A DNA stretch of 64,000 nucleotides, taken from NCBI GenBank assembly GCA_963920665.1, contig OY987273.1, positions 4,590,501-4,654,500 on the forward strand, given 5' to 3'. Position numbers and translations under genes: made by a program. Source of the stretch: Straminergon stramineum. Its lineage: Eukaryota; Streptophyta; Bryopsida; Hypnales; Calliergonaceae. Within the stretch, counting starts at the first letter, position 1, and each line of letters starts with the position of its first letter. Shown here one piece after another: positions 1-64,000 of this stretch. Below the pieces are notes generated by a model that saw nothing but the letters and a program-made list of their open reading frames with translations, was not told where the DNA came from and made no database searches.

Positions 1-650
1 TGGTATTGCATATATGTTAGCAAGAATATATTATGCGTGTGTAGAACAATTGCAAGTACATATAGTATTATTATATGTATTTTCTTATGGTGTTTGATAT
101 TCAATATTATTCAATGAAGTTGTTTAGATAATTATTGTTGTATATATGTCATTTGAAATTGTACATCCATTTCGACCAAAAGGATAGTGGGTGTATCCAC
201 CTTTTATTTTGTTAATGTGTAAAGCTCTTGTTACATTTTGGGTAGGGGTTGGGTTGGTTGTTACAACTTTCCTGCCTACGAATCTCACTTAGTAGCACCA
301 AGTCATGTGTACAGATCGTGCACTCAGACGAATTCAATAGGAATCGAACCCGGACCACTTGAATGACATATACAACTCCTTACAACCAACCGTAGAGGTC
401 ATGACTTGGTGTTTAGTCTAGGACATGAACTTCAATTATATGAATCGGAGTTTTCCTCTCACAATGAACAAAATGTAATGCGGGGCTTACTAACCCTAAA
501 AACTCTCATTTTAATGGAAATTCTACTTTCGAATTAATAAACTTAACATTTGTCGAGCTAAATTGGCTAAAATGAAATCTCAGTTTTTAGCATCTAAATG
601 GATAACATTATTTTGAGAGAGTCTAAACCTCCCAAAATAATGAATATTGT
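1..650. repeat. Long direct repeat, left copy (A)
   Basis: This stretch resembles 3,590-4,215 in the same orientation. Shared landmarks, in order, are an AT-rich part with a GAACAATTGCA / GAGCAATTGCA match, the GGTTGGTTGTTACAACTTTCCT stretch near 250 (3,810), the SINE-like core, and AACTCTCATTTTAATGGAAATTC near 501 (4,060). Identity is clearly below 100 percent, so the repeats are not a fresh duplication. The two copies bracket the copy-1 transposon gene. The left edge may lie outside the window. Confidence 0.6.
237..425 (-). repeat. tRNA-like SINE-type sequence, left copy
   Basis: On the minus strand the core reads GGTCCGGGTTCGATTCC, which fits a tRNA T-arm and RNA polymerase III box B (GGTTCGANNCC). 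A box A is not clear. The unit is also framed by inverted arms CACCAAGTCATG (296-307) and CATGACTTGGTG (400-411). A second copy lies at 3,797-3,985. It may be a SINE that was already inside the long repeat before duplication. Confidence 0.5.
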
Positions 651-696
651 GTTCCATTGAAGTATCTGACTCTCTTCAAATGACTGTGTAGGTATC

Positions 697-3375
697 ATGG
701 ATGTTTGAGTTGATCCAATACTGGAGTATTCCTTCGATGAAGGGGACGTTGAAAACATTCCTGAAGTGACTCTAGAGATTCTTGACTACGAAGGCATCCC
801 CTGATGTCTTTGGAGCACAAAGGTTGTCACCCTCCTAAATGCCACTGGTCGACTCATGGCGGAAAGAATAGTTCACAGCGTGAATACTAGCTTAATGCAA
901 CGTTGTGATGGTCCCTTAGGAGATGCTTTTGTTGTTGTCCAAATTTCAAAGTCTTTGCACATCGAAGATGTTCCAAAGGATTGGAGGTATTCTCTCCGTG
1001 CATGGCCCATTCAATAGGTGTACTTGAATGGGGCTAGCCTCTGTGATCATACACTTCGTGATGACCACAACTGTCGACAAGTCAGACTATTGCAATCGTC
1101 TTCTTTGCGGGCTAGACTGTACATAAGCTCGATCATGAATCCTCCTCCTCAAGCTTGTGTGAAGTCTAAGGAATTTCTCACCCAAGAGTCCATCAATTCA
1201 ATGTCGAGCAAAGTTTGTTGCTCAAACAACTACGTGCAACCTTTTTCAAGGGAGAAGATTTGGGCTTTTCATAAACGCATGTACCATAACTCAAGTTTTG
1301 AGTTCTGATACCACATGAAGTTGGACGTTCATAGGCAGGTCCATCGTGACTCTCAAGGGAAGAGGGTGGTCACTATAGAAGGTATTGATGTTTGTTTGGC
1401 CGTGTGGAGACATATTTCACGTGTCTCGGAATCCACCTTCCATCGTTTTCAAGGGTATACTGCTAAAGAAGAACAAGCTCATGCTCACGGTAATTTGGTC
1501 ATGCAAAAGCCTCGGATGCACACATCACAAGATCAAGAAATTGAACTTGATCTTCAAGCATGCATAAACAAGATCAAGAAATTGAACTTCCCTGAGTATA
1601 GTGCCAAGAAGCCTGGAGATAATTTTGCATGTTGTTCTAAGTGTAATAGATTGCAAACTCTAAAAAGAACCGCAACTGTTGGGTTACAATGGAAATAGAC
1701 CCACATTTTAGAGAAACATTTGGCTGTAGCTCGAGCACATCGAGATCACTACTATGCAAACCGGTACAAGTTGAGTGCATACCCTCACAAATGCTTGACA
1801 ATCATGTATGGCAAAATAGATCATGCAAAAACTGCTTCTCCTGTGTTCTCACACAAGAGTAAGCAACTTGATGGACTAATGAAGCTGCCGATTTCAGTTA
1901 CAAGTATGATTGCTCACGGGCATGGGGATGTGCGTTATGCACATTACAGTCTTGACATCTTTCTTCATGACTCAAACTACACAATGGGGTCATTAGCAAA
2001 GTTGTTATGAGATGTTGAACTGCCTCCAAAGTACTCATTCCATGAATTGTTTGCTAATTCGGGCTCTGCTCCTCTTTTTCAAGTAGTGCTACAATGAGCG
2101 GACATTTGCAAATCATTGCTTCGGCCACCACCTGAAGTTGCAACTTCAGCAACTACCCTTCCTTCGTGTTGAATGTTCAAATGGACAATGCAACAAGAGA
2201 CAATAAGAATAGATTTGTGTTTGCATTTTGGTCATTTCTTGTTGGTAAGAAAATCTTTCATGAGGTGTACGTTAGTTTCATGTTGATTGGTCACACACAT
2301 GACAACATCGACGCTCTGTTTGGAAGGTGGAGTATGCAGTTGAAAAAAGAAAACTTCCCCACCATCCCATCTCTTATAAAGTCCTTCATGGATGTGGATT
2401 CAATGCCTACAATTCCTCACCTTATTGAAGAAGTGCCAGATTTCAAAGCCTTCATAGAAGGCTTGATTCTGGAAGAGGAAGATGCACTAGTTGGCCATAC
2501 CAAGGCACAACATTTCAAATTTTATCTCAACTCTACGAGGGGCCCGGTCATGAAGTACAAGAAATACTACATGGATAGTAATTGGCTACTTGAGGAAGTT
2601 GGAGGGATAAAATTATGGCGAGAGGACTCCGAAGGGAGGAGTCTATGGCCTCATAGGGAGCCACTGCCTATTGTACACCTTCCAATGCAGAGCGTGGATG
2701 ATATTTACAAGGGAATATGTGGGTTCATCAAGTATTGGGAGTCATTATGCGATGAAGATGGAAGTGGTGAGTATAGGAGATAGTTCAAGCATTTGGTATT
2801 CTATTGGCGGGTAGTGAATGCGGCCTTGAAGGAATCCATCGAACCTTCTGCTGCATTGGTAGATGGCTTTTGGCCTTCTTCTTGAGTGGAAACAACGGAG
2901 GAGGATGAACTTGATGATGATGGTGAGGTTCATGAGGAGTTTGTTGAGGATGATGCCTTTGTGGGGCAACTTTGCAATCATCCATTGCCATCTTTCCAAG
3001 TGGTGCATGATCATTTTGAAGGGTAATTCGTCGCCATTCAACCAGCTGATGGTGATACCAAGCTTGTATGGATTGCCAAAGCCTTGTTTGATCCTTTTAC
3101 AAATCTGGAGCATCCTAATTGTGTGCTCATTCAATACTTTCGGCCCACATCACGAGAGCGGATTATTTAAGAGTCCTATACTAGGTGGGATTCCGCCAGA
3201 GGATTGCATTGGAAAGTCAATGACACCGAGAATTCGGTGTGGGAGGAAACGAATTCTTTGATGACGACATGGAAGTCAAGGGTGAAGAAGGACACCATAG
3301 AGTGTGTCCTGAAAATCCCGTCTACTCAAGTCAATGTTATCAATGCAAGTTTGCCTACATATAATGCTAACTGAG
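697..3375 (+). pseudogene. Transposon gene copy 1, GHTHDNIDALFGR-motif protein (DUF7869-type), with premature stops
   Basis: One plus-strand frame runs from an ATG at 697 to a TGA near 3,375, interrupted by about a dozen in-frame stops (for example TGA near 706, 814 and 1,306, TAG at 1,015 and 1,696, TGA at 2,008, TAG near 2,781, TAA near 3,027 and 3,169). The protein matches copies 2 and 3 throughout. Landmarks are a Cys-rich N-terminal half, the HGHGDVRYAHYSLDIF block near 1,915, an MDNATRDNKNR block near 2,181, and IGHTHDNIDALFGRWS near 2,285. The last motif is what I associate with the uncharacterised DUF7869-type family of transposon-like proteins; that assignment is from memory. A region of about 55 codons present in copy 2 is missing near 1,530-1,590, where a 21-bp sequence is tandemly repeated. 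Where copy 2 has arginine, copy 1 has TGA (after FEF at 1,306; after EGIP near 814), which indicates decay and not recoding. Confidence 0.7.
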
Positions 3376-3589
3376 CATTTATGAGGTACTTTGAAGATAA
3401 TATGTAGTATTTGAAGCTATGTTTGATAGTCCATGTTTGTTGCTTTATACCCTCCTGTAGTTTTGTTTTGCCTTAACTATAAAGGATTTTATATGATTTT
3501 ATATCATGTATTGTAGAGCTTATGATATAGATTGGAGTTATATAATTTTATTTTACATATTTCTAGATGGACTATTTTCTATATTATAA

Positions 3590-4215
3590 GTATGAAGTAT
3601 CATGTGGAGCAATTGCACTTGTACTCAATAATGAATATATTGATTATTACATTATACATCTACTTGTTTTTATATGTACATCATTTTTCTTTTTTATTGA
3701 CTTTGTAAATTTGTTTTAAAAATATAATACAATTGAAACAAAATGGTAGTGTATAAGAGCACTTTATGTTTTGGTAATGCATGAAGCACTTGTCATAGTT
3801 TGGGAATGGGGCTGGTTGGTTGTTACAACTTTCCTACGTGAACGGCTCACTTAGCAACCCCAAGTCATGTTTGTCTCATAGCCGCTCATACCAATTCAGT
3901 GGGATTCGAACCCGGACCACTTAAATGAGATAACTAGCTACTTACAACCAACCATTCACCTCATGACTTGGTGTTTAAATGAGAATACAATATTCACTTA
4001 TATGGGAAATCAATATTATCTTTGTTAGGAAAATTTTCTTAAGGACGCTTGACGACTAGAAACTCTCATTTTAATGGAAATTCCATCTTAAAACTACCGA
4101 ATTGAATTCCCCTTGACTTAAATTTACTTCAACTCTACTTCAATATTGGGGCCTCCAAATTGGTATTATTATTTTTGGAGGTCCCCAATCTCCCATTTTA
4201 ATAAATATGATATTA
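3590..4215. repeat. Long direct repeat, right copy (A')
   Basis: This is the right-hand counterpart of repeat A, in the same orientation. It contains the second SINE-like core and ends at about 4,215, exactly where the copy-2 coding frame begins to be recognisable. Near its right end is an inverted repeat, with arms of about 15 bases (ATTGGGGCCTCCAAA near 4,144 and its near complement near 4,174). The abrupt junction with copy 2 suggests that this repeat is the right end of an insertion into copy 2. Confidence 0.55.
3797..3985 (-). repeat. tRNA-like SINE-type sequence, right copy
   Basis: The minus strand contains GGTCCGGGTTCGAATCCC, a perfect box B (GGTTCGAATCC). The framing arms CCAAGTCATG (3,860-3,869) and CATGACTTGG (3,962-3,971) match the left copy at 237-425. 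No terminal oligo-A or target duplication was identified. Confidence 0.5.
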
Positions 4216-6287
4216 CCTGCAATGAATCCCTTGAAGTCTGGCACCTCCTTAATGAGGTGAAGGATAGTGGGAATGGACTCTACATCCATAAAAGACTTCA
4301 TGAGAGCTGGGATTGTTGGAAAGTTCTCCTTCTTCAATAACATACTCCATCTTCCAAACAATGCATCAATGTTGTCATGCATGTGACCCACTATTATGAA
4401 GTTCATGTACACTTCTCAGAAGATCTTGTTTGCCACAAGTAGAGACCGAAAATAGAAAACATATCTATTCTTGTTGTTCCCGGTGACATTATCCATTTGC
4501 ATATTAAGAATGGGCAGCAATGATGTTGCTGGAACTAAGATTTCAGGGACTTGGGGTAGCGATGCTTTACACATCTTTGTACCTTTGAGGACCTTGCAAA
4601 ATAAAGGTGTTAATCCTAACCCCACAAACAATTAGCGAGAAGAAGACTTCAGTGGTTCTTCTAAGTCTTGCAATAACTTTATCATTGACCCTATAGTATA
4701 ATTCGAATCATAGGGGAAGATATCCAAGCCATAATGTGCATAACGAACATCTCCATGACCATGTGCAATCATGCCGGTGACAAAAACAGGCAACTTCACT
4801 AAGCCATCCGTCTCTTTGCTCTTGTGAGAAAAGACCGGAGAAGCAATCTTGGCATGATCCATCTCGTCATGCATAATTGTAAGGCACTCATGAGGAGAAG
4901 TATGCGACATATAACGATTTGCATAGTATAACTCTCTATGTGCACGAGCAATTGCAAGATGCTTGTCCGGTCTGATTGACCATTTTAAAGCGCTTTGGGA
5001 GCTAGCTCGAGCATCCTTCCTAAGCTCTTGCAATTTGTCACAAGTGCCGCATCGAGCAAAATTATCACGTGGCTTCTTGATGTCATACTCTAGGAACTTG
5101 GTAGATCTAATCTTGCTCAAGTTGGAAGTGGAGACCTCCTTCAATCTGAAAGCAACATTGGCCTCATTGATTTTTGGAATCTGATCCTTCCATTGAAAGG
5201 TAGCGGGGAGAATCATGGACACAACTTTGTCTCCTGACTTCAAAGTTTTAGTCTTATGTGGCATGTGATCAGCTTCCTTGTTTAGAATACACTTCAACAT
5301 CGTAGCGGCTTGTTCTATGTGCTTCCTTGGCTTAAGCAATTCCAAATTATCATGATCCATGGCTTCTCGTTGATTCTTCGCATATGTTTGGTAACGGTAG
5401 AACATCACTTCTGGGACTCCAGCAATAAGCATCCATGCTCACATGCAAACATTGATCCCTTCTACCGTAACCATCATCTTTCCACGAGAGTCATGATGAG
5501 TGGACCTATGAACATCTGTCTTCATGTGGGCTCTAAACTTAAAGGTCGATCTTTGGTACATGCGTTCACAGAAGGCACGAATTTTTTCCCTAGGAAATGG
5601 CTGCATGCAATTCTTGTTGCAACAAACCTTGCTGAACATTGTGTTGATAAACTCTTGAGTGAGAAGTTCCTTTGCCTTCAAGCCAATCTCGCGAGGAGGG
5701 TTTCGGATGATACTTGTATATGGCGAGGCCAACAACGCAGAGGGAGGGTTCTGCAAACTAGCTTGAATACAATTGAACATGTCTCGAGCATCATGATCGT
5801 GTAGACTTGCTCCATGGTAGTGGACTAGTTTAACAGGCCATGCTACTAGCAAATACACCTGCTCATAGGGGATGTCCTCTTTGGAATGTGTCTTGGAAAT
5901 ATGGATCCCTACGTGCATGTCTTCGAGAGGACCATTCACGCTAAGAACCAAGTTAGAGTTGACACTGTGGCAAGTACCTTCACCAACAAGTACGCCCTGG
6001 TTGTTGTACAAAGTCATGCACTTTGTAACCCACAGACGACGTGGAAGACCTTCACACTCTAGGGCACCAATATTCATGTGTTCTACATCTTGGAATTCAT
6101 CATTCGATGAGAAAATCATGTTGATTGGATTCTCCATGAAACTCATAGTACTTATATATTCAGAGATGGACATAAAGGATAAGAAATAGTAGTCAACAAT
6201 TGAAGATGAACAAATCTCAGATTGCACATCAACTCGACTCGAGCAGAATTTCATATTCATTATTGATGGAAACACTATCGACACCAT
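4215..6287 (-). pseudogene. Transposon gene copy 2 (DUF7869-type), truncated at its C-terminal end
   Basis: The minus-strand frame runs from about 6,287 down to 4,215 with three in-frame stops: TGA at 5,433-5,435, TAA at 4,632-4,634 and TGA at 4,413-4,415. This is the best preserved copy. It shows a Cys-rich block (KVCCNKNCMQPFPREKIRAF), a CGTCDKLQELRKDA zinc-ribbon-like segment, HGHGDVRYAHYGLDIF, MDNVTGNNKNR and VGHMHDNIDALFGRWS. The frame stops matching after DFKGFIAG at 4,215, where repeat A' begins, so about 250 C-terminal residues seen in copies 1 and 3 are missing. It has no intron at the site where copy 3 has one. The start codon is uncertain. Confidence 0.7.
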
Positions 6288-6389
6288 TAGAAGAAGTAAT
6301 ATTCTATAAATCTACCTAGAATGCAATCCTAGATTATGGCCTATATAAGCTGTAGTCTAGGTGAAAAAAACTTGTAGAAAGCATAGAAT

Positions 6390-7090
6390 ACATACAAGCA
6401 CTTTAGTTCAATCAGAGTTGAAGTGTTGTAATGGAACTTCCTTTTTAGAAACGCATTATTCCTACCCAACAATTTAGCTCGAGTTGAGCTAAACTGTCAT
6501 TCTTATAGTTTCATAATATACAAAATGTGATGATGTTCAACTTTGGATTATTTTCCAAACAAAATATGGGACGTGACAATAGGATTGACATATCACAGTT
6601 TTATACTAACTCGTTTAGACATCCAATGACTTTAGCACATTGACTCTTTTCAAGCAAAAGGGCCCATATGTCAGTTTAGTTCTATTCAAGTTGAATTGCA
6701 ATTCTTAAATAGTTTATGATCCAATATTTCAAATTTAATTATTTAATCTATATTGATGGTCGGGGTTTGAATTTGACAATAGAGTTTACATACAATGTAT
6801 TCAAAGTAGTTCATTTTAGAACTAAAGTAATTCTAGTACTTCAGTTCATCTTAAACTCTCCCCATATGTTAGTTCAACTCAACTTGAGCTAAACTACAAT
6901 TGCAAATAAAATGCGAGTACTATAATTTTCACAGAATTACCAAGGCAATTTAGTTCAAATCACATTTCTGAGGTATCAATGTATATTTAGCTCCAGTCAA
7001 GCTAATCTGCAATTGGGTTCACAAACTTCGTATTGATCTAGTAGGAAATCTTATACGTCAATTTAGCTTGACTCAAGCTGAGTTGTGATA
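6390..7090. repeat. Array of short palindromes upstream of copy 2
   Basis: At least four related inverted repeats occur: 6,473-6,494 (arms TTTAGCTC / GAGCTAAA), 6,870-6,894, 6,985-7,006 and 7,061-7,083, plus weaker half-matches near 6,397, 6,667 and 6,948. Spacing is irregular. The array lies just upstream (5') of the minus-strand copy-2 gene. It may be a subterminal transposase-binding region; this is inference. Confidence 0.5.
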
Positions 7091-7099
7091 ACGTCGTGC

Positions 7100-9710
7100 A
7101 AAAAACATTGTTGGTTTTCACCTACACCAGAGCTATAGTAATCCATTATTTCTAGAGTTCTAAAGCTTATTATAGTGTGTCAAATATTTCTATATTTAGT
7201 AATCCAAAAACTCCAGTGATATAATCGGGACAGTTTCTCACATATGTAGAGCATCGTCCTATAATGAACTATGAAAACGGAGCTTCACAAAACTTGCAAA
7301 TTTACAATTGAAAGTATTATCAAAATAATCAAGAAGTGACAAGTAAACACCATATACAACTCATTGACAATAAAGGAATGATTGGTAATATATAAGCCTA
7401 CAATGAGTGCATTGCATTGAAAGGGCCACATTCAAGCAATGGAGAGATCTGAATGGCTAACCACAAACTCTTTGCAACAAAATCCTTTCTCGAAGAAGGC
7501 AACAACATACAACAAAACACTAATTGAACTCCTCAAAGACTTTGCAAGGCGTAACAATACAAGTCGAATGAAGAGCACAAGAATCAAATGGACACCAATG
7601 TCGACAAAAATGAGGAGTAAGCTCAAAAGAGGTGTTTGCAAATGGGATGGTGACTTCAAAGAGAGTATCATGACTACTTGCACGGGAACAACAAAGCGCC
7701 AACTCATCATGTAGTCTCAACCACGCAACTTTCAATTTTGAAAAAAACAAGAATCACCATAGTAAATGACATGGAATGTTGAATTAAGTATATGGCCCCA
7801 CAAAAATTATGGCCTCGTCTAGTTTAAAGGGTTTCCTATCATAATTACTTAATGACTTTTGAAGACTATCGTGACTGCATGCCAATCGCAATGTTAAGCT
7901 TCACCTACTCTTTACAATTCGGGTTTAAAGCCCCTCAACCAAAAATGTCAAATTTCGCAACTATAAAGTTTGAACAGTATTCGCAGTCTATTGGATATTT
8001 CATGCGGTTTCCTATTTTAGCACCAAAAAAGGTATTCGGGTTATTTCAAGAAAAGTGGACTTTGATTGCTTAAGTTGTCCAATTTTTGTGTGGTAGGAAT
8101 GTTTTATTCTTTGCAACAAAAAATAGAAAGTGAACCTATACATATAATAATAATGAAAGAGGAATGCTCCTTGGATTCCACTTTCTCCAATGGAAATTTT
8201 TGCTCATTAAGTTTAGAGTGGGTTTAGGGTTTAGGATTTAGGGTCTGGATTTAGGATTTAAGGGTTTAGGGTCTACATGAACATATTTCAATGTCTAGGT
8301 CTAAAGAATATGAAAAGAAAATTTTTCATGTTTGGAGCCTCCTAATTGTTTCTTGAATGGTCTAAGCACCATAAAGCTTCCTAAGAAATATGAATGCTAC
8401 CATAATCCTTCCAAATTTGGAACTTTTGTGTCAGTTTCTTTCCTAAGAGAATGTGTCAACTACTATATTCTTTCAAATGGTTCTAAATATTAAATACAAC
8501 ATGTACGTTCATTAACTTCTTATGAATTCTCAAAATGATCTAAATACTTCTAGAACTAATTAGGAAGAAGAATATTTCCTTGAAAAATAAATAGATCTTT
8601 TGTAGACATGTACTTCCATTAAATTATTAAAATTCATGCTAGAAGCATGAATTAATTTCTTCGATCTATTCTTTGAAGTCATTAGTTGATTAAATTAGCT
8701 TCTTCGGGGTTCAAAATTTAATGTAAACACTTCTATGCTTCAATAGAAATAGAAATTTCATTTCTTAAAAAATTTAGAAATTCCTTTTATGTGCATTATT
8801 CTCAAAATAGGAAATCATAGGTTCTCAAATTCCACTCGTTCTTGTATTAGGGTTTTAATCAAATCACAAAAGTCATAAAACTCGTAAGGACAAATATATG
8901 ACCCCATACAATGTGTATATTCTCAAACATCTGGGAATCATGAACACATTAAATTGGGTTTATAGGCAATTTCATTAAAATGGCATATGCCATGCACCAT
9001 TTTGACATAAGCAACTGAAGGACCTTAACTGTGGTGGTTTATGGTTGTGTTACGTAGTTGGTTTAGGGTGATTGTGGGTGTGCCTAATTGCTTCACTTGA
9101 TTTGAATGCACAATTTTCTGCTGAATCTACAATAATACTGCCATTTTAATGAAATTCACCCGAGATGAATTGTACCAGAGAAAAGGCCATAGATGTAGTC
9201 AGTGAAAGTCTTGTCTACAGAGTTAGTACTATAGAATGATCATGGAATTTATGGTCATTGACCAAGGTGCCCTGGCCCCTTCTAATTGGACATTTTTTGT
9301 CTGGTCATGATGGGTACAAGTGTTGGTGTCTTCATTAATTTTGTTTAGTTTTCAAGTAGGTGGCTGGAAAATTACAAAAATTATCCCTAGTATAGCCCTT
9401 TCAAATTGATGACAATGGAGATAGGAATACCTTATATTTTCTATTTAACAAAGTACTTTGTACATATATTGTTAGGTAGCCCATGCTTCTTATAGTCTAC
9501 AAAAGAGCTCATGATCCAAAGTAATATTCATGGATGAAATAGACAAACACATTGAGCTACACTTGGAGATAAAAGGGGCACTATGCATTGTATTATATAA
9601 TGCTTGCAACAATGAAAATTGTCAAGGAAGCCTTGTCACGAGAAATCATATTAATAAGCCTTGTTGCTCTTCCTCTACAATTCAATGTAAATTATCCACT
9701 ACAAATCTCA
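7100..9710. other. No gene recognised; telomere-like patch
   Basis: The stretch is AT-rich. Short ORFs near 7,432-7,714 exist on both strands and overlap each other; neither resembles a known protein. A short run of TTTAGGG-type units occurs at 8,219-8,275 and is listed separately. Confidence 0.5.
8219..8275 (+). repeat. Telomere-like TTTAGGG patch
   Basis: Several imperfect units (GGTTTAGGGTTTAGGATTTAGGG and neighbours) match the Arabidopsis-type plant telomere repeat. It is short and degenerate. A smaller run occurs near 38,105-38,121. Confidence 0.5.
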
Positions 9711-9714
9711 CTTG

Positions 9715-12700
9715 TTGTCATGGTGCGACGAAACTGTCCCCATCATTCTTCTTTGGTTTCCAAGATGCCAAAATACTTTCTGTTGAAACATAGTCAGCTT
9801 GGGAGGCCATTTGGTCAATCTTCCAATTGAAATTAGTCTTCATGTCCCACCCTACATACAATCGTTGCACATCCTTGGACGTGCCACATGGTAGGTACCA
9901 TTCCACAAGAACTTCACGAAAGTAATCAACAACTGGATCAAATTGTGGATTTTCCACTACCCTACCAAGCCACACGAGCTCATCACAATCCAATGCTGGT
10001 CTCACAAATACGTAGAAACCTTCACGGAGGTCCGTGGTGACATTGTACGCCCGTGGTGGCCTCCCTTCAAGAGTGCCAATATATGGGTCCTCTAATTGTA
10101 GCTCTTCTTGTGTTTGTCCATCTTGCATGAAGTCCGTCATAAAATCCCTTGGTTGTCGAGTTCGTGGCCAGAATCCTTGCTTCAATTCCTCGAAGTTTGC
10201 ATCCTCTAGTTCAATTGTATCATGCATGGTATTCCTCACATTAGTCCAGTATGTAACCAACTATGACATGTGGGCCTTATACTCGGTTGTTCCATCTTCA
10301 TTTGATACGTCCGTCCAATGTTGGATATACCCGTCGAGTCCACGTAGAATCTCCAATAGGTTTGTCATTTTTCTAGGCTTCACACATACGGGATCACCTT
10401 CGAGAAGTATAGGTTTATGATCGGCATCTTCCTTCCGTAGCTTCAATCCGTCTTTGGGCAACTACAAAATGTCAGTACAAGCTAGTTTGTACTGCATGAT
10501 TGGCCACCCATTGTCATCCATGGAGAATTTGTATTGCCTTCCATTGGAGTGACCCACTAGTTGTTTCTTGTTCATCCCAACATAAGGCTTGACATAAGCC
10601 TTGAAATTGGGTACCTCTTCTATCAAATGGGGAATGAATGGAACTTCTTCCATTTCCATGTAGGATTGCATCAACAATAGCAAGGTTGTATGGTCTTTCT
10701 TGCGGAGTTCCATGCTCCAACGCCCCAAAGATGCATTGATGTCATCGTGTGTGTGTCCCACTATCATGAATGACATGATCACCTCTTTTACAATTCGTCT
10801 AGCAACCAAGAGGGACCAGAAACAAAAGACATATCTATTTTTGTTTTCCCTCCAAGAATTGTCCATTTGAATGTATAGTACTGGTGGCAATGGTCGAGCT
10901 TCGATAGGATGCAAAGGAACATCTCCCAAAGAATGAATGCAGACCACACTCTTGTTGAGCAATGCCCAATACAAAGGTGTGTTGCTCGCCCCTCTCAACA
11001 ATAACTGGGAAGACTTTGTAGGAGGGTCTTCTAAATCTCGCAACAATTTGGCAATGGACCCCACAGTGAAGTTGCTGTCACTCGAGAATACATCCAAACT
11101 ATAATGCACATACTTGTTGTCCCTGTGCCCATGTGCAAACATTCCTGACACTTTCACATGCAACTTCATGAGTCCATCCAGGGCCTTTGTTTTTCTAGCC
11201 AACTCAAGACATGTTGTTTTTGAATGGTCCATTTTGTCATCCATGATGGATAGTAATTGAGACGGTCGTAATTTGGATAACCATCTACTACGATAATAGG
11301 CATGGCGACAGACTTCTTGAAGAAACAAGTGCTTTTCAAAATGCTTTTGAATCCTTTGATAGTCCTCTAATCCTGGTGCAAACGATGCTCATAATTGCTT
11401 CAAGTTGTCACAAATTCTACATCTTGCAAAGGAGTCTCCCCTTCCTTTGATGACGTACTTGAAAAAATATTTTGTTTGAATCCTACTAAAGCATGACTAC
11501 GATACAGGTGACAATCCCAATTCCTTGTTTGCCTACAATCCATCCAAGGCACGTCAACACTAGTTAGTGCTCGATGTCTTTAAGGGTTACTACAGAAAAT
11601 GAATTTCTTACACGAGAAAGTTAGAGGCCGTCCTATTCATTCCACATTATATGGTTCAGAGACCTCAAGCTCTTACCTCATTCATAGTAGCCAATAAATC
11701 CTTCCATTGAGTACTAGCAAGAAGAACTTTGACACAGACTTTCTTGCATGTGTCCAAAGTACGTGACAAGTGGGGCATGTGGTCGGCACTTGCCTCCAAC
11801 AACGACTGAAGAATCTGAATGGCTTGACCAGTGGGTGTCCTTGTCTTTTATGTGTTTAGATTGCCGTGAGGAGCACCCCTCATGTCGGCCAAGGCTCGGG
11901 CTCTATATCTCTGAAAAGTGCAAAGGGGGAGGTTGTGGAGAATCCTCCAAGCATGCGGAGAGATGACTATGCCTTCCATGGTGACAAGTTCCCTCCCCCA
12001 TATGCCTCCTTCGTGCATCATCCTATGGACGTCTAGATTTTTGGTGGACTTGACTTGAAAAGTTTGATGGTGCATTTCAATGCGAAGTGCACGAATGGTG
12101 GTCAGAGAGAATTTCTGAATGCAGTCATTACTGTAGCAATGATGTGTAAAGACAGCCATGATGGACTCATTTGACAACATCTTGGTTCTCTTTTGTAGCA
12201 TTGCAATTGCACGAGTTTGTTTGTCATGGCGGTACTAGCGCTTGCCCACTCTTCTACGATTTCCCTCTAATTCTTTATCTATAATACGTTGTTTGCGAGC
12301 ATGATCATAACGCTAACATACCCAATCCCACCATGATAAAACAATTGTCGCGTTGGCCAACGCAAACAAGTATCCCTAACACTTGAGTCCCCATTATATA
12401 CCTCCAACACCATGATGCCAACATCATCCTCCCCTAACCTACTTTGCCCATCAATACACGCGTTCGGACTAGGAGTAATTATAATGACTTCAGTTAAATC
12501 GATACTGTCTATGTACCTGGCAAAAAGTGCCTTACTCGACCATCCATCGCAGTCAATGCCCTTGCACTTAGGGATGGGACTAGAGTCATCATCTACCGAA
12601 ATGGATTTCTCCAAGTTCACATCCTCGTCCTCACATTCTTGGAACCCCTACACATCACATTTCAGGAAATAGACTTCAAGATGTAGGCATCCAAAGCTAA
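9715..12700 (-). pseudogene. Transposon gene copy 3 (DUF7869-type), with one intron and premature stops
   Basis: The minus-strand coding region runs from about 12,700 to 9,718. It aligns with copies 1 and 2: WPTRQLFYHGG near 12,340, a Cys/His segment near 12,130, LAST-QWKDLLATMNE near 11,690, FARCRICDNLKQL near 11,400, FAHGHRDNKYVHYSLDVF near 11,110, MDNSWRENKNRYVFCFWS near 10,840 and VGHTHDDINASLGRWS near 10,740. A 144-bp intron at 11,533-11,676 (GTAAGA...GTAG) separates NE from ANK; the joined sequence aligns with uninterrupted copy 2. In-frame stops include TAG at 10,462-10,464 and 10,261-10,263, a TGA near 11,390 where copy 2 has arginine, and a TAG at about 11,500. This copy has the most complete C-terminal end, finishing near 9,718. 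Confidence 0.7.
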
Positions 12701-13750
12701 ACTATATCACTACAAGGAACCCATGTTTAGTAGAAAGGTTTTTGTGATGTACATTTGCTTCTATGTCAACGACATGAATTATAACAAGACAGAACTCCTG
12801 ATATTAAATACAAGCACACGGAGATCACAGAATTCATTGTCAAAACCATGGGCTTCAAACAATCCATAAGAAACATGCTATTCAGGGTTGAATGAACCTC
12901 ATCTCCATCTGATTCGCACGACGAAGCCATACGAATTATCGGTCAGACGAAATACACCAGTAAGAGATGGAAGTCCATTGTAGAATACATCCCCAACATC
13001 GTAGACTGGAACATACACTCCACTCCCATGTCGCAATATAGAGAAAGACCCTACGTAATTAGCATTACAATGTGCGGGTTGAATGAAACCAACTCTAACT
13101 ATGGAAAATACATGTCAAAAGCATAACAAGAAAATCAAAGAACAAGAAAGACTTTCATATTCCATTCTTTCTAATAAATAGGAATCACATTGGCATCTTT
13201 CCATTCCACTATTCTAGTAGCAACCATTAGACTGGGTGCTCTGAACTAGGGGAAGGAGCCAATAATCACGGAATGCGGCAGGTCTAATTCTATCGACTTA
13301 CATTCTAGTAGGAGAAATTACATCTCGCAATTGAATCATGCATGATATTAGGAGTGTTCCATGTAAGCGGGCAAATTAGGGTCGCAAGGTCACCAAAACA
13401 TAAATGATTTCATCCACAACAATCAGCTCTCATAATAGCTTGCAGGGAGATCGGGGGGGCACTATCTTGGGGAATATAATTTCCAACTGTAACTATACCC
13501 CCGCCCTTTGACTTTGTATTCTAGAATATTGTCAGATTAGTCCACAAACATCGATATCCCTCACCAATGGATGCAGTTCAAAACGCGTGCTTTGAATTAC
13601 TCAATGAATGCTTGATAATCTCCTATCAATGGAAGTAATTTAGACCACAAGCTCTAGAATGTCCAAGGAGAGCATCCACATCTCTAATATGTCAACAATT
13701 CAAATCGCGTAGTTAGAACTATTCAATAATTGTATTCTCAATTCTGATCT
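12700..13750. other. No gene recognised (upstream of copy 3)
   Basis: Non-coding sequence between the copy-3 start and the palindrome array. It may contain a leader or first intron of copy 3. No motif is convincing. Confidence 0.4.
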
Positions 13751-13756
13751 ATAGAC

Positions 13757-14335
13757 AAAGTTTAGACCGCACGGTCTAAACTGTCTTAGGACTGTTCCAA
13801 AAAATCAAATCACTAGACATAGTCCAAACTACGCGATCTAAACAGATCCAAGACTAGATTAGAAAGTGAGATCTCTGGACATAGTTCAGACCGCGTGGTC
13901 TAAACTGATTAGAGACTACACCAAAAAATTAGATCTCTAGACACAATTTAAATCGCGTGGTCTAAACTGATCCAGGATTGCATTAGAAAAATAAAGCTGT
14001 GGACACAATTTAGACTGCGCAATCTAAACTGTTCCAAGATTGCATTAGAAAATTAGAGCTGTGGACACAGTTTAGACCGCATGGTCTAAACTGTTCCAAG
14101 ACTGCATTAGAAAAATAGAGCTAAGGACACAGTTTAGACCGTGCGGTTTGAACTATTTACAGAGATCTATGTTGCTCGACATATTTGACCACGCGGTTTA
14201 AACTGTTCAAGGACTGCATCGGCAACATGAATATCGGAAAACAATTCAAATCGCATAGTGAAAACTATATGGATAATTATTACGTCGAATTCTTCAAGTT
14301 CAAAAAATAGTTTAGACCGCATGGTCTAAACATTA
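13757..14335. repeat. Tandem palindrome array 1 (62-bp period)
   Basis: The unit is an inverted repeat with 10-bp arms GTTTAGACCG and CGGTCTAAAC around a 2-base centre. Copies lie near 13,760, 13,820, 13,883, 13,945, 14,007, 14,069, 14,131, 14,182 and 14,310. Six successive units from 13,820 to 14,131 are spaced almost exactly 62 bases, and the spacer (GGACACA...TTCCAAGACTGCATTAGAAAAAT) is also repeated. Variation keeps dyad symmetry. It is upstream of the minus-strand copy-3 gene, and the same palindrome recurs at 54.5-55.8 kb. Confidence 0.8.
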
Positions 14336-14349
14336 GATTCTGCGTCGAC

Positions 14350-16030
14350 ACTTGTGATGTGACAAACCTGTTGAAAGCAAGCTGAGAATGACTAGGAGGC
14401 AATCATTCTCAACCACTTTTACTAGCCAAAATAATTCAAAGCAAGCACTTTCACCTGTGCACATATACAACATCCGTCACTAATTCCTGCAATGGTTCAA
14501 ACCATCAGGTATGAATTTTGTTGTCATTGCATTTGTCATTGTCACAAGCTAGCAATTTTACTTGGGAAATTCCATGATTGCAATTCTATGATGTGACCCA
14601 ACATTTGCAATAAGCTAAAATTAATGGAGACAAAGATCAACCTAATTACCATAAACTATGATCGCCGGAATATCATTCGTATAGGTTATTTGTTATTCGG
14701 CAATCTAAATGGCAGTAGTGAAAGCTACGAATACGTACTACGACAATGGAGAATGCAAAATTGTATTGAGCTAGGAATGGAGGTGCATTGAGAAAGTTTT
14801 GAGCATGCATAACAATTCAATAGGAGAAGTTCAACTAAAAGAAAATTCACAATTCCCCAAAATTATGCAATTCAATGTTTCAGAGTACTACAATTTGCAA
14901 TTTAACGATTAACACTTTCAACTATTCCTAGACTTCGTCGTGAAGCAATTTATCTATTCACCTATTTTGAATTGACAAACCACTCTATTCATACTGCAAC
15001 AATTCAAGAACCTACCCTTCCAACATTGCATGAATCGACGAATTCACAATGCTGCGATTGAGCATTCTGACATTTCTACAATTTCGACTGCAAAATTTCA
15101 CCATTTCAACAAGTACGCATTCCAAAACCTTTGTATTCAACCTTTCAGTCACATACACTAAAGAAATTGACAATCATGCATTTCAACTTAAATGAGTGAA
15201 TTTTCGAAGACAGTAGTGAACCCTATTTCTTTGAAGTAGAGTAGACATCCTCACTTGAAAATGAAGATCCCAACCCTGGCGTGACACCTATCGTACCTTA
15301 AGTGAAAGCACATCTACTCTGTGAAGCTCTTCATCGCTCACGGCCTCCGATGAGCAACCAAATGCAGCGAACAAGTATTGGAATGATCGACGTGTGTAGC
15401 GTGGAGAAGCACAAGGAGAAAGTGGGACTCAAACAGCAAAAGCAAGACGATATAGGTGAAAGAGAGACCCTCGCTGCCTAACGGGGCTTTGAATGTAGCT
15501 CTTATTGTGATGGCTAGTTGCGGCCGACGATGTCAGGCTTATTACTTCACACTTATAAGGCCCACAATCCAATGATGCGTCCTCTATAAACTTCATATCA
15601 AAATCGATTCATATATATTTTTTCAACTACCCAAAGCCATTTGTGACCTTATAGGAATTCACTTGAAATTGAAAAATAAAAATAAAAAATTCATTTCCAG
15701 AATTTTTATCAATTTTTTTTGGGAATTGTACAAATTCGCACTAGACATGTTAGAGAGTACACAGGAAGAGAAAACACAACAATGTCATTGATGGGTTCAA
15801 AGATTATAATGTTTGAACATGAGGGCATTAAAACTACGTAAGTGACTTCAAGTCTTTTAGTCTTCTTCACATGTGAAATTCTAACAGTCAACATAAAAAT
15901 ATGAGGGTAGCTAGCCTAATATACATAACCTTAGTCAAATTATGGCTTCTCAAAATGTACTTTACAATTTTGTGAAATGAATTTTAACTATCATTTCAAA
16001 TGTTGGAATATTTGAGAATCGCTTCCAAGA
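14350..16030. other. No gene recognised
   Basis: Non-coding sequence. The part at 15,280-15,560 is richer in G and C than its surroundings and could be a promoter or leader reading leftward towards copy 3; this is only inferred from its place. Confidence 0.35.
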
Positions 16031-16040
16031 GCCCCCAACA

Positions 16041-16279
16041 CTACACTAAATAGTGAAATTAGGTTGCCTTTACAATTAGATTGACTTAACAGACCCCCCA
16101 AAAGGTACTTTAGAAGCCATCAAAGTCAACAAAAATTTCAACATATATTTCCATTTCTATACATGAAGGTTCATGAGTTCCAATTACAACAACACCTAAT
16201 TCAAAAGTAGTCCATTCTTGTAATGCAATACTAAGTATTTATATAGTTTGAGGCAACCTAATTTCACTATTTAGTATAG
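16041..16279. mobile_element. MITE copy 1, about 235 bp with long inverted ends
   Basis: The ends are inverted repeats containing TAGTGAAATTAGGTTGCC on the left and GGCAACCTAATTTCACTA on the right, matching over about 28 bases with one mismatch. TA dinucleotides flank both ends (16,042-16,043 and 16,277-16,278), which fits a Tc1/mariner (Stowaway-like) origin. A diverged relative lies at 53,036-53,285. Confidence 0.7.
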
Positions 16280-16779
16280 AAAGTTAGGATTGCAATGGAC
16301 ATCCTAGCATAGAACCTTGAATATAAATAGTGCTCTCTATCATTTCTACAATTACGTCCTTCATGCTAATACTAGATGTCAAAAATAATTTGTTCAGACA
16401 TGTAAACTACTATAAGTCTATAACTAGATTAGGGTTTCTCTAATTTCAAAGTTTTGTGAAGATTTTTGTCAAAATCAACAAAATAGTGATCAGATCCACG
16501 TGACCAAAACAAGAGAAAAATTGAATTTTCTAGTAGTGTTTGCGGTTCAGGGTTTTTTAGTACTAGGAAGTATCCTAACTTAATTATGTAGAGATGAAAT
16601 TTCTATGGTCTATTTCCACTCTAGGCAAGCATGTACCTACCAAAGATCTCTTATAAAAATATTATTTTATGTCATGTACATTCATGCAAATAAGGCTCCC
16701 TAGCGTGCGCAATTGTGAACATTGAAAATGGTTCCAAGATCATTTTCTTTCTAAAATCTCTTCACCATTAAGTCTTCCC

Positions 16780-17060
16780 AACTGGCCAACTTTTTTGTTT
16801 TTCAAGAGAATTGTTTTTCCTATTTTTTACAAATTAAAAGTTAATGTGAAACTACCTATTTGCATGAGATTTTAGACTTTTCTAATTCTCCTACTTAAAG
16901 AATTTTTCTATGCTTTTCCTTCCTAGGGTACCTTCCTCTTAAAGGTGTATACATTGAACATATTTTTCATACTTTTTAAAAATTGTTTTTCTAATTATAC
17001 AGTACTCCTGAAAAAATCATGAAGACTAGGCAAAATGCTACAAAAAACAGATGGTGTTTC
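16780..17060 (+). repeat. Diverged dispersed repeat, copy 1
   Basis: It shares ordered blocks with 24,960-25,260, including CCTATTTTTTAC, GAGATTTTA, AAGAATTTTTCT, TTAAAGGTGTATACATTG and GTGTTTCTTGCAA. No ends, coding capacity or target duplication were found. Confidence 0.45.
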
Positions 17061-20000
17061 TTGCAATGACCCTCCGTTCCTATAATTATTAAAATGTACA
17101 AGCGATACACGAACTCATTATCCCTTGTAGATTTCATAATTGTAGGAATGGAATCTTAGACCCAACCTTTCACTTTTCATAAACTCTAACTTAGCTGAGA
17201 TCCTCACACTTGGTTGAAGGAACTCAAATTAGCTAGTAAAATACATTATTCTTTTGTTCTACTTAATGTGGTTAAAATCATGTTGAATCTCTGGAATTGA
17301 AATTCGTATGATCTGGAAAAATATAATCAATAAATACTTGGCGTTCACTCATGTTATTTTGTGAGAATTTTCATAATTTCATTGATCAAGGACATCCAGC
17401 TTAGCTTACAAATGATGCTACAGTCGCCTGATTCAACTTCACTACTCTAAAACTTCTAGCATAGGTCTCCCTCTCTTAGTCTCTATTTCACCTCTCACCT
17501 TGAGTTGTAGACTCCTCTTTCCTTTCTGGCCTTTTTATGGTAGAATGTGGTTTCATTCAAACTTAACCCTGTAGTACTCGATTGACTAGTTTTGGGTTCA
17601 TTTGGGGACTTTTTGTTTGCTACTGTTCACAAAACATGTTATTTCAAAAAATCCAGGGAACAACGCAATTAGAGTATCTTCATATGCTCCAAACAAAACC
17701 AATTTCAAGAGAGTGCATGCAAAAAAGCATTAGCTATGCTTATCCAAACTTAAATGTCCCAAGTCTTTACAAGTGAAATATTATAAAGAAATACATATTT
17801 AATGTAAGGGATGACTACTTATATATGTGAAAAAACTAGATGGAAGGTTTTTGATTGATTTTAGGAGCAATTACTAATATTTATGCCCAATTGTGGTAGA
17901 TCATATGTAGTACCACTGTTGAAGGTTGTTTACAACATATTAATCTTTGAAGATTATTTACAAGCATGTGCATAGTTGGATCACTTTCATTTTTTGTTTG
18001 GTTCAAGTATTTGCCCTATAGAACCAATTGAGAGGATGTAGGTTTTCATTCTTAGAGCTTTCACAAAATTTCACTTTGTCAAAATTGTATTCAAAAATTG
18101 TGATCACCCCCCAAATCAACCACAGTCACTAAAGGGTTCAATTACTATGTGATCGAATCAACTAACTTGCATCGATCATAATCACCAACTCCAAGCCAAT
18201 TTCGAGTTAAGTGAATAGAATTTACCCTTATCTTTGTGGCACATGATTCTTTGTTTTGTAACTTTTACTTTTTTTGCACCTCTGCAAAAGCCTCATCATA
18301 CTGATATAAGTGCAGGTGTTCAGAAGTAGTTAGCAACACAAAATGTAGAATAGAAAAATTCAAAAAGTATTTTTTTAAATTGTTACTAAAAATTTCAATT
18401 TCAAAGAAATGGACTACTCTATATATTTTCTCAAGAATGTTTTCACCATAAATGCTCTAAAACTGCCATTTCTAGTACAAGTACTAGATTGGGGTGGAAT
18501 AAGAACTTTTTAAAACAAGAAATTGTAGGATCTTGTTGTATGTTGGTTTGAAAAGATGTAGAAAACAATGTGAAAACCCTTGAAAGTACATTGCACGTTG
18601 TTAGACACTGTCAACTTGGATAGACATCATTTTTTCCACCTTTTGAAATAGTATGCACATACAATTTAGAATGTCACCTTCGTATGATCAAATGTCCCAA
18701 ATAGTGTTGCTCACTCAAATTCATTCCTTAAGACAAGTTCACTACATGCTTCAAAAAATAGAGATGATTTCGAATTGTACAACATATAGAAAATAAATAG
18801 TAAGTAGAAAGAAATAGAGAATGATTCTAAATACAATTTTATTAAGACTTCAATTGTGCAATTGAACATGCCTATCCCAATGTTTGTAATGTAATGTTAT
18901 AATAAAAAATCTACACACACTTCTTTTTTAGTTCTTGAGTAATAAAAATGGCATATCATGCAATAATTTTTCAATTGTGTTATTGAAATTTACGAAAATT
19001 GTTCGGACTTCAGTGTACTCCTTGGGCACATGTTCTTTGAAAATTAAAAAAAAAAAAAGAATAATGATGGTGAGATGCCCCAAGTGGCTATATTCCCAAA
19101 ATATATAGTTAGGACATTAAGGAGTTAGCCACTCCCTCAAATTCCAGTGATAGTTCATGACATTGAAATTGTGCGGACTATTGTTGTTTCTAGACAATTT
19201 AGAAGTGACAATATTTGTGTTCACTATTGCCATTGTGATTTTTGGATTAACAAGTTTTCCATTTATTTTGAAAGCGTTGTATTGTACTTGCCCCTTTTTA
19301 AAAAATTCAATCTATGCAAGATAATTTCAGATATGTTATAGGCCTTCAATACCTTTGACAATTGGTATGCAAGTACAATACATACCACTTTATGTGATAG
19401 TCAAAATTTCCAAAGTTCAATATATAGGACCTAACTCTTTGTAAAATGGAGTCTAACTTTGTTGATTGTTTCTTAGAATTTTTGGGCATATAAATATGTG
19501 GCATTGCAAAACTCTGAAGATGGTGTGTTGTCCACTTCCATGCCCTGTCATTATCATAGGGATTGCAAAGAAGACATAGAAATGGAATAAGCCACTGACA
19601 AGGCATCAACTTCATGCGGCCCAACTTTTTGGATGCTATTTGGCATTATCCACAAAAAATTCTTTCATGTTATTTTGAACATTATAATCAAGCTATCTTG
19701 TGGTCAAATGATTACAATTTTTTTTACTCATTCATGTCAATGTCTAATACAATGTTTCTCTATTTAATTTCATATAACCACTTTCAAACTTGACAAATTT
19801 GTTTCATGTTCTACAAAGTGATTACTACGTAGAATTGTTCCAATAAAAATCACAAAATAAAATATATGATAATTTTTAGGGTTAGCCAACTTCCTGTATA
19901 ATAAGATATTTTTGAAGGATAAATTTTTTTAATATCTACACATTAGTGTTCATATATTAGTGACACTGTTAACATGAGGAAGATTATTTGGGAAATATAA

Positions 20001-23000
20001 TATTGAATAATACAATTCTAGTTTAGGGTTTAATTCAATCATTTCATTGCAACAAGATTGAGACACTTTGGGGCTTCTTCACATGCATGTACAATATTTT
20101 CATGAATTATTATTTAGGATGTTCGTAAATTATTAATAGCCTATTAAGGATACACTAGTCTTCTAGATTTCTACCATTATTGCAGGAATCCACTTCATTC
20201 CCAATCTCATCAAAGTTCATGAACGTATTCCGTTCCTCTTTCCATTTCTTCAACTCCACTATGCATTTAAGATGCATGGTCTTTGGAGCTAGGGTCACAA
20301 GTTCAGAGTTGGGAACTTGCACCGCAAAGATTAATATAAAGTAAATGATAAGAAACAACTTCCTCATGTCATGAGCAACAAGTAGAATCCCTCTCACAGA
20401 ATACTCTTGCACCAGTTTTGTAGAAAGTTTTTTTAAGCTCTTCAATGGTTGTGATTGCATTTGACTTTTTTGAAGTAACTTGCACTTTTTGCATGATTAT
20501 GCCTAATAGTTTTGCTTCTTTCTATAGCACTTCGTTGTTTAACTAGTGCACTTGTCAATTTATTATCTTGACTCTCTCTTGAATAGTTTCAGATTATTCA
20601 TCCATGACTTCTAATAATTTTCTTGTTGTACTATTGTATTCTAAGACTAAGGCAATCGATAATGAGGGTTTTTTTTCTAACAAAGCTATAAGGCCACATA
20701 CAAACATTGCACAACATTTAATAGACCCCTCACAACATCTACTACAACCAATTTTTAGTAAGCTAAGTTTTGAATAAGTTATCTTACATTCATGATTTTG
20801 AATTATTCGAACTATTGAAAATGACCTTATCCGATACCAGTTTCCCGTGTAGTCAATAGTGGTCTATTGCAACACACAACATCAAACGTGCGATAAGACT
20901 CACACCAAAACCATCAACGAAAACCTAAGATTGTATTGAAGAAGACAAGTCTGATGCACATGTACCAGAAAAAAAAATAATAACTACGACAAGCATTCAA
21001 TGTTTGATGATTGAAATTCCTTAGTAAATGTTATACGCAACATGATTTGAGTACTCTTTGATTGTCAATTCCGTCTATTTAATTTTTAAAGTAACATTGA
21101 TAAAGATTAAGTGCTTCTTCAAACACATGGAGGTAGTGACTTTCAGCTCTAAGGTAAATTATTGGTTTATTGGAGTTTAAACTAATGGCATGTGTGGTAA
21201 AGGTTTCATACTAACTCAATAACTTTAAATTCTATTGTATATGAATTCATTCATTAAATAACACATTTTCTTAGGTATGTTGTTGATTAGTCTATAGTGT
21301 AGTATTTATCCTACGATGATATTTAGAATTTTTTTGACAAATTTCCAAATCGTTTCTCGATGTATGCAAGTAAGAATCACATTGAGTTAAGTTGGACACC
21401 ATGCGTCCTACAATATCCTAATCCAGTACCGGTGCCCAACAACATGCAAGTATTATTTCTTTGATGGCACGAGTAGAAATTGAATCCCCAAAGTTGTGTC
21501 TTCCTTGAAAAAATCTTTGTCAAGATATGTGTTTTGTGATGCAAACTTAATCTTGAAATGATTAAAGATAGGTTTCAGTGATTTGTGATGTACAATATAT
21601 TTTTACAATGAATGCATTCGTAACAATAAACTTGAAGATATCATGTATTTTTAAATTGAGCATGCCATTTCAACACACTTTTGGAATGAATGATGTTTTC
21701 TTCATGATACATTTTTGCAGCATCAACATAACAAAATATTCAAAGGATTTTATTGTAGTGATGGACCCCAACTTCTCTCAAGCATGGCCATTGCTAACAA
21801 TTACTCCTAATAGATTTAGACACCCCCTTGAAGTTAAAGACATTTATCCATCTCAATATGAGAAACAAAATTAAAAAGAGTGACATTTTAAATCGTTCAG
21901 ATACTACGTTTTGAGTCATCAATATAATTAAAATAGAACAAATTCTTGTAGTTATTGCATTTAAAATGTACATATTTATAATTCATTATTGAAGCTCTAC
22001 TAGTCTATTGAATTAATAGGGATTCTAATATGCAATTGTAAAATAGTTTAGGGTGCATATCTATATTCAAAGTACGTTATTTTCATATCAATATGACTTT
22101 CAAAAGGTCTAAGAAAATTCAACCACTTCATTACTATCAAGGTAAAATTACTTATATACGTCTTAAATGTAATTTATGAATAAATTTCATAAAGAGTTAT
22201 GTAAAGGAAATGATGTAAATTGGTGTTGGAGGTTTAATTCATGTAAGCCAATCTAGATGACACGATGACCTATATAAAATTTGTAATACTTCTTTACATT
22301 GCTACCATTTCTCTCTTTCAAAATACGTGCTCCGCTTGATGCTTGATTATTACATGTGGGAAAAAACATGTAGTAAATAATATGTTAAATTTTTTTTTAA
22401 CTTAGCAAGGAGTTATTATTTGTACTTGCAAGTTGTAAGATATGATTGAATTTTAATTTTTATCTCAAGAAGTTGTTTGTTACCAATAGCAAAGACAACA
22501 AGACGTGTGGGCCTTAGACAATCTCCTTCAAAAAAATCTATTGAAGAGAATTGGATGTAATATAATTTTTATTTTAGGGAGTCCCATTCACCCAAGGCTT
22601 GTGGGAAGGTAACATGTTGTCCCAACTCACTAATAAAGTGTTAACGCAATTAATATGATTAAACAAAAAGAATGTGAAAGTATGCCGTAGGAATACTCTG
22701 AGCATCCAATCCTTGAGTCATACTAAGATCACTATAAGGCATAGTTAAAGGAATGGCATGCACATGTACCTAAGGGACCATTAAACTGTTGCAGTGAAAA
22801 TGAGTAAAGATAATGTAGCCTCTGGAAAGGCAAATGCACAATACTAATTTAGTTGAAATAATTAAATTTTTCAGGAAGTTGAGTACACATGAAGTTGATT
22901 CAGCTTAGAGAATTAGGTGTTTAATAAAAACTGAAATTTCATATCCTTTAAATCCATATATCATTTGATTTATAATCACTTAAGGATACACAGGACATAT

Positions 23001-24959
23001 TGTATGTTCTTTCCTTTAAGCAAAACAACTATAAATGTCTACAATAAAGAATTGAAAGTGAACTTAGAGCATGTAGATGTGGACTATTCCAAGGATCCAA
23101 GTAGTAAATGAAGTGATGGCATTAGCATAGAAATAGGAGAGGTAAAGAAAATAGAAATCAATTCGTTATTATTTATTTTTCTTTATATAGAAAAGAATGA
23201 ATACAATATCTAAAACAACAATTAAAAAGGTTTATACTACATTGAAAATACTAGATTATAATAAGAGAATTGTATATTTTATATTTTTAGTATGTTGCCC
23301 TCTCTTCAATGTTTCAGAAATTTGCAAATAAGAATTTTTTGGGATCAAAGGTGATAGGACCAACTAAAAATTGTGTTAGCACACTAAAATGCGCTTCCAA
23401 AAACCTAAAGTTCAAATGAAGAGCTATCAAACTTATTACACAATCCACCTTATAATTGTTGAAATGCAATTTTTTTTATAAATAGTAATTGCAATTAACT
23501 CTAGATCAACATTTGCATGTTTAAATTTTCGATGGTGAAAATCATGAAAACACTTACTCTTTCCATTGGGACCATTTTCAAAGCAAATGGATAAGTACAA
23601 TTTTTGAGATCTCAAATCAAGTGAAATTGGCAAGCTTCATTCTTCTAGTAAAATACATATATCCCTTTGAGGATCTCTCAAAAATCAAATATTTACTTTT
23701 TCAGTGAAAAATAAAAAAATTTCAATAGTTAACCCTTAAAATTGCCCCTAAAAAATTTTAAACTAGTTATAGGAATATAACTGCCCATCCCAAAACAAGC
23801 CTAAAATTTCATATCAACTATATTTGGTCAATTGGGTAGTTAGGGGTTAATCAAAATCAAATGATTCAAAGCTTTCTATGTATGTATAAATCTAGTAAAC
23901 CAATTTTGACTTTTTTTCTTATGAAAAAAATGATTTTCTTCTAATCTAACTAGACTACCTATTCTAGAAAAAAGCTACATATTATATACAATAACTTTTT
24001 AACCTTACAGTTAAAAGTTGTGAAAATTGTTGGGCCTTAGAGAAAAAACTTGTCCACATGTTGTGTGAAAATTTCAAAGAAAAATAGAAATTCCATTTGT
24101 AGTGAGGTTGGTGAGTTGCCTACAATCACTATATTGCCAAATTAAAATGCAACTTGGTTGTTTAGGGGTTAATAGTCTTTATCTCTAAACATTGAAAACA
24201 GTTGTATAGGTGCAACAATGTAGACTATCAAGTGGTGTAGCCTTGTTCCATCTATAGTTTGTTTGTTGGTAGTATGGTCATATGCATTTTGGATGTGTCA
24301 ATTTTTAGAAACTATATACTTTCATACGTGTTTTATATTTATATTCATAAGCATATTCATAGGATGTTTTTTCATATAGTAGTTATATACTAAGTAGTTG
24401 ACTTATTGAAAGCAAATAATGGTTTGTCAAATATCGGGGACAAAGAGCCCCTATGTATGAAGTATTTTAGGCCATGTATTAGCCTTGCCATTGGAATGGA
24501 CTTAAAGCTTTTGACATTGAAGCAATAAAAATGGATGCTTGAAAATTAATAATTGACAATGATTGATCAATAAAAATGTGGTGGAAGAATGCACCTACAA
24601 TTTTGCCAATTGAAGGTGGGGGTTAGGAAGGGATTTAATGATGAAACAAATCCAAAACAATTTATGTTGAAGGTAATTGTACTTGAGGTAGCCTCAAAAA
24701 AATTCTTTTGTCCAAAAATAGCCTTCAATTTTTTTGTCACACTTGTCAATTTGATGGGTTATTACTTAGTACCCCTCCCCCCCCAAAATGAATTTGAAGC
24801 TAAAGTTTAGAGTAGATAGTCTTTTAGTAGACTTATGGCTATAATTGTCCAAAGGAAATTTTTAAAATAATTAATTGTATGTTGTATGAAAGTCTAAAAA
24901 TTGAATTTTTTTTCCATTTCAGAACATGTAAAATATTATTATGGTAGTTCTTTTGGTGA

Positions 24960-25260
24960 ATGACCAGCTGGCCATCTCTGTAGAGTTGTTACAAATGGAC
25001 AATTTTTTTCCTATTTTTTACCCAATAAACACTAAACATCGAGGTATCTATTTTCTTGAGATTTTACACTTTTTGTATTCTCCTATTGAAAGAATTTTTC
25101 TGCACTCAACCTTCTAAGGGTAAAATCTTCTTAAAGGTGTATACATTGGCCACATTTTTAAAATAATTTTAAAATAATTTTTCTATTTTATTGCAAAATA
25201 CTAAGGATGAGTATTGCGATAAGTCAACAAAATCAGCAAGTGTTTCTTGCAAATCATCCA
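24960..25260 (+). repeat. Diverged dispersed repeat, copy 2
   Basis: Partner of 16,780-17,060, same orientation. The shared blocks keep order and spacing, so common descent is likely, but the family is not identified. Confidence 0.45.
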
Positions 25261-25859
25261 ATGATCTAACCTTGATACTCTTTTATGGATTTCTCATGCT
25301 CTTCTCATTCCTTAACCCTTGAATGCCGGGTTGGTGACTGTGGAAATGAGCCATTTTAGAACTATGTGACATCATCCACTTTAGAAAAACCAAAAATATT
25401 CATTGGGAGTCAAACTATTGTAGAAGATCTTCCCTTTCCACTTCTCATTCCGAGGATGAATAGTTGTAATTCTATCCTAGAGAAGAAAATTCCTTGTCAT
25501 TCATCGGACAAAAAATGTTCATCGCATCGTTTAGGGGTTAAGTATCTTGAGATCACACACATGCTTCTTTAGCTTTCAAACTAGCTTTTGCACAAAGTGC
25601 TAAATGTCTGCAGTGAGCTGACTAAGATTTAGACTGCATGCAATAATTTCAAACCAATATTGCTCAAATCCCTTTGGAACAAAAAGTTCTTAAATCTATG
25701 TAAGATTTTGAATATGCATGCAACCTTCAAATAACTATCAAAAATTGCAGAAAGGATTCGCAAGAAAAATGCCAAGGAGGGTGGGTTTAGGAATAGCATA
25801 TGAAGTAGAGACTTGATTGTAAAAAGGACCAAAGGGCTGACGGCCTGGCGGTTGCCTCA

Positions 25860-26834
25860 TTAACCCCTCACTGCTGCAGGCCTAAACGGCTCCAAAAACA
25901 ACATTCCTTTTGAAGTGTTACAAATATAAATTTTAATAAGTTATAGAGATCTCGATTGTACAATCTTGTAGTGCACTTGTTGTAGATGGCTTGCAACAAC
26001 TTTGGTGTCATTTGACTGCATAGATTGAAAGATTATAATGTTTTAGTGTTGAAAAAGGATGCTGAAATTTTCCCAAAAACACATTTGGAGGCAAAATTCG
26101 GTTTCTAAATCTACTCAAATGAAGAAACTTTAAACTAATAAGTGATTCAAAATCAGCATACAAACACATTGATGAAAAAAAATATCATTTAATTGACAAA
26201 TTGTGTTTGCAAAATGGATTTGAAATGTCAAAAAACAGCAAGAAAAGTTGTAAAAAACACATCAAAAACTGAACCCCCTCCTACTAAAATGCTTCTCAGT
26301 CACTCATAACTTCTTAGATGGATATGAAATTTTGTACACACAAACTAGACAAGTATGCGCAACTTTTCCAAAAATATTATTGGAAACAAACATTGCATGA
26401 AGAAGAAACAAGCCACCGAAGTTCACTCTAATTCAAAAATGTTGGGATTTTGAACTTTGAATTGCTTCCAAACATTCAAAACAACTTTGATTGGCATGAA
26501 AATTCTACCACAATAACTAAACTTCAAGGGAAACAAAACTTAACAAATTTGATTGAAAACGAACATTGGATGAAGGAGAAACAAGCCCCTGAAGTTGCAG
26601 CCATCAAATATTCAAATGCAGTTTGGTGAACTTGAATTGCACTTGTGAACTTTGATTGGCTTCCAAAAATTCAGTACATCTTGGATTGATTTGAAAATTT
26701 TACCACACAAACTAGAAGAGAGAGTGCAACTCTTACAACAAATTTTATTGGATTCAGACATTTGATGCAAAAGTTACAAGACTTTGAATTTGACTTGAGG
26801 ACACTTTCCATCCCCTAGGGCGGTGAGGGATTAA
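25860..26834. mobile_element. TTAA-flanked non-autonomous element, family 2
   Basis: TTAA occurs at both edges (25,860-25,863 and 26,831-26,834). The left end reads CCCCTCACTGC and the right end, on the other strand, TCCCTCACCGC. This fits a piggyBac-like pattern (TTAA target, CCC-type ends), with no coding frame inside. The inverted ends are short and imperfect. Confidence 0.5.
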
Positions 26835-26839
26835 ACCAT

Positions 26840-28180
26840 CCATCTTCGTTCTACAATTAGTTGTCAATTTAAAATATTGGGTTTCACATAATCCATACCT
26901 TAAGTTAGGTTGTTTGTTTTGTTTTATTTGTTTGTTACATTGAGATCTCATGGACCGTGTGTCCTCCAGTCACGTGCTTGGTACCATTGGAAAGCCCTCA
27001 GCGAGAAGGGATGCACAGGCTTTGATTCACTACATTTGAACTTATGATATAAAAGTTATTGAATTTTAAAAAAAATTGAATAAAAAAATTAGAAAAATAC
27101 TTTTACTTTTATTTTGACTGTAGCAATTACACAGGGTGCACTAGTGTTCTTTAAGGGAATTGGTTGAATGGACCTCAAAACCTATTTGAACTCCCCACTG
27201 AAACGCCACGTGAGTCACCAAAATAGAAGCATTTCATTGAGATCGCCACCCAAAGCACTCAACTCACAACAAACGGTTATTTCCGAGGGACATTCATTAT
27301 TTTCTTTAGTTAGTTCAAATGGAGATAGTTAGCAATGATTTGCCATATGAAGTAACTCATGAAAATCATGATAATAGTGGAGAGAATTGATATCTTCTAA
27401 ATCTCATTAACCTCATGCTGAATGCATTAACTTCAAATTGCATGCATAATTTCATGCAAATTTCAAGTAAAACAGGAGAACTTCATGATTCTAAGGAAGG
27501 TTCCTACCAATGATTTAGAAACAAAAATAGAATGTTCATTAGAAAAAAGAACTTGATTTTCATTAAGAACAAACATTTCAACTATACTATATATTCTAGT
27601 GCAGAATCCATCCAAAAAATTTACAACCATAAAATTTACAACTACTCTCCTCCTTGCCTTTAGTGACAACACTTTGTACACTGTACTACACTATTTAATT
27701 TTCTATTGCATTAAATCTATTCTACCTTCGCACAAGTTTCCCCCAAAACCTAATGAAACACTGCAACAACAGCTCACCAATACGGATGACACGTTGTTTG
27801 TTTCCAACACGCAATTGATCAAGATTCTCACACAAAAAAGTTCCACCCGTTCAGTCTGTAAAGAATAAAACACAAATTAGAAAAAGGATGCAAAGGTTTC
27901 AATTGACAAATTGTCAAGTACGCATCCGTGCAATGCGGAACGTATCATCATCTTCCAATTCACAAATTTGGAGTATGCCTGTGGTGCATACTGACTTGGA
28001 GCTTCGTTACAAATCATCCTTCCTCTACAAACTGCATAGTCGAGAATAAGTACCCCACAAACACAATGGAAGACTACCTTCATTCAATTCCAAAAGAAAT
28101 GACCCAATTCGCAACCCCGACAAGGCCGCTCGCTGACCTCGAAGCGTCACAATCTACCACCTTATCGTCCGCTCTTCAAT
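26840..28180. other. No clear gene; possible 3' part of the polygalacturonase-like gene
   Basis: The disrupted gene has a splice donor at 28,185, so further exons should lie here on the minus strand. A pyrimidine-rich acceptor-like TTCTTTACAG ends at 27,856, but the frame after it does not resemble the family. The rest has no recognised feature. Confidence 0.35.
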
Positions 28181-28185
28181 CTCAC

Positions 28186-29050
28186 GTTAATGCACAAAGA
28201 AAAGCACTCCACCATACAGCACCTTGTCCATCAATTGTCCCATTATCACCTACGAAGAATACAATAACCATGAGTGTGAAAACCAATTGATCATCACAAG
28301 AGAGCGAGCTAGATACAATCGGACTCCAAAAAAGTGACTCACTTTCATTGGCTACAGTAATAATGCATTCTATGAGTAAGTTGCTACCTGTGATGACAAC
28401 ATCTTCAAGGCCTTCGCAATTGATGAGGCTACTGTGCCTTGGTCCAGGAAGCTCTCGGCCTTGACCATAAGACGGTAATCCAAGTATAATTTGATAATCC
28501 TTCATATCCTGAGGGTGAGCATAAACACCTTTAAGTTACAACAATTGGTATTTGATGAAAAGCCTAAAAGTCGAATCAAGCCCTCTCATACCACGGAAGA
28601 ATCTGGAAATCAAGCTTAATATTTGGTTTCCATCTAGTATTTACTCAAAAAGTAGAAAAGTTCAAAGTAAAGTTATTATGAAATTATGCATGATGAAATA
28701 TGTTTTCTAAAGAACTCGGAGACTGTACAGTTAACTAACATTCAAAAGAACCCATCTCTAGGTACTAATGATGGTAGATCTGCATAGTACCACAACTATG
28801 CATCAAGTAATAAGATTGGAATTCATCTCAAAAGAATGGAACACGCCTGAATGGACATAAAACAAGGTTCATAACCACTGTCTGCCATTTATTGCCGAGA
28901 CATTCATTTCGGGTGCCGAATCCATACTTGAGATCCGAGAATTGTAGCCTTATTCTCTAGAAAAAGGGTTAGATGACTTATCAATTTGATGCTGCTCGTG
29001 AGCCATCGTCCAACAGAAATGTACAATTGCACGCCACCCTTGTCAGCACA
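28186..29050 (-). pseudogene. Polygalacturonase-like gene (GH28), part downstream of the hAT insertion
   Basis: Three minus-strand exon pieces join with consistent phases. The first, 29,050-28,928, encodes CADKGGVQLY...ISHLTLFLENKATILGSQ and ends at a GT donor. The second, 28,508-28,388, encodes DMKDYQIILGLPSYGQGRE...EDVVITG. The third, 28,249-28,186, encodes DNGTIDGQGAVWW. Family landmarks of plant glycosyl-hydrolase-28 proteins are evident: ADKGG, the LTSHLTLFLE-type strand, LPSYGRGRELPG, VVITGDNGTIDGQG and WW. These proteins cut or modify pectin in the cell wall. The catalytic half (with NTDGID and GDD motifs) is further downstream and was not found. The N-terminal part is 18.2 kb away at 47,283-47,571 because a hAT element lies within the exon. 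Confidence 0.85.
29043..29050. other. Target-site duplication, left (TCAGCACA)
   Basis: Eight bases immediately outside the left end of the hAT element. The right-hand partner at 47,283-47,290 is TCAACACA, one mismatch. Eight base pairs is the standard target duplication of hAT transposons. Confidence 0.9.
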
Positions 29051-29400
29051 TAGGGTTGACAAGGCGTCCTGACGCAGCCACCAACGTCCGCATCCGCGAC
29101 CCCCCCGGACGTCCTGTGACATTCGCAAAATCGGGTTTTTACCCTGGGGTAATTTCCCGTCCGCAACCCCGTTCGCACCGCCGTCCGTGGTTTCTGCGCC
29201 CCGTCCGCCATCTTGTCCGCCCATCCCCGACCCCGTCCGCGACCCTGTTCGCACCGTCGTCTGCGGTTTCTGTGCCCCGTCCGCCATCCCATCCGCCTGT
29301 CCCCGACCCCGTCCGCGGATTCTGCAGCCCGTCCGCCAATCCGTCGACCCGTCCGCGACCCCGTCCGTGGTCTTTGGAGCCCATCTACCAACCTGGCCGA
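29051..29400. repeat. GC-rich GTCCG subterminal block, left end of hAT
   Basis: Dense runs of GTCCGC, GTCCGCGACCCC and close variants in an otherwise AT-rich area. The block includes the inverted end and the TTTACCCTGGGG palindromic site near 29,139. hAT transposases bind short subterminal repeats, so these are the expected binding sites by analogy. Confidence 0.75.
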
Positions 29401-29964
29401 CTGCTTAAGACTCCCCGAATTTAGTCTCTATCTTTATTTTTTTATTCTAAGAGAATTTCTAAAGCGATTTTATTTTTGAAATTTGGTACAATTCATGCTC
29501 ATTTCTAAGAGTCCTTAGCAATGAACAAAAAGAACATTGCACTTTACAAATTTGTAAAGAGAAAAGTCATTTATTTTCGTAATTCATTTTTGAGTGCTGC
29601 AATAGAATTTCAAAGGATTTTTTTAATAAATATACAAAGAACCGATACTCAAAATAACAAATTAATTACAATTTCAGGTTTAGGAAAATATTGGACACAC
29701 ATACATTTTGTAACCCATTCATTTCGAGCTTAATTTCCTATTTTCCTTTGTTCATTTTATGAAAACAATGCAATGAAAAAAAAATTGAGGGTCTAAATTG
29801 GAAACCCAAAGGCTTCTAAAAATCCAAGTGCCATAAAGTCCTAAACCTTTTTGAAAAAACACTAAAATTGAATCACTCTCATTTGTGATGAATTTAATAA
29901 TTACTTCTCTTCATAGTTGATTCATTATAAGTATACACACTAAAACAATAAAACCACAATTGCT

Positions 29965-30894
29965 TTAACCCCTAAAGGACCATTGTTCCCTCGGGGGACA
30001 AAATGGATTTTAGGCAGGTTTCTATGACTTCAATTTTTAGTCAAACTTTTTGAAACTTTCTCATAAGATAGAAAAACTGATAAGCTTGGTGGGAATATAA
30101 TTTTTATTTCAATCGGTGCCCGAGAGCAAAAGTTATGCCATCTTAAACATAATTTTCATGTCACCGGGCAGAAAAATAAATCCACAAAAAATTTAAATCT
30201 AATTTAAAATTTCTTTTTTCTTATAGATTATATTTTTGTCTACATGTGAAGCTTTGATTCATTCCATTTGGATTAGTAATGTGAAAGTTATGAACAATAT
30301 TGTTTTTCGGGCAATATGAGCATCTTCTTGAAAAAATAACTTATAGGATTCATTTTTGAATGCAATTTTCACAATTTTTCAAAAAAAATTGTTTGACAAA
30401 GTTAAATTTGTTTGCTAAAACAATCTCACCATTGGGATTATTGAGTTTCAATCCCATCTTAGAGCTATTAATGATTTAGTTTTTCATGTAATCTTGGACC
30501 TACTTCTACTTAACAATTTTTTAGAGAATGAAAATCAAGAGTTTTTCTTTAGAATTTTTTTTCCTAGAACATCAACTCAATTCTTCAACACAAAAAATTT
30601 TAAATTCACAGTCCATAGTGCAAAAAATTTCAACAATAGGTGGTCAAAGTCATCTGAAATTGCAGGCCAGTGTTCAAAAAATCTTCTTTTTCCAACTTTG
30701 AATGCTATATCTCTCAATCTGTGCGGTCAAAATTCATGAAATTTTTACCACATGTTCTCAGACAAATAAAGTACAAGATCCAATGGATAGATTTTTTTAA
30801 ACTAGTTTTTGGGGATTTTATAGGTGAACGCAACAGAAATGGCAGTTTTGAGTGGTTTTTGACAGAAAAATGGCCTTGGTCCTTTAGGGGTTAA
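29965..30894. mobile_element. TTAA-flanked non-autonomous element, family 1, nested copy
   Basis: TTAA flanks both edges (29,965-29,968 and 30,891-30,894), and the ends read CCCCTAAAGGACCA and its inverse. A near full-length relative lies at 51,127-52,060 and fragments at 33,520-34,060 and 36,860-37,255. TTAA targets and CCC-type ends fit the piggyBac superfamily, but no transposase is encoded. It sits inside the hAT element, so it jumped in after the hAT lineage had this form. Confidence 0.75.
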
Positions 30895-31339
30895 TGGGTT
30901 GTCATCATAATTCAAATATCAATGGAATTGTTGGAACACAACTTCTAAGAAGGTCCAAGTAATTCCATATCATAAATGAAATGGTCTTCTTCCAAGACTT
31001 CTTCCAAATGAAATAGAACGGGCTCAGAAACTTTTGCACCCACACATCATACATCATGCAATTTGTCATACAAGCTTGTCAACTAAATAACCATCTACAT
31101 TCAAGAAGAAATATTGCACTTTGCACTCAAACAAGAGATATTTTTGATTTGTCAAAAATTGATACTCATTCAAAAACAATTCAAATACATGGAAAAATTC
31201 AAAATGTATGTCCAATTTCACATATATTGACATACTCTAGGGGTGCATATATACTAAGCAATCTACATGCATAAATCCAAAGTTCTACATTTATTGAATA
31301 TTTATAAAACTCTATATAGTGCACTCTTGCACTATATTA

Positions 31340-32823
31340 CTAATATGAATGTCGGAAGTGTTCATCCGGCATAGGCCAATTGAATTGGCTAGTGAACCGA
31401 TTGATGATGTGATCCAAACCACCTCGATAACCATCACCTCTTTGACAAAGCCAGTCCAAGCATTGGTGAAACACAATTCCCAATTGGTAGTGGCTAAACA
31501 TGGCCATTGCATTTGTTTCCCGTTGCAATTTGCTGTAGTTCTCTGACATGCATTGTTTATTGATCCTTTGAGCTATTTTACCAATCGCATATTCCTCCGA
31601 TGCACGTGATAAATGTGGAATGATTTCTACATTTGCATCTCTTCTATGCAAGTATGCAATGCTTGGATCCACCCACCACCTCCTTGTTAAAGTTTCGTTC
31701 AATTCACTTGCAGATGTGAACATATACAAGGATTTCATTGGTTCGGTAGCTACAGTAGTCATGCCCCAATCGCAAATTCCAATGTAGACACGTGATTCAT
31801 CATCAGGAAAATGAAACATGATGTTGTCTGGAGAAATATCATTGTGTAGATGTCGAGACACATGTACTGCATTCATGATATGCACCAATGCCCAAGCAAG
31901 CTCGGTGCACTTCTTCCGAAATCGAGCGAGATGAAAAGCTTTAGTCACATCGGACTCTGTTGGGTTCGAATACTGTAACCAAACATATATGTTGTTTGGA
32001 TAATTGTTATCCAGGTTCAACATTTGCCGAAGTGTTCCGCCATTCCACCAATACGAGTACCCTTCATTTGTTCTTGCATAAACTGCAACAAACCGTATGA
32101 CTCCTGAATGTGGAATCCTCACTACCATTGATTCATTCTGATGTTCCAACTTTGCAAGTTGAGGTTGCGTACCATGGTGGTTGGATATCTTTGCTGCGAA
32201 CTCCCAAGATGGAGCTATCCCTCGACATCCTTCAATTCTTACCCTCCGAATCATTGCATATCCTCCCTTCATGATTCAGTCATCTTGGGGAATCACCCGT
32301 GCGGTGTCTGGAAGTGCTATAAGATGACGTCTACCCATATCCAATTGAGCAAGACCCTCATCGCTAGTCCACCAACCCAATGACCCTCGTCTATTACGCC
32401 TCTTTGCAAATGGGGCGCAACGCCCAATAAACAATTGAGCTTTGAGAATGACTTGCTCAAAGGCTTCATCATTTGCACGATGTTGTTTCTCGTATTTTCC
32501 GAGAACCACATCAGCGTTCCACAATGCATCATGCACCTTGTTCTCCAAACATTTGTTGAAACCCCTCTTCTTCGTCTCATGTTGCCATTGCGGAACGTAT
32601 AAGGCATCCAACATTCTTTGCGTCATGTCTACCTTGAATTTGGATGGACACTCCTCTCCATATCTTACATATTTTGTGTCAAGAGACATAGTGGTTTCCA
32701 ATTCATAGAATTTGCAATGCATTCGGTCATGAATGCTTTGCATGCATCAGATGGAATTTCCTTACTTTCCACCTCGTGTACCACTTGTTTTCCCTTCGCC
32801 ACCTTCTTCGATCTTGGCATCAT
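31340..32823 (-). pseudogene. Protein-kinase-like gene of the hAT element, split by one in-frame stop
   Basis: Two minus-strand frames (32,743-32,276 and 32,272-31,340) are in phase and are separated only by a TGA at 32,276-32,278, so one gene of about 467 codons is broken by a nonsense change. The second half has kinase landmarks: a possible beta-3 lysine in FAAKI, the catalytic loop HNDISPDN (HxD...N as in HRDxxxxN) about 120 residues on, and CDWG in the place of DFG, followed by a segment RRWWVDP in the activation-loop/P+1 position. Similarity to known kinases is remote and the glycine-rich loop is not clear, so activity is uncertain. An ATG at 32,823 opens a basic stretch (RSKKVAKGK) in another frame that may be the original start. 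A GTCCG-rich block lies just upstream. Confidence 0.7.
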
Positions 32824-32999
32824 GATAAATTTTTAATACCCGAAACTTGTAACTAAAACTTCGAAGTTCGCTACAAAAAATGCCAATAGTGGGGCCCCAA
32901 AATAAGACTTCTGCCTTCCCAAGGAGAGGAACCAATGGAGGACGAACCACCAAGCTCTCCACTCCACACTTGCAAAACGCAAGGGGCAAGGCAAAAGTG

Positions 33000-33370
33000 A
33001 TTGCAGACGGGCCGTCCGCCCCTCTTATACGGGGCGGACGACTCGTCCCCGTCCGGTCGTTCGGCCGCACTCCGACCGCCTCGAGATGGCCGTCCGCCTT
33101 GTCATGGCCGTCCGATTCCGGGGACGGTCTTCCGTCTGCCCCGAGCCAACCGTCCGACCGTGCGGACGGTCATCCGTTCGCCTCAAGCCGACCATCCGAT
33201 CAGTAGGACGATCAGTGTCCACCAAATGCCCAAATCCGACGGCCGGCTTGTCGCGGGCGTCGTGACCTCCTCCGATCGGACGGACGGCAGGCTGTCCGCA
33301 CAATCGCACGGTGTGGATGGCGTAGATGCGGCAGCCCGTCCGGCGACGGCAGACGCATGAAACGAGGCGG
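33000..33370. promoter_or_regulatory. GTCCG/CGGAC-rich block upstream of the kinase-like gene
   Basis: About 370 bases of GTCCG, CGGACGG and CGTCCG motifs on both strands. It begins about 180 bases upstream of the ATG at 32,823 of the minus-strand kinase-like gene. The same motif fills both ends of the element and the regions upstream of the other three genes. Role as promoter or transposase-binding operator is inferred. Confidence 0.6.
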
Positions 33371-33519
33371 ACAGAAGAGATGAATTGCACGATCGGAGAT
33401 TTTAATTTCTCTTGAACATCTCTAAGTCAAACATAGGTATCATATTCAACATTTCAGTTTCAAACCGAAGTAAGAATCAAGTAAATCATCTATCATGGAA
33501 ATGAAAAAAAATTATAAAG

Positions 33520-34060
33520 GAATAGCCAGTGATGTTTGCTTGTTTGAAATACTCTCACCATTGAGATTCTCATGTTTACATAATTCTATCTTAAAATTAT
33601 TAATGTTCTAGTATCTATCTTGAATATACTCAACTTATCAATTCTCTTATGAATAAAAACTAAACATCTTTTGGGGGAATTTTTCTTCCTACATTCTCAT
33701 GCTCTCATATAAATTCTTCAAGTCTTCAATATACAAAATTATAAAATCATACTCACAAGTGGAAATATTTATTGTTTCAATAATTAGAAGCCAAAAATCT
33801 AGTCAAGCAAATAGCAAAATCATTTGTTTCAGTCACCTTGAATGCAAATAGCCAAATATCTTACAATCTATGTGGGTTAAGTTTTTGAAATTACTTCTAC
33901 ACATTCATAAATTGCTATAGTACAAAATCATACAATCCGACATGCCAAAAGCATTGTTCCTACATTTTCTAATTCTTTGTAATTGAAATGGCAATTCAAA
34001 ATCACTAAATTGTCTTCGATGGAAAAAAGCCTTCAGACTTCTAGGGTTTAGGGTTCAATT
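33520..34060 (+). repeat. Diverged fragment of the family-1 TTAA element
   Basis: It resembles 30,410-30,700, with shared ordered landmarks ACTCTCACCATTGAGATT, ATCTTA.A..TATTAATG and TCTTTTGGGGGAATTTTTCTTCCTA. Ends are lost. Confidence 0.4.
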
Positions 34061-34460
34061 TCTAATAGCAAATGAAACTAAAATGGTGGTTTTCACTATT
34101 CTACAAACCTCTATTGTATATTTGGGACATCCTTTGCATTTGCAATTCACCTATTCACATTGAATGATTGAAATGAGAAAATTATAGAAAGGGGTTCAAT
34201 ACATTTTCCATTTTCACAAATACCCATTAACCCATAGTCATACATCAATGGTATTAAATCCTACAAATTACGTGAAAAAAATATCGCTTTATTAAAATAT
34301 AAAAATACAATGTATTTGTATCAAAATCACAGAAACGTGATTACAACTCATCAAGAGCATTGTGCTATATTTGCCGCACTCTACCATCTATGTACATTAC
34401 AATGAGTGAACCATACAGTAAAACAAACATAAGATGACTAGAATACCATACTCTACTTAA
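34060..34460. other. No feature recognised
   Basis: AT-rich sequence downstream of the minus-strand gene at 34,466-35,554; probably its 3' untranslated region. Confidence 0.35.
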
Positions 34461-34465
34461 TTACT

Positions 34466-35554
34466 TTACTCGGAATCCGAATCCGAATCCTTCTTGTCAT
34501 TTGGGCCTGAAGGATGTACTCCAATATATGGTCCACCCCCATAGTTGTAACCATATCCACTTGACGCACCTCCTTGTCCATATTCATTTCCATAAGAAGG
34601 ACCTCCAAAGGTTGGAGGAGGAATTGGAGCACTTTCACTTGATCCGCCATAATAAGGGCCTCCCTGATGCCCATATGAACCATGTGTATTCGATCCAGAG
34701 TAGTATTGAGAGCCTCCTTGGCTAGAACCACCATACTGACCATAGTGTGTCGGTCCATGGCTTCCTCCTATACTTTGAGAGCCAACTTGGGGGGTGTTAC
34801 CATAATCTGAACCACTTGTCCCATCTCGTGATCCACGTGCATTATAGTCATGGTAGTAGGACCCATCATGTTGTCGACCCCGGTCTTCCACACTTCGACA
34901 CATGGCCTCTTGTATTTGTTGTTGGTACTCAATGTCTTCACAATCTTCTCGACGTTCATGTCTCTCACCAAATGTCACGGGTGTTGGATCATCATCATCT
35001 TCATCTTCATCTGACCAATCATCTTCATCATCCTTCAAGACGATCGAAGGAAGTCCTCCATAGCCTCGATTGGACCACTCCGGCATGCAATCGCTTGGTC
35101 CAACCTAGTTAGTAGGAATTATGGCTTCCTCACGAGTCAAATTCCTGACATTGCGCCCTGCAACCTTGCGCCAATCTACTTCTTTATGGAGTACTATCTC
35201 CGCCCAAATCATAGCCATGTTTGAATAGTTCATGACGTTTGGTTTGGAGCTTGGTAAACCTGATGCAGATGTTATCTCCTCGTAGCGGCGAACAAAGTGT
35301 TTGCTCTTACATGTGGACATTTGTCCCTCCCAAGGACGAACTTGCACCTCTGCGCGATCATGTGGCCATATTTTGGAGACGTGTGTCATTTTGACGTACT
35401 TCTTGCATGTTGTGCAATCCCATATTTTCTTGGGCTCCTTTTCCCATCCCTTCTCCGCAACGCAAGTTATGTCTTCCAAATCTCTCCAATTGATCTCTTG
35501 TGATTTCCTCTTCTTACTTCCTCCACCACTTCTGCGCGACATGATAACCTCCAA
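34466..35554 (-). pseudogene. hAT-element gene: Cys/His N-terminal domain with Gly/Ser/Tyr-rich tail
   Basis: The frames 35,554-35,105 and 35,086-34,466 are in phase, divided only by a TAG at 35,105-35,107. The likely start is ATG at 35,541 (MSRRSGGGSKKRK). The N-terminal 120 residues contain CTTCKKYVKM, H(V)SKIWPHD and CKSKHFVRR, a Cys/His pattern that is shared with the N-terminus of the gene at 39,020 on the other strand. After the stop comes a short acidic run (near 35,000) and then a tail rich in Gly, Ser and Tyr with GGSS, YYGG and SYG units, ending in DSDSDSE. Such tails are typical of disordered, phase-separating RNA- or DNA-associated proteins, but no direct evidence supports this. 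Family unknown to me. A GTCCG-rich block lies about 340 bases upstream. Confidence 0.7.
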
Positions 35555-35879
35555 ACCTCAATTAATAATGTACCAAAAGGATTACAAAGTTTAAATCCAA
35601 TTTCCGCTCGCTTTGGCCCAATGTACCAAATGAAAAGTAAGAATTTGGATTAAAACAAATTCCACCTACTGTTACTGACAACCAAATCAACTATAAACTT
35701 GAACACCTTGAGTTTCTGACAACCCAATCAACTCAAACACGGTTCAAGTAATTAAAAACACTAAATGAAGTTCATAAAATTAAAGACTTATAAGTTGGGG
35801 CAACCCCCTAATCCCTCAAACCAATATGTGATAAAAAAAAGTTAATACGAACACAACCGTTTACGCACCAAGCCGGAAG

Positions 35880-36480
35880 GGGCGCGCAGATTCCCGAAGG
35901 CATTGGATCACCCACTCCGGAAGGGAAACGATTGTAAAGAAATGAGCCGTCCGCGCCGCCATTTATGCGGTCGGTGCTTTAGGGTATGCGGATGGTGCCG
36001 TCCGCATAGGATGGCACGAAGGCGGACGGGCAAATCGGGCGGTCTGAAATCGTGGTCCGCTGGATCGCACGGTCACCGACAAGCAGCGGACGGAGCAGCG
36101 CGGACGCGGACGAGAAATGCGGACAGACTCCCGACAGTCGAACGGAAAATGCGGACGAGGACTACGGACGCGTCGACGGGGACTGTGGACGGCGACTGCG
36201 GACGCGCGGACGGAGAGGAAGGGTAGAGGGCAGAGGTGGGCGGGACCGCGGGAGGGAGGTTGTTTTTCAATTTCAGAATCCTTACTTGGGCGGACGGGCG
36301 GATAGCTGGTCGGGCGGATGGGCGGTCGGCCAAACGGAGAGAAGCGTGGGAGGGGAGGGGAGAGCTGGGCGGGAGGGAGGGAGAGAAGGAGGAGTTTTTC
36401 AATTTTTGAATTGGGGGACGGGCGGGAGAGGTGTTTTGAACTATGTGGAGATGGGTGGACGGATGGTTTAGCGGGAGAGC
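35880..36480. promoter_or_regulatory. CGGAC/GTCCG-rich block upstream of the Gly/Tyr-rich gene
   Basis: About 600 bases with dense CGGACG motifs, followed by a G-rich stretch (near 36,345-36,395) with runs of three to four G. It lies upstream of the minus-strand gene ending at 34,466. Confidence 0.6.
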
Positions 36481-36859
36481 TTGCATTATATGGTGAATTA
36501 AGAAAAGTAGAGAAATTATTTTTAATATGTTATGTCATGAGGTTTTAAATTAATACAACTATCAAAAGTGACATCCCAAAGTCTCTTGTTTGAAAAATCA
36601 TTTGACTTGTAAATCAAGAATTCAAATAAGTGTGTAAAGAAATTTTGTTGTACATTGGTGCTTTTGTACAAGTTTGTGATGTCAACAATACTTTTTGACT
36701 AATAGAAAATGAAATTTGATGTTAAGATTGTAACAAAAGCCTTCGTGGTTCAATTTATAATATTTATTATTCTTTTTCATGCCTTTCAAGGAAAACAATG
36801 AATCTCTAAACTCCCAAAGGCCCTACACGGCTACACTCTTATACGAGACTCTTGTGATA

Positions 36860-37255
36860 TGTGATCTCAATTAAATGATTTATTTCTAAATTTTTGGTTC
36901 AAGATTCTTCACTCAAGAGTTAAATTTTTCAATACGAGATATTGTAAAATGAAATTCATTAATGTAAAATATCTAAAGTGAAGAAAATGAGAAGCCCAAC
37001 AATCTAGTATAGCAAGATGGAAGAAAAGATTTCTTAGGCTTACTTTAAATGCAAATACCACGCGCAATGTATGTACTCAAAGTTTTTCAAGATGACAAGA
37101 TAACTCAATTAACTTTTATACTAGTCTAGTATAAATTCCTATGGTTAAATATGCCCAAAAATCACTTTTTAAGATTTTTGTCTCTTTGCATTCGAAATGG
37201 TAGTTTTGAGTGATATTTGATGGGAAAGAAAGCATGAAGGCTTTAGGGGTTCCAG
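36860..37255 (+). repeat. Diverged 3' fragment of the family-1 TTAA element
   Basis: The right edge AATGGTAGTTTTGAGTGATATTTGATGGGAAAG...GGCTTTAGGGGTT matches the right end of the 29,965-30,894 element, without the final TTAA. The left edge is unclear. Confidence 0.45.
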
Positions 37256-38255
37256 ATTTTACAAAATCCTAGGCCTACATAACTACAAAACTAACATAAG
37301 CAATTCAATCAATATTGTAAATTTATAATTTAAAAGATATGATATTATGAACCTTTCTATATAATCATTTGCAAAAAAGTTTTGAGATGAAACACACTTG
37401 TAATCATTGAAGTATGACCATTTCTAATTTCTTGTAATTGAAAACTCATCATATTTGAAGGTCAATCACATTGTACATTACCTAAGCTCTAATATTTTGG
37501 GGTTGTGATCAATTTATGATCGGTTTACAATTTAGGATGCACACAAGTATACATAGGTATAAGTGTCAAAGTGTATATGATATGAATTTTCAATTCATTT
37601 TGTTGTATAAATGCTTACTTTAATCTTGTCCACAACATTTCACATTACATTAAAATGCTTGAATCATTTTAGCACCATCCCATACATTTGATAAATGTTA
37701 TAATAGAATAATGAGATAATATAATTTCTTTTAGTCTATACATAATTTCATATTGGTGTTCTAAACTATGAATACATTCGACAACAAAAATTGAAGACAC
37801 ACTCCAAGTTATAATTGAATGTTCCACATTTATTTAATGGCTCATAATAAAGTGATAATTGAGGTGCTCAATCTTAAGAAAAATTGAAACCTACATGAGT
37901 AATGTACTCACATGAGTACATGACAAAGTAAGAAAGGTCTACATCTGCATTATATTGTCATGATTGCATTCCAAACTGCAAAAGAATCATAGTCTCATAG
38001 GTAAAACATATTTCACACATCGCATCAATAATTTTGAAAATTTGTGCAATGTTATAAATTCAATATGTACAATTGAGGGTTGTATAATTCTGAATTTTTT
38101 TGGAGGGTTAGGGTTTAGGGTTTGGAATTTGGAGAGCATGTTTAAATGTGGGAAGGAATATCTGGAATTATCTTTTCTTACATTAATATTACATTGGATA
38201 CTTCTAGCATTCAAGAGTATTTTTTGTACATGAATCTATCCTTCTCAGAATTCAA
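37255..38255. other. No gene recognised (spacer within the hAT element)
   Basis: AT-rich spacer between the two divergent gene pairs of the element. A brief GGGTTTAGGGTTT run occurs near 38,108. Confidence 0.4.
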
Positions 38256-38259
38256 TGCT

Positions 38260-38800
38260 TTAGGACTGCCGGCGGACTGACGTCAGGTAGGCTCCATAGC
38301 AAGGTGAACAGTGATGGATGTGGTTGGTCGGGAACGGGGGACGGCGTGAGCGGACGACTAGGTACGGGGTCGGTCGGCAATGGTGAACGGCCTGAGCAGA
38401 CGGGATGGTCCAGGAGCGGCCCGCGGTTCTGATTGGCGGATGGGAGGTCTGGTCGCGGTTTGCAGCGGATGGGATTGTCCTGGAGCGGCGTGCGATTCCG
38501 ATTAGCGGACGAGAGGTCCGGTCGCGGTTCGGAGCGAACGGGATGGTCCAAGAGCGGCCCGCAGTTCCGATTGGCGGACAGGAAGGCTGGTCGCGGTCCG
38601 CAGCGGACGGGATGGTCCTGGAGCGGCCCGTGATTCCGATTGGCGAACGGGAGGTCCGGTCGCAGTCTGGAGCGGACGAACAGTTGGCCGTCTGCCAATC
38701 CCAATGGTCGCCCCACGTCTGCCGCAACGGACGGCAGGTCCGGATCTGCTTCGGGGCGGACGTTTTTTAGGTTTGGTGGTGGACGGGTATATGGGGGGAC
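38260..38800. promoter_or_regulatory. CGGAC-rich block upstream of the RING gene
   Basis: About 540 bases with repeated units of about 62 to 64 bases (GATTCCGATTGGCGGACGGGAGGTCCGGTCGCGGTCCG-like) as well as plain CGGAC motifs. It ends 220 bases upstream of the ATG at 39,020. Confidence 0.65.
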
Positions 38801-39019
38801 GGCCTCCTCATTTGCTCTCACTTCTACTCTCCTTCGGCGCCAGGTTGGATGTGCTACTGCTGCTTTATGTGTCAGTTGCTCCTACAGGGTGGAGAGTGGG
38901 GGTCCTTAAGCTTTTGTTACTATTGCTGATTTACGCTGTTACTTATTTACACACATCTCACGGTATTCACGTGCCGTGGTACTATTTTTCGAAGGGCTCA
39001 AAAATTCTAATCATCTATC

Positions 39020-42000
39020 ATGGCGGATCAAGGTGTTTCTACCAACAACGGGAGGACTTCAGGAGGTGAAAAAAAGAGAGGGACTAAAGCGAAGGGGGCC
39101 CCTCATGGGCTTCACTATGAGATTTTAGATGACCCAAACATCGAAGCGGAGAGCGGTTGGGAGGAGGAGGAAGGGGAATATTGGACCTTCAAAACATGCA
39201 AGAAGTATGTTAAAATGTACCACATTGACAAGTTGTGGCCTCGGGATTGCCACGTGGTGCATACACATGGTTTTTGTTGTAAGCCACGTAATTGCAACAA
39301 TAAACATTTTGTGCATCGATTGGAGGAGGTGTGGCGGACGCTATTTGGGGACAAGCCAAGGAGTAAGGGATGCATAAATTATAGCGTGGCGTGCATGGTG
39401 TATGCAGAACTCATTCTAAACCGCAAGGTAGATTGGAGCACTTATCCATCCTAGGTGGATTCTCCACTTTTACTTCAACCCAATCAAAAAGACATTCCTG
39501 ATCTGTACGATTCTCAGGCAGAACCGAGTGAACCAACGAAGACCCCAAAAGTATTAAAAAATACTACAACACGTACAACAAAGGTCTCCGAGGTTTTAGG
39601 TGATGTACTACAATTAAGGCCTGCAGAAGTGGCACAACCTTGCATGGAAGTGAGCAATGTCTCCTCGGGAGGTGTCGGCGGAGAGGTTTTTGTAACTCCT
39701 CCAATATGCTTCGTATCCACACCGAATGTGATAACATTGGGTGAACAAAGCATGGCTCCAAGCAAGGAAACTACCACGAATGAAACAACCTTGGGCGGTC
39801 TAGACTTGGCTGCAAACAAGGAAACAATGGTAGAAGAACGTGGGTCACCTTTTTCGCCAGATGGAGAGGTCAATGAGGAACAACTTGCAAGGACCAATGC
39901 TAGAATTTAGGGTTACATAGATAGTAAAGCTCTTGAGAGCTTGGTGGAATATGCAACTCCGATTTCTCAGCTGCCAACGACGCCAAGGCGAAGCCAAACA
40001 TTGAGCCCAATTCGAATGTTGAGTCCACATCAAAACGTAAGCCCAAGTCGAAGGTTGAGCCCAAGACAAATATTAAGCGCAAGAACTAGAGGGCATCCAC
40101 ATTTGGCAACTTTAAGCTCGGCTCAATTGGAGATTCTTTGTTCCATACCCACCGCCAATCAATTGGAAAAGCTGTTAGAATGTTGTAGTCATTGGCGAGT
40201 ACTAGCACAACAACATCTTCATTCTAATCCCGAAAATGAGGTAGGCAGTTCTAGTCAACCCGCAAGAAAAGGGGGCTGGGGTACTATTTCGCAAACCGCA
40301 TACAGATTGAGAACTTCAACTCAAATGATAGCTGAAATTACTCCTTGGGTTAGGGACGTGGCAGAGGAATTTTCCAAAATGGCACCTGAATTGTTGACTG
40401 GTGCCTTGGCTTTTTGCAATTTCACTGAGAAAGTGGCACCAATTCTTGAAGGTGGCGTGATGAACTTAAAAAGTTTGATGGCCTTAGAGGAAGACATTCA
40501 TCAGCTGAAGATGAAGTGTGAGGACTTGGAAATGAAGCTGCAGCTGTCGCAGAAAAACATGGAGCAAGAACGTTGTAACAAGGTGGTTCAAAGAAAGCGC
40601 ATCGAAGAATTGGAGCTCGAAGTACAAGAGTTGAAGAGGGGTAGGCCTACCATGGACTCCGTGATCATTCCATTTGTGCAAGAAAGTCAAGAGAGCGATC
40701 AACTCTCTCTTCCTTTTGAGAAGGCAAAAGCGGTGGAGACGTCCATCATCTTGAATTTGGATGAGGTTGGGAATGACAAGAAATGTGAAGAAGCAGTACG
40801 GACCATCATTCCTAGTATTTCCCGTACATTGCAGGATGCTTCGACACAAACGAAAGGTAGTGAGGTGGAGGAGCTACAGTTGAAATTAGATGAAGCAATT
40901 CAAGAGAAAATCCTTGTTGAGGTGGAGTTGGACCAATTTCAAAGAATCATGGGCATGGAGGAATGCATGCCGAAGAGCGGATTAGAGTCTCGATGGTTGG
41001 CATGGGTACAAAAACTCCAAGACAAACCCTCTGTAGTATCTCGAGCAATGAAAGGGCTTATGAAATTGGCAATGAAGTCGGATGAAGAATGCAATGCCGT
41101 GGAGACCTCTTTGCTTCAGTTCAAGAAAGTGTTTGATGAACATCCAAGGGGTTCCACAGAAATTACATGTTGGGGGGACATGGATGACATGTTTGAGCGG
41201 TTGAACCACACAAAGAAGGACAATGTTGCACACATCGATTGGGACTTGGAAGTAGAGGAAGGGTGGGTCCCTTACAACACGCTTTTAGCACACATCAAGG
41301 AGAAAGAGAAGACAGTAGTGCATGCTTGCGATCCAGCCCTAGGAATCTTGAAGAGTCATTGTAGCCTTTGCCAAGGTCCTTTTGGCCCTGAAGGAGCCCT
41401 AACCATGGGCCAATGTCGCCACACTTTTCACGTGACATGCATCGTGAAAGCATCATTCATTCGTTCGGTTTGTGCCGAGTGTCGTTCTCTTCTGAGCCCT
41501 CGGTTCTATGAAATGCTTGGTATCTTGGAAGATATGCCCCCCGGCCACGAATACAACCGATGGACCCTTCCTCTTGATCAAGGGCCATACCAGTTCCAAA
41601 ATTTCTCGCATTGGGGGCGACCTCTCACGTGGGATTCAATTGAATGCCGACATGGATTGTATGAGGAGTCTGGAGAGCCAGTGGATCCTTTCATGTGGAT
41701 GACCGTTAACAGAGAGGTGGAGTTGCGGGCCCGGGGTATTGAAGATGGTGAGGCTTGTGAATTGTTTTGTCGCAACATGGGGGGCCATTGGAGTGTGCAA
41801 CACAAGAAGTTTTTTCAGTTTCCCGACAAAGAAGTGCGAAAAGGGCCCAAAAAAACTTGGATAGAGGTAGAGCATGCTCAAGAGTTCAATGAGCAATACG
41901 GGGCTTATAATCACACTTTGATTGGTAGGGCCCTTTTCTTGTCAAAGTTGGAAGAAGCTACTAAAGCTCATGCTCTTGTTGAAATAGATGGGGAAACAAC

Positions 42001-42412
42001 TACAGGGCATTCATTTGTGGAGGTAGCTGGGGCATTTGACAAGAGGATAGGTGACATTATAGCTAAATGGAGGGGGTTTCTATTGGCCGATTTTCGACCA
42101 ATAGGGTTACCTATCGAAGCTGATGACGAACAGGTCAATGTGTTCGTAGATCGAGTGGATGCTGCGTTGAGGGCCTTGAAGGTTGAAGAAGTAGATTTGT
42201 CTCCAAAGCAAAGCTCAAAACGGAAGAGAGAGGATGACGATGACGATGACCACTCTTTGGAAACCAAAGGACAATTTATAGCGTTGGACATGGAGGTTAG
42301 ATCCGGAGGAGGTGTTGTCTACAGTCCTGGGTCAAATACTCGACGAATGAGTGCAAGACTTTTGGCTAAGGAGGGGTCATCTCACGATGTAGGAGAGGGT
42401 AGTGGTTCTTAA
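39020..42412 (+). pseudogene. hAT-element gene: Cys/His N-terminal domain, coiled coil and RING-H2 finger
   Basis: One plus-strand frame spans 39,020-42,412 (about 1,130 codons) and is broken only by TAG at 39,452-39,454 and 39,908-39,910. The start MADQGVSTNN is chosen because the following domain aligns with the minus-strand gene at 35,541. Domain order: residues about 57-140, TCKKYVKMYHIDKLWPRD plus CNNKHFVHR; then Ser/Thr/Pro-rich linker; a coiled coil near 40,480-40,650; and a RING-H2 finger at about residues 780-830 (41,360-41,505) with C-x2-C, C-x-H-x2-H-x2-C and C-x2-C. The C-terminal region contains RRKREDDDDDD, a possible nuclear localisation signal. RING-H2 fingers commonly act as E3 ubiquitin ligases, so this could modify a host or element protein; that is inference. 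It has no relative known to me as a whole. Codon use is uniform through the stops. Confidence 0.75.
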
Positions 42413-42583
42413 GTATAAGAGAGGCTTTCCTTATTTTATTATGTTTAAATGTTTAATAGTATAGAAGTATACCAGTGAGTGTGGTTTGAATGTTATAAGG
42501 GTTGAGTACTACTAGTAATTCATTGTACTCATGATGAATTTTGATTTGTTTTGAAGTTCTTTATATATCCAAATATGAAATAT

Positions 42584-42643
<60 letters not shown>

Positions 42644-42870
42644 TTGAATTGATCATTTGTTTTGCTTTCTTTTAAGTTCATGCTATGGTGATTTATGAAG
42701 AACAACTTTTTGTGAAGTATGTTTTTTTCATGCTCATCTAGAAATTTTAAATTATAAAACCCTTTGACAAAACCATAATATTCTAAAATCTCCTCATTGG
42801 CTCATTCCATCCATAAATCCCTATTTTGTCCCACATCTCTTGAAGCATTGAACATTTGAACAATTGAACA
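42413..42870. other. Spacer with a (TA)n microsatellite
   Basis: Between the RING gene and the next GC-rich block. A perfect (TA)n run of about 56 bases lies at 42,586-42,641. Confidence 0.7.
42586..42641. repeat. (TA)n microsatellite
   Basis: About 28 uninterrupted TA units. Confidence 0.95.
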
Positions 42871-43045
42871 CGACCTACCCCGCCCGTCCGCCTTAAACCA
42901 CCCGTCTGCCTGTCCACCCGTCCACGCGTCCGCGTATCTTCGCGTCACTCCATCCGCTTGTCCGCATTGTTTGTCCGCCCGACCACTAGACCATTCGTCC
43001 GCTCGACCGCCCGTTCGCTACGCAATCAGGCGTCGGCGGATAGTA
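42870..43045. promoter_or_regulatory. GTCCG-rich block upstream of the transposase gene
   Basis: Short block with CCCGTCCGCC, GTCCGCTTGTCCGC and related units, ending about 290 bases upstream of the transposase ATG at 43,338. Confidence 0.6.
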
Positions 43046-43337
43046 TGTTCTGTGGATTCAAAAATGGTCTGCAACGGTGAGGCTGTTTGGGAGACTATAA
43101 TTGTAGGAAAGAAGTCATTTGAGAGCACTCTTGAAAACTGAATGCTAAGATTTCCAAGGGCTAGGAGCTGCAATTTTTGTGTCCCTTGCTTGGTAATGTA
43201 TAGTTCAGTGGACGAGAGGGCCTTGATTTTCAAGGCTTTGTGCACTCATTTTTTATTATATTTGGACATTGTTCATTTGGTCTTCACATTTTGAATTTAA
43301 TTCCAATATACAGAATTAAAATTTGTGCCTTGCCACT

Positions 43338-46300
43338 ATGAGCAAGGATTGGTCTGGTTGGTATGGTACCGCATCAACCGGTAAGGTAAAGTGCAAGGCT
43401 TGCAACTCGGTGTTTGCGAAGAAGATAAGCCATATGTTGAGCCATTTAGGATATGAAGGCCCATCAGATGTTTGTGATATAGGAGTGAGTCTTTGTTCGC
43501 AATTGACGCGAGATGTTCGAATCCTATTTCTTCGATCTAATGGGGCATTCCCGTAGAGACCAATCATTGACAATGTAGATGTTGGTAGCATGCGTATGGT
43601 CAGGAGGGATTTTTTAAATGAGAGGGATATGGCGTGTTCTACTCAAGAGGACTCATGCGCAACACCGGAAGAATTTGTTGGTGTAGGATCCAAAGTAAAC
43701 CGAATTACAAAAACATCCAGCGATCGTGACACTCCAAGGGCATCAGGTAGTAGACCTCAAAGACAGAGTAGTCTAGTCGATGGCTTTGATTCCGCAGCAA
43801 AACGCAATTTGAATGCAGTGTGGGCCAATTTCTTCTATGCGGCAAACATACCATTTGCCGTAGCTCGAAATCCGACATTTAAAGAAGTAGTGAAAAAAAC
43901 AGTCGAGTACTGTGGGCCCTACGCTCCACCATCGTATCATGATTTACACCATAAATTACTTGACCAAGTGAAGACTGTCATCAAAACAAAGCTTCATAGT
44001 CAGACCGAAGATAGCATTCAGAAGTTTGGAGCAACATTGTCTATTGATGGATGGAGCTCGGTTACCAATCGACCATTGATAAATGCCATGCTTGTATCTT
44101 CTACGGGTGAACAATTTCTAGGATTGGTGGATACAAGTGGAATCGAAAAGAATGCTCCTTTTTTGGCCTTTGTCTTGGAAAAGTTTATAGAACAAGTAGG
44201 CCCCACAAATGTTGTGCAAGTGACTGCAGACAATGCTCCTGTAAATCCGACAGCATGGAATATGGTGTCGAGTAAATATCCACATATTTTTTTTCAAGGT
44301 TGTGTAGTGCACGCCTTGAATTTGTTGCTTCAAGATTGGGGGAAGCAAGAATGGTTGAATGAGCTAGTGGAAAAGGCCCAAACCGTTGTGAAGTTCTTCT
44401 GATTGCGGCATATGCCGCTAGCTATATTTCAAAAGCATGAAATGAAGAATAACTTATTGATGTCGGTGAAAACAAGATTTGCCTCCAATTTCTTCATGAT
44501 TTCTCGTTTGTTGAAGGTCAAGACTGGATTGCAACAAAGTGTGGTGGATCCACAATGGGTAGAATATGTGCTCAAGTTACGGGACACGAAGAACGCAAAA
44601 TCTCATACAAAGTCTCGGGAGGTGAAGAAGACAATTTTAGATGAGCATTTTTGGGCCCGTGCCACTAATTTCCGATAATTGATGGCTCCTGTGGTGTTTG
44701 GTCTACGGGATTTGGATGCAAAAACACCATGCATGGGCAAGGTATTGCACATCATGAGGAATTTAGAGAAGCATGTCTTCTCTTTACGAAAAGAGCCCTT
44801 TGGTTTGTCCTCAGACTTAGCCATTCCTATCGAAAAGGCGTTTGGTAAGCGACGTGAAATGGTAGAGACCGATCTACATTATGCAGGAGCTCTTTTGAAC
44901 CCTTACCTTCTTCATGATAAAGAACTAGCTGACGATCAAGATGCAACAAATGCATGCAAGCGCGTTATCAGGAAAATATGTCAACCAGGAACTTATCCTG
45001 ACGTAGTGAAGGAGTTTGTAGCATTTCGACATCGAGATCCTCCGTTCCACGACATGTTGGATTCGGCTGAGCAGAAATTGTCGGCACATGCTTGGTGGGA
45101 TTTTGAAGGTGCATGTGGCAAGCTCATTGCTCCAATTGCAAAGAGGATTTTGGCCCAACCGGTGTCATCATCTTCATGTGAACAAAATTGGAGTAGCTAC
45201 TCTTTTGTTCACAACAAATCCCGAAACAAGTTGAGGCCACAGAGAGCAGCCAATTTGGTGTATGTATACACCAATTCCAAAGTCATAGCCGCATCGAAGG
45301 AGAAGGATGAAAAGAAGTGGTACCATGACAATGTAGAGTCCGAAGATTCGAAAGGGCCTATTTCGGAAGACGAGGATGATGAATCTGTATCTGATGATAA
45401 AGATGTTCTGAATTATGATATCGACAATTCTGACGAAGAAATGTTTGAGACTCCTAATCAAAACAATGAAGACTTCGGAGTCACGGATGGAGACATGTAT
45501 GAGTTTCGATCAGATGAGGATGATTGCAGGCTTGATGATGATGTACCTTCGATAGCTAGATTTGTGGATGGAATTGGATTCATGAGTAGAAAAAATCTTC
45601 TACCAAACGTGGAGGATACGTATGTAGAGATAACGGCGACCAATAGGACAATGGTTGCGAATGATGGGAGTCTTGAAAAGGATGAAGTGATTCCCATTTC
45701 CAATGCTCCATCCCCGATAATGGCGGTAGAAAAAAATGACCAACATGAAGACAAAGGAGGATGTGAGGTGAATGTTGAAATGAACGTGTCCAATGGAATT
45801 GTTGCGTCAATAGTGGTATCGACAAGCAAGAAATGTGTTGAAGCAAATATTGGAAATGCGAAACCACACGAAGTACAAGACAATGTTGAAGCACGTTCGA
45901 TGGAGTCAGGCGGCCCAATTTTTGTCAACAATGGTGTTGGCAAAATGCACCTCATGGAAGATTCTCCCGAACCACGTAGCACTCCTCCATGTGCACTATT
46001 TAAAAGCAATGCCACGACATTGGATGGTTCAAGGAAATCACGGCTTGGAAAAAGACATTTGTCTCCTACGAAAGAGATGAGTTCCGGAGGCAATCCAAGT
46101 CGAACCATTTTATCATGTACCGATGATGATGATAAGGATGAGACATTGGCTTCAATGTTTATTCAACATCGGGGCCATCCACCACGCCATTCCTTGAAAT
46201 CATTAGGCCACACATCGCAGTCTTTGAATGCAATGCAGTTAATTATTCAAGGAGCGCCAAAAGCAGAGATATCACAGGGTGAAGACTCCATTAAAGCTCG

Positions 46301-46643
46301 TAAAAAAAAAATGATGCAACCCTTTGCTACCTCTCCAAGGAAGAGACCGAATATGGGTCGAACCCCACTTGATACCTATCAAGTGGGGTCAAAGAAGAAA
46401 ATGAAAACAATCCCTAGCCTTAAGGAAGGCATTGGTAAGTCTATATTAAGAGCCAAAATGGAGAAGAAGACTCGTAGATCAATGAGATCATTGACATCTA
46501 CCCAAGTACAAAAAGGAGTGAAAATTGTACAATCTTCATCAAACGACATGGAAGAGACATCTAGCGATGAAGACGACCGATGGGGAACTAGATGTGAGAG
46601 TAGCAGGGCTGAGGTGAAAGGAGATAGTGATTACAAGCGTTAG
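43338..46643 (+). pseudogene. hAT transposase, with three in-frame stops and a long charged C-terminal tail
   Basis: A single plus-strand frame (about 1,100 codons) is broken only by TAG at 43,554-43,556, TGA at 44,400-44,402 and TAA at 44,676-44,678. The start is the ATG at 43,338 (MSKDWSGW). Domain order: BED-type zinc finger (CKAC...H-x3-H, about residues 18-40); DUF659-type core with SIDGWSSVTNRPLINAM (first catalytic Asp), VTADNAP (second Asp) and CVVHALNLLL; then the hAT C-terminal dimerisation region with WWDFEGACGKLI and SSSSCEQNWSSYSFVHNKSRNKL, which provides the catalytic Glu zone. It performs cut-and-paste transposition of the element. After the dimerisation region comes an unusual tail of about 450 residues, acidic first (near 45,340-45,540) and basic later (near 46,300-46,500). 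The stops fit C-to-T changes of CAG, CGA and CAA. A GTCCG-rich block lies upstream. Confidence 0.9.
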
Positions 46644-47109
46644 AGATTCAAGGAATGTAGGCTTAGGTGTTTAGGTGCTTATGATACATTGAGCATGTAA
46701 TGGCAATTGATTGTTTGAAGCTTCCATTGCAGTTGGAGTTTGCTTATTGATGTTGAAAATATGATTATTTTTTTTTTAATTGCAAAACCAAGAAGAAGTC
46801 CCCCCAAAATTGATTGTGTTCCTCTTTCTTTGTATGAAGCATGATACATTGCAAGATACATATAGAATGCAACAATTTTGACTTCATGATTGTCATAGAA
46901 TCATAGATTTGGTAATTTTCAAGGTGAAGAGAATTTTGAATTTTTTCTTTAATCCTTTCCCTTGATAATTCATAATTGCAATTATAGTGTACATTTTTTT
47001 GGTTGATTACACTACAAAGGATAGTTCATAACTCCATATATTATTGTAAAAAGCATTCAAGGAATCAAAGTTTACTTGAAGGAGTTGAAGCTTTGTATTA
47101 AATAACTAG

Positions 47110-47282
47110 CCACTAGCCGTTCGCCTGCTCGTCCGCCGGTCTACCCATCCGCTCGTTCGCATTTACCCAGGGTAAATTTGCGGACGGTTTTTTTTACCTC
47201 CCGGAGACGCAGCGTCCGTAGGGTCTGGACGTCCGATTTTTGGACGCGATTTTGCCCAGGACGCACACTTTCGTCAACCCTA
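47110..47282. repeat. GC-rich subterminal block, right end of hAT
   Basis: Contains GTCCGCC, CGTCCG, GGACGG and the palindrome TTTACCCAGGGTAAA (near 47,164), followed by CGGACG-type motifs and the inverted end. It is shorter than the left block. Confidence 0.75.
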
Positions 47283-47290
47283 TCAACACA
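47283..47290. other. Target-site duplication, right (TCAACACA)
   Basis: Partner of 29,043-29,050. One base differs; that base changes an alanine codon (GCT) to valine (GTT) in the duplicated exon piece. Confidence 0.9.
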
Positions 47291-47571
47291 GATGCAAAGG
47301 TAAAACATGTCATTTTCAAAAGCAAGTGTGTTTAAAGTCTTGCCATCCCCAACAACGCCAAATTTGGTAATGGAAACGATGTGAGGCCGATTTTTCCAAT
47401 TTTTATAGTTATCAACACAACTTTCCATTGTCTGCAAAACACGGAAGCCACAAACACCAACCAATGCACACTGAGAGACAACGTACTCCTTACCCCACAT
47501 AAAACAAATATATTGGGGCCATAGTGTAGTAAAAAAGCATCCGAACAGGGGAAAAAGTATTCCTGGCGCAT
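47283..47571 (-). pseudogene. Polygalacturonase-like gene (GH28), N-terminal part upstream of the hAT insertion
   Basis: On the minus strand a probable start exon (47,571-47,494, MRQEYFFPC...FVLCG) ends at GTAAGG, followed by a short intron of 62 bases (47,432-47,493, ending GCAG). The next exon, from 47,431, encodes NRPHIVSITKFGVVGDGKTLNTLAF...FYLCIC, which is the characteristic N-terminal signature of plant glycosyl-hydrolase-28 proteins (FGAVGDGKTxNTxAFQ). It stops at the hAT end. The codon split by the insertion is completed by 29,042 onward: TGT-GTT-GA joins CAAGGGT to give C-V-D-K-G. The first exon and its short intron are less certain than the second exon. Confidence 0.8.
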
Positions 47572-47579
47572 CTATCGCT

Positions 47580-50500
47580 TGAAGGCTCCAGATATAGTAA
47601 TAGATGAATGAGCTGCCTAAACCAATGAACCAAATAAGGCCTCACATTTCAATAGCAATAACTAATGAAAGATTGGACATGTCACTCCAACGCTCGCCTA
47701 GCGTATGCTTAAAATTCACGTTCCATACAATTGGTATGGAACCTTGTTAGAAGCCCATGAAGAATCTCTAATGCTAGCATAGATGAGTGTTTAAGATGAT
47801 ATCTGAGAACTCATATAACTGACTAAAACAAGAGATAGATTCAGGTACTTACTACCACAGGTTCAAAGATGATCTCATCACCGCTCAAAGAAGTTGTTAT
47901 TTCCAATGCTCCATCTCATACAAAATCGGCCAAGTTGATGTACAATGGCCGACCAAATGTGCATATTTGGCGGCAATTGTCAACACTGAGATACGCCAGG
48001 AGGAGAAGCAGGACTTGGAGACTTCGGAAGCTAAGTTTACTCGTCATCGGATCGTCACAAAATATGTGGAAAATGAAAATCTCCCCGTTCCCCATCCACC
48101 ATGCGTTCCCATAATCCACCGAAGTTCCCCGTTAGGGAAGCGTAAGCATCTCCTAATGGGGCCCATAAAAAATTTTCGAATTTTTTTTTCCAAGTAGTAA
48201 AGAAGTTGTAGAATAATGTAGAGCAAATTATCTAAAATCAGTCAAGTCTATTGAATTCTAAGAATCATGGTAAGAAACTAGGTATGGATACATTACTTTG
48301 TATAGATATATTAATTCCCTTATATTCATTACGTAGTGAACATTGTGGCGAATGGGATGATGCCATGAAGAAATATTTTTAACACCACCGTGTTTTTAAT
48401 GTTGCATTGGTCAAGACATAATCAATTTCATTAAAATACTAGTGTTCCATTAAATTGGTAATATTCCATTAAATTGGGGGTTTGTTTTGTTACTTAGGCG
48501 CTTTTAAAACTAAAACTCCCGAAATTAGAATCTAAACTTGTTCTACATGTTAGAAATCAAGATTTGTCTTTGATATTTAAAATGTACATATATCATAGAT
48601 GGTTTAGATCATGCTCTCTAAAGTCTATACGCATTCTACATTTTTTACATGGATATGTATCTATAATGTCCAATATCTATACCAGTCCTACCTATCCTTT
48701 TTACAAATTAGATTACATGGTTTGAAAAACAGCATATGAATACCTCCCTTTTCATGAAATTTAACCTTTAGCATAAAAGAACAATTATCTGCATGATATG
48801 ACTTGTCCATTCAAGAGTAGGCAATCGGGAAAGAAATAAGGATATATGTGTATATTCTAGATATTGAATGAAAGTGTATTGTTTTCTACTTATTATTGTT
48901 TTTTTAAAACCTACTATTATGTAATTTTCAAATGTGGTTCACTATAGGAGGAGCATACATGAATTGTAATTTCCACTTGCAAAGAATTTATCATATGCTA
49001 TATTGATTTTGGGGTTTGGGCACTCTTTAGAATTATAGAATGAGATGCAAAAATTTCAGTTCATAATTATAGGGCTTCTTAACTCTTTGTGAAATGTAGA
49101 ATCTTTCATGAAGAAATGAGTATATAAAAAAGAAAGTGCAGACAATGTATGTGGCTTGAGTACTTTGGAAAGTCCAACATACACCCAATGATATTTTATG
49201 ATATTGTGCAACCATTGAAAATATGATTTAGGGTGCCCCAATAGTTTTTAAGCACCCAACATTCGTTCAAGTTCATAAGTCTACTTCTACCACTTACTAT
49301 GTGGCTTGAGCTTGTCTAATTTTGTGAATACTTCATTGCCATGAAACTTGGCAAACTTACAAGCCAACATTACGAATATGACCAAGCCTTTAGTTGTTAC
49401 AATTATAATGCAATTGTTAATTTTAGATTTTGAATTAAGATGGATACGTGTTTGAAAATCGCAAAATTAAAGTATAGAAATTAAAGTATTTCAAACATCC
49501 TCAAAGTTATTCATGATTTTGTTTGTCCTTCTTTTGCATACCATCTTCTATTTAAATATATTTCTAAGAATGAAAATCCTTTGGTTTTCATTGAGATGTT
49601 GGTTATGCTTGAAGTTGAATTTTTCATAATAAACAAAATACTATAATAGTAAATCCTATTTTTGTGTTGCTGCTACGAAGAGCTATGCAATGCCCAGTTA
49701 CCATGACTATAAATCCATAATCATTGAAAGTGGGAAGAAATATCCCTAAGCCCAGAAGAACCAAGGGGATGAAGTTTTCACTAAGGAATGAATGAACTTA
49801 GGGAGAATGTGTTCCACCAATTTCAAATTAGGGTTTTAAAATGGTAGTATTAATCCTACTACTAGGTTAAAATCTTAGATGAAATTTGAAACAAGAGTAT
49901 AGAAAAATTGATTCATGAATTTTGGACCCCTAAATAGCTATTAAACTTCATCTAGTTATAAGTGTTGCTAGAAGTATCAAGATTTGATGAATTCTATTTT
50001 ATTGAAATGGACATAAAATCATGTACAATTTACAATTATTAAATTTAGATTGTCACCAAGCGTATTGAAAATCTAGAATGGTTCTATAGTGGGCATTGGT
50101 TAGGCTAATGCTTGCTAATTGGGTCAATATTCATTAGTTCTCCTATAAATAGGAGTAGGGGTAGAAATTATTAAAGACCCATTTCTTGGAACTCAAAGGT
50201 CAATGGACCAACGTTTAGTCACTCAATTAGTCTAGGAATATATAGAAAATCATAACCCACTTCTGTAGCTCAAATTCCCAAGGGTGCCTAATTGAGCACC
50301 TACTTAGTGCACTAGAAATTGAATAACAAATCCCATGAACATAAAATGCAAAGAATTGTACAATACATTATAAGAAGTTGTAAAGTCATCGGGGTTAGGA
50401 AGCTCAGCATTTTCAACTCATACATTTGTTGGGAGATATTTCTTAGTGTGCAAATGAGAATGGAGGATTGACATGCTTGAAATCACTTTCAAACTTTGAT

Positions 50501-51120
50501 CTTCACTTGGCAAAATCACTTTGTAGTTTAGGGTCCTAAAAGTGGTATCCTAATTTTTCATTTGATGAAGTGAATGTTTCATTTCAGAAAGCTTTTGAAT
50601 AGGATATATGTAACAATATTGAATAAGGGTAGCTTCTACATTTCACTTGATTTTTGAGCTTTCAACTGAAAACGTCAATTGTACTTGCTTTTGAGATGCA
50701 AGAATAGAACTCATCTATTTCCTTATACCATAGTCCCCATGGAAAGATTTCAATGTTTGCAAAAATTCCACGATTGGGTAATGGTTGGCTTGAGGTAACC
50801 AAAAAGGTTGTCTTAGCTACAATGGTAGTCCACTCTCCTATGTCAAATGACCTCATCTTTTAACTATAATCTAGTATGATTTCACAAAATGTGGTTATAA
50901 GTACAAAACTGAGAATGTATGAAGAAAAAACCATTCACCACAATCAAAGAATTATAAGAATTTTTAATGAATTTTGTAGTTCAAAAAGAAAGTTTTGGCC
51001 TATGTACATAAAATCCTCAATAACAAGCATTTGGAATATCAACTAATTTTATTTGAATATGATTTTTGTTTTGGACTTATATTTAGTATTCCAATTCATA
51101 AAATAATCAATTTTATCAAT
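47580..51120. other. No gene recognised
   Basis: AT-rich flank of the polygalacturonase-like gene; its promoter should lie near 47,580-47,900. Short ORFs near 47,869-48,226 overlap on both strands and are not convincing. The rest is featureless. Confidence 0.45.
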
Positions 51121-51126
51121 CAAAAT

Positions 51127-52060
51127 TTAACCCCTAAAGGACCATTTGTCCCCTCAGGGGACAATTTGGGTCCGGGCAAGTTTCTGTTGTCTCAATTTTT
51201 AGTGATATTTTTTGGGATTTTTTGAGGTTGTGTATTTTTGCAAGAGCTTTGTGAAGATATATTTTTTTTATTTTAATTGATGACCGAGAACAAAAGTTAT
51301 GGCATAACAAGCAAAAATAGAGTTTGGTAGGCAATAAAGAAAAAATCACAAAAAGTCAAAATAATTTTGTTTTCAAATTTTTTTCTCAAATATTATATTT
51401 TTTTCTACATGTGAAGCTTTATTTCATTCAATTTGGACTAACAATGAGAAAGTTATGGACAATCTTACTTTTTCGGGCAATCTAAGCATCTTCTTGAAAT
51501 AATAACTTGTGGAATTTATTTTTGAATGCAATTTTTAAAATTTTTCTAAAAAAATTCTAAACAAGGTTGGATTCTCTTGCTAGAACAATCTCACCCTTGG
51601 GATTATTGTAATTCAGTTCCATCTAAAAGCTATTAACAATTTCGTTTTTTCTTCAATCTTGAACCCACCTCCTTTTAACAATTTTTTAATGAGTGAAAAT
51701 TAAGTGCTTTTTTCCCTAAATTTTCTTTGTAGATTCTCAAATCAACTACTTAACTTAAATCAATAGAAAATCAAAATCTGTAGTGCAAAAATTCTAAACT
51801 AAAAAGATTCAAAGTCAAAAATCTAGTCAAGGAAGGTGCAAAAAAACTTGTTTTCTTCAATTTAAATGCATATATCTTGCAATCTGCACGGTCAAAGTTT
51901 CTGAAATTTCTTCCATATATTCAAATAGTAGTGAAGTATAAGATCTTATGGTTGGATATGCAAAAAAGAACAATTTTTAAGTTTCTTTTCTCTTTGCAAT
52001 AGAAATGACAGTTTTGAGTGTTTTTTGATAGGAAAATCACCTTGGTCCTTTAGGGGTTAA
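51127..52060. mobile_element. TTAA-flanked non-autonomous element, family 1, second copy
   Basis: TTAA flanks (51,127-51,130 and 52,057-52,060) and ends CCCCTAAAGGACCA / GGTCCTTTAGGGG match the copy at 29,965-30,894, and the interiors align over most of their length (for example TTTCGGGCAAT, GAATGCAATTTT, ATCTCACC...GGGATTATTG). Length 934 versus 930 bases. No coding frame. Confidence 0.8.
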
Positions 52061-53035
52061 TAAACTGTGCATTATGATGCTTGCAAATCCCCAAATTTTA
52101 GCATTTTTCTCACATCTACGCATAGATCTAGAAATTTTATATTTCCCCCCAAAAACTAATTAGGAACACACATTTTGATCTTGTTGAGGTGTAAGAATTT
52201 TTTTTTCATTTTAGGGTCTTCTTACTTGATCAAAATGAACAAATTAGACAAACTTTAGAGTCTTTAAACTGAAATCACCTAATGAGTGTGTCAAAAGAGT
52301 GATACCCCAAGCCAACCATTGCCTGATTGTAAATTACAACATGCAAGTGTTGAAAGTTAGTAGTAATTGTTGCTTATTTGAAAACAATTCTAGCATTTCA
52401 AGGCTTCCAAAGACAATAGTGCCATTAGTTTCCTAGGGTCTCTGCCCAAAGGATTTAATTTATAAAAATGATTGATTATGATTTTTCTATTGAAGATATT
52501 GTGCAAAGGTGTCGATTGCAATCTTGACTTTCCATAGTGTTGAGGGTTCTTAGAAGTGAACCTCAAATACACTAGATCTTGGAGGAAGAATCACATTAAA
52601 GAATCATTTACGAAAGTAATATAGTACATTTTGAGAAGCCACAAATTCTTTGGATTTTGACATGTTAGGCCTTTTTACGTCATATTTTTATGGTGAAGAA
52701 CTTTTAAGATTTGACATGTCAAAAGAGCATTGAAAGACTTCAAAGCACTTTTGTAGTTTTAACAACCTCCTGGTTAAACATTGCTATCTTCAAATCCGTA
52801 AATCATATTGAAGTGTATTTTGTACACCTATAGGAACTTTAACATGTCAAGTTTGAATTTGTAAGGTTACAAGTAATAAAATTGATACAACTTATATACA
52901 AACTACTACAACCTATGAAAATGATGAATTTTTTGGCAATTTAGAGTGAATTCCTTTAAGCTCAGAAGTGGCCTTCGACATTTATGGGTTGAAGTGGGGA
53001 TTACTTTACTATGAACTTTAACGATTTGAGTCATC

Positions 53036-53285
53036 TGCATGAAATAGCGAAATTAGATTGCCTTTACAATTAGGTTGCCTTACTTCAAGAAAGTTACTTT
53101 ACAAGCCACTATAGGCAACAAAAAATTCTGCATATATTCCCATTAATATACACGAAGGGTTACGAGTCCCAATTACAACAATACATAATAGAAAAGTAAT
53201 GCATTCTTCCAGAATAATAGGAAATATTTATATAGTGTCAAATGTTAAGACATTAGTGTGGGGCAACCTAATTTCACTATGTAGT
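53036..53285. mobile_element. MITE copy 2, diverged
   Basis: It aligns with 16,041-16,279 (GAAATTAG.TTGCCTTTACAATTAG at the left, GGCAACCTAATTTCACTA at the right; similar interior including CCAATTACAACAA). The left end is degraded. Confidence 0.65.
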
Positions 53286-53329
53286 GTAGTGAAATACTTC
53301 TTTGCTTGACGAAGTGGGGTCCTTGAAAA

Positions 53330-54500
53330 AATTCTCTATTTATGAAAACCACATGATTGCATTGGTGCAGGTTTGGGCACCATGTGGAGCTTTGCACGAG
53401 GGTTAGTGGAGCTCCGGCTTTGGGTTAGCTTCGGAGTAGGTTTGGAGTTGTTGTGGTTAGGGCGCTCCAGCCCTAGATGGTCGTCATCTCCACTTGTAGG
53501 GGTTCGTCAACTCCTTTTCCTCATTCTTGATTTCCGTTTTCTTGCTATGGTGATGTAGAGAATTTGTCGACCTTGATTTTGTTCTTCTGGACGCCACTCA
53601 TTCTCGTTGTGTTTTCATTGTTGTCTAGGGTTCCATGCGCGGTGCGACTTCTCTGCACGTTGTGCGCCGTAATTGAGTGTGTTTGTGGTCATGTTCCATT
53701 TCTCTTATCATTCTTGTAAACTTTTCTCTATCTTTTCTCTCTTCATTTTCCATTTGCTTGCTAGAGCTTCACTTTCTAGTTCACTTGTGGAGGCAACGAT
53801 TCCATGTGGGTTCAAATTGCATATTAGCGGTAAGTACATTTGTGGGTTGCTAGGTGCGAGTTCAGTAGCCGCATCCAGGTATTTGGTACAGCCATGCGCT
53901 TCTCTCCTCTCTATGCGTTTGTGTTTTTTCTTTCGTGGTTAGTCTATGGCTTGCTCTACTTTTTGCATTTCTTCCATTCCATTGGTTACTCTTGAAAGTG
54001 TTTGTTGCAATGTTCGAGTCAATGAACTCTCTTCCATTCCAATGATTGTAGATAGAGCTTCATTCCTAGTTATGGAAGAGGTTGTTTCTTGATTTTTAAG
54101 TCTACACAAAAGTTATTCTAGTTCACAGTCTTGCTCAATAACTTTTCTGAAAAAACACATTGTAGATGGTTTAGGGTAATTCTATCGTTTATAGTGTTCA
54201 TTAGCTCAATTTGTAACTTGAAAATTAGTGATGCATCATTCATGAAGGTAGAGGTTTAGGTTCTTGCCAAAATTTCCAACAAATTATTTGCTTCTACTTA
54301 GTTCATGCTTTCTTCAAAGGAAATGAATGTCCCGAAGGAGTGAGCAGCAGTAGCGTTCAATTGGAGATACGATTTTCAAGCTGCAGCGATCTTGTACGCA
54401 AGTGTAGGTCAAAAACTCAATACTCAATCTCTTCATTCTTTGCATTTTGTAAAGGTACCCTATAACCGCGCAATCAATAGATGAAATAGTGAAAAAAGCT
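53330..54500. other. Non-coding leader-like region, richer in G and C
   Basis: GC content rises compared with the flanks. The region contains GCACCATGTGGAGC and other possible start sites but no supportable gene. Position upstream of the palindrome array and the 56-kb gene suggests a promoter or leader. Confidence 0.35.
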
Positions 54501-54510
54501 TGTGCCCATG

Positions 54511-55785
54511 TTCAGACCGCACAATCTAAATCTCCACAGCTCAATAAAAACTAAAATCAAAAATTGATGAGTCACCAGAAGTCGAAAAGAGGTTCAGACC
54601 GCGTGCTCTGAACTCTCAAACTAGAGGAATACAAAAGTCAACTTAGGTGTGAAAATGAATAAGATGTTAGGCCTCACATAATGCGATTTGAACATGTGCA
54701 ATTGAGAATGAACATATCCCCCCAAATAAATACTCTTTACAAGTCTAATAGGTTTAGACCACGCGGTCTGGACCTATTCAGTCGAATACTGACTCATATC
54801 TACAAAAAAGCAAAAGAGTCATAAAAAGGTTTAGACCGCATAGTCTGAACTATATCGTTCGGATTAAATTAGAATAAAAAGTAACCAAGAGTCAAATTGA
54901 TTGGTTTAGATCGCATGGTCTGAAATCGAGAACCAACGGAATAGAAATTATAATCTAGGTATACAAGTTAATCTGTTGTCATGCCTTAGACTATACGGAT
55001 TGAAAATTTGCCAGTGGGAATGAACTCATATAAATAAGTAAGTCAATATAAATTCAACATAGGTTTAGACCGCATGGTCTAAACCTCTTTAGCTGAATAG
55101 AATAATGACGAGAAGTAACGAAAGAGTAGTCCACTACATAAGTTCAGACAACGCGGTTTGAATTGTATTGTTAGAAAAAAATCATATCTAAAATAACAAG
55201 GACAAAGTCCCATACATAGCTTCAGACTCCACGGTTTGAATTGAATCGATCCAGTAAAATCATAACAAAAGTAACGAAAGAAAAATCCACTACATAAGTT
55301 TAGACTGCGTAGTCTGAACTATATAGTTAGAGTAAAATCATGTCCAAAATAACAAGAAGGAAGTCCACTAGATAGGTGAAGACCACGTGGTTTGAACTAC
55401 ACCGATAGAGTATATTTATCCTCAAAGTATTAGAAAATAATTATATCTGCTTTTGAGATTTAGACTTTGGTCTGATCTACTCTATCAGACTCGTAGAAAG
55501 TTACAACAAGAAACATTTGTCAAGATCATTTAAATAGATTGAAACTGCGATGCCTACAACTTATTACTAGAATCATCCAATTACCAAGATAAATTGACGT
55601 CCCAAATGCAGGACTTCAATAAATGCCTAATTTCTACAACATCAAGCGCTTGACCGAAAATGATACATATAATGACTTATAAGAAGTGAAGTTCAAACTG
55701 TGCGGTCTAAAACAATGTTATATCTACTCATGAAGCTTGCATTTTGAACCTTGTAAAATCCACTTTAGATCGCGTGGTCTGATCA
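54511..55785. repeat. Palindrome array 2, same motif as array 1
   Basis: Units resembling GGTTTAGACCGC / GCGGTCTAAACC occur near 54,511, 54,592, 54,751, 54,829, 54,903, 55,062, 55,141, 55,220, 55,296, 55,376, 55,690 and 55,762. Between 55,062 and 55,376 spacing is about 76-80 bases. Individual copies vary but keep dyad symmetry. Further single copies lie near 57,543, 59,890 and 60,105. The array precedes the plus-strand gene at 56,368. Confidence 0.75.
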
Positions 55786-55789
55786 AGTC

Positions 55790-56360
55790 AATTCCTGTGA
55801 ACAATGGCATGGAGTCCTTCCTGTAGAGTAAGCCACCTCTAATAGGATACATCCGAAGGATTTCGCAAGAGAGAATTCATGAATCCTAGTCGTCCCACAT
55901 TGATGACAAGGTTCCATTGGAATTCATCACATCGAAGTCGTTGTGGACAATAGAAATGAGTTATCTTCACGACTCTCCCGTCTTTAGTCTAGAAATAGGA
56001 TTTACCAAATCGGCAACTCTTGATGGAAATCGTTCAAAAATTTAGTAGTTGTTAATATTTATACAATGAAAGAAGCTATTCTAGTAGACGTCATAAACTC
56101 TAGTAATAATGCATTCGGAGTCATCATCATCCGAGTTGAAGACCAAATGACTTTCTGTCATGAGCGCATTATGAAAAACTACGATCACGTCCCCCACGTC
56201 TTCCAAATCCTCATACTCGACATCTAGGCGAAGTGTGAAAGTATCACGGATGACTTTTATGAGACTAGAAAAGCGGTGAGCCTATATCTACTTGATGCCA
56301 ACACTCTCCATACCGCAAGACTAACCATAGGAAACTTGTACATTTCATAACCAAAGGGAA
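55790..56360. other. No gene recognised
   Basis: Sequence between the palindrome array and the 56-kb gene. Short ORFs are unsupported. Confidence 0.35.
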
Positions 56361-56367
56361 AAAAAGA

Positions 56368-58998
56368 ATGGATGCAGAGGAGAGTGCCCCAAAGAAGAAA
56401 GGTGCCGAAGGCTCTAGCTCGAGGGTCTTGACGCACAGTCGTCCGCCGCCTATGTTAGTTGTTGCAGGTGCTATAAACATCAAAGCCCCTCGACTATCAA
56501 CAATGTAGTTGCAAGAGGGATGACAAGCCAATCCCCACATCACGATGTTGACTACCCGTGCAGCACCAATGCAACCTATTCGACCAAAAACAAGAGAGAA
56601 GATGAAGGCGAGGAAGCGGAAGCCATCATCGATTGCTAGATATTTGGTGGCCGATGATGAGGAAGGAGTGGAGAGATGGGTTAGACAACGTTGCAGTCCC
56701 ACGAAGCCCTCAGGATCACAAGGAGCGCCAGGCCCCTCAAGTCAGTCGACATTCACTAAAACTACTGTGGTGTTGGAGAAAGAGGCGTAGAGGCTAGCCA
56801 TCAGAAAAGTGAACAAGAAATGGGTGGACAACCCACTGACCGTGCCATTCAACCCCGCGGATGTATTGGACAAGCTATCCATAGTAATCGAGTTTAAGCC
56901 TGACTCGAAACGTAGTGAGGAAGGTGAAATGCAATGGTGCGTGAAGGCCAAAGCGATAGCCAATCAAAAGTTCAAAGAAGCATCGTCGTACATGTACATC
57001 ATTGGACAAGGCCGGTATTTTGAGCTAGATGTCAGGGACATGGTAAATGCAGACAAGAAGTCGGGAATCATTTTTTGGCCATTGGAGAAGGTTGGGGTCA
57101 TTGTTGTCCTTGATTGAATGGTGAAGCTCAACTTCACCAAGCAGATTTTGATAGTTATGCTCGACACGAAAATGAGGCCAACTTGTTGGAAGGACTGCAC
57201 CACAGTCGGGGCTTTGAAAATCATCAATGGTCAACACACGTAGATGGTGGCCAAGGAAATCATTTTAGATGAGACGTCTATCGATGATGTAGCGGTTGTT
57301 AAGAAGATGCACAAGTAGACATGCGAGATTTTGTGTTCTGACAACAAAGACCACTTCCACGCATTATTGTGCAAATGCAATGATGGGAATGTCACTAGTC
57401 CATATTTATCATTGCTGCCCGTGACCATAATGCATTGCCGCCATCTTTGGGAGAACACAAACAGACCTTCGCAACATTGGAAGAATGCGAGAGCATCCCA
57501 GCAAGAAGAGATGCACAAATCCTGCGAGGTATGTTCCTTGACCACTTTAGATCGCACGGTCTGAAGTTCATCTCATTGTAGTTTTGGTAATACCCCAATC
57601 CATTGTGATGAAGGAGTTGTACTAAAATTTTTCGATTCAAACTGCATAGTGTGAACCTTTATGTGAAGACGAATTCTGATTATCCCGATTTGTGCACCGG
57701 AATTCAAAATGAAGGTCGAACAGAGCTTTGAATCGACGAGTACTGCAAAGGGGGCTGGTGGTTCAAGGAAGGTAATCAATTTTGACAAGATGGGGGAGAG
57801 GAAGATCATAATGGCCTCCGATCGAACGTGGTCTATTTGGTAGGAGGTTTTCATGGAGCACGAGTCTGGTGGTCTATATGATATCAACTCCGGCCGTCCG
57901 TTCAATGAAATAACGGATAAGGTGGGTGCCACGAAGGTCTACAAATTCATGCCCACGAATCCAAACTAGATGAAGACTCAAGACGGACTAGAAGATGCTG
58001 CAGTGGGTGAGCTTGGTAGCAAAATCCTCGAGATTCCACTGAAGGTCTACATTGAAAGGCCTACTAGTTGGACTGAGGCCATTCCGTTTGCCATGTGGAC
58101 CACAAACAAGAAATAGAAGATTATTCTGGTGAAGAAAATTGTGGAGAGGGAGATGAAGGATGGGATCATCGAGACAGCCAACATTTTTGACGATGGAGAC
58201 TTTGTTCAGGCAACTTGGTAGGATCTAAAGGCGGAGTTGTGCATAACCGGATTCCACATGTGGCACCTCATGCAAGTCGATCAAAAGTGGCTAAGGAACG
58301 AGTGTGGGTCGGGGGAGAAACCCATGGACATGCCGGTTAAGCTCTTGGAGGCCTTGGATTGCGTAATGGATAATATCGCCTAGTTCCGAAACTGTCGGAA
58401 ATGTTCTTGGGGTTCAGTGTACAAGTGAGTTCACAAAAGTTCTACATTCAACCCACAGTTGTACATCTTCTAAAGGGAGAGGTGGGCCTTCTGTGAGTCA
58501 GGACCGGCATCTATCAAATATTGTAAGGTCGAAATCATAGACTTTCGATTGTTCTCGAGATTGGAGAAGATGAAGGTCAATTATGAGCACACATTGGTCC
58601 TCAAATAACTGAGGAAGGTGTCCGAGAACGCGATGTCAAGGGGTGTCCACAGGTGGATGTTCATCTTTAGTTAGGAAAGGATTGCCTCTATGGAGCAAAT
58701 GGTGTCGGACTTCTTTCCTAATGACAAGTTTAAGCGTGAATGTAGATATGTCTATTGCAAGGGCGAGCCAACATACTTGATGAAGTACAAGGACAAGGTG
58801 ATGTATCTCCAACGGCCTGCTAAATCATATTTGAACTCCAAATTAGTTAACGGCAAGGACCAAGTGCCACGCCTCTTGGTTGATGAAGACGTGCCCTTGG
58901 CGATAGATGACAAGATGTACAAGAATCGTGAAGCCTGTTGTCACGATTTTCCGTGGAGCATTTTGAATCGCGAGCTGCGGTACAAGGTGTATCTTTGA
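56368..58998 (+). pseudogene. Unrecognised transposon-type gene, with many in-frame TAG stops
   Basis: One plus-strand frame can be followed from ATG 56,368 to 57,530 and again from ATG 57,709 to a TGA at 58,996. A GTATGT donor near 57,530 suggests that the gap is an intron; it contains a TTTAGATCGC / GCACGGTCTGAA palindrome. In-frame stops: TAG at 56,506, 56,788, 57,241, 57,316, 57,841, 57,967, 58,114, 58,219, 58,381 and 58,672; TGA at 56,521, 57,115 and 58,426; TAA at 58,471 and 58,606. Coding-like character is clear from the uniform amino-acid composition (for example VDNPLTVPFNPADVLDKLSI, LMKYKDKVMYLQRPAKSYLN). Not recognised; no catalytic motif seen. It could be the structural or replication gene of a transposon. 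TAG sits mostly where glutamine would be natural. Confidence 0.55.
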
Positions 58999-59401
58999 GT
59001 CATTGAAAAGTTTTGCAGGGACCAAGGAACTGTAATGCTCGTCTTCGTTGGAGCCAAGGTAGTCTTGGCATGCTTGATAATGACCATGCTAGCGAGATGA
59101 TTTTGTTCACATGGAACCATCCTATTTTCATTTGATTCTTTTTATGATTGTTAATTGATGCGCATTTGTTGATGTCAGATGCTTTGTTGCAATTCTATGT
59201 CCTTTCGGTGGGCCATGAATTGGGCTCTCCTTGACCAATGTGTTCAACAAAAAATAGGTAATAGTTATTGGCCTGATGTGTTGGTTCCACAGCCACATGC
59301 TCTTAGATATCATTATGATGGCTAGAGCCTGACGCACTAGTGGGAGCTAGAAGAAGAGTCCAACTTGGTTGTCAAAGAAGTCCAACTCGGCTGTCAAAGA
59401 A

Positions 59402-60110
59402 GTGGACAATCCCGCCCTCGATATCGTCGAACCAGATGATGGCCACGATGGAGGGGACGAATATAGGGATGAAGACGAAATAGAGGATGATTTTGAGGAG
59501 GAGAGCGAGCTTCGAAATGTAGGGTCCTAGTCTCAGAACTCAGAGGCCAACAACACCACAAGGTCAAGTAGGAGAGGCGAGGTCCATCCACCGATTCCTT
59601 GCATGCCGAATTTCATCCCTCGACAACATTAGACCACCCATTTTGATCCCCTTGCTACACGTATTTCCTCTCCCTGTTCCGATCATTCGTCTTCTCATTC
59701 ATTGGAAACTTCTCATTGCTCTAAACCTACATCTCCTTCATCTCTTGCACGTTTGCGTATGAACCAGATTGTACTGTCTGATTCACTCCCTCCACTTGTG
59801 TCTACACCTCCCCTTTCTCCCCTTCCGTAGAGTCAGCCATCCCAGTTCGACCATGGTCATACCACAAACTCCCCAACCGTTGCCATCAGAGGATCAGACC
59901 GTGCGTCTGATCTTGTTGCCTAGTCTCCCCTACCTCCTTCACCTATTTCTCTTCCTACAGCTCCCCCTCTACCCCTGCCTTTATGTACATCTTCGGATCT
60001 CCCTCCACCCTCGTCTTCATATCCACCCTTTGATCTCCACCTCCCTCCTCCGTTGTCCTCAAGTCTACCATCCCCTCCCACTCCCTCTAACAGCTGTTGA
60101 ACAAAATCAG
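59402..60110 (+). pseudogene. Acidic, proline/serine-rich frame, fragment
   Basis: A plus-strand frame beginning about 59,330 is acidic (DDGHDGGDEYRDEDEIEDDF) and then rich in Pro, Ser and Leu (PLPPSPISLPTAPPLPLPL). It contains four TAG and one late TGA. A 24-base tandem duplication lies near 59,355-59,400. It may be a disordered linker of the same gene family as its neighbours; not identified. Confidence 0.4.
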
Positions 60111-60165
60111 ACCACGTGATCTTAATTCCCTCGTTCTTGGACGTGCTTCCGGATTGGCTCCTACT

Positions 60166-61323
60166 ATGGACTTGCCATCGAAACCTCCAAGGATGTTGAT
60201 TGAGGATATGCAAGTCAAGCTTGATGGATTGAAGGCTAGTCTCCCTGAAGATGCACAAGTGGAGATTTAGAAAGTGAGGTCTAAGCTCTCTGCCACTTCT
60301 CCTGAATCCATGGGTGAATCGGTGTCGGAGAAGATTGCGAGTGTGCAGATTAATGTGGATGCTTTGTTGTCGCACTTCCAAGCCAATGCCTCTTCCGTTG
60401 TTGAGAAAATCAAGGGGATTACAATGGTGCAAGTTTTTGTTGACACTCTCAAGTTTGAGCTTCCACCCACGACCGCTGAAGAGAGGAATTACATCTTGCA
60501 CATCCAGAGGATGGAGTAGGATCTTGTCAATGCCAAGAGCAATTCCAAGGAAATCCCCATCGACTTGGACAATGTGGATGAAGAGGAATTGGTTGTGCAT
60601 CTTTCCATGGCTGCAAAGGCTAGAGAGGATTTCAAGACAATCGCCAATGCGAAGGTGGCCGCTCGGGGAGGGTCGAGTTCTAGCTCAGGGGCTCCAACTC
60701 CGGGTCGGTCAAGCTCTAACCAGGCGACGGAGGAGGTCAAGCCCAAACTAAAGGCCAACATTTTGGCCTACACGGAGATCATAGCAGACCGGTACAAGAA
60801 GAAGCAGTTAGTGGAGGTGGAGAAGTTGAGCCAGACAATCAATGTACTATTGAAGGAGAGGGGAGAAAAGGAACGGTGGCACGAGGCTAGGGAATTGGAG
60901 AAGAAGGCAAGGCGTAGGGCCAAGAAGTTGGAGAAGGATAAGGAACTAGTGGAAAACCAGGTGATTTTGGCGAGTGTCAATGCACGCTTATAGATGATCT
61001 CACCTAATCTACCAATTCTAGTAATGCCGGTGACTCCCAACCCCAATCCTACGAGTGAGCTATAGAATGTGTTGGGGGTCTCCACGACCAACTCGCCCTC
61101 AGGGATGGCCTCTGTAGCGTCAGGATTGCGAATGATGTCCAACATGAATCCATCGCTGCTCTCAGGGAATGCTATTCCCAAACCAGAAGTCAATGACTTG
61201 GCCCTCAGTCAATTTCATTATATGCATGTGCTAGAATCATTCCATTGTTCAAGCATCCATGAAGACGATCCATACAACCTTGACATTGACTTGGGAGATG
61301 GGAGATCTCCTTCACTAACTTGA
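60166..61323 (+). pseudogene. Unrecognised gene with coiled coil, four TAG stops
   Basis: From ATG 60,166 one plus-strand frame continues to a TGA at 61,321, broken only by TAG at 60,268, 60,517, 60,991 and 61,063; no TGA or TAA occurs inside. The segment near 60,740-60,990 (KKKQLVEVEKLSQTINVLLK...ARELEKKARRRAKKLEKDKE) is a strong coiled coil with basic residues. The last part is proline- and serine-rich. Function unknown. Confidence 0.5.
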
Positions 61324-61329
61324 CTAAGC

Positions 61330-62280
61330 AGTATGCTCCCCATGTGCAGGCCCCTCTCGCTCTGGTGTAGCCTACGATGGTAGAGTAGGCTCCGGTAGAC
61401 TCGCCGGCCAGAGATGACGAAGCTCCCGTGGTGGGTAACCCCTCTACATAGCTCCCCTCGTTTAAGTTAAACCTTGATCCGAGGATGCTATGTGAAGGTG
61501 GTACATCGAGCTGATCGAAGGTCGTTCCGACAAGTCAATAGAGTCATGGGGTCTTACCTCTAGCGGGTGTCTTTTTCTTTTTTCAGACTTTGGTGAGCGT
61601 TCACAAGTTTTGCATACTCGTGCACATATTTTTGTACACTATTTTTGAAAAATGATTATAGTTGTCGTGAGACGTAAACTTGGAATCCACCAAGTTAGTA
61701 TAAGATAGGGTTACAATAGTATGGAATTTTTTTGAAAATTCCAATAGGGAAACAAAATGAGAACCTTCTTAGCCTAAACACCGCATTAAAGCTGAGAGGA
61801 TGATCCAAGTGTTCCGTAAAAGGATCCAGGACAGATCTGGATTCTAGAAACTCGGATAGTGACAGCCTACGGTCTAGAGTTCAAGTCTAGGAATCTAGGG
61901 AACTGTTACGGGTAAACGGTCCGCTTCTGGAATGGTCGATAAGATGACGGATACTTAATCCCGCCACTCCCATTTCTCCTCCCTCTTTCTTCCATAGTAG
62001 TTTTGCGCTCGTATAGTTGAGAGAAAGAATAATGAGTTAGTTTATCGATTTAGGAGCTACTATCTGTTTGTTTGCACTAGATCTGAACCTAGTTCCAATT
62101 CTCGATGGCGGAGGGAGATATCTAGAAACCCTTAGTTACGGCACGGATGGTCTATCCAACCATTCCTGAAAGATTGAGGGACCAGTCACAGTTAGAAGAT
62201 GACTTGAGCACGATAGGATGTGTTTGTCTGTTCCTTAGGCCATGGATTGTAAAGAATGATAGAATAATTTAAGAGCTCGT
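61330..62280. other. No gene recognised
   Basis: Non-coding sequence between two coding-like regions. Confidence 0.4.
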
Positions 62281-62319
62281 TATAGGAGCTCTGAATCAAT
62301 ATGAGCTGACAATGATGGG

Positions 62320-64000
62320 GCGACATGGAACCTAGATGAAGGAGGTTTGGGCAAAGGTATACGGGTTCCCTAGGAAGGGATCCGGATTAGCCTCCCGAAT
62401 GGATAAGTTCGCGGTAAGGAAGTTCAGGAATGCAGCCCATTCTAAAGAGGGGTATGCCATCAATGATTGTCTAGATGGGAGGCAGAAGCAGGTCTTAGAG
62501 TTTCTTATTCTGATCTTGTATCCGAAAAAGCCTACCTAGGTTATGGTTACGGTAGCCAACACCATTTTTGGTGCAATGGAAGTAGACCGGTCAATTGGGG
62601 CAAAGTCATTGGAATAGTAGTTTCTAAGCTTGCCGCCAATGTAGGAAAGGCTAAGACCAACCCAATTGATCCTTACCTATTCCACCTCTACCACTATGCA
62701 AAACTTTTGAATGACATAGAAATGGTAAAGTACAACATTAGATCCACAATCCTACATTACGGCCTCACGGACAAAGTGGAGGCAAAAGAACTAGCATTCC
62801 AAGAAGAGGAAGATATGGAAGAGGAGGAGCAGCTTATAGATTGGAGACGAAGGAAATCTACCAATCCGGTTTCACGAAGGAAACTCCTTGTTCCAGAGAA
62901 GGTTCCAAAGAAGCCAAAGGAAGACATTTCTAGGTTCTTCAAAATCAGATTCGATTGGGTGCTATAAGCATAGGAGTACCACGAGACCTTGGCTGACCTT
63001 CTTAGAAGGATCAACAAGGAGTTGAAGGTCGAGCCAAAGGATATACTCGATGCCGTGAAAAAACTTCTGAATCCGAAAGAGCTAGGACGGAAAGAGAAGC
63101 AAATCGAGAATCTAGAGAAGGAGAAGATTGACCTTCAAGCCAAGTTGGGTTGGGCGGAAGGGGAGTTAGCCACAACAAAGCAGAGGGAGAAGGAAGCTCA
63201 GCAGCTTGTCAAGAACCTATCCGGTTTGGTGGATAGACCCACAGAGCTCGTCGTCAAGGCCTCCCTCATCTAGAATCGGCTAGTAGAGGAAGTACATCTG
63301 ACCAGATCCAAGGTAGTCCGGATCTTGGTCGACTTCTCATCAAGGATGGATTCGGTGTTGAAGGAGATGCGCCAGCTATTGGGGCAAATTGATCTGGATC
63401 GTGTCATGGATTTTTCCCACTTCCCGGATATCCACTTTGACACGGAAACTCCGGTGAAGTTAACGACATCACTGCCACCTCCAACTAGACCGGAAGTCCC
63501 TAGGGAGACACTCCAGCATTCAATCGAGCCCTTCTCAACTTAGTTGGAGAAGACCATCCGGGGGAGCGTGAAGACAATTTGGGAGCCAGCCAAGCAATTG
63601 GACACAGCACGAGAGTTGGCGCCACCGGAAGTTACCATATCACCATTGATTCCGACGATCTATGTTCTAGAGAAAGAACCCCTTTAGACACCTAGGGTAC
63701 TTATTCGGAGTGACCTGGTAGACTGGATTGGAGGATTGATGAATCCGGCCCGGACTCATCCGGAAAGCTTTGAGCACATGCAATAGCCTCAACCAAGGCA
63801 AGAGAGGACTACCATCGTGTTGGATGAGACCTCTCTAGGAAAAGAAGACGAGAGAGAGGTCATTCAAATTGAGAAATCTGAAGAAGAGGAGTGTCAAACC
63901 AGATTAGAGGAGGAAGAAGAAGAGGAGGACATGGAAGAGGAAGACTCGCCCCTAGAAATCTGGAAGATCCAGACCCGAGCAGCGTTGAGGACGACTTCGG
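62320..64000 (+). pseudogene. Unrecognised gene with coiled coil, TAG stops and one frameshift; runs off the window
   Basis: A plus-strand frame 62,336-62,580 (KEVWAKVYGFPRKGSGLASR... YPKKPT, VMVTVANTIFGAMEVD after a TAG at 62,537) passes through a probable one-base shift near 62,580-62,600 into PVNWGKVIGIVVSKLAANVGK and continues to 64,000. In-frame stops are TAG at 62,333, 62,537, 62,971, 63,271, 63,541, 63,685 and 63,784 and TAA at 62,965. A coiled coil lies near 63,090-63,240. The end is acidic with poly-Glu. It may be a gag-like or capsid-like protein of a retroelement; not established. Confidence 0.5.

Follow-up and report, generated by a model that had tools for sequence, protein, structure and literature searches.

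A four-gene hAT element with GTCCG motif arrays in the moss Straminergon stramineum

Introduction

The usual description of a hAT element is of a one-gene transposon a few kilobases long, and Starships are giant fungal transposons with a tyrosine recombinase and variable cargo. The accessible part of a 2018 survey of plant hATs gives their terminal pattern as [T/C]AGNGNNG, names Gulliver, at 7,144 bp, as the longest consensus and includes no moss hAT (PMC6027215). In the sections available for the hAT7 elements of rust fungi, these encode a TET/JBP dioxygenase, thought to aid escape from silencing, and make 7-bp target duplications (PMC12730594), and VANDALs are presented, in the excerpts available, as Mutator-type elements with VANC anti-silencing proteins (PMC5735166, PMC13317346). 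No multi-gene hAT of plants was found among the matches listed from the open-access literature searched.

Here we report on an element in a 64,000-nucleotide stretch of moss DNA, referred to below as the window. By the features tested the element is a hAT, and it is new in its size and gene set. It shares [T/C]AGNGNNG ends, a target duplication, and DUF659 and hAT dimerisation regions with plant hATs but spans 17 to 19 kb and has four genes, unlike the elements in the accessible part of the survey, which reach 7,144 bp at most (PMC6027215). Like hAT7 in the sections cited, it is a hAT with gene content beyond the transposase; unlike hAT7, it makes 8-bp duplications and has a kinase gene, a RING gene and a third gene, B (PMC12730594), and a Pfam scan of its eight open reading frames (ORFs) detected no TET/JBP domain. 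It resembles VANDALs, as the excerpts describe them, in being a multi-gene DNA transposon with a short motif dense in its non-coding regions (PMC5735166, PMC13317346), but VANDALs are Mutator-type (PMC5735166). With Starships it has in common that it is a large DNA transposon with several genes, but it differs from them in its hAT transposase and recurring gene set, and the scan of the eight ORFs detected no tyrosine-recombinase captain gene.

Results

Boundaries of the element

The window copy begins with the terminal inverted repeat TAGGGTTGAC (positions 29051 to 29060, plus strand) and closes with its exact reverse complement (47273 to 47282, minus strand); both ends read TAGGGTTG and fit the hAT terminal pattern. 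The element is flanked by TCAGCACA (29043 to 29050) and TCAACACA (47283 to 47290), which are equal at 7 of 8 positions. Past the first 10 bases of the ends, the left and right subterminal regions share 13 8-mers, against a mean of 0.77 and a maximum of 7 in 500 first-order shuffles, and the blocks GCGTCCTG, GCAAAATCG, CGGACGTCC, CCGTCCGCAA and TTTACCCTGGG are common to both. The sequence-only reading of this locus had claimed inverted ends at 29,051 and 47,282, an 8-bp duplication with one mismatch and conserved subterminal motifs, and each of these was recovered as described.

In the 64-kb window, six pairs of 10-bp ends with a duplication of at least 7/8 were counted, versus 0 to 5 per shuffle in 20 shuffles. 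Such ends and duplication alone are therefore near chance and make poor proof in a window of this size, and the local weight of evidence for the ends comes from the additional blocks shared by the subterminal regions. Taken by itself, the near-chance count favors a reading in which four unrelated genes, brought together as a chance nest or by segmental duplication, happen to lie between matching ends, and the other copies in the genome, described below, bear on it directly.

Gene content and nested insert

All four genes are broken in the window copy, which is an old insertion; the in-frame stops total seven (one in A, one in B, two in C and three in D). Gene D (43338 to 46643, plus strand; stops at 43554, 44400 and 44676) encodes a hAT transposase with DUF659 (PF04937, E 5.4e-35) and a hAT dimerisation region (PF05699, E 1.7e-8) by Pfam. 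Both regions had been read from the letters alone together with a BED finger, and that last domain was sub-threshold (PF02892, E 0.04, 14.4 bits versus a cut-off of 20.6). Residues D237, D298 and E615 fall in columns invariant in 16 relatives and may correspond to the D-D-E catalytic residues of known hAT enzymes. The protein has a 442-aa tail, part of which was matched in 18 other proteins among 76 compared.

Gene A (31340 to 32820, minus strand) encodes a protein kinase (Pfam Pkinase, E 1.1e-7), interrupted by a stop at 32278 and a frame change near 32715, such that its 5′ part sits in a different frame. A lysine, two aspartates and an asparagine are invariant across 36 aligned rows, and we take them to be the residues of the kinase catalytic motifs. 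The structure predicted for a relative (P0014) was confident, with a pLDDT of 84.7 and a pTM of 0.66, and a fold search with this model returned a broad range of protein kinases with poor superposition (TMq 0.32 to 0.40); the kinase profile had no match at E 0.001 among the sequences of solved structures. Gene C (39020 to 42412, plus strand; stops at 39452 and 39908) encodes a Cys/His N-terminal domain, a RING finger, for which the best Pfam model (E 1e-5) fell just short of the cut-off, and a coiled coil, seen in the predicted structure of a relative. Relatives of C were found at 1,069 to 1,249 aa; the structure predicted for one of them (P0001) was poor (mean pLDDT 47) and confident mainly at the N-terminal domain, and a fold search with it gave no match at E 0.001. 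Gene B (34466 to 35542, minus strand; one stop, at 35107) encodes a protein whose Cys/His N-terminal domain is related to that of C (40% over about 120 residues, E 5e-19), with a sub-threshold zinc domain as its only Pfam match. Neither the Rfam scan nor the tRNA scan found anything in the window, and scans of viral contigs with the C, D and A alignments yielded 25, 31 and 42 pattern matches, respectively, and no relative.

A non-coding element with inverted ends (TTAACCCCTAAAGGACCA) and TTAA on both sides, which we assume from these features to be piggyBac-like, is nested at 29965 to 30894 and is not part of the original unit. The length of 18.2 kb first given for the locus was right in its ends and takes in this 930-bp insert. 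Among the fetched copies, 30 in all, 23 including the window carry or run into the insert and one more reaches into it; the insert is cleanly missing from 4, and the remaining 2, both deletion derivatives, do not have that region. Since some copies have the insert and 4 cleanly lack it, the hAT family moved both before and after the insertion. The TTAA-bounded non-coding family has 18-bp inverted ends, with a second full copy outside the hAT element (51127 to 52060) and diverged pieces at 33788 to 33996 and 37118 to 37227. Also outside the element, the ORFs at 2136 to 2783, 4632 to 6311 and 10462 to 11388 seem to be fragments of a single repeated gene, with parts of the first and second regions matching each other in inverted orientation at 68 to 73%, and tandem arrays lie at 13749 to 14154 (62-base unit) and 55113 to 55412 (78-base unit).

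Motif arrays at ends and promoters

GTCCG/CGGAC is concentrated in five regions of the window copy, namely the left subterminal region (29051 to 29410, 33 per kb), the regions upstream of gene A (32990 to 33370, 29 per kb), gene B (35850 to 36470, 21 per kb) and gene C (38260 to 38900, 19 per kb), and the right subterminal region (47100 to 47282, 22 per kb). These densities (18.7 to 33 per kb) cover the window only, with array limits set after the clusters had been seen. The region upstream of gene D (42413 to 43337) holds five GTCCG motifs, or 5.4 per kb, and an AT repeat (42586 to 42641). Elsewhere in the window, in gene bodies, AT-rich spacers and the whole flanks, the density is 0 to 0.7 per kb, and two GC-rich flank stretches have 1.1 and 1.3 per kb. 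The CpG observed/expected ratio is 1.1 to 1.5 in the five dense regions, 0.92 upstream of D and 0.30 to 0.76 elsewhere. Of two further copies, c009 has six GTCCG clusters at corresponding places, and c031 has clusters at the left end and at four inner places and none at the right end.

Further copies and deletion derivatives

The genome searched comprises 326 Mb in 59 contigs, and the gene content of copies is known from a left-end search, a gene C search and fetched stretches. At least 43 matches to the left end were obtained (40 of 265 candidates scored). At 29 of the 30 fetched left-end loci, the alignment starts from terminus position 1 to 4 amid differing 12-base flanks, and at one it starts from position 55; most of the fetched copies begin with CAGGGTTG and some with CAAGGTTG, which is off the [T/C]AGNGNNG pattern. 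For gene C, at least 54 scored matches were found (of 907 candidates), which are 90 to 95% identical, the window's own aside; 4 of the 54 listed have no stop within the query, among them the window despite its stops outside the query. Gene C lies 9 to 14 kb downstream on the same strand at 16 of the 40 left ends listed (window included) and within 35 kb at 21 of the 40, where 0.12 would be expected. At locus L015, fetched as a sixth copy besides the window, the second-half stretch contained no element sequence, and the nearest gene C is 28 kb away. At L014, two left ends with the same orientation are separated by about 750 bp, with one copy inside or beside another.

Five copies (the window, c009, c011, c013 and c019) have both ends, genes A to D in one order and a duplication of at least 7/8, which is exact (8/8) in c009, c011 and c013 and 7/8 in the window and c019. 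Copy c009, of about 19.1 kb, is bounded by the exact duplication TTTGTGGG and has A to D in the same order; its proteins are 90.6 to 92.8% identical to those of the window, and its DNA is about 94% identical over the main blocks and 84% over one block. In c011, c013 and c019, C, D and the right end are present, and A and B were seen in part, in 2.7-kb stretches at the expected place. Copy c031 has four genes with a deletion inside C. Overall, a duplication of at least 7/8 flanks 6 of the 8 copies read at both ends; the poor ones are those of c031 (2/8) and of one short copy (1/8).

These data bear on whether four unrelated genes came together by accident. Besides the near-chance ends of the window copy, such an accident is favored by the lack of matching duplications in c031 and one short copy and by an equal-scoring, inverted pair of gene C copies 26 kb apart (G000:C2:14864685, plus strand; G000:C2:14890955, minus strand), perhaps a recent inverted duplication. 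It is contradicted by the 29 loci, of 30 fetched, where the boundary is exact and the flanks differ, and by the exact 8-bp duplications of three other four-gene copies. A chance nest was rejected for the four genes on the strength of further copies with the same ends, gene order and duplications, and an accidental assembly in either form is now highly improbable. The sequence-only reading had taken the ends as true boundaries of a four-gene, cargo-bearing hAT and proposed looking for the same ends and genes in other copies; the boundaries hold across the fetched loci, and c009, c011, c013 and c019 support the unit as four further complete copies. Thus, the window element is almost certainly a copy of a high-copy, four-gene mobile hAT unit.

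Many copies in the family are deletion derivatives or truncated. Internal deletions were found at 2 of the 30 left-end loci (L025 and L037). Ten more gene C copies were picked by hand from the 54: 9 are followed by D and 8 by the right end, and 5 have A in the 3-kb stretch where it was expected. Of the other five, one is short, with its left end fused immediately ahead of the C array and a 7/8 duplication; in another the left end is fused to position 5641 of the element and there is no duplication; and in the remaining three no left end was found in 9 kb upstream. Since short copies without A and B exist, one of them with a 7/8 duplication, movement would not require A and B in the moving copy, at least when it is mobilised in trans.

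Within each pair of copies, the four genes diverged in step. The dS values for A, B, C and D are 0.048, 0.038, 0.055 and 0.052 between the window and c009 and 0.116, 0.096, 0.105 and 0.116 between the window and c031. With copies mostly broken, dN/dS is 0.55 to 0.61 for A, 0.72 to 0.94 for B, 0.32 to 0.77 for C and 0.40 to 0.64 for D; constraint among copies is moderate at most, and B is near neutral. Both the derivatives without A and B and the near-neutral dN/dS of B would fit a one-gene hAT that captured three host genes once, as passengers that do not serve the element.

Distant relatives

The same alternative draws on the 87 proteins related to gene A, one of them from the moss Ceratodon purpureus and some on very long contigs, where the kinase relatives are also found apart. 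Other relatives speak against it. A scan of genome contigs with D detected three loci, L001, L002 and L003, the latter two with hAT matches by tblastn. On the 6.3-kb contig of L001, a hAT transposase is followed on the same strand by a C-type gene with RING by Pfam and both C domains by profile; the order is D-C rather than C-D, no element ends are in view on this contig, and its terminal stretch, with 3 GTCCG in 141 bases, is a weak echo of the arrays. Loci L001, L004 and L005 (the G001 contigs include C266 and C51) are plant-like transposon genes in a metagenome bin filed as a Synechococcales cyanobacterium, where they are likely contamination, L001 appearing plant-like by content; C51 has one more RING-type relative.

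A contig size of 17,649 bases is common to the best RING match and the best transposase match, and a second such pair has contigs of 8,444 bases; by local density, chance would give 0.0007 exact RING/transposase coincidences in size above 8 kb and 0.1 over all lengths. From these equal sizes we infer RING-transposase linkage in two further relatives. A kinase and a transposase are each on a contig of 27,639 bases (0.003 expected above 8 kb); another kinase-transposase coincidence, at 3,215 bases, has members from different sources and is at the level of chance (0.41 expected over all lengths), and no kinase match is on a contig equal in size to that of a RING match. The deep link is therefore shown or inferred for C and D and once for A and D, not for the whole gene set. 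The RING-linked transposases occupy three separate parts of the tree, with the label not clustered beyond shuffles, and the C-D link would be either ancient or repeatedly acquired.

Discussion

Genes A, B and C belong to the element, since further copies have them in one order, their divergence keeps pace with that of the element, and arrays of the same motif precede them. We consider a unit whose genes serve the element in some way the best account, at a probability of roughly 0.75; the conserved catalytic residues of the kinase also count in its favor. The single capture of three passengers is unlikely: to set against the short derivatives, the near-neutral B and the separate kinase relatives, hAT transposases from widely separated branches of the transposase tree have C-type genes beside them, a kinase and a transposase are each on a contig of 27,639 bases, and the arrays are common to ends and promoters. 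The word cargo, used in the first description of the locus, is apt insofar as the extra genes travel with the element and may be wrong in that these genes look accessory.

An accessory, anti-silencing role for these genes is a reasonable guess by analogy, at somewhat less than even odds. In this reading the gene D transposase would mobilise the 17-to-19-kb unit between its inverted ends and make the 8-bp duplications. B, C or both may recognise the arrays at ends and promoters by means of the related Cys/His domains that they carry, and host or element proteins there could be modified by the RING ligase and the kinase. The arrays would thereby stay free of methylation and all four promoters would remain active, similar to the effect of VANC on VANDAL elements. 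A shade more speculative is a self-contained plant hAT licensing system, in which the kinase, the RING ubiquitin ligase and a small relative that binds DNA would act at element-specific GTCCG arrays, both at the ends and at each promoter. Such a system would defeat silencing and coordinate transposition in a VANC-like manner, but through ubiquitin and phosphorylation.

A four-gene family of 17 to 19 kb, whose RING gene is present in at least 54 copies in a single genome, widens the known range of hATs, and the RING-transposase pair recurring in distant lineages adds to this wider view. The family is also a natural setting in which to test whether ubiquitin and kinase proteins, together with motif arrays, help plant DNA transposons to counter silencing by the host.
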